Shown: piece by piece, positions 1 through 27,805 of the stretch
Position numbering within the stretch: position 1 is the first letter of the stretch
How the letters are laid out: each line of letters starts with the position of its first letter
Source of the DNA: a virus
IMG/VR virus record: IMGVR_UViG_3300037189_022208
Coordinates: 1 to 27,805 of that record
Strand: one strand, 5' to 3'
DNA length: 27,805 nucleotides
Translations under genes and position numbers: made by a program
The notes under the pieces: model-generated
Databases searched by the model: none
Told to the model about the DNA's origin: nothing
What the model saw: only the letters and a program-made list of their open reading frames with translations

Positions 1-173
1 CTATGGCTCCTCGTATGATCAAGGAGACCATTATTGAGAACTACCTTAACCCTTCAAAGTTTGAGTTCCTCGGCTTTGTTGATCGTTCCAACGACGTTAT
101 TCTTCGTGAGCGTTTTTACAACGTTCGTGATTGTAGGGGTCGTTTTGCTCGCGTTAAGGGCAATCGCCGCTAA
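1..173 (+). CDS. 3' end of an unknown, probably highly expressed protein
   Basis: An open frame ends at the TAA at 171-173 and runs back to the window edge. An in-frame ATG at position 3 would give a complete 56-residue protein, but nothing upstream can be seen, so this is more likely the C-terminus of a longer gene. The residues are basic, ending in VKGNRR. The codons (CGT, AAC, CTT, TAC, GTT) and base composition are clearly GC-richer than the rest of the window, which is typical of abundant structural proteins in AT-rich phages. A strong intrinsic terminator follows within 20 bases, so this is the end of a transcription unit. I do not recognise the family. A virion structural protein is an inference from codon use and context only. 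Confidence 0.6.
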   Translation, partial: MAPRMIKETIIENYLNPSKFEFLGFVDRSNDVILRERFYNVRDCRGRFARVKGNRR

Positions 174-192
174 TTTATAATTAGCGTTATAG

Positions 193-227
193 AAGACGGC
201 CGATTATAAAAGATCGGCCGTTTTTTT
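193..227 (+). terminator. Rho-independent terminator
   Basis: A perfect 9-bp GC-rich stem (196-204 paired with 213-221, arms ACGGCCGAT and ATCGGCCGT) closes an 8-base loop. It is followed by an uninterrupted T run at 221-227. A and T bases at 193-194 and 223-224 can extend the stem. The T run lies only on the plus side, so it terminates the GC-richer gene ending at 173. On the minus strand the hairpin is followed by CTTCTATAAC, so it is unlikely to work well in that direction. The T run overlaps the stop codon of the minus-strand gene at 226-405. Confidence 0.93.
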
Positions 228-405
228 ATTCTAAAATACTATTGATAATAGAATCAAAAGACTCTTTCTTAAGAAAATCTTTAATAGTTTCTTCAGACAT
301 TTCTTTAGAAGCTTTTTTAGCTGCTCCTGTTACTCCCTTTTTACCTTTTTTAGCACTCATTACGGCTCCAAAGAATTTACGCTGTTTTTCTGATTTAGCT
401 GGCAT
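226..405 (-). CDS. Small DUF3008-like protein (59 aa)
   Basis: A 59-residue frame begins at the ATG complementary to 403-405 and ends at the TAA complementary to 226-228. The N-terminus MPAKSEKQRKFFGAVMSAKK has the signature of small DUF3008-type proteins found in bacteria and phages (MPAxSxxQxxFFGxV). A lysine/glycine/alanine stretch and an acidic helical tail containing SEETIKDFLKK follow. The protein is small, basic and probably helical; its function is not known to me. Its stop codon lies in the T run of the terminator that ends the convergent gene. An AT-rich octamer resembling a T4 late promoter lies 6 bases upstream of the start, which suggests late expression. Family assignment rests on the N-terminal motif alone. 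Confidence 0.75.
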   Translation of the reverse strand: MPAKSEKQRKFFGAVMSAKKGKKGVTGAAKKASKEMSEETIKDFLKKESFDSIINSILE

Positions 406-411
406 ATTATA

Positions 412-419
412 TATTTATC
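412..419 (-). promoter_or_regulatory. Putative gp55-type late promoter octamer (GATAAATA)
   Basis: On the minus strand GATAAATA lies 6 bases before the ATG at 405. It differs by one base from the T4 late consensus TATAAATA. With transcription starting a few bases downstream, the mRNA would have almost no leader. The region is AT-rich, so a chance match is possible. Confidence 0.4.
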
Positions 420-435
420 AATAAACTCTTAAAAC

Positions 436-1050
436 ATGATGGCAATAAAGAAGAAAGTTAAACCTACAAAAAAGACGATTAAACCTGCAAAGGTTAAAAT
501 AGTTAAAAAGACTGTTAAGACTAAACCGGTAAAAGTTTTAAAGAAGCCTCGTCGCCCGGTTGCTGTTTGTATTCTTACCGGTCAATCGTTTAAGGTAAGT
601 ACTGCAATGTTAGAGCGTCAGGCTAAAAAATACAAATTTCCTTCCGTACAAGATTATCTTCAATACTACGTTTGTAAGGATGCCATTAAATCTCTTAAGG
701 AAGGTTATACAGATATTGAGATTCGTAATAAACATAATTGTAAGGATAAGACCGATCTTCCTATGAAGTTTCTTAAGGGATACGCTCCTAAGATTAAAGA
801 TCGTGCTAAGATTAAGAGACGAGAGCAAAGAAAAGCTACTAATGATTTTATTAAGGATACTACTCCTGGTAAGTATATTCTTAAACCAAAAGAAGAGCCT
901 AAATTTTTAGATATGAAGAACCCTGAGCATGTTCGTTCATTGACGCATTTTGCCTGTGCTAGACCTCAACTCTTTCTTAATAATGATAGAACTTGTAATG
1001 CCTGTGATATATATAAGTTATGCTGCTGTCCAATTAGGAGGCGCAAGTAA
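436..1050 (+). CDS. Lys-rich protein with Cys-rich C-terminus, unknown function
   Basis: A 204-residue basic protein. Residues 1-40 are a lysine/valine/proline/threonine tail of the kind that binds nucleic acid or is disordered. Residues 41-145 look folded and helical, with cysteines at 45, 80 and 102. The C-terminus carries HFACARP at 171-177 and then cysteines at 187, 190 and 196-198 (CNACDIYKLCCC), a likely zinc or iron-sulfur site. Two adjacent ATGs (436 and 439) are possible starts; no clear Shine-Dalgarno precedes them. The stop overlaps the start of the nuclease gene at 1050 (TAATG), so the two are translationally coupled, which hints at a role in nucleic-acid metabolism. I recognise the Cys-rich ending as a pattern seen in phage proteins but cannot assign a function. 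Confidence 0.85.
   Translation: MMAIKKKVKPTKKTIKPAKVKIVKKTVKTKPVKVLKKPRRPVAVCILTGQSFKVSTAMLERQAKKYKFPSVQDYLQYYVCKDAIKSLKEGYTDIEIRNKHNCKDKTDLPMKFLKGYAPKIKDRAKIKRREQRKATNDFIKDTTPGKYILKPKEEPKFLDMKNPEHVRSLTHFACARPQLFLNNDRTCNACDIYKLCCCPIRRRK
1036..1041 (+). promoter_or_regulatory. Strong Shine-Dalgarno AGGAGG for the nuclease gene
   Basis: AGGAGG lies 8 bases before the ATG at 1050, inside the end of the upstream coding region. Most other genes here lack a recognisable Shine-Dalgarno, so this one supports the chosen start and suggests strong coupled translation. Confidence 0.8.
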
Positions 1051-1910
1051 TGCTTAATAAATTACCAGAATTAACAGTATTTAATTGTATAACATTTTTA
1101 AGTTCTACACACAAATATTTTATTGATAATGCTCCTGGAGCTCTTATTTCAGTAACCGGTCTTCTCGGACTTTATAAAGAAAAGTTTGATAAAGAAAAGT
1201 GGTCAGCCATTACAGCTAAAAAGCAAGGTACTACACCTGATGTTATTAAAAGTATTTGGGATTTAAATACTCTATATTCTACTACAAAGGGTACGATGCT
1301 TCATAACTACATTGAAAATTTTTATAATAATAAAGTAGTTCAATATAACAAAGAGCAGGTAGAAAAAGAGTTAGGTACTGAAGAGCACCTTAAGTTAAGA
1401 GAAGAGATTCCTATTCTTATTAAACAGTTTAATAATTTTTATAATGATCATAAGCATATTCTTCCAGTAAAAAGTGAGTTCCCTGTTGGAGATATTAAAG
1501 GTACTAAAGTTTGTGGTATGTTGGACATGCTCGCGTATAATATAAAAAATGATACGTTTGAAATTTATGATTATAAAACTAATAAAGATATTAGACGTAT
1601 AAACAGTTATAACAAGTATATGCTTCCTCCTTTAGAGCATTTGTTTGAGTGTGAATATAATACGTACAGTCTTCAGTTAAGTATATACAAATATTTTATT
1701 GAAAAATATACATCTATTAAGATAGATAAACTTAATGTTATTTGGTTTAATCAAAAAAATGATGATTATGAAGTTATTAATTTAGACTATCTAGGAGAAG
1801 AGGTAGAACTTATACTCAATGACTATCTAGTCGATAAGCTTGACAAGATTAAAGTAAATAAAGAGGCTGCTGATATAAAGAAGAGGAATACTGAGGAAGC
1901 AGCCAAATAA
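1050..1910 (+). CDS. PD-(D/E)XK (RecB/Cas4-like) exonuclease
   Basis: A 286-residue protein with the full motif series of RecB-type nucleases. These are GTMLH at 81-85 (G-x3-H), Glu143 after the helical middle, GMLD at 156-159 with Asp159, DYK at 174-176 with the catalytic lysine, and QLSIY at 209-213. By family knowledge it should bind two metal ions and degrade or trim DNA ends during phage recombination, repair or host DNA breakdown. The last 25 residues are charged and helical. The start is fixed by AGGAGG 8 bases upstream and by overlap with the previous stop. Its final 84 bases overlap the minus-strand membrane-protein gene tail to tail. Whether it acts on single- or double-stranded DNA cannot be told from sequence. 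Confidence 0.88.
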   Translation: MLNKLPELTVFNCITFLSSTHKYFIDNAPGALISVTGLLGLYKEKFDKEKWSAITAKKQGTTPDVIKSIWDLNTLYSTTKGTMLHNYIENFYNNKVVQYNKEQVEKELGTEEHLKLREEIPILIKQFNNFYNDHKHILPVKSEFPVGDIKGTKVCGMLDMLAYNIKNDTFEIYDYKTNKDIRRINSYNKYMLPPLEHLFECEYNTYSLQLSIYKYFIEKYTSIKIDKLNVIWFNQKNDDYEVINLDYLGEEVELILNDYLVDKLDKIKVNKEAADIKKRNTEEAAK

Positions 1911-2183
1911 AATGCCAGATAGTATACTTAACCATAGTGTTAAACATATCGGGCAGGTTACTAGTTTAAGTAAGAATAGTTTAAACCTATTGGGTATACT
2001 ATTCTTGTAGGTAACGTACAAATACTGCGGAAAGCTCATACTAGTACCGTAGTTGTAGTTTTTAACAAGTTGTTTAAATACATTGAAAAGCTTACAATAA
2101 TCAATAAAAGCATCTGTTTTAAACCATATAATGAGAATAGTTACGATTAACGTAATTATATTAAAGAAATACAACATATTCAC
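1827..2183 (-). CDS. Small integral membrane protein, DUF1360-like
   Basis: A 118-residue hydrophobic protein. A transmembrane segment spans about residues 3-21. A polar middle follows (23-70), then TCPICLTLW at 76-84, and then one or two further membrane segments (about 82-112). The CPxC...W motif at the start of a membrane helix is the hallmark of DUF1360-type inner-membrane proteins, which several T4-like phages encode. The role is unknown; membrane location and possible metal binding by Cys77/Cys80 are inferences. The gene is convergent with the nuclease gene and its last 28 codons lie antisense to the nuclease C-terminus. The region 1911-2183 holds no other plausible gene. No clear Shine-Dalgarno is seen before the ATG. 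Confidence 0.72.
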   Translation of the reverse strand: MNMLYFFNIITLIVTILIIWFKTDAFIDYCKLFNVFKQLVKNYNYGTSMSFPQYLYVTYKNSIPNRFKLFLLKLVTCPICLTLWLSILSGILFGCFLSIPLLYISSLFIYFNLVKLID

Positions 2184-2190
2184 ATAAATA
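2183..2190 (+). promoter_or_regulatory. Putative gp55-type late promoter octamer (CATAAATA)
   Basis: CATAAATA, one base off the T4 late consensus TATAAATA, lies 17 bases before the ATG at 2208. It sits between the divergent membrane-protein gene and the putative virion gene, in the right place to start late transcription of the latter. Confidence 0.5.
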
Positions 2191-2207
2191 TATTATACTA
2201 AACACTT

Positions 2208-2675
2208 ATGAAATTCGACTTACTCTTTAATCAAGTTTTTTTAACTGAAGCTGATGATTATATTCACGGACACGATGAAACCGCACCTGAAGATCGTATA
2301 ACTCACGATGATAGTTCCGTTGAAACGGCTGCCGATCACCCTGAAGGTACCCCTCTTCCTCAAAACTATGATGTTGAACCAGCACCAGTTGGTGGTAGTG
2401 GAGGTGATGCCGGTTCATTAAAAGAGCAGGTTAGAAAGCTCGATGATTTCGCTGAAGCTTTAAATGGTGTTGACGGCGAGTCACTTCAAAAGCTTGTCAA
2501 TGATATGGATCGACCTGGTAGCTTATTTCAAGGTATTTCTAGAGAAACATCTCCTGAAATTATTCGTATAGCTGGTCAAGTTGCAGAACTTTCTGAAATA
2601 CTTAAAGGGTTTGTTATTAACTCAGCTAAGCGCTCTAGAGATATAGCCGCCGGAGCTGCTGGTAATCAGCGATAA
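2208..2675 (+). CDS. Putative internal virion protein with capsid-targeting N-terminus
   Basis: A 155-residue acidic protein of unrecognised family. The first 14 residues (MKFDLLFNQVFLTE) form a short amphipathic stretch ending in L-T-E before Ala15. This matches the (L/I)-x-E prohead-protease site and the N-terminal capsid-targeting sequences of T4 internal proteins. Residues 15-70 are low-complexity, rich in Asp, Glu, His, Pro and Gly, and probably disordered. Residues 72-150 are helical. A late-promoter-like octamer lies 17 bases upstream of the start. The next gene (primase) starts 18 bases after its stop. A packaged head protein is my inference; no direct homology was recognised. Confidence 0.8.
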   Translation: MKFDLLFNQVFLTEADDYIHGHDETAPEDRITHDDSSVETAADHPEGTPLPQNYDVEPAPVGGSGGDAGSLKEQVRKLDDFAEALNGVDGESLQKLVNDMDRPGSLFQGISRETSPEIIRIAGQVAELSEILKGFVINSAKRSRDIAAGAAGNQR

Positions 2676-2693
2676 AGAGTATATAATCGAGAG

Positions 2694-3704
2694 GTGGAAG
2701 GACTACCTCAAGATTACGTAATTCAAAATCTCTATAGCTTTTGTAAGCGCCCAGTTTACAAAAAGTATCACGGTACCTATAACGCTGAATGCTGTATTTG
2801 TCATGAAGGTTCCTCTGCTGGAAGTAAGCGTAGATTATTTTATTTTCCGAGCGAAAGATATTTTTACTGCTTTAATTGCTCTCGTTCTTGGTCAGAGTTA
2901 AATTGGATTCAAGAGGTTACTGGTAAAAATTATCATGAAGTATTACAAGATTCTAAATCTTATGATAACGCTATAAACCTTGTAACAATGTTATCAGCCG
3001 TAGAGGAGAAGAAAGAATACAGTATACCTAGTATCCCTGAAGATAGTGTAGACTTAACAGATAGTAATCAGTGTGAATATTATAAAGGGACAACTCAGTA
3101 TAAAATACTACAACGTGCATTAGAATACTGTAATAAGAGAAAATTATTTACCGCTATTAATCGTCCATCTAGTTTTTATATTTCGTTTTCCGATTACGTA
3201 CATAAAAATAGACTTATTATACCGTTTTATTCTGATAATAATAAAATTGAATCTTATCAAAGTAGAAGCTTAATCGGGGATGAGTATCCGAAGTATCTTA
3301 CTAAGTTAGGAGATAAATGTTTGTACGGGGAAAATAATATTGATCCGTCTATACCCTATATATTTGTATTTGAAGGCCCTATTGATGCAATGTTTGTAAA
3401 AAACGGAGTAGCTATTGGCGGGTCTACTTTAACAGAAAAACAAGAAACATTTTTAAATAAATGTTTTGGTCAAGAAATTATCTACGTTTACGATAACGAT
3501 AAAGATAATAAAGAAATGGATAAGAAGATAAGAAGTCTTATCGATAAGAATAAAAGAATCTTTATATGGCCTAAAGAATTACAAAAGTTCAAAGATATAA
3601 ATGAAGTTTGCTGTCAACTAGATATTAACGAACTTCCGTACAAATTTATTGTAGATAATTCATTTACTGGTATTGAAGCCAGAATGAAATTTAAAGCGCT
3701 CTAA
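2694..3704 (+). CDS. 61: DNA primase, T4 gp61-like
   Basis: A 336-residue primase close in length to T4 gp61 (about 342). An N-terminal zinc finger is seen at Cys33, Cys36, Cys59 and Cys62 (C-x2-C-x22-C-x2-C), with FYCFNC around the second pair. The TOPRIM catalytic core has FEGPIDAM with Glu227 and Asp231, and YDNDKDN with Asp267, Asp269 and Asp271, the acidic metal-binding residues. It should make RNA primers for lagging-strand synthesis together with a gp41-type helicase, which is not in this window. The start is GTG at 2694: the frame is closed by the TAA at 2673-2675 (stop of the previous gene, same frame) and no other start codon lies between. Its last 14 bases overlap the convergent gene at 3691-3927. 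Confidence 0.92.
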   Translation: MEGLPQDYVIQNLYSFCKRPVYKKYHGTYNAECCICHEGSSAGSKRRLFYFPSERYFYCFNCSRSWSELNWIQEVTGKNYHEVLQDSKSYDNAINLVTMLSAVEEKKEYSIPSIPEDSVDLTDSNQCEYYKGTTQYKILQRALEYCNKRKLFTAINRPSSFYISFSDYVHKNRLIIPFYSDNNKIESYQSRSLIGDEYPKYLTKLGDKCLYGENNIDPSIPYIFVFEGPIDAMFVKNGVAIGGSTLTEKQETFLNKCFGQEIIYVYDNDKDNKEMDKKIRSLIDKNKRIFIWPKELQKFKDINEVCCQLDINELPYKFIVDNSFTGIEARMKFKAL

Positions 3705-3927
3705 TACAAAAATTAACAGCCTTTAAAAACTTATCTCTGTAGTTCCTAATAGGTTGAGGAGCTTCAACTTCGTTTTCTTTTAAAGTTTGAAGACGAGAAA
3801 ATTCTTTTTTTAAAGCTGTTTGAAACTCTTCGCTAAATTGAATTTGTTTAGGGTAACGAACTCTAGTAACAAACTTCATTGTAGAAGGATAAAAACTTTC
3901 TACTATTGTGTTAAATTTATCACTCAT
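3691..3927 (-). CDS. Small basic protein, unknown
   Basis: A 78-residue protein directly downstream (1-base gap) of the putative virion gene at 3929-4939, hence probably the last gene of that transcript. The N-terminus MSDKFNTIVESFYP contains I-V-E at 8-10, a weaker match to the (L/I)-x-E cleavage pattern of the neighbouring candidates. The middle (residues 25-55) is charged and helical. It converges on the primase gene with a 14-base overlap. No family recognised. Confidence 0.7.
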   Translation of the reverse strand: MSDKFNTIVESFYPSTMKFVTRVRYPKQIQFSEEFQTALKKEFSRLQTLKENEVEAPQPIRNYRDKFLKAVNFCIRAL

Positions 3928-3928
3928 A

Positions 3929-4939
3929 CTACCACTTAGCAGCTCCTCCTAAACCAGATTCTAAACCCTTCACTACCCCTGTAGCTATTTTTTGAGATGC
4001 AGTTTCTCCTGTATTTGTATGAAAAGCTAAATCTTTTAACGTTTCCATTACAGCTTCCGATTCTTTTGTTTTTAAATCCAATATTGTTTTTACTGTATAT
4101 ATTTTATCCCCTATTTTACCTTCCCTAATAAATTTAACATAATCTTTATCATTTGCTAGATGTCTAAATGCATTAAATAGAGCGTCTTTAGTCATACCTA
4201 AGAATTTTAAAGCTATAGGTCCTCCAAATAAAATAGCCGGTAATAATAAACTCTCTCTTTCTAAACTTTTACCTGTTAGTTTTTCGTATAAAAAACCAGT
4301 ATAAAGAGATAGATAAGTTAAATCTTCTAAATCACTTCTTAATTCATTAGGTAATGTACTCCCTGTTTTATATTTTTCAGGATTGTAAAAAATATCTATT
4401 ATATACGTACTATAATCTTTTTTAAGATTTGCTTTAACTATATTAACAGTAGCATTTAAAAGTGTTGAATTGTAATTTTTCTGTATTAATTGATTACCTA
4501 ATAGTACACGCAAATCTTTTAATTGCTTTATTGCTGCTGAAAAGCCGTTTGTATCTTCAAATTCAAACGGCTTTTTACCGTCATTAACCTTATCTATTAA
4601 TCTTATTATTTCATCATTTACACCTGGTGCTTTTAATATATCATCAATTTTTGTAGATTTTAAGCTTTTCATTTCCGCTCCACCATTGGCTATTTTTCTT
4701 ATTAAAACACAACAGTTTAAAAATACAGCCTCAGCATCTGTTAAATCATTAAAATCAGCTCCTTTAAGTCTAAGGCCTCCACTTACATAAGCTATTTTCT
4801 CAACTTTTGTTATATCCAATATACCATATTCTGTTCTAATATTATTTTTAAGTACTTCATAATCCTTTTTAGTATCTCCTGAAGAGCTATAACCTTCTTC
4901 TAATAATATACTTTCAACTATTTGTTTAAAATCAAACAT
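3929..4939 (-). CDS. Putative packaged virion protein, unknown family
   Basis: A 336-residue, mostly helical protein. Its N-terminus MFDFKQIVESILLEEGYSSS has the capsid-targeting pattern: amphipathic, with L-L-E at 12-14 followed by Glu-Gly and a Ser/Gly linker. Around residues 237-247 a hydrophobic, glycine-containing stretch (LLLPAILFGGPIALKFLG) could insert in or lie against a membrane. The C-terminus is Gly/Ala-rich (GLESGLGGAAKW). A perfect T4 late octamer TATAAATA lies 10 bases upstream of the ATG, so late expression is likely. These signs point to a head protein, possibly one delivered with the DNA, but I recognise no family and the function is open. Confidence 0.8.
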   Translation of the reverse strand: MFDFKQIVESILLEEGYSSSGDTKKDYEVLKNNIRTEYGILDITKVEKIAYVSGGLRLKGADFNDLTDAEAVFLNCCVLIRKIANGGAEMKSLKSTKIDDILKAPGVNDEIIRLIDKVNDGKKPFEFEDTNGFSAAIKQLKDLRVLLGNQLIQKNYNSTLLNATVNIVKANLKKDYSTYIIDIFYNPEKYKTGSTLPNELRSDLEDLTYLSLYTGFLYEKLTGKSLERESLLLPAILFGGPIALKFLGMTKDALFNAFRHLANDKDYVKFIREGKIGDKIYTVKTILDLKTKESEAVMETLKDLAFHTNTGETASQKIATGVVKGLESGLGGAAKW

Positions 4940-4949
4940 AACTGTATAT

Positions 4950-4957
4950 TATTTATA
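4950..4957 (-). promoter_or_regulatory. T4-type late promoter octamer TATAAATA
   Basis: On the minus strand the exact T4 late consensus TATAAATA is present, with the ATG of the 336-residue putative virion protein starting 10 bases downstream at 4939. It lies in a 24-base intergenic gap. The gp55-type sigma factor that would read it is encoded at 14155-14721. Confidence 0.65.
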
Positions 4958-4963
4958 CAGTTT

Positions 4964-5593
4964 TTACGTATATATTAGAGATGGTGTCTCTTCTCCAAAG
5001 GGTCTGCCGTTTTCCTGTATATAAAGCTTTACCTGTTCTACACGTAAATCAGGCGGGCCCTCTAAAGAAATAATAGCCGGGCAGTCATCTCTAGGAAAGA
5101 ATACCGCGTCTCCGCGTTCATAAGCTTTTATTAGAGCTTCAAAGATATTATCAATTTCCTCTCGATAAACAGGATCAATGTCTCTACCTTTACGCTTTTC
5201 GATCTTAATCTCCGGTCTTAAAGGAAGATAAAATATAACATCAAATGTTTTTAATGTCTCTTGAACTAAAAATTTTGTATCTATAATAAAGTTATCAGAT
5301 ACCTTTCCCTTAGCGTTAAGCCAAATACTGTAAACAATATTATCTAATACACAGCGATCAAAAATAATATTTTCACCATCATTAGCACTTGCTTGCTGAA
5401 CCTCATCAATTAAAGCATTAAGAATAATACGCTGACTTTTTTCATCTCCTTTTTGATTAAGTTTAAGCTTCTTCTCAGATATTAAATCTCTATATGTCTT
5501 ACTTGGTTGTTTGTACATCGGCCAAAGCTCTAAAAACTTTTCAACAAATGTACTTTTTCCGTTACACTGAGTGCCTACGATAGCTATCTTCAT
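4964..5593 (-). CDS. NadR-like P-loop ATPase/kinase (AAA_28 type)
   Basis: A 209-residue nucleotide-binding protein. The Walker A motif GTQCNGKST is at residues 7-15, with Lys13. FDRCVLDNIVYSIW at about 78-91 matches the DRxxLDxxxY motif of NadR-kinase-like NTPases (AAA_28), and RKGRDID near 135 resembles a lid. By family it would phosphorylate a small nucleoside-like substrate. It lies 1 base downstream of queE, in a unit with queD, so a role in making or salvaging a modified nucleoside is possible but unproven. The alternatives are a ribosylnicotinamide or deoxynucleoside kinase. The upstream gene is on the same strand and the start ATG is unambiguous. Confidence 0.78.
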   Translation of the reverse strand: MKIAIVGTQCNGKSTFVEKFLELWPMYKQPSKTYRDLISEKKLKLNQKGDEKSQRIILNALIDEVQQASANDGENIIFDRCVLDNIVYSIWLNAKGKVSDNFIIDTKFLVQETLKTFDVIFYLPLRPEIKIEKRKGRDIDPVYREEIDNIFEALIKAYERGDAVFFPRDDCPAIISLEGPPDLRVEQVKLYIQENGRPFGEETPSLIYT

Positions 5594-5594
5594 A

Positions 5595-6353
5595 TTATAC
5601 TTTAAGAGCTTTATTCCAAATCAGCAACTGCAATCTTGGACTAAAATTAACGTGCATAGCCTTAGCATATTCTGCTACAGCAGGAGCATTTTCTACATGC
5701 TCTTCTCGAGAACCACAACAAGGCATAAACCAAATACGGTTTAACGGTACATTAATACCTTCCTTATCCTCAACGTACTTACGCCAAATTTCATCAATAT
5801 CTTCTGAACGATTAATAACAAATTTAAACCCAGATTTATTTTTTACGTGCCATTTTAATGCCTCTGGCTTATAAGTCTTCTCTTCAGGATCACCGTTAGA
5901 GATAAGCTTCGGTGAGGTAGTAAAAGTAGCTCTAAAAGCATTTATCCACATATCGTCTGGAATTAATGTAGCATTAGTTTCAAAATCAATACGAGGTAAG
6001 AAACTATATCTAACTGTAAAGGCAGTAATAAACTTAAGAAGTTGTTTTTCCTGAATAATAGGCTCCCCGCCTGTAAGCTTCAAGATGGCTTTATTACGAA
6101 GATGTTCAATATAATTGTTATCTGCCATTAACTTAAAGATCTCATCAAACGTCATCTTGTTATTCACTGACCAAGAAATTAATGAATAGCATACATTAGG
6201 TGAATCCTCAGATGCAAATCCCTTGCAAGTAAGGTTACACATTGACATACGCATAAAAACAGAGGGCACTCCCACGTACTCTCCTTCTCCTTCAATAGTA
6301 TAAAATATTTTATCGTCAGATAAAAATAATGTTTCAGTGTCTGTATTAATCAT
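5595..6353 (-). CDS. queE: 7-carboxy-7-deazaguanine synthase (QueE), radical SAM
   Basis: A 252-residue radical-SAM enzyme. FYTIEGEGEYVGVPSVFMRM at 17-36 is the classic QueE N-terminus (IQGEGxxxGxPxxFxR), followed by CNLTC at 39-43. TGGEP at 93-97 is the SAM-binding GGE motif. QueE converts 6-carboxy-tetrahydropterin to 7-carboxy-7-deazaguanine, the step after QueD. The cluster motif is odd: cysteines at 39, 43 and 55 give C-x3-C-x11-C instead of the canonical C-x3-C-x2-C, so the third ligand follows a longer loop. The gene lies between queD (3-base gap) and the P-loop kinase gene (1-base gap). Phage copies may serve tRNA queuosine or 7-deazaguanine DNA modification; this window does not decide between them. 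Confidence 0.9.
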   Translation of the reverse strand: MINTDTETLFLSDDKIFYTIEGEGEYVGVPSVFMRMSMCNLTCKGFASEDSPNVCYSLISWSVNNKMTFDEIFKLMADNNYIEHLRNKAILKLTGGEPIIQEKQLLKFITAFTVRYSFLPRIDFETNATLIPDDMWINAFRATFTTSPKLISNGDPEEKTYKPEALKWHVKNKSGFKFVINRSEDIDEIWRKYVEDKEGINVPLNRIWFMPCCGSREEHVENAPAVAEYAKAMHVNFSPRLQLLIWNKALKV

Positions 6354-6356
6354 AAA

Positions 6357-6809
6357 TTATTCAAAGTAAATAGCAGAGTTATTTTCGTGTTCAAATACCT
6401 CAACCATATCTACCCAACAACGACCGTTGGTTTCTAGTTTTATAAAGTCATTCGCTACATTATAGCACCACTCTGCAGTCTTTTCAATACCTACTGCTTC
6501 CATAACTCTAAGCTGACAACCTCCTTGATTATTAAGCTCCTGCCAAAAAGGTAGTAATGGATCATCTTGAGCTACACAAAGGGTATGATCAAATTGATCA
6601 GTTAATTTCTTTCTAAGATCTTTAATGCCTCCAAAATCAACCATCCAGTTCTTATCATCTAGCTCTTTACCTGCAAAATAAAATTTAGCTTTAAGCTGAT
6701 AACCGTGAATATATTGACAATGACTATGAGTAGCTCTCCATTGACGAAAGGCACAGGACCCTAGCTCAATTACTTTTGTACTCTGCCAGTTAGGTAACTT
6801 TTCACTCAT
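6357..6809 (-). CDS. queD: 6-carboxy-tetrahydropterin synthase (QueD-like)
   Basis: A 150-residue member of the 6-pyruvoyl-tetrahydropterin synthase family. SHC at 29-31 with HGY at 35-37 corresponds to the QueD zinc/nucleophile region (HxC...HGH). MVDFGGIKDLRKKL at 56-69 matches the conserved VMDF motif. Asp74-His75 supply the catalytic pair, and VEVFEHENNSAIYF near the C-terminus carries the pterin-anchoring Glu. It would convert dihydroneopterin triphosphate to 6-carboxy-tetrahydropterin for QueE. Two features differ from bacterial QueD: the HGH motif is HGY, and the usual first zinc histidine (AHRL) is replaced by FRQW, so His28 or His30 must compensate. The start overlaps the previous gene's stop (ATGA). 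Confidence 0.87.
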   Translation of the reverse strand: MSEKLPNWQSTKVIELGSCAFRQWRATHSHCQYIHGYQLKAKFYFAGKELDDKNWMVDFGGIKDLRKKLTDQFDHTLCVAQDDPLLPFWQELNNQGGCQLRVMEAVGIEKTAEWCYNVANDFIKLETNGRCWVDMVEVFEHENNSAIYFE

Positions 6810-7108
6810 GCTTTTTCTAAATTTAATGTTTTAATTAATTTGTTAAATGTTGTAAGAACTTCTTTTGACCAATTATCTTCATAGTTTTGCTCTTCGTAGA
6901 AGCATATTTTATCCAATTCTACGTTATCGTTGCAAGCTGATTTTAATTCTTTTGCTAAATTAATCATATCAGTAAAATCTTTCTCTTCCCACTCTGCACC
7001 AATATTGACAGATGAAGAAAAAAGAAGAGCTTCAATTAAATGACCAATCTTCTTTTTATCAAGAGTTAAACTTACTGAGCTATTATTTTCTTCGTTTGTA
7101 GTGCTCAT
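6806..7108 (-). CDS. Small acidic protein upstream of queD, unknown
   Basis: A 100-residue acidic, helical protein with no recognised motif. It begins with a Ser/Thr/Asn-rich tail and then TLDKKKIGHLIEALLFSS at about 15-32. It overlaps queD by 4 bases (ATGA), so it heads the queD-queE-kinase unit and is probably co-translated with it. Upstream, at 7109-7146, is an AT-rich gap with a possible sigma70-like -10 but no late octamer, which suggests a timing different from that of the neighbouring sub-operons. No function is proposed. Confidence 0.78.
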   Translation of the reverse strand: MSTTNEENNSSVSLTLDKKKIGHLIEALLFSSSVNIGAEWEEKDFTDMINLAKELKSACNDNVELDKICFYEEQNYEDNWSKEVLTTFNKLIKTLNLEKA

Positions 7109-7146
7109 ACAAACATAATACTATAATATAAGATTAGTTCAACTGT

Positions 7147-8688
7147 TTACCCAAGCTTATTAACAAATAAGTTATAGATATTTTGATCAAAATGACCAAT
7201 TGTTTCTATAACCATACGTTTACGCTTTTTCTCATCTGCTGTTTTAAATAGTGCTCTAAATTCTGATGCACTATCCATTTGTTCACCGTCAATATCAAAA
7301 GATATATTACCTGGAGCGTAAATGTATCCGTGACCACCTTTTTCGTTAAAAGGTTTCATTTCATTAATATCTTTGTAAGGTTGAAAATAAGACTTATCCC
7401 CGCTTCTTGTATTTTTAAAATTAAATCTCGGATCACTCTTCATATCCTTCATACCTACCAAGAATATTACTTTATCTATATCAGGATTATAATGTTCAAG
7501 AATTTCTACAGGTTTGTAAGGTATTCGAGTTTCAACGATTTCATTTACAGGTACTCCACAAGCATGAATAATCTGTTTCTTTTCATTAAAATCAAAAGGG
7601 TACCTACTCGGATCCTTTTGAGCATCTTTACTTGTGTTACTTGCTGTAGCTATATAAAACTTAGCTGAAGGAAATTCGTGTTTTGCTTTCTCGTAATAAA
7701 AAGCATGACCTTTATGAAAGGGTTGAAAGCGTCCGGCAAATATAACTATTAAATTATATCCTACTCCTTCGGATTCAGCAAAGAAACGAGAAAATGATGT
7801 GTTTTTATTAAAGAGAGGTTTAACTTTAGATTCAGATAGACGCTGGGTAACAAGCTTTATAGCACGTTCTTTATTATCACCTTTAGGTGTACCTACTTCA
7901 CCGGATTTTACACTAACCATTCCCTTAAAAATACCTGCTACTCGTTTCTTAGATCTAGGATTTTTTAACTTAGTAGCAATTTCATTTAATAACTCTTCAA
8001 ACGTTCCGTCAATATTGTAATTTTGAAGTAAGCGTTCAACTAGATTCCAATCTGCAGAACTCCAAACTATCTCCCTTGATAATTCTTTAAAGTTTTCTAA
8101 TTTTACCTTTCTTAAAGATAAATTAACTGAGCTCAAATTAAATTCATACTCTTCTCCTTGTTGTAAGGGAGGTAAATTATTAATACCTAATCTACGAAAA
8201 ACTCTTTTAGGGTCTTCTTCAAGTAATACGGTTTTTACTAAACCAATAAGAAGGCCTTGTTTTTCAGCAGGTAAATCTAAAAATTCGTTTTTAAAATTAT
8301 GCTCTTCTTCTGACAGAGCAATAATATTATCTACCTGAATATACTCTCCGGGTTTACCGGTTATAGGAAACAACACTGATACGAGTTCACCGGAATTATA
8401 ATATCTTCTTCCTTTATATTTTGGACTCTTAAAGGGTACAATAAGACTGGTCGGTAAAGATGTTATAGAATCAATAATTTGTTGTTTAACTTCCTGTTTA
8501 TTATTACCTTCAAAAGAAGCAATAATATCTAAATCTCCAAAATCTGCCTTAGCTCCTGTTTTTATACTGCCAGATAGAGTAGCGTTAATAAAACCGGGTA
8601 TCTTTTTAAGTACAAGTTTTGTATAATCATTAAATGTCGCTTGAACATTTTCCCTTTTAATACGATTTCCACCTGCTACGCCACTCAT
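7147..8688 (-). CDS. Fusion of nucleotidyltransferase and NMNAT-like adenylyltransferase
   Basis: A 513-residue two-enzyme protein. Residues 30-125 show a Pol-beta-type nucleotidyltransferase (NTase) core: GS at 40-41, Asp52-Leu-Asp54 and a third acid Asp120 in YIQVDN. Residues 130-300 are a helical linker. Residues 312-470 are a cytidylyltransferase/NMN-adenylyltransferase-like domain with GRFQPFHKGH at 319-328 (the HxGH signature), ATASNT at 347-352 and MDSASEFRALF late in the chain (the SxTxIR position). Just before it, SFSRFFAESEG at 298-308 resembles an internal copy of the capsid-targeting N-termini seen in neighbouring genes. The substrate of either domain cannot be read. The gene overlaps the upstream NTase gene by 4 bases, so the two probably act together, perhaps in NAD or nucleotide transfer chemistry. 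Confidence 0.85.
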   Translation of the reverse strand: MSGVAGGNRIKRENVQATFNDYTKLVLKKIPGFINATLSGSIKTGAKADFGDLDIIASFEGNNKQEVKQQIIDSITSLPTSLIVPFKSPKYKGRRYYNSGELVSVLFPITGKPGEYIQVDNIIALSEEEHNFKNEFLDLPAEKQGLLIGLVKTVLLEEDPKRVFRRLGINNLPPLQQGEEYEFNLSSVNLSLRKVKLENFKELSREIVWSSADWNLVERLLQNYNIDGTFEELLNEIATKLKNPRSKKRVAGIFKGMVSVKSGEVGTPKGDNKERAIKLVTQRLSESKVKPLFNKNTSFSRFFAESEGVGYNLIVIFAGRFQPFHKGHAFYYEKAKHEFPSAKFYIATASNTSKDAQKDPSRYPFDFNEKKQIIHACGVPVNEIVETRIPYKPVEILEHYNPDIDKVIFLVGMKDMKSDPRFNFKNTRSGDKSYFQPYKDINEMKPFNEKGGHGYIYAPGNISFDIDGEQMDSASEFRALFKTADEKKRKRMVIETIGHFDQNIYNLFVNKLG

Positions 8689-9644
8689 AGTTTATATTTT
8701 ACAAGATTTGAATCATCAGGCAAAAATTTACCTTTTAAATTCAACCTCTCTTGATTATCTATCCAATATTTCTGAAGATCTTCAGGAATATCCGCTCTTG
8801 TACTATCAAGAATTCTAAGATAGGTGTCATAAACGGCGTGAAGACCCTCTTCACTAAGATCTCGTTTAAGTACGTCAATTAAGGTATGATAATCCCCTAC
8901 AGTATTTTGATCTAAATGAATATTATAAAGTTTATTTAAAAGCTCGATTGCTTGTTTAGGGGTACTGGCGACAATTTCTTGAGTTTCTTTGTTTTTTACT
9001 CCGTAGTTATGAGAAAATGTATAACCTTTATGAGAGAAAAGTGAGACTAAAAGCTGGGTACGATGAAGCCCTTTAACATTTCCTTGATAGGTAGCTGAAT
9101 GATAGGCAAATGTTAGCCAATCTACATTACCGACATTAATATCGATTTGAACTCTCTTATCTAATTGATTACCGTTACTATCAAATTGAGGAAATTGACA
9201 AAATAAAGCTCCAGCCGAACTACCTTTAACATCAGTGACAATATCGGTATCTGAAGCTACTAATTTCTCTGCTATAGCTACAATAACAGCACGTTTTGTT
9301 AGTTGTTCTTCTGTAGCTGTTTTAGCTTTTTTCTTAAAAATATTAAACAACTCATCTACTCTATCCTTATCAAGACCCCAATCATTAATATTTTTAAATG
9401 AATCTTCTGAAAGCGCTAAATCAATATCTCCTGATACTTCTTTTTTACCTACTGAGCCTAAAGTACGAATACCTTCAAAGTGAAGTCTTGCTGCAGGAAA
9501 TACAGTTTCAAACTGCTTAAAGAACTCCTTCATTGTAGGAACTATATCTTCCTTTTTAATTGGGGAAGAAGCTTCAAATACATTACCTCCTTCACTTAAG
9601 AGATAAGATGTTTTAAAGTAACTACTAAAAGATGACTTGTGCAT
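8685..9644 (-). CDS. Nucleotidyltransferase-superfamily protein with capsid-targeting-like N-terminus
   Basis: A 319-residue protein with a Pol-beta-type nucleotidyltransferase active site: GSVGKKEVSGDIDLAL at 63-78, where Gly63-Ser64 and Asp73/Asp75 are the GS and DxD motifs, and Asp168 in VQIDIN as the third carboxylate. These enzymes move NMP groups to RNA, protein or small molecules; the acceptor here is unknown. The N-terminus MHKSSFSSYFKTSYLLSEGG carries L-S-E at 16-18, a prohead-protease-like site, so the enzyme may be packaged in the head. It sits between a Dps-like gene (7-base gap) and the NTase-NMNAT fusion (4-base overlap), in a unit that starts with a late-type octamer at 10386. 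All key residues of the NTase site are present. Confidence 0.83.
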   Translation of the reverse strand: MHKSSFSSYFKTSYLLSEGGNVFEASSPIKKEDIVPTMKEFFKQFETVFPAARLHFEGIRTLGSVGKKEVSGDIDLALSEDSFKNINDWGLDKDRVDELFNIFKKKAKTATEEQLTKRAVIVAIAEKLVASDTDIVTDVKGSSAGALFCQFPQFDSNGNQLDKRVQIDINVGNVDWLTFAYHSATYQGNVKGLHRTQLLVSLFSHKGYTFSHNYGVKNKETQEIVASTPKQAIELLNKLYNIHLDQNTVGDYHTLIDVLKRDLSEEGLHAVYDTYLRILDSTRADIPEDLQKYWIDNQERLNLKGKFLPDDSNLVKYKL

Positions 9645-9651
9645 TACCCTA

Positions 9652-10020
9652 TTACTTAAGAGTAAGAAGGTATTTTAATCTATTAACAACCGCCATTATC
9701 TCATCTCTAATATTGAGACAATCTGAATCTTTAACAGGATCAAGACCTTCAGTATAACCGGTTACAAGATAATCTGTAAATTCTTCTAATATAGCAGGTA
9801 TATCTATATCTTGTTTATTAACTAAACCAAGGTCTACAGGAGCATTATAAATTATCTTGCCATACTTACCTTGATGTACTTCAACAACATCATCAATTAA
9901 GCCGTCAAGGGCTTCGTAAGCTTTTCCTAGAGCTTTATGCTCTCCGTAAAGATTAGCCTGCCAGTGACAAATTCTTAACTGGTTTTGTAACTTTAAAAGA
10001 TTTACTACCTGCTTTTCCAT
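9652..10020 (-). CDS. Dps/ferritin-like helical protein (DUF5856-like)
   Basis: A 122-residue protein with the beginning of a Dps-like four-helix bundle. Residues 8-50 contain LRICHWQANLYGEHKALG and LIDDVVEVHQ, giving His19-Trp20, His28, Asp43/Asp44 and Glu47. This spacing resembles the HW...H...D...E ferroxidase pattern of Dps proteins. It is shorter than bacterial Dps (about 160), so it may be an adaptor-type helical bundle of the phage DUF5856 kind. Iron binding or DNA protection is an inference; no strong nucleic-acid-binding tail is visible. It lies 1 base after the P/T/S-rich gene and 7 bases before the NTase gene. Confidence 0.72.
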   Translation of the reverse strand: MEKQVVNLLKLQNQLRICHWQANLYGEHKALGKAYEALDGLIDDVVEVHQGKYGKIIYNAPVDLGLVNKQDIDIPAILEEFTDYLVTGYTEGLDPVKDSDCLNIRDEIMAVVNRLKYLLTLK

Positions 10021-10021
10021 A

Positions 10022-10372
10022 TTACTTGTTAGTAGTAGCTACTAATTGTACTCCATTCTTAGGATCTTTTAAGAATTGCGCAAGCTTGTTAGGATCGGTA
10101 ATACCAGCTATAGCTTTAATAGCATTGTGATTAGGATCAACAATAGATTGAGTAAGATTAGGTTGAGACTTATTTTGCTGATTGTTAATACTATTAGGTG
10201 TTCCAGGAGAAGCAGTAGTAGAAGCAGTAGTAGGGTTAGCACCTGTAGGAGAGGGAGAAGGAGCTAAAGTAGAATTACCTGCAGCAGGGTTAGTACCTGT
10301 AGGAGGAGTAGGCTGAGAGGGTTGATTGTAATCTTCCCAGAGAGTATTTAAAAGGTTTTCGAACTTAGACAT
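10022..10372 (-). CDS. Pro/Thr/Ser/Asn-rich virion-type protein
   Basis: A 116-residue protein. The N-terminus MSKFENLLNTLWEDYN carries L-W-E at 11-13, in the position of the capsid-targeting cleavage sites of the neighbours. Residues 17-75 are low-complexity repeats built of PTPPTGTNP- and SPSPTGANP-like units, certainly disordered. Residues 80-116 are a small conserved-looking domain (DPNHNAIKAIAG, DPNKLAQFLKDPKNG). A late-promoter-like octamer lies 6 bases before the ATG, and the gene heads the sub-operon with the Dps-like and NTase genes. I read it as a head-internal protein. A linker or decoration role is equally possible. Confidence 0.75.
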   Translation of the reverse strand: MSKFENLLNTLWEDYNQPSQPTPPTGTNPAAGNSTLAPSPSPTGANPTTASTTASPGTPNSINNQQNKSQPNLTQSIVDPNHNAIKAIAGITDPNKLAQFLKDPKNGVQLVATTNK

Positions 10373-10378
10373 ATAAAG

Positions 10379-10386
10379 TATTTAAG
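10379..10386 (-). promoter_or_regulatory. Putative late promoter octamer (CTTAAATA)
   Basis: On the minus strand CTTAAATA lies 6 bases before the ATG at 10372. It differs at two positions from TATAAATA but is identical to the octamer before the GTG at 12194, which argues for a phage-specific variant. The rest of the 61-base gap (10373-10433) holds only a weak 5-bp hairpin and no other feature. Confidence 0.4.
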
Positions 10387-10433
10387 CTCTTTTAGAGCAC
10401 ATTTGTAAGGGGCCGTAAAGGCTTTTAATCAAT

Positions 10434-10916
10434 TTATGCCCCATCACTGTTAAAATCAACTGATCCTGATGAGAAATGTTTAGTTTTTTTAAAGTTTTTT
10501 ATAAAACTATGTAACTGATTCTTACTTGCAAAGTTGTCTATTCTCTTACCTACTGATTTAGTTTTGTTTATTGCACTAATTACAGCTAATTCAACATCTG
10601 GAGAATTAAATGAATTACATTTACACCAAGGTAGAGGTAATACTCTTAGTACACTCTCTAAATTTTTATTAGAAAAAGGTATACCTTTAGGTATGTCATA
10701 TACAACTAAAGCTTTAGGATATTTACTCGGGCATTTTTGATATACAGAGCAAAATTTTTCTAAACAATAATGATAAAAGAATTTTTTAACATCAACAGAA
10801 TTAAGAGGTATACCATATTTTTTACAAATACTAATTGTCTCTTTGATAGCTTCAACCAGTAATGGCTGAAAGTCAATAGCGCAAACTCTGCTACTATTGA
10901 ATTCTACATATTTCAT
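10434..10916 (-). CDS. Orphan protein, unknown
   Basis: A 160-residue basic protein without a recognised family. Residues 1-60 are mixed helix and strand and include several cysteines (12, 31, 51, 56, 62). A hydrophobic strand ALVVYDIPKG lies at 69-78. A helical, Ser/Lys/Asn-rich tail extends to the end. It overlaps the zinc-motif gene by 4 bases (ATGA) and ends the sub-operon that begins at 12194. It may be nucleic-acid related given its basic tail and its neighbour, but this is a guess. Confidence 0.75.
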   Translation of the reverse strand: MKYVEFNSSRVCAIDFQPLLVEAIKETISICKKYGIPLNSVDVKKFFYHYCLEKFCSVYQKCPSKYPKALVVYDIPKGIPFSNKNLESVLRVLPLPWCKCNSFNSPDVELAVISAINKTKSVGKRIDNFASKNQLHSFIKNFKKTKHFSSGSVDFNSDGA

Positions 10917-11515
10917 TTTTGAATTATTGTTTCTATTTGTTCTATAGAGAGACCATCTTTTAACGCATTATCAGTAACAATATGTAATTGTTCTAAGATA
11001 TCGTTAAATTTTTCCTCATACATTAATACTTGTTTGTAATTTTCCTTATTATAGTTTATTTTGTCTGAGCTTTCAAGCACTATTGTATGTTTTATTAAAT
11101 CGAGCTTAGATCCTAAGTACTTTTTAATTTTTAAAATTGTTCTGGTAGTAGGGGAATACGCAGATTTTTCAAATTCAGTTAAAGTAACTTTAATCTTATT
11201 ACCACTTTCATCAATGATACCGAGTTTATAAGCTTCAAAATCAGTAATTTTTTTATTTAATAAATGTAATAATGCGCTGTTTTGCATAGATTCTTTAAAC
11301 ATACTGTTGTAGTCTATTCCATGAACATGTACGTTACTAAAAGGATTAAACTTACAACCTGTACCGAAATTAGTAGAGCCGCAATAAGAACACTTAGTAG
11401 GATTGTCAGGATGAAAGTGTACTCCCTTAGGAGCATACCTACAACCCTTACCGTAGCTTGTCGATTGACAATAAAGACATCTACTTATACCTGTTGTTTT
11501 AGCTTCATTTAACAT
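10913..11515 (-). CDS. Protein with tandem CxxC-C-HxH zinc motifs
   Basis: A 200-residue protein. The N-terminus holds two near-identical putative metal-binding modules: Cys13, Cys16, Cys25, His33, His35 and Cys42, Cys45, Cys54, His63, His65. Both share the frame CxYCxST(x)2GxGC(x)3P and V-H-x-H, about 29 residues apart. Five ligands per module are more than one zinc needs, so one Cys or His may be structural. Residues 75-200 are helical and charged, probably an effector or interaction domain (ITDFEAYKLGII is a recognisable helix). It overlaps the GIY-YIG gene by 7 bases upstream and the orphan gene by 4 downstream. Nucleic-acid or protein binding is likely but unproven. The start MLNEA also fits L-x-E at residues 2-4, which I regard as chance. 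Confidence 0.82.
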   Translation of the reverse strand: MLNEAKTTGISRCLYCQSTSYGKGCRYAPKGVHFHPDNPTKCSYCGSTNFGTGCKFNPFSNVHVHGIDYNSMFKESMQNSALLHLLNKKITDFEAYKLGIIDESGNKIKVTLTEFEKSAYSPTTRTILKIKKYLGSKLDLIKHTIVLESSDKINYNKENYKQVLMYEEKFNDILEQLHIVTDNALKDGLSIEQIETIIQK

Positions 11516-11940
11516 ATTGCTGATTTATTATTTAATACACTTTTAGGTGGACGGCCTATGCGAAGGTTTAAAATTCCATTATAATAGTCATTTTTTAATA
11601 AAACTTCTCTACCTATCTGTTCTTTGGCTTCTTCGTATGCCAGTTCCCACTTAGAACCGCAGGTTCTTAGAATCTCAAATCTAAAATTCTCTTTTCCAAT
11701 TTTAATTATATCATTATTTAAATCAACTGAGGAACTTGTATAAACTTTCCAGTCAGATTCTTTATATTCAATTCGCTTGTTCTTTTTACCTTTTAACGGT
11801 TTACGCTTAAATTTTGATATACATTGTTTCTTACCTATATACTTTTTATTGTTAGTAAGGTTTGTTATCAAATAAATGAAACCGAAAATTTCCTCCGAAA
11901 ATTCAATTCCCTCGTTTAAGACCCAATGACCGGTATCCAT
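11509..11940 (-). CDS. GIY-YIG endonuclease-like protein
   Basis: A 143-residue protein with a GIY-YIG nuclease core: GFIYLITN at 20-27 and KKYIGKK at 32-38 are the two signature strands (GIY and YIG). A basic stretch follows (SKFKRKPLKGKKNKR), then SDWKVYTSSS and GKENFRFEIL, which resemble phage Seg-type GIY-YIG proteins. A downstream glutamate in YEEAKEQIGRE could be the metal ligand. It may be a free-standing homing endonuclease or a fixed phage nuclease. No intron or intein is visible nearby, which leaves both open. It overlaps its upstream neighbour by 1 base and its downstream neighbour by 7. Confidence 0.82.
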   Translation of the reverse strand: MDTGHWVLNEGIEFSEEIFGFIYLITNLTNNKKYIGKKQCISKFKRKPLKGKKNKRIEYKESDWKVYTSSSVDLNNDIIKIGKENFRFEILRTCGSKWELAYEEAKEQIGREVLLKNDYYNGILNLRIGRPPKSVLNNKSAIC

Positions 11941-12194
11941 TAACGCTTTCTTCTATGTTTACGCTTACGACGTTTGCTTTTAACTTTCCCAGAGTAAAGA
12001 GAATCCTTAGGTAAGTTACGTCTTATTATTCCGCCTAATACTTTAGGAATTCTAGCATCTCCTTTAGCATAGTTGTCTCCGGAAAAAGGTGTTTCTGTGG
12101 ATGTTACTCCTGGACCTAGAACACTACCTGCACCTCCAGCAACATTAGCATTCTCTGCCAATATCTCTTCAACAATGTATTCTAAATTAATCAC
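11940..12194 (-). CDS. Small basic protein with capsid-targeting-like N-terminus
   Basis: An 84-residue protein that starts at GTG (12192-12194); no in-frame ATG or other start fits upstream. The N-terminus VINLEYIVEEILAENANVAGG has L-A-E at 12-14 followed by Asn and a Gly-rich linker, matching the candidate prohead-protease sites of its neighbours. The middle is Gly/Pro/Thr-rich and the last 13 residues (KSKRRKRKHRRKR) are almost entirely basic, ideal for binding packaged DNA. A CTTAAATA octamer lies 5 bases upstream. I infer a DNA-associated internal head protein. It heads the minus-strand unit 12194-10434. Confidence 0.78.
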   Translation of the reverse strand: MINLEYIVEEILAENANVAGGAGSVLGPGVTSTETPFSGDNYAKGDARIPKVLGGIIRRNLPKDSLYSGKVKSKRRKRKHRRKR

Positions 12195-12199
12195 ATTAT

Positions 12200-12207
12200 T
12201 ATTTAAG
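12200..12207 (-). promoter_or_regulatory. Putative late promoter octamer (CTTAAATA)
   Basis: On the minus strand CTTAAATA lies 5 bases before the GTG at 12194, the same octamer and almost the same spacing as before the gene starting at 10372. If used, the transcript would be nearly leaderless. The octamer lies back to back with the plus-strand promoter candidate at 12208. Confidence 0.4.
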
Positions 12208-12235
12208 TTGCTTTATTGCAATAATCTGTTAAAAT
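12208..12235 (+). promoter_or_regulatory. Candidate plus-strand promoter for uvsY (TTGCTT, 16 bp, TAAAAT)
   Basis: In the divergent gap 12195-12241, TTGCTT (12208-12213) and TAAAAT (12230-12235) are spaced by 16 bases, as in a weak sigma70 promoter. TTGCTTTA is also the core of the T4 MotA middle-promoter box, but its spacing to the -10 is 14 bases, slightly long, and no MotA gene is in view. The transcript would start at about the ATG at 12242. It would drive uvsY, uvsW and perhaps the genes beyond. Confidence 0.4.
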
Positions 12236-12241
12236 GGGCTT

Positions 12242-12664
12242 ATGTCTGTAAGCCCTGAAGAAAATAAAGAATCCCTCTTTGAAAGGTATAACGAAGAAAT
12301 TAAGAAGTATGTAGCCGTGGACGAGTTCAACATGAAGCAAATTCAGATGGATTTGCCGGGGGCTCGTCATTACTGGGTAGGACGCTTAATGTTTCATAAA
12401 CAGGAAATTAATAAACTCAAAAAACTTCGTAAACAAGCAGTTGAGAAAATAGCAGATCGTATTCAAGCAGAATTACCTATAGGTGCTAGTAATCGAACTA
12501 GAGAGATAGCAGCTGATAATCATCCTACAGTTCAAAAGATAGATGATATGATAGCTGAAAATGAAATGTTAGTAGAATATCTTTCTAAAATTGAATCAAA
12601 CTTTAGAAGTATAAGTTATGATATCAAAAATTTAATTGAAATTGTAAAGCTTGAAACAACTTAA
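12242..12664 (+). CDS. uvsY: UvsY-like recombination mediator
   Basis: A 140-residue, strongly helical, charged protein, close in length to T4 UvsY (about 137). Family features are an acidic N-terminal helix (EENKESLFERYNEEIKKY), the basic MFHKQEINKLKKLRKQAVEK region at 50-69, and a coiled C-terminal half. UvsY helps load the UvsX recombinase on gp32-coated single-stranded DNA. The call rests on size, character and position directly before uvsW (TAATG overlap at 12662-12666), the order in T4-like marine phages, rather than on a sharp motif. Confidence 0.75.
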   Translation: MSVSPEENKESLFERYNEEIKKYVAVDEFNMKQIQMDLPGARHYWVGRLMFHKQEINKLKKLRKQAVEKIADRIQAELPIGASNRTREIAADNHPTVQKIDDMIAENEMLVEYLSKIESNFRSISYDIKNLIEIVKLETT

Positions 12665-14118
12665 TGAAAGTAACTATAGATTATGATTCAGGAAGAAAGA
12701 AAGGTATTCTTATAACAGATTATCTTTCTAATATTCGTGAATATTTTTCTGTAGAGGATAAAAATCAAAACTTTAAAAGAAGATTTACTGTTGGTTATAG
12801 ACCTTCTGCTAGACAGTATGCAATTACCCCTCAAGGAAGATTTGAACCTAGACTAGCTCATACAATTTTAGAGTATTTACATTCTTTAGAAATACCTCTT
12901 AAAGTAGAGGTAACGGACAAATTTAAAGAGTTTATATATTCCCCTCATTTATGGGATGAGGATAAAGATATAGTTACGTTAGGGATGTCTTTAAGAGATT
13001 ATCAATACGAAACAGTTAAAGCAGCTTTAAAAAATAAAAGCGGAATAATAATCTTACCCACTTCAGCTGGTAAAACATTTGTAATGGCTACTATTGTTAG
13101 GTCTATACAACAACAGCAAGATAACTTAAAAACATTAATTCTAGTACCTGACATTCAATTGGTTACTCAATCTTATTCTGATTTTATTGAATATGGAATA
13201 CCTGAAAACGAGATAACTAAATGGACAGGTAGTTATGAACCTGATTCAAATGCTTCTATAGTAATAGCTAATATTCAAATTCTTCAATCCGAAAAGCAAG
13301 ATCTTTCTTTACTCAAAGATATTAAACTATTAATTGTAGATGAAGTACATAAACTCAAGCACGGAAATAAAGTTAATAAAATTATAGACCAAATAACAGC
13401 TAAGTATCGTTTTGGTCTTACAGGTACAATGCCAGATACTAAAATTGATGAATGGAATATTATAGGTAAGTTAGGAAAAATAATTTATAAAAAACAATCA
13501 ATTGATCTTAGAGATCAAAATTATATATCTCAAGTTCACGTAGCTATATTAAAAGTTAACTATTGGGATCTACCTACATTTACTAGACCGAGTGCTACAA
13601 ATCCAACTGCAGGGTACGAAGAAGAAATACATTTTTTACAAAATAGTGAATTTAGAAATAATTTAATAACAAAAATTGTAAATGGTGTAGATAAGAATAC
13701 ACTCATTATGGTTGACAGAATCATTCACGGCGAGATACTTTTATTAACCCTTACAAAAAATACAAAAAAGAAAGTATATTTTGTACACGGAGATATAGAA
13801 ATAGAAGAAAGAGAAAACATTCGTAGATTAATGGAAGAAGAAGATGATGTAATATGTGTAGCTATATCTAAGATTTTCAGTACAGGTATTAACATTAAAA
13901 ATCTTCATAATATTGTTTTTGCTTCTATAGGTAAAGCTAAAATTAAGATTATTCAGTCTATAGGTAGAAGTTTGCGTAAGCATGCTAGTAAAAAGCGTGC
14001 TACAATTTTTGATATTGGTGATAATCTACGTTACGGTAATGCCCACTTAGCTGAACGTATTGATTTATATAATGAAGAGCAAATACCTTATAGTGTTACT
14101 GAAATAACACAGAGTTGA
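12664..14118 (+). CDS. uvsW: UvsW-like DNA/RNA helicase (SF2)
   Basis: A 484-residue superfamily 2 helicase near the length of T4 UvsW (about 500). An N-terminal region of about 110 residues precedes the motor. Motif Q-like sequence LRDYQYETV comes first, then Walker A PTSAGKT at 132-138, DEVH at 226-229, TGTMP after it, and motif VI QSIGRSLR at 431-438. UvsW unwinds branched DNA and R-loops, ending origin-dependent replication and driving recombination-dependent replication late in infection. It starts by coupling to uvsY and is followed by a 36-base gap before gene 55. No key residue is missing. Confidence 0.93.
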   Translation: MKVTIDYDSGRKKGILITDYLSNIREYFSVEDKNQNFKRRFTVGYRPSARQYAITPQGRFEPRLAHTILEYLHSLEIPLKVEVTDKFKEFIYSPHLWDEDKDIVTLGMSLRDYQYETVKAALKNKSGIIILPTSAGKTFVMATIVRSIQQQQDNLKTLILVPDIQLVTQSYSDFIEYGIPENEITKWTGSYEPDSNASIVIANIQILQSEKQDLSLLKDIKLLIVDEVHKLKHGNKVNKIIDQITAKYRFGLTGTMPDTKIDEWNIIGKLGKIIYKKQSIDLRDQNYISQVHVAILKVNYWDLPTFTRPSATNPTAGYEEEIHFLQNSEFRNNLITKIVNGVDKNTLIMVDRIIHGEILLLTLTKNTKKKVYFVHGDIEIEERENIRRLMEEEDDVICVAISKIFSTGINIKNLHNIVFASIGKAKIKIIQSIGRSLRKHASKKRATIFDIGDNLRYGNAHLAERIDLYNEEQIPYSVTEITQS

Positions 14119-14154
14119 TTTAAAATTAAAACACTATATTATATCTAATACTTT

Positions 14155-14721
14155 ATGGCCAACAAAAAAACAAAAAATGAAGAATTTTTTATGGATGATT
14201 TATCAGCCGTATTAGACGAAGCTCTACCTAAACCGAGATCAACCAAAAGAGTTCGACGAACTAAAGAAGAGTTAAAACCTAACTATGTAGACCCTATTTA
14301 CATGGAAGTATGTATTAAAAAGTATTATGAGACAGGAGACCTAAATGATGAATTAGCTGATATGATTCAAAAAATTGGAACTCGCCTAGGCTACGCTCAA
14401 AACTTTATTAACTACTCTTATAAGACAGAAATGATTGGAGATGCTGTTATTAAGATGATTACAGCTTTAACAAGAAAGAGGTTTAAGTGTGATAGTGGGT
14501 ATAATCCATTTTCTTATTTTACAAAAGTAGCATATAGAGCATTTCAAAATAGAATTAAAAAAGAAAAGAAAGAACATGATACTATTCATCGATATCAAAA
14601 TGAAGTATATAGTCTTTTAGAGGAGTCAGGTCAGATTCCTTATCAAAAAAATTCTCACCTTGAAGACGATAGTAATAGTTCTTACTATGATGAAAGAAAT
14701 GTAGTTGTTAGCGATGATTAA
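14155..14721 (+). CDS. 55: Late-transcription sigma factor gp55-like
   Basis: A 188-residue protein, similar in length to T4 gp55 (about 185). The conserved block YSYKTEMIGDAVIKMITAL (about 83-101) with FTKVAYRAFQNRIKKEKKE (about 122-140) matches the gp55/sigma-2 region that binds core RNA polymerase and recognises TATAAATA late promoters. The first 50 residues are a basic, poorly ordered tail. The C-terminus is acidic and Ser/Asn-rich, as expected for the segment that contacts the sliding clamp. It provides the reader for the late octamers found at 412, 2183, 4950, 10379 and 12200. Its stop overlaps gene 47 by 8 bases. Confidence 0.88.
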   Translation: MANKKTKNEEFFMDDLSAVLDEALPKPRSTKRVRRTKEELKPNYVDPIYMEVCIKKYYETGDLNDELADMIQKIGTRLGYAQNFINYSYKTEMIGDAVIKMITALTRKRFKCDSGYNPFSYFTKVAYRAFQNRIKKEKKEHDTIHRYQNEVYSLLEESGQIPYQKNSHLEDDSNSSYYDERNVVVSDD

Positions 14722-15778
14722 TTTTAATAGTAACAAAGTAGCGTTTATTAGTGATATCCATTTAGGTGTTCATCAGGATTCATCTACATGGCATAAAATA
14801 GCTATAAAGTTTGCTCACTGGTTAGATGATACATTAAAAGATAGAGGTATAAAAGATATTGTCATAGCGGGAGATATATTTCATAACAGACATGAAATAG
14901 GAGTTAATACTATTCATGCTGCTCATAAGTTTTTTGATATATTAAAAAATTATAATATTGTAGCTATAACAGGTAATCACGATTGTTACTACAAGGATAA
15001 ATCAGATGTAAATTCTATTTCTATACTCAACGGTTATAAAAATATAACTGTATTTCAAGAATTAAGAACTTGTATTATTGATGGTAAGACTTGGACGTTT
15101 TGTCCGTGGGGAGTAACAATAGACAAGATACCTAAAAGTGATATTATTGTTGGTCATTTTGAGATTACTCACTTTAGAATGAATCAGCATAAGATTTGCG
15201 ATCACGGAATGAAAACCGTACAATTACTCGATAAGAGTAAATTTGTTATTTCTGGTCACTTTCATTATAGAGAGCATAGAACGTATCCTGAAGGCGGAAG
15301 TATTCTTTATCTAGGTTCTCCTTATGAATTAGATTTCGGAGATAGAGATCACGCTAAAGGTGTATCAATTTTAAATACCGATACTCTTGAGGTAGAGTTA
15401 ATTGAAAATACTGTAACACCTAAACATGTTAAAATTAATATTTCTGATTTAACAGAAGGTAGAGTTAAGCTTGAAGATCTATCCCCTATATTATCTAATA
15501 ACTTTGTAGATTTTAGTATTGATAAAAATATTAATACTCAAGCTGTTGATTTACTATTAACAAAGTTTAATCAGTTTAAACCGCTTCACGTTAGAACAAA
15601 TTATAATATTTTTGAAAACGTCCAGCTATCAGCTACTGACGTAGATAATTTTAGTATTGATGTTGAAACAGCTCTTCAGGAGTTTGTTGATTTATTAGAT
15701 ACACAAGTAAATAAAAAGGAGATCCTAGATAAATGTTTAGATCTCTATAAACTATCTTTGGTAATACATGAACAATAA
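14714..15778 (+). CDS. 47: gp47-like recombination nuclease (SbcD/Mre11 family)
   Basis: A 354-residue metallophosphoesterase nuclease. Its motifs are DIHLG at 14-18, GDIFHNR at 53-59, GNHD at 87-90 and GHFH at 181-184, the full Mre11/SbcD set of metal ligands. In T4, gp47 pairs with the gp46 ATPase to resect DNA ends. I chose the ATG at 14714 over a TTG three codons upstream because the ATG matches the Mre11-type start (INFNSNKVAFISDIH) and couples to gene 55 by an 8-base overlap. The expected partner gene 46 does not follow; instead a glycosyltransferase gene overlaps its end by 11 bases. Confidence 0.93.
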   Translation: MINFNSNKVAFISDIHLGVHQDSSTWHKIAIKFAHWLDDTLKDRGIKDIVIAGDIFHNRHEIGVNTIHAAHKFFDILKNYNIVAITGNHDCYYKDKSDVNSISILNGYKNITVFQELRTCIIDGKTWTFCPWGVTIDKIPKSDIIVGHFEITHFRMNQHKICDHGMKTVQLLDKSKFVISGHFHYREHRTYPEGGSILYLGSPYELDFGDRDHAKGVSILNTDTLEVELIENTVTPKHVKINISDLTEGRVKLEDLSPILSNNFVDFSIDKNINTQAVDLLLTKFNQFKPLHVRTNYNIFENVQLSATDVDNFSIDVETALQEFVDLLDTQVNKKEILDKCLDLYKLSLVIHEQ

Positions 15779-16577
15779 AATTGGAATAGGTATTATAACT
15801 TGCAATAGACCTGAGTATCTCCGTCGTTTACTCGTATCTCTTGTACAGTGTGAGAGTATAATTGATGAACTTGTTGTAGTTAATGATGGTAGACCAATTA
15901 CTGATTTTGATTTAAGTCAGGGAGAGTGGATAGATAACAAAGTAAACCTAGGGGTAGGTAAATCTAAAAATTTAGCTCTTAGACATTTACTTGAAAAGAA
16001 ATGTGATTCTATCTTCTTATTAGAAGATGATATTGTTATTAAAGATAAAGAAGTATTTAACAAATATATAGAAGCATCTAAGATATCAGGCATTCAGCAT
16101 TTTAACTTTGCTTTTCACGGTAATGATAATTACTTACCTAATGGAGCTCCTGCTGAAAGACTGAGAGTAGAATATAGTAAGGATATAGCAGTTTGTTTTT
16201 ACCCTAATGTTTATGGCGCTTTTAGCTTCTATACTAAGGAGTGCTTAGAGGCTGTAGGACTAATGGATGAAGAGTACTATAACGCTATGGAACACGTTGA
16301 TCATACTTTCTTTATATCTCAGGCGGGTATGACATCACCCTTTAGATGGTTTGCTGATATTGCTAACAGTAACAAATATATTGAAGAGTTAGATAAAAAT
16401 CATTCCGGTAGTGAAATTAGACGGGACGGAAAATGGATAGCTAATTTTCAAAAAGCAGTAGCAAGATTTGCAGAAAAGTCTAAAATAAATGTTACAGGTC
16501 CTACAGATGTGTTTTGGACTAAAGAGCAAACTATTGATATTATCAAACAAATTAAAAAGAAGTATGGAAAAAAATAA
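15768..16577 (+). CDS. Family-2-like glycosyltransferase, copy 1
   Basis: A 269-residue GT-A glycosyltransferase. The start GIGIITCNRPEYLRRLLVSL at 5-24 is the GT2 nucleotide-binding strand-loop, and LLEDDIVI at 84-91 holds the DxD-type metal motif (Asp87-Asp88). The middle reads NVYGAFSFYTKEC and a MEHVDHTFF block, as in transferases with an acidic active-site helix. The next gene at 16564 is a clear paralogue with the same motifs at the same places. It begins inside the end of gene 47 (11-base overlap) and opens the glycan cluster. The donor sugar cannot be inferred. Confidence 0.88.
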   Translation: MNNKIGIGIITCNRPEYLRRLLVSLVQCESIIDELVVVNDGRPITDFDLSQGEWIDNKVNLGVGKSKNLALRHLLEKKCDSIFLLEDDIVIKDKEVFNKYIEASKISGIQHFNFAFHGNDNYLPNGAPAERLRVEYSKDIAVCFYPNVYGAFSFYTKECLEAVGLMDEEYYNAMEHVDHTFFISQAGMTSPFRWFADIANSNKYIEELDKNHSGSEIRRDGKWIANFQKAVARFAEKSKINVTGPTDVFWTKEQTIDIIKQIKKKYGKK

Positions 16578-17358
16578 AATAGGCGTAGGTATTGTAACAT
16601 ATAACTCAGAAAACTATTTTAAGGATTTATGGAATAGTTTACAAAGTTCTTGTGCACGTTTTGATGAGCTTGTTGTTGTTAACGGAGGGAACAAATACGA
16701 AGGAAAGTATGAGTGTGGATGGATACAGCATAATATTAATTACTATCCTGCTGTTTGTAGAAATGATGCTATTAATTTTTTAATGAATAGAGGATGTGAG
16801 CATATTTTCCTTATTGAGGACGATATGATTATTAAAGATCCTAGTATTTTTGAAAAATATATTAAAGCATCTGAAGCTTCCGGTTTAAAGTATTTTTCTT
16901 ATGTTAGTACGTCCTGGGAGTCAGGAGAGCCAGGTAATAGAACACCTCGATTAACTATTGAATATACACCTGAAGTTAGTATTTCATTTTATAAAAATAT
17001 GTGTAATGAATTTACGTATCATCATTACACTGCTTTTGAAGATACCGGATTGTATGATACGCAATTTAGAGATCCATTTGATATTGATATGGCATACAGA
17101 GAGTCTCAACAAGGTCATGCTGCTCCTTTTTGGTGGTTTGCTGACGTTACTGGATCAGATGAATTAGTTTGTAATAACCCTGTAGCTGTAAGTCGCTTAC
17201 AAGGAGAAAGACCAGATGGTTCTAGAGCTCAACGAATAGAAGAGCAGTGGAGGCTGTTTGTTGCTAAACATGGAACTTTTGTAGGAGAAATACCTGATAT
17301 ATCTAAAGAAAAGGCTTTACAACGTCTCATCATGAGAGGAAAAAATTACGGAAAATGA
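16564..17358 (+). CDS. Family-2-like glycosyltransferase, copy 2
   Basis: A 264-residue paralogue of the preceding protein. IGVGIVTYNSENYFKDLWNS (6-25) is the GT2 start and FLIEDDMIIKD (82-92) the metal motif. The LxEDDxxIKDxxxFxKYIxAS block is shared with copy 1. The frame is open further upstream, but the ATG at 16564 matches the N-terminus of copy 1 and overlaps its stop by 14 bases, so I take that start. The C-terminal 60 residues diverge, suggesting different acceptors. Its stop shares ATGA with the next gene. Confidence 0.87.
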   Translation: MEKNKIGVGIVTYNSENYFKDLWNSLQSSCARFDELVVVNGGNKYEGKYECGWIQHNINYYPAVCRNDAINFLMNRGCEHIFLIEDDMIIKDPSIFEKYIKASEASGLKYFSYVSTSWESGEPGNRTPRLTIEYTPEVSISFYKNMCNEFTYHHYTAFEDTGLYDTQFRDPFDIDMAYRESQQGHAAPFWWFADVTGSDELVCNNPVAVSRLQGERPDGSRAQRIEEQWRLFVAKHGTFVGEIPDISKEKALQRLIMRGKNYGK

Positions 17359-18158
17359 AGATAGTAATTGGTATAAACAATTTTAAAAAGGAATCTGATC
17401 TCAATAATAGAGAACAAATGTGCGTAGATGCACTACATAAAATAGTAAAAATATTTCCTAATAATGTTGAAATTGTAAATATTACTTTTAAAGATGAAAC
17501 GTTTGCTAATCTTAAAGGATTTAAAAATATACATTGTCTTAAACAAATACCGGTAAATATAACAGATAAAAAAATACCGTTTGTTAATGAAATTTTTGAC
17601 CATTTAGCAGAAATTGATGCTGATTACTTTTTGTTTGTTAATAATGATATTATTATTTCTAATCGTTATATTAAAGCTATACTAAGTAACCCTGAATATG
17701 ATTGTTTTCCTGCTAGTAAGTTACATTTTACAAAATTAGATTCGATTGATGATAGAGATAGTGTACCAGAATCATTAAGTGTTCATGGGTTTGATGGATT
17801 TGCTATTAAAAGCAGTTGGTGGAAGCAAAATAAAGACAAGTTTAAACCGATGCTTTTAAGTAGAGCTTATTGGGATACTTACTTTTATACTAAATGTCAT
17901 TTATATGGTAAAAGCTTAACACTTAATAAACCACCCGCTGTAATCTTTCATTTAGATCATAAAAGTACATCTATGGAAGGAGAGCCTGGTAATACATATA
18001 ACGAAAAAACGTTTATCGAGGATAAAGATCAACTACCTCAAAGATGGTTTTCTTATGTACAAAGTGTATTGCTAAAAAGACCGACTCACAATAATATATT
18101 ATGGTACTTACCTTTTGATAATGAGGTAGAAATAGAAAAGCAGCATTTTAAATTATGA
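17355..18158 (+). CDS. Putative GT-A-type glycosyltransferase
   Basis: A 267-residue protein that reads like a GT-A transferase. It has an N-terminal strand MKIVIGINNFKKESD, an acidic site FVNNDIIIS at 94-102 (Asn-Asn-Asp in place of DxD), and a later HGFDGFAIKSSWW block. No family number is given because the motifs are loose. It couples to both neighbours by 4-base ATGA overlaps, so its membership of the cluster is certain while its donor and acceptor are not. Confidence 0.75.
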   Translation: MKIVIGINNFKKESDLNNREQMCVDALHKIVKIFPNNVEIVNITFKDETFANLKGFKNIHCLKQIPVNITDKKIPFVNEIFDHLAEIDADYFLFVNNDIIISNRYIKAILSNPEYDCFPASKLHFTKLDSIDDRDSVPESLSVHGFDGFAIKSSWWKQNKDKFKPMLLSRAYWDTYFYTKCHLYGKSLTLNKPPAVIFHLDHKSTSMEGEPGNTYNEKTFIEDKDQLPQRWFSYVQSVLLKRPTHNNILWYLPFDNEVEIEKQHFKL

Positions 18159-18904
18159 AAAAAATACTAACATCTTTCGCGGGTCATAGCTATGCCCTTA
18201 AAATGTCTCAATTGAGACTTAATGAACAAGCAAAAAATTATTTTAATGGAGTTGCGGACTTTGATGAAAATAGTGATTTTATTATTAACCTTTATCGTAA
18301 ATATCCTAAAGTAGCTCAGTACAGAAGAGGGGTAGGTTTTTGGTTTTGGAAACCGTTTATTATTTTAAAAACCCTACAGAGTGTTAATGAAGGAGATTTT
18401 GTGTTTTACGTAGATAGCGGTAGTGATATTGTAGGAGACCTTACTCCATTATTTGAAATATGTAAAAACAACAACGGGTTTTTATTATTTGAAAATCGTA
18501 GCGGTCACCCTCAAGGTCAAATATGGCAAAATTATATGTGGTGTAAGAAAGATACGTTTGCTTTAATGAACTGTGATACAAAAGAGTATCATTACGGTCC
18601 ACAAATAGACGCAGCTTATCAACTATATCAAAAGAATGATAAAACAATAGCCTTCTTAGAAGAGTACTGCAAATACGCAGCAGATAATAGAATTATTACT
18701 GACGAACCTAGTACATTAGGAGATAATTTTCCTGAGTTTGTTGATCATAGACATGATCAAGCTATTGCATCTTTATTAGCTATAAAACATAAGATAAAGC
18801 TTTTTCCAGAACCTTCAGAAGCTGGAGACGGATTGAGACCAAACAACAATCCTTATCAAAGAGTATTCTTACATCATAGAGGTACAATATATGGAAGAAA
18901 ATAA
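18155..18904 (+). CDS. Glycosyltransferase-like protein (WFWKP family)
   Basis: A 249-residue protein. RRGVGFWFWKP at 57-67 and FYVDSGSDI at 84-92 are typical of a family of uncharacterised transferases in O-antigen and capsule clusters. In that family a GxGxWxWKP stretch precedes a short DxG site. FVDHRHDQAIASLLA near residue 200 fits an acceptor-side helix. ATGA coupling to the previous gene and a 14-base overlap with the next place it firmly in the operon. The reaction is unknown; membership of a glycosyltransferase clan is known only by motif. Confidence 0.8.
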   Translation: MKKILTSFAGHSYALKMSQLRLNEQAKNYFNGVADFDENSDFIINLYRKYPKVAQYRRGVGFWFWKPFIILKTLQSVNEGDFVFYVDSGSDIVGDLTPLFEICKNNNGFLLFENRSGHPQGQIWQNYMWCKKDTFALMNCDTKEYHYGPQIDAAYQLYQKNDKTIAFLEEYCKYAADNRIITDEPSTLGDNFPEFVDHRHDQAIASLLAIKHKIKLFPEPSEAGDGLRPNNNPYQRVFLHHRGTIYGRK

Positions 18905-19787
18905 TTTAGTATATGTATTTTTAAATAGTAAGTTTACGGATAGTAAAGATAGAGAAGTAACTCACTATGCTTATGATGAGCTACCAGAGTATTATACTAA
19001 GACATATAATCACAATAAACAAAAGTTTAATTCGTCTCATTTTATAACAAATAATAATGATATTAAATTATTAACTGAAGATTCTGACTTTAAAACTGTT
19101 GATAATATTTTTAATAAAAAGTGGGAAAGATATAAAAAGAATCCCTTTTGGTATAACACAACAGTAAGAGTTATATTACTTTGTTTGTACGTAAGAAATA
19201 ATAATCTTAAAAATGTAACTCATGTAGAAGCTGATAATATTATTTTTGCAGATAATGTTAATATATTAAGCAATACATTTAAAGAAGGGGAATTTGGTTA
19301 TAGTAATGAGGCTCCTTATTCTTCTGCTCCTTCTTTTATTTTTATAAAAGATAAAGATGCTGCAGATAAATTACTTCGTTTACATATAAAACTTTTTGAA
19401 AAAGGAGAACAACTACTAGCACCTTATGTAGGTCAGTACGCCGGATATCTTACCGATATGGCATTCTTAGATCTCATTTATAGAAGCGGTAGTAAGCATT
19501 ACAGAATGCTTCCTTGCTTACCTTCAGGTTCAAACTCTCATAACTTTGATTCTCTTCAATACGTATTTGATCCTACTTCATATGGTCAGTACTTAGGAGG
19601 TACTAACAACGGACATCCTCCAGGGTTTAAAGACTCACACCATTATGTAGGTCACGAATTATTATCTAAAAGAATAGATGTAAAATTTGATAAAATTCCT
19701 TTTATTATACATAATAATAAACAAATACCTATTTTTAACTTACACGTACATAATAAAAAAGCTATCGAGGGATTCTTAAATGCTTAA
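18891..19787 (+). CDS. Putative glycosyltransferase, unknown family
   Basis: A 298-residue protein. THVEADNIIF at 110-119 resembles the acidic metal site (DxD-like E-x-D) of GT-A enzymes, following a strand and a helix (TVRVILLCLYV). Residues 140-170 and a His-rich end (NGHPPGF, DSHHYVGHELL) are typical of an acceptor pocket but not diagnostic. It overlaps its neighbours by 14 and 8 bases. I cannot name the family. An unusual number of histidines in the last third is the most notable feature. Confidence 0.7.
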   Translation: MEENNLVYVFLNSKFTDSKDREVTHYAYDELPEYYTKTYNHNKQKFNSSHFITNNNDIKLLTEDSDFKTVDNIFNKKWERYKKNPFWYNTTVRVILLCLYVRNNNLKNVTHVEADNIIFADNVNILSNTFKEGEFGYSNEAPYSSAPSFIFIKDKDAADKLLRLHIKLFEKGEQLLAPYVGQYAGYLTDMAFLDLIYRSGSKHYRMLPCLPSGSNSHNFDSLQYVFDPTSYGQYLGGTNNGHPPGFKDSHHYVGHELLSKRIDVKFDKIPFIIHNNKQIPIFNLHVHNKKAIEGFLNA

Positions 19788-20562
19788 AGATAATATAATA
19801 ACCCCTGATAAATTTTTAAGTTTATCTAATAACTGTATGTCTAGATATACAGTAGATATTAAACTAACACCCGAACGTAATATATTCTTTATAAAGCCTG
19901 ACTTTTTAAAAGAATTTATAACAGCTGTTTTACCGCTTATAAATTATAATTTTATTCTTATTACTCACGATTCTGATATACCTGTAACTGAAGAATATAA
20001 TATAATTTTAAACAATCCGTTTTTAGTAAAATGGTTTGGAATGAACTGTCATATAATACATAACAAATTACAACCAATACCGATTGGTATGGCTAACGAA
20101 TGTTGGCCGCACGGAGATAAAGATGTTATTTTAAAAGTAGTTAATGAAAATAACGAAAAGAAAAATTTTGTTTACTGTAATTTTGATATTAACACAAATT
20201 TAAAAGATAGATCATACGCACTATCAAATCTTAGAAAATTAACCTTTATTGATTTTGAAACTCAAAAACTTTCATTTGAAGATTATATTCGTAAGCTAAG
20301 CTCATATAAGTACGTAATTTCTCCTCCAGGTAATAGTGTAGATTGTCATCGTGTATGGGAGTCAATGTATGTAAAAACTATACCTATTGTTTTAAAGAGT
20401 ATACCGATGGTTAATTTTAAGGATAGCCCGATATTGTTTATTGATGATTGGAGTTGCTTAAATGAAGAACTACTGTATAATAACTACGAAAATATCTTAA
20501 AAAGGTCTAATCAAAAATCCGATTTTCTTTCTTATAAAGATATTATTACAAATTTAATATGA
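19780..20562 (+). CDS. Exostosin-like glycosyltransferase (GT47-type)
   Basis: A 260-residue GT-B transferase. The segment ISPPGNSVDCHRVWES at 180-195 reproduces the exostosin C-terminal donor-binding motif (SPxGxxxDxxRxWE), followed by the expected T-IPIVL strand. IPIGMANECWPHG (about 98-110) suits the N-terminal half-site. Exostosin-type enzymes usually add uronic acid, galactose, xylose or related sugars in polysaccharides. It overlaps the previous gene by 8 bases and the next by 4 (ATGA). Confidence 0.85.
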   Translation: MLKDNIITPDKFLSLSNNCMSRYTVDIKLTPERNIFFIKPDFLKEFITAVLPLINYNFILITHDSDIPVTEEYNIILNNPFLVKWFGMNCHIIHNKLQPIPIGMANECWPHGDKDVILKVVNENNEKKNFVYCNFDINTNLKDRSYALSNLRKLTFIDFETQKLSFEDYIRKLSSYKYVISPPGNSVDCHRVWESMYVKTIPIVLKSIPMVNFKDSPILFIDDWSCLNEELLYNNYENILKRSNQKSDFLSYKDIITNLI

Positions 20563-21368
20563 AAAAATACCTAACAACTTTTTCTTTTTACGAAGGAGAA
20601 AGGGAATATCTATATAACACATACGCTAAGCCAAGATTTCAAAAATACGCTGATTTACATGGTCTTAAATTTGTTGAGCTCAATAAATTTAATTTTAATA
20701 TTGAAACAATTCATCCTGAAATAGGTATTAAAGATAATCTACATTTTAATAGGTGGTTACTTTTTAAGAAACTTCTAGATGCAGGTACATTAAAGGACGG
20801 AGATATAGTATATAATATTGACGCAGATATTTTTATTAAAGAAATAAATCAATTTTTTATACCAGAAAAATCTTTTACCTACGCAATCGATTCTGGTAAT
20901 ACTCACTGTTTTGGTTTCTTCGTATTAAAAATATCTCCCTTTACAAGAACCCTTATAGACAATATTATATCTCGCGAGCGTTGGCTTAAGGTGAGAGATC
21001 ATGTATTTTTTAATGAGCATGACAATAAACATGGTAAATGGTTTATTGCTGATCAACAAATGTACTATACCTGTGCAGGTATAAAGCCGCATAGTTGGAA
21101 GTCATTTTACGAATTAGAAAATCTTGGTTTTCATTCGTATCCTACCGAGCATACAATTTTTACATTAGAGGAATTAAAAGAAAATGTAGAAGTACTACCT
21201 ACAGAGTGGAATGTTACACACTTAATTGATGAAACTATGGAAAATGGTAAGAGATGTGCTTATGATATTGTCCATTCTACAAGGGAAAAAGCTATTTTTA
21301 GACATTTTGCCGGTGGTACTCAACCTTGGAGATTTCAAGAATACGATGCTCTATACCCCTTAACATGA
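20559..21368 (+). CDS. Glycosyltransferase with DAD motif, copy 1
   Basis: A 269-residue GT-A-type transferase. MKKYLTTFSF is the first strand and YNIDADIFI at 85-93 the DxD metal motif. AIDSGNTHC (about 109-117) and ADQQMYYTCAGI (about 160-171) are conserved with the tandem copy that follows. The fold resembles GT8/GT34-type enzymes. The two copies are so similar that 22 identical bases remain (21075-21096 and 21893-21914), so the duplication is fairly recent. ATGA overlaps link it to both neighbours. Confidence 0.85.
   Translation: MKKYLTTFSFYEGEREYLYNTYAKPRFQKYADLHGLKFVELNKFNFNIETIHPEIGIKDNLHFNRWLLFKKLLDAGTLKDGDIVYNIDADIFIKEINQFFIPEKSFTYAIDSGNTHCFGFFVLKISPFTRTLIDNIISRERWLKVRDHVFFNEHDNKHGKWFIADQQMYYTCAGIKPHSWKSFYELENLGFHSYPTEHTIFTLEELKENVEVLPTEWNVTHLIDETMENGKRCAYDIVHSTREKAIFRHFAGGTQPWRFQEYDALYPLT
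21075..21096 (+). repeat. 22-base identical segment shared by the tandem transferase copies (first copy)
   Basis: This stretch encodes AGIKPHS in copy 1 and is identical to 21893-21914 in copy 2, 818 bases further on. It is the longest exact match I noticed between the two genes. It reflects gene duplication and a conserved motif, not a mobile element, but could support recombination between the copies. Confidence 0.85.
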
Positions 21369-22189
21369 AAAAATATTTTTTAACATGTGCATTCTTTCCT
21401 AAAGAATCTGAAAAATATAAATTATTTTATCAATACTCTAAACCTAGAATACAAGAATTCTGTAAATTACATGGGTTTAAACATCTTGACGTAAATTTAG
21501 ATAATTTTCAATTACCATCAATTTTTAAACAAATACCTAGCTATAGTGTAATTAACTATCAATTTGCAAGATGGTATGTAATAGATAGCTGTATAAAAGA
21601 AAATCTTTTAAAAGACGATGATATAGTAAATTATACTGACACTGATGTTTATATAGTACAGCCAAAAGTTTTACTACAAACTAATAAAAGTTATAGCTAT
21701 GCTATAGACAGTGGTAACACTCACTGCACAGGTATTTTTTCTTTAAAAATAAATGATTTTACTAAAAAATTAATTAGTAGTATACTATCTCAAGAAAGGT
21801 ACGATAATTTAAAAGATTACCTATTGTATAATGAAGACGCTAAAGTCAACTTACCGTTTTATTATAATGATCAACAAGCTTATTATCATGTAGCAGGTAT
21901 AAAGCCGCATAGTTCTGTTTCATTTTTAGAAATGCCTGATTACGGATTTCACTCTTATAAAACAGATCATACAATTTTTACAGTTGAGGAATTACTACAA
22001 AATGTTGAGTTATTAGGTCCAGAATGGAATACCACACATCTAGTAGAAGAAACAGGAGATAATGGCAAACCAAATTATTACGATATTGTAAGAACAACTA
22101 AAGATAAAGTTATTAATAGACATTTTGCAGCTTCCGCGCCTAGGCTTTATACAGAATGGGAAGAATATAGTAAACGTTATGACAATTGA
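21365..22189 (+). CDS. Glycosyltransferase with DTD motif, copy 2
   Basis: A 274-residue paralogue of the previous gene, with YTDTDVYI at 90-97 (DxD at Asp92/Asp94), AIDSGNTHC at about 116-124 and NDQQAYYHVAGIKPHS at about 167-182. The frame is open further upstream, but the ATG at 21365 gives MKKYFLTCAFF, collinear with copy 1 (MKKYLTTFSF), and forms an ATGA overlap, so that start is chosen. Differences in the first 60 residues suggest altered acceptor use. It overlaps the next gene by 11 bases. Confidence 0.85.
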   Translation: MKKYFLTCAFFPKESEKYKLFYQYSKPRIQEFCKLHGFKHLDVNLDNFQLPSIFKQIPSYSVINYQFARWYVIDSCIKENLLKDDDIVNYTDTDVYIVQPKVLLQTNKSYSYAIDSGNTHCTGIFSLKINDFTKKLISSILSQERYDNLKDYLLYNEDAKVNLPFYYNDQQAYYHVAGIKPHSSVSFLEMPDYGFHSYKTDHTIFTVEELLQNVELLGPEWNTTHLVEETGDNGKPNYYDIVRTTKDKVINRHFAASAPRLYTEWEEYSKRYDN

Positions 22190-22880
22190 TTACATTTATA
22201 TTATACATTACTATAAAGAAGTAGAACGTAAAAAATATTTAGAACAATATTTACCTATTTTAAATATTCCTTACGAATTTAGAGCACAATATAATCGAGA
22301 ATCACCTGAAGTATTAAGTGATATGTACTTCAATCAAACGGAGGAAAATAGATTAAAGAAAAATGCAATTACAACTCAGTATGGTAAAATTGTAGAAATA
22401 GGTATGCCTCTAGAATGGGGAGAAAAAGGTCGCGCATATCGAGCCGTGACGCTTGAGCATTTTAAAACATATGAACATATTATTAATAATACTGATTATC
22501 AACATGTACTTATTCTAGAAGATGATGTAATGTTTAAACCTAACTTTTTAGAATCTTTACAAACATATACAAATACATTACCTGAAGATTACGATATATG
22601 TTATATTGGCTCCGGGTGCGATTTACGCTTACCGTATCATACTAATAAAATATTAGATATACATCCTCAATATCATAGCCGTTGCAGTGACTCTTATATT
22701 ATAAAAAGAGAAGCTTTAAAAAAAATTATTGATACAGCATTACCGTTTTTTGGTGCTATTGATTGGGAGTTGAATTATATTCAAGCATTAAACAAATTTA
22801 ACGTGTACTGGGTTACAGATCCTAAAACTTATCAAGGTTCTCAGCAAGGTAGTTACGCTAGTACTTTTAGTATACTGTAA
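22179..22880 (+). CDS. Family-25-like glycosyltransferase
   Basis: A 233-residue protein with GT25 (LPS-type galactosyl/glucosyltransferase) features: a start IYIIHYYKEVERKKY, TLEHFKTYEH (about 91-100) resembling the S-HxxxW helix, LILEDDVMF at 111-119 with the metal motif, and GAIDWELNY near the C-terminus, the D-(W/x)-E pattern of this family. The start at 22179 follows the motif and overlaps the previous stop by 11 bases; the longer open frame upstream is antisense-free but unlikely. GT25 enzymes usually add galactose or glucose to LPS cores or to proteins. Confidence 0.87.
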   Translation: MTIDYIYIIHYYKEVERKKYLEQYLPILNIPYEFRAQYNRESPEVLSDMYFNQTEENRLKKNAITTQYGKIVEIGMPLEWGEKGRAYRAVTLEHFKTYEHIINNTDYQHVLILEDDVMFKPNFLESLQTYTNTLPEDYDICYIGSGCDLRLPYHTNKILDIHPQYHSRCSDSYIIKREALKKIIDTALPFFGAIDWELNYIQALNKFNVYWVTDPKTYQGSQQGSYASTFSIL

Positions 22881-22882
22881 AT

Positions 22883-23602
22883 ATGAAAAATTTAATTTAT
22901 TATATTTGTAACAATCAATATAAAGATATAGCTCAATTTAATATTGAAAGAGTACAACATCTTGCTCCTAATGTAGATACATGCTGTATAGTTTCTAACG
23001 ATGTAGTATTTAACGATGTTAAACCGACGCATACTTACGTTATTGATAACTTTGATTATAGATATTCAGCAAAGTACTTAATTTGTAAGTGGGATAAAAG
23101 AGACGAGTATGAAAATTTTTTATACTTAGATACTGATGCAATTGCGATAAAAAATGTACAACAGTTATTTGATATTATTGATAGTGATAAAGATAAAGTA
23201 CACGGTGTAAAGGAATACGATAATTTTAATAGTTGTGGAGAATATCATAGATTTGATAATATTATTTACCCTGGTAACCCAGTAGCTTATAATGCAGGTA
23301 CTATAGGTTTTAATAAAAAACTCATTTCAATTTTTAGTTTATTTTTAGAATATATAGAACTAAATAAAACAAAAGCATTACTTGATCAGTCATTATTTAA
23401 TGAATTCTTTATAAGTAAAAATTTATTAATACCCTCTTTCACTAATCTAGTACATCTCTACGGTGAGCATAGCGAAATAAAAGGAGATAATAATGGTACA
23501 TTATTAAATGCAGCTACTATAGCACATTTTTTTGGAGGTGTTTATCAAGGTAAAAATGTAAATTTAATTAAAGAAATTTTAAACAGGAATAATCTTATAT
23601 GA
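22883..23602 (+). CDS. Family-8-like glycosyltransferase
   Basis: A 239-residue protein. LYLDTDAIAI at 80-89 is a GT8-type DxD motif preceded by a short strand. YNAGTIGFNKK (about 145-155) is the GT8 N-A-G block, and IAHFFGG (about 218-224) the H-F-x-G block that binds the pyrophosphate. These three together make the family call good. Starting 2 bases after the previous gene and sharing ATGA with the methyltransferase gene, it is mid-operon. Donor is probably UDP-Glc or UDP-Gal by family habit, not by proof. Confidence 0.87.
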   Translation: MKNLIYYICNNQYKDIAQFNIERVQHLAPNVDTCCIVSNDVVFNDVKPTHTYVIDNFDYRYSAKYLICKWDKRDEYENFLYLDTDAIAIKNVQQLFDIIDSDKDKVHGVKEYDNFNSCGEYHRFDNIIYPGNPVAYNAGTIGFNKKLISIFSLFLEYIELNKTKALLDQSLFNEFFISKNLLIPSFTNLVHLYGEHSEIKGDNNGTLLNAATIAHFFGGVYQGKNVNLIKEILNRNNLI

Positions 23603-24126
23603 AAACAAGAGAAGAAATAATACAATTAATACCTAAAAATACTATTGGAGCTGAAATAGGAGTTTTTGAAGGAGCGTTTAGCGAATATATTATTGATGTA
23701 GTCAAACCTAAAGGATACTACCTCGTCGATTTATTTACCGGTAAGGCTGATTCAGGAGATAAAAACGGTGAAAATATGAGACATGTTAATTTAGATCATG
23801 TATATACAACACTTTTAGAAAAATACAAAAATATAGATAACGTACAATTATATAGAGGTAAGAGTAATGATTTTTTAAATTCTTTACCTGATAACTATTT
23901 AGATTTTATTTATATTGATGGTGATCACGGTTATGAAGGATGTAAATCTGATTTGTTATTAGCTAAAAATAAAGTTAAGAAAAACGGGATTATAGCAGGA
24001 CATGATTACTGTGAAAGATTTGCTACGGTTATGAAGGCAGTAGATGAGTTTGTAGCTGAGTTTAATTTAAATGTTACATTTACAACAGAAGATAAATGCG
24101 GTAGTTATCTTATCTATAACACATGA
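23599..24126 (+). CDS. SAM-dependent methyltransferase (Methyltransf_24-like)
   Basis: A 175-residue class I methyltransferase. GAEIGVFEGAFS at 17-28 is the SAM-binding glycine motif, YLVDLF at about 41-46 holds the acidic ribose ligand, and FIYIDGDHGYEG at 103-114 is the IDGDH block of sugar O-methyltransferases such as TylF relatives. GIIAGHDY follows. In an operon of glycosyltransferases the likely acceptor is a sugar hydroxyl or a glycan end, which would cap the chain, an inference. It has ATGA overlaps on both sides. Confidence 0.87.
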   Translation: MKTREEIIQLIPKNTIGAEIGVFEGAFSEYIIDVVKPKGYYLVDLFTGKADSGDKNGENMRHVNLDHVYTTLLEKYKNIDNVQLYRGKSNDFLNSLPDNYLDFIYIDGDHGYEGCKSDLLLAKNKVKKNGIIAGHDYCERFATVMKAVDEFVAEFNLNVTFTTEDKCGSYLIYNT

Positions 24127-25049
24127 GTACATTTAACGAAATAGTATTTTTTAATCATTGGCATAACGGTGATTTGCATTATTCGAGAAATTTTTGCAGA
24201 GATATAATTAGTCAATTAGAAAATAAATATACGTTTAAGTATGCACATAAAAATAAACCGTATACATTAGAAGATTTATGTGAACATGTACCCATAGAAA
24301 CATTTCCTGGGGTGCCTGACATGAGTATCTCTTACGCAGTATCTGACAATAAATTATTTATAAATACTTGGGTAGGTCAAAAGGATTGTTTTTTTTATAA
24401 AAAAGTTGGTTATATCGGCTTAGAGACTTCTTATCAAATGTTTGAAAGTATTATTAATGATATTAATACTGAATTTAATTTAAATCTTAAATTAAATACT
24501 GATAAAGAATTTTACTTAGCTGAAATAGATTTTGATAAATTAAAAGATTTTAATCCGAGCAAATTTACTCTTGATAAAAGACCTATACTTATTTGTAATA
24601 ATTTTGTTTTTAGTAATCAAGCCCCTAATTATGACTTTACACCGCTTATAGATGAGTTAGCTCAAATATATAAAGACGAAATATTCTTAGTAACTAATAA
24701 ACTTAATGATTATGTTTTTAAACAACCTAATGTGTCCTACGTTGATAATCTTAATTTAAATGAAGTAGGTTATCTTAGTCTATCTGCTAAAGTAATCGTC
24801 GGCAGAGGCTCAGGGCCGTTTTGTTTTGCAGATACTAAGCAAAACCTTAAAAACACCAACACAACATTTATTGGTTTAGGAGACTCAAATTTTGGTTACG
24901 GTAAAGAAAATGGAATATTGCAAATATTCTGGGGATATCTTCCTTCAGAAAGATGGTTCTTCGAAGGAACAGCTGATCTTAATAACGTATTACAAAGTTT
25001 AAAAACCGGTATTCAGTTTCAATTAGATAGGGAAAATAAAATAGGTTGA
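24123..25049 (+). CDS. GT-B-like cluster protein, unknown
   Basis: A 308-residue protein. It begins IVFFNHWHNGDLHYSR (7-22), an H-x-G-D-x-H type start like those in proteins of glycan clusters. ICNNFVFSNQAPNYDFTP (about 155-172) opens a second half. VIVGRGSGPFCFAD (about 224-237) looks like the donor-side Gly-rich loop of GT-B folds. This suggests a two-domain transferase, but the family is not settled. A 30-base gap follows, the longest in the cluster, with a possible -10 (TATAAT at 25065-25070) before the next gene. Confidence 0.72.
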   Translation: MSTFNEIVFFNHWHNGDLHYSRNFCRDIISQLENKYTFKYAHKNKPYTLEDLCEHVPIETFPGVPDMSISYAVSDNKLFINTWVGQKDCFFYKKVGYIGLETSYQMFESIINDINTEFNLNLKLNTDKEFYLAEIDFDKLKDFNPSKFTLDKRPILICNNFVFSNQAPNYDFTPLIDELAQIYKDEIFLVTNKLNDYVFKQPNVSYVDNLNLNEVGYLSLSAKVIVGRGSGPFCFADTKQNLKNTNTTFIGLGDSNFGYGKENGILQIFWGYLPSERWFFEGTADLNNVLQSLKTGIQFQLDRENKIG

Positions 25050-25079
25050 TTTAGTTTAAAGTTATATAATAATAGTATT

Positions 25080-25427
25080 ATGATAGGCTCATCAATTGAT
25101 ACTCTTATAGCTAATAAGACAAAAGAACTTCTAGATAAAAACAAACAGGTAGAATTACCCGATGATTTAATTGAAACCGATAATATCGGTGAAGTTATTG
25201 AAAAACTTTGCATTCTTCACTGCAGAATGTGGTACCTTGAAGACGCTATATCAGCCTCTACAATAGATGAGGAAATAGCTAACCTGAAACGTAAGATTGA
25301 TATTTGCTTTAAACAAAAAAGGCCAAAATATGTACAAGCTGTTAATAGAATGATTGATAACGCTATTGTTAATAATAAATCCTTAGTAGAAGACTCTGTA
25401 AAGCTTTACAATGGATTTAAAAACTAA
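25080..25427 (+). CDS. DUF4254-like small protein
   Basis: A 115-residue helical protein. HCRMWYLEDAI at 47-57 and IANLKRKIDICFKQKRPKYV at 66-85 match the DUF4254 pattern (N/H-x3-WHLEDxA, then IAxLKRxIDxxNQxRxD), known from bacterial glycan and LPS clusters. The function of the family is unknown to me. Its constant presence beside glycosyltransferases suggests an accessory or handing-over role. It begins after the only sizeable gap in the cluster and overlaps the SDR gene by 17 bases. Confidence 0.72.
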   Translation: MIGSSIDTLIANKTKELLDKNKQVELPDDLIETDNIGEVIEKLCILHCRMWYLEDAISASTIDEEIANLKRKIDICFKQKRPKYVQAVNRMIDNAIVNNKSLVEDSVKLYNGFKN

Positions 25428-26199
25428 TTTAGTCGTAGGTAATAATTCTCAGCTTGCTAGATATTTTCCAGTAAGTAATACAACTTTTATTTCATCAAGA
25501 AATATAAGCATAACAGACGTTAGTCAGTACGATAACGTGTTTTTTTTCTTTTGTGAACAAAGAACATTTTTAAATTTAACTGAAAAAGATTTCATAGATA
25601 TTAATGTTAATTTAACAATAAAGTTATTAGAGAATTTATATAATAAAAAAACTAAATTTTATTTATACGGTACATGTGAATTATGGAACAAGCTAGAAGG
25701 TGCTGTATCTATAGATTCACCAATCTCATATAACCCTACTCCATATGTAATTTCTAAACATATGTTATTAGAGGCGGTAAATGAGTTTAGAAAAAAGAAT
25801 GATGCTACCAATATAATACTATTACATCCTTTTAATTTTAATACACCTTACCGAACAGAAGGATTTTTATTTTCTAAAATCTTTAACAGTATTATTAATA
25901 ACGTTAAAATACAAACAGGTAGTTTAGATTTTTCTAGAGATCTTATACACCCTAATTTTATCTTAAATAAATCTTTTACATCTGAAAAAGATGATCTTAT
26001 AGGGTCAGGTAATGCTGTTAACATAAGAGAGTTTGTTAGTAAGTTGTATGATACTTTCAATATGAAAGTAGAAGATTATTTACAAGAAGATATACTAATT
26101 AAACCCAGACATACTAATTTGTTTTTTTATAAAACAGATAATAAATACACTACTTTACTTGAGGATACTATAGATGACATCAAAAAAATTAAAAAATAA
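25411..26199 (+). CDS. NAD(P)-dependent SDR (epimerase/reductase-like)
   Basis: A 262-residue extended short-chain dehydrogenase-like protein. VVGNNSQLARYF at 8-19 stands where the Rossmann G-x-x-G-x-x-G is expected but only one glycine (10) is kept. LYGTCELWN (85-93) holds the Thr of the SxxE/T site. PYVISKHML at 111-119 is the catalytic Y-x3-K (Tyr112, Lys116), and RDLIHPNFI (about 179-187) matches the RDFxHVxD block. It is shorter than most epimerases. Next to a ColD-like gene it could be the reductase/epimerase finishing a deoxysugar. The degenerate glycine motif makes the cofactor uncertain. Confidence 0.77.
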   Translation: MDLKTNLVVGNNSQLARYFPVSNTTFISSRNISITDVSQYDNVFFFFCEQRTFLNLTEKDFIDINVNLTIKLLENLYNKKTKFYLYGTCELWNKLEGAVSIDSPISYNPTPYVISKHMLLEAVNEFRKKNDATNIILLHPFNFNTPYRTEGFLFSKIFNSIINNVKIQTGSLDFSRDLIHPNFILNKSFTSEKDDLIGSGNAVNIREFVSKLYDTFNMKVEDYLQEDILIKPRHTNLFFYKTDNKYTTLLEDTIDDIKKIKK

Positions 26200-27358
26200 T
26201 ATACACGTAAAACTTGTTGAGGATACTATCAACAAACAAGATATTAACGAACTTATTAAATGGTTAAAAACAAACCCTATTCTTACAAAGAAAGATAGAA
26301 CGTTAGAGTTTGAAGATGTATTTGCAAAATGGTTAGGTGTAAAGTATGCTGTATTTGTTAATTCAGGATCATCTGCTAATTTATTAGCAATGTATAGTCT
26401 AATGCTTGATAGCAGACTAAAAAATAAAAAAATAATCGTACCAGCAATTTCCTGGGCAACTACTGTTGCACCTGCTATTCAATTAGGTCTTGAACCTATA
26501 ATGTGTGACTGCAATATGGATGACCTTGGACTCGATATTAATAGTTTAGAGGTATTGTTTAAAAAACATAATCCGGGTATGTTAATATTAGTACATGTTT
26601 TAGGTTTTTCATGCAGTGATATTACTAAAATAAAAAAATTATGTAAACAGTACAATGTTTTTTTAATTGAAGATACTTGTGAATCATTTGGCTCTTCTTT
26701 TAATAACAAAAAGTTAGGCACATACGGTGATTTTAGTACTTTTTCATTTTTTTACGGTCATCATTTTTCTACTATTGAAGGTGGTATGGTATGTACCAAC
26801 GATTCAAATTTAAGAGATATTATGGTGTCGGTACGCTCGCATGGTTGGGATAGAGATTTACAGCAAACAACACAAAAAAAATTACGAAAGAAATATAATG
26901 TAGATGACTTTAGTGCATTATATACGTTTTACTACCCGGGATATAATATGAGGTCTACAGACTTACAAGCTAAGATCGGTCTCATACAAATGAAAAAAGT
27001 TAATTATATCGTAGAACAGAGAAACAAAAATTATCTTTATTATCAAAAAAATATTAATAACCCTTTCTGGAAAGTTAATCCTTTAAAACAATCTTTTGTA
27101 TCTAATTTTTGTTACCCTATTATAACCCCTCGTAAAAACGAATTAGTTAAAGCTCTTAAGGAAAATAATATAGAGTGTAGACCGTTAATTTGTGGATCTA
27201 TCGGGCTACAACCTTTTTGGATCAATCGTTACGGTAAGTGTAGTTTGCCAAATGCTGATACTGTTTCAAAAAATGGCTTGTATGTACCAAATAATCATAC
27301 AATAACAACAAAAAAATTAGATAAGGTTATATCTGTTGTTAATAACATTTTAAATTAA
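26174..27358 (+). CDS. DegT/DnrJ-fold PLP enzyme, ColD-like sugar 3-dehydratase
   Basis: A 394-residue PLP enzyme of the DegT/DnrJ/EryC1 fold. NSGSSANLLAM (63-73) is the phosphate-binding loop, and IEDTCESFGS (165-174) carries Asp167 for the pyridine nitrogen. SFFYGHHFSTIEGGM at 191-205 is the cofactor-lysine region. The position of the lysine (6 before the EGG glutamate) is His196, followed by His197. This HH replaces Lys in GDP-4-keto-6-deoxymannose 3-dehydratase (ColD) and in the E1 dehydrase, which remove the C3 hydroxyl to make 3,6-dideoxysugars. The ending ECRPLICGSIG (about 333-343) also fits that group. I infer a dehydratase, not an aminotransferase. It overlaps the SDR gene by 26 bases. 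Confidence 0.85.
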   Translation: MTSKKLKNNIHVKLVEDTINKQDINELIKWLKTNPILTKKDRTLEFEDVFAKWLGVKYAVFVNSGSSANLLAMYSLMLDSRLKNKKIIVPAISWATTVAPAIQLGLEPIMCDCNMDDLGLDINSLEVLFKKHNPGMLILVHVLGFSCSDITKIKKLCKQYNVFLIEDTCESFGSSFNNKKLGTYGDFSTFSFFYGHHFSTIEGGMVCTNDSNLRDIMVSVRSHGWDRDLQQTTQKKLRKKYNVDDFSALYTFYYPGYNMRSTDLQAKIGLIQMKKVNYIVEQRNKNYLYYQKNINNPFWKVNPLKQSFVSNFCYPIITPRKNELVKALKENNIECRPLICGSIGLQPFWINRYGKCSLPNADTVSKNGLYVPNNHTITTKKLDKVISVVNNILN

Positions 27359-27359
27359 A

Positions 27360-27805
27360 ATGCAATTTACTAAAAAAGAGTTTGTTTATAGTTCATTTTA
27401 CCTTAGTGAACAATTTAAAAATAATAAACCATTTGCAGTTGGTAAAATAGGTAATTGTGAATTAATGTGTATATACAATTACTATATGTACAAGCAGAAT
27501 AAGCAACCAGTACAATGGATGCCGACTGTTGTTGAAGAGATATATAATAATGCAGGAGTATTCCCTCAAACTGAGGAAGCACGATTGGAATTTATAAAAG
27601 AAGTTACAGACAGTCTTCCGCACTTTGATTCTTTAGCTTGGTGGTCTATGTTTAATATGCCTTTTGAAGCATCTTATATAAAAAGCTATTCTCCAAACTG
27701 TGAGTTAATAGATCTACAAAGTATTGAACCTTTTTATTCAGGATCTCCTTGGACTGAACATTTAGAGAATAAAAATGTTTTAGTTATTTCACCGTTTGTT
27801 GATTC
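27360..27805 (+). CDS. Glycan-cluster protein, GT-D-like (partial, runs off window)
   Basis: An open frame starts at the ATG at 27360, one base after the previous stop, and is still open at the window end (148 complete codons). FAVGKIGNCELMCIYNY (about 25-41) resembles the G-x-G-x-x-E block of GT-D-type transferases. SIEPFYSGSPWTEHL and KNVLVISPF near 122-145 match a family often seen beside glycosyltransferases (LEPYY...PWTxxLxGKKVLVIxPF). The C-terminus is missing, so the length and role cannot be judged, but it extends the glycan operon past the window. Confidence 0.75.
   Translation, partial: MQFTKKEFVYSSFYLSEQFKNNKPFAVGKIGNCELMCIYNYYMYKQNKQPVQWMPTVVEEIYNNAGVFPQTEEARLEFIKEVTDSLPHFDSLAWWSMFNMPFEASYIKSYSPNCELIDLQSIEPFYSGSPWTEHLENKNVLVISPFVD

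Follow-up and report, generated by a model that had tools for sequence, protein, structure and literature searches.

Among the ejected phage enzymes already known are Alt of T4 and the RNA polymerases carried in the virions of N4 and the giant phages. In T4, Alt and the internal proteins IPI-IPIII are loaded with the genome (PMC5694885, PMC9958956; further T4 precedent is given in PMC3012670). Alt is cleaved at ITE-6 and LTE-619 (PMC5694885), and (L/I)xE is the cleavage site of the T4 gp21 type. Nucleotidyltransferases of the Pol-beta superfamily have been described in two other settings that bear on the present locus. RlaP-RNA ligase pairs were predicted in jumbo phages (PMC7824862), and Iyer et al. 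(PMC5512222) described Pol-beta nucleotidyltransferases in polyvalent proteins, where they have a minimal fold, occur only in conjugative elements and are fused to ArdC-N.

The protein described here, called NTase1, resembles Alt and IPI-IPIII in having a short N-terminal propeptide that ends in (I/L)xE and, in its relatives, an accompanying S77 prohead protease. It differs from Alt in that it is very probably a Pol X-like enzyme and not an ADP-ribosyltransferase, many of its relatives are leaderless, and its packaging is only predicted. With the minimal family-X polymerases (AsfvPolX, or the palm and C-terminal part of Pol beta, lambda, mu and TdT) it shares the fold, the GS motif and the DxD...D carboxylates and, like AsfvPolX, it leaves no space for a lyase domain at the N-terminus; unlike them, it has no sequence-model match, a C-terminal part of 65 residues of its own, a family confined to phages and a cleavable leader. 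Like jumbo-phage RlaP, it belongs to the Pol-beta superfamily, is encoded in phage genomes and has a ligase-like neighbour in Phosso and Atu_ph07, but it lacks a PF10127 match, and no ligase neighbour was found in the group of the window. Finally, it shares with the polyvalent-protein nucleotidyltransferases (PMC5512222) the superfamily and a predicted entry into the recipient with DNA, but it is Pol X-like, stands alone and has a leader of the head-protease type. Ejected enzymes with cleavable leaders have precedents, as have family-X polymerases, but a literature search of incomplete coverage did not turn up the two together.

The window, that is, the whole stretch of 27,805 nucleotides that was analysed, is a 27.8-kb fragment of a T4-like phage. 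The gene lies on the minus strand, from an ATG at 9644 down to 8685, and encodes 319 amino acids plus a stop; the plus strand of the same interval contains stops throughout. The original prediction named no strand, but all its residues were correct on the minus strand: GS at 63-64, D73, D75, D168, and LSE at 16-18. In the window these correspond to 9453..9458 for the GS motif, 9420..9428 for the DxD motif (D73 and D75) and 9141..9143 for the third carboxylate, D168. The complete nucleotidyltransferase site was borne out, and G63, S64, D73, D75 and D168, and also G19 and G20, are invariant in the alignment of 20 relatives (A1). One search of IMG/VR returned 408 relatives, and 94 distinct ones were compared. 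Among isolates, Flavobacterium phage vB_FspM_immuto is the closest, at 68% identity. No relatives were found in the plasmids searched, and among bacterial and archaeal genomes they were found only on two phage-like contigs in MAGs. The family is widespread and unannotated.

Residues 1-18, MHKSSFSSYFKTSYLLSE (9591..9644), form the predicted capsid-targeting leader, which ends in the predicted prohead-protease site LSE↓GG (residues 16-18, 9591..9599; the arrow marks the cut, before G19). The predicted mature enzyme comprises residues 19-319 (8688..9590) and begins with GGNVF. A lone [LI]xE between residues 7 and 28 is expected by chance in one fifth to one quarter of the ORFs of such phages, and so LSE by itself proves little. 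The relatives are more telling. Among the 94, 44 carry a leader, and all 44 have a Glu directly before Gly-Gly, in the form of [LI]xE in 38 and TxE in the other 6. The remaining 50 carry a single Met in place of the leader, and every one of them starts with Met-Gly-Gly, the Gly-Gly lying just where the cut is predicted, and this lends weight to the claim of cleavage. An initiator Met before Gly is generally removed, and so the leaderless copies would share the Gly-Gly-Asn N-terminus with the cleaved leadered copies. The leaders range from 9 to 51 residues. When they were reduced to 29 non-redundant ones, P1 was E in 29/29, P3 was L in 14, I in 12 and T in 3, P2 was nearly free, and P1' to P5' were invariant; the leaders have an identity of 20% compared with 59% for the mature parts. 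A leader that varies both in its residues and in its length, next to a P3, P1 and mature start that do not change, resembles a protease site. In the leader, the changes by codon position fit a fast-evolving coding sequence, and in the AlphaFold model residues 1-20 are disordered (pLDDT <50) while the remainder is folded with confidence. Two divergent leadered copies keep the arrangement, namely L138 (43% identity, MLVREILIE↓GG) and L139 (30% identity, IKE↓GG); with L139 as the query, no viral relatives were found. The leaderless L035 and L059 have LSEM and ISEM shortly before the start, which is probably due to chance, as no start codon there gives a leader of the usual length.

A prohead protease of the S77 type (PF03420) was found in 9 of the 14 relatives' records searched, the five without it being shorter fragments, and it is present on the 98-kb contig of a relative with 87% identity; no protease gene lies within the 27.8-kb fragment itself. 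When the ORFs of these phages were counted, [LI]xE occurred 105 times at residues 9-20 compared with 48, 48 and 48 in the following windows of residues, and the [LI]xD control was flat. With the fuller leader pattern, 38 other ORFs were found, against 6.0 +/- 2.6 with shuffled N-termini. In the window, such predicted leaders occur on a small protein with a very basic C-terminus and the same class of leader as NTase1 (MINLEYIVEEILAE↓NANVAGG, 11940..12194, minus strand), another small protein (MSKFENLLNTLWE↓DYNQ, 10022..10372, minus), a third protein (MFDFKQIVESILLEE↓GYSS, 3929..4939, minus) and, probably, a fourth that is represented by a single sequence (MKFDLLFNQVFLTE↓ADD, 2208..2675, plus). 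Three adjacent genes in another genome (L010:3152-5642) have almost identical leaders (ME/KNNFDLKKFLVENKLT) and different mature parts. The small protein between leadered genes at 9652-10020 of the window matches PHROG 858 (starvation-inducible regulator) and Pfam DUF5856. Because the cut site is fixed, the S77 protease is present in the nearest long relatives and similar leaders occur on other proteins, the predicted packaging and cleavage of NTase1 are well supported, though unproven, and cleavage of the leader in the capsid by the prohead protease is probable. The original prediction of a cleavable leader like that of T4 Alt was thereby upheld in the conserved cut site across relatives. It had also taken a lack of the leader in relatives as evidence against it. 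In fact 50 of the 94 lack one, so some lineages can do without head delivery, but these same copies begin exactly at the predicted cut. Setting leadered against leaderless copies also offers a means of mapping prohead-protease sites, and hence likely ejected proteins, from sequence alone.

The tree of the mature parts requires at least 3 changes of leader state. Leadered copies form the deeper branches of the group, and leaderless ones form two nested parts together with the jumbo-phage outgroup. An ancestral leader that was later lost is plausible, the root being uncertain owing to long branches. The leaderless immuto group still encodes the S77 protease; therefore, head delivery of NTase1 was lost there or never existed, and the enzyme can work without it.

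The identity of the enzyme was evaluated mainly from its predicted structure. No match to NTase1 was found in the Pfam, PHROGs, NCBIfam, PADLOC and PDB sequence searches or with the defence-system models, and stray weak matches among family members (porin, CagD and others) were attributed to chance. The AF2 model has a mean pLDDT of 87.5. Its best fold match among those listed is AsfvPolX (Z 9.5, 166 of 177 residues, rmsd 3.5, model residues 25..252), and Pol beta, lambda, mu and TdT follow at a Z of about 9. All the matches listed for the model by VIA and Foldseek are Pol X members, the Foldseek TM-scores being modest (0.32-0.37 by query length). The mature protein is laid out as a Pol X-like palm and C-terminal subdomain (residues ~25-253) followed by C-terminal helices of its own (253-319), and the Pol-beta palm carries the three metal-binding carboxylates D73, D75 and D168. 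Since the Pol X sequence models PF14792 and PF18765 gave no match in 20 family members, we name NTase1 Pol X-like and do not file it as a member. With this wording, the assignment is made with high confidence from the model. A comparison with the MNT, kanamycin-NTase and CCA-adding families had been suggested; no Pfam or NCBIfam match to them was obtained, and their folds are absent among the best 50 structural matches, which does not exclude such folds. RlaP was ruled out as the identity, there being no PF10127 match for NTase1 or its relatives.

The gene is followed by a companion, gene 2 (7147..8688, minus strand, 513 amino acids), which overlaps its end by 4 bases. It is predicted to contain a second Pol X-like domain, NTase2 (residues 1-230), and a HIGH-type nucleotidyltransferase domain (313-513; PF01467, 2.3e-10; TIGR00125, 2.9e-8). 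The NTase2 model matches TdT and Pol lambda with a Z of 11.7, and the Pol X sequence models give only weak sub-threshold matches. From hhalign (probability 93, E 2.4e-7), NTase2 is judged to be a paralogue of NTase1. Between the two domains lies a linker (7774..7839) that is predicted to be disordered (pLDDT <50 at residues 286-311) and has two possible protease sites: LSE (residues 284-286, 7831-7839) and FAE (residues 303-305, 7774-7782), the latter in the leader-like SFSRFFAE. An LxE at the joint of the Pol X-like and HIGH domains is kept in nearly all aligned relatives of gene 2, as LAE, LSE, LTE, LNE or LLE, with P2 free. In the clade of the window, the second leader-like piece SFSRFFAE precedes another type of HIGH domain. 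In L024:1608-3089, a HIGH-nucleotidyltransferase domain is fused upstream of NTase1 with the joint LIRKLILE↓GGNVF, and gene 2 of L024 lacks it; the domain has moved, with a protease-like site at both joints. The prohead protease may cut fused proteins of the gene 2 type into single enzymes. Gene 2 of many relatives also has a zincin-like HExxH segment, a likeness to polyvalent proteins. This segment occurs in the long gene 2 proteins (L001:18908-21631; L017, L019, L086), with weak DUF6782, M91 and M78 matches, and reads HEMIH in L001 and L086, as in polyvalent proteins.

In most relatives, the gene order is primase, exonuclease, NTase1 and gene 2. The NTase1 homologue of the jumbo phages Phosso and Atu_ph07 is overlapped by a ligase-like gene, which has the motif EKLDGS and a weak match to PF09414 and is annotated as hypothetical (L002:13806-15041, L124:2037-3011). 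A ligase partner was also sought in the group of the window and was not found: the DNA and RNA ligase models had no match in the two closest long contigs, which are possibly incomplete, and RNA_ligase is absent from immuto. In L021:8957-9613, and likewise in L005, a GIY-YIG endonuclease-like gene is inserted exactly between NTase1 and gene 2. The Pol X-like domains, the primase and exonuclease order and the ligase-like gene of the jumbo phages together point to nucleic-acid end or gap repair.

Computation supports the leader with its fixed cut site, the presence of the protease in close relatives and the Pol X-like fold with its complete catalytic triad. Capsid entry, ejection and the substrate of NTase1 we infer as follows. 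The 18-residue leader would draw the enzyme into the assembling prohead core, where the gp21-type (S77) protease of the phage would cut after LSE-18. The mature enzyme, starting with Gly-Gly-Asn, would stay in the head with the DNA and then be ejected with it; given packaging, ejection is rather likely. In the cell, its most likely substrates would be gaps, nicks or 3' ends in the phage DNA that has just entered, on which it would work as a small polymerase that fills gaps or processes ends by short synthesis. For DNA gap or end synthesis as its activity, the case is evenly balanced. The account as a whole, hedges included, of a capsid-targeted Pol X-like enzyme acting on the incoming genome comes out at slightly short of even, a figure that is not the product of those for its steps. 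The more specific proposal is tentative: that a tailed phage carries in its head a family-X-type DNA polymerase which the prohead protease matures and which, once ejected, repairs or processes the phage's own genome at entry, before phage gene expression. If true, the set of ejected enzymes would gain, with a packaged repair-type polymerase, a task new to it, the mending of the entering genome.

The main rival keeps the delivery and changes the substrate. An RlaP-like nucleotidyltransferase, packaged and ejected, would put back nucleotides at RNA or tRNA ends that nucleases of the host defence have cut. The Pol-beta superfamily fold is compatible with this, arrival with the DNA fits early counter-defence, RlaP-RNA ligase pairs are predicted in jumbo phages (PMC7824862), and RNA_ligase PF09414 is the best, though weak, match of the ligase-like partner in the jumbo relatives. 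However, RlaP (PF10127) matches neither NTase1 nor its relatives, RNA_ligase is missing from the two closest long contigs and immuto, the usual neighbours are a primase and an exonuclease, and the best folds are DNA polymerases; we therefore regard RNA repair as unlikely. The effector proposed in the original prediction, which after ejection would move NMP onto host proteins (AMPylation) or edit host tRNA, is very improbable. A predicted packaging signal is present as that reading requires, but the polyvalent-protein nucleotidyltransferases have a minimal fold and go with ArdC-N and conjugative elements (PMC5512222), while NTase1 matches the larger Pol X fold and lies in a DNA-replication context. 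The family-X fold, the primase and exonuclease neighbours and the lack of any MNT, kanamycin-NTase, CCA, RlaP or defence match all speak against such transfer to the host, and AMPylation of host proteins is unsupported beyond the superfamily.

Two further explanations question the delivery itself. The leader may have nothing to do with the capsid and may be an N-terminal extension for regulation or for docking to the replication machinery, with E↓GG being structural; NTase1 sits in a replication block in many relatives, and in L024 a whole HIGH-nucleotidyltransferase domain stands upstream of ILE↓GG. This is quite unlikely when we consider that conservation is limited to P1, P3 and the mature start while the rest varies in sequence and length, that the leaderless copies begin exactly at the cut and that unrelated proteins bear similar leaders. 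Alternatively, the leader could be a packaging signal for an enzyme that works inside the head, or for a bystander that only aids core assembly, with no ejection in working form. The class of leader is shared by small proteins of these phages, and non-essential passengers occur among the T4 core proteins (PMC9958956). Nevertheless, neither the catalytic residues nor the mature N-terminus vary, whether a copy has a leader or not; therefore, catalysis is selected, and this explanation is decidedly improbable. No study of Immutovirus virion proteomics was found in the literature search; mass-spectrometry data exist for Atu_ph07 (PMC6102473).

Other parts of the window were also annotated from sequence. 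Neighbouring QueE-like and QueD-like genes at 5595-6809 suggest a deazaguanine pathway and possibly DNA modification, and a run of glycosyltransferase-like and methyltransferase-like genes at 15768-24126 takes up much of the right half.
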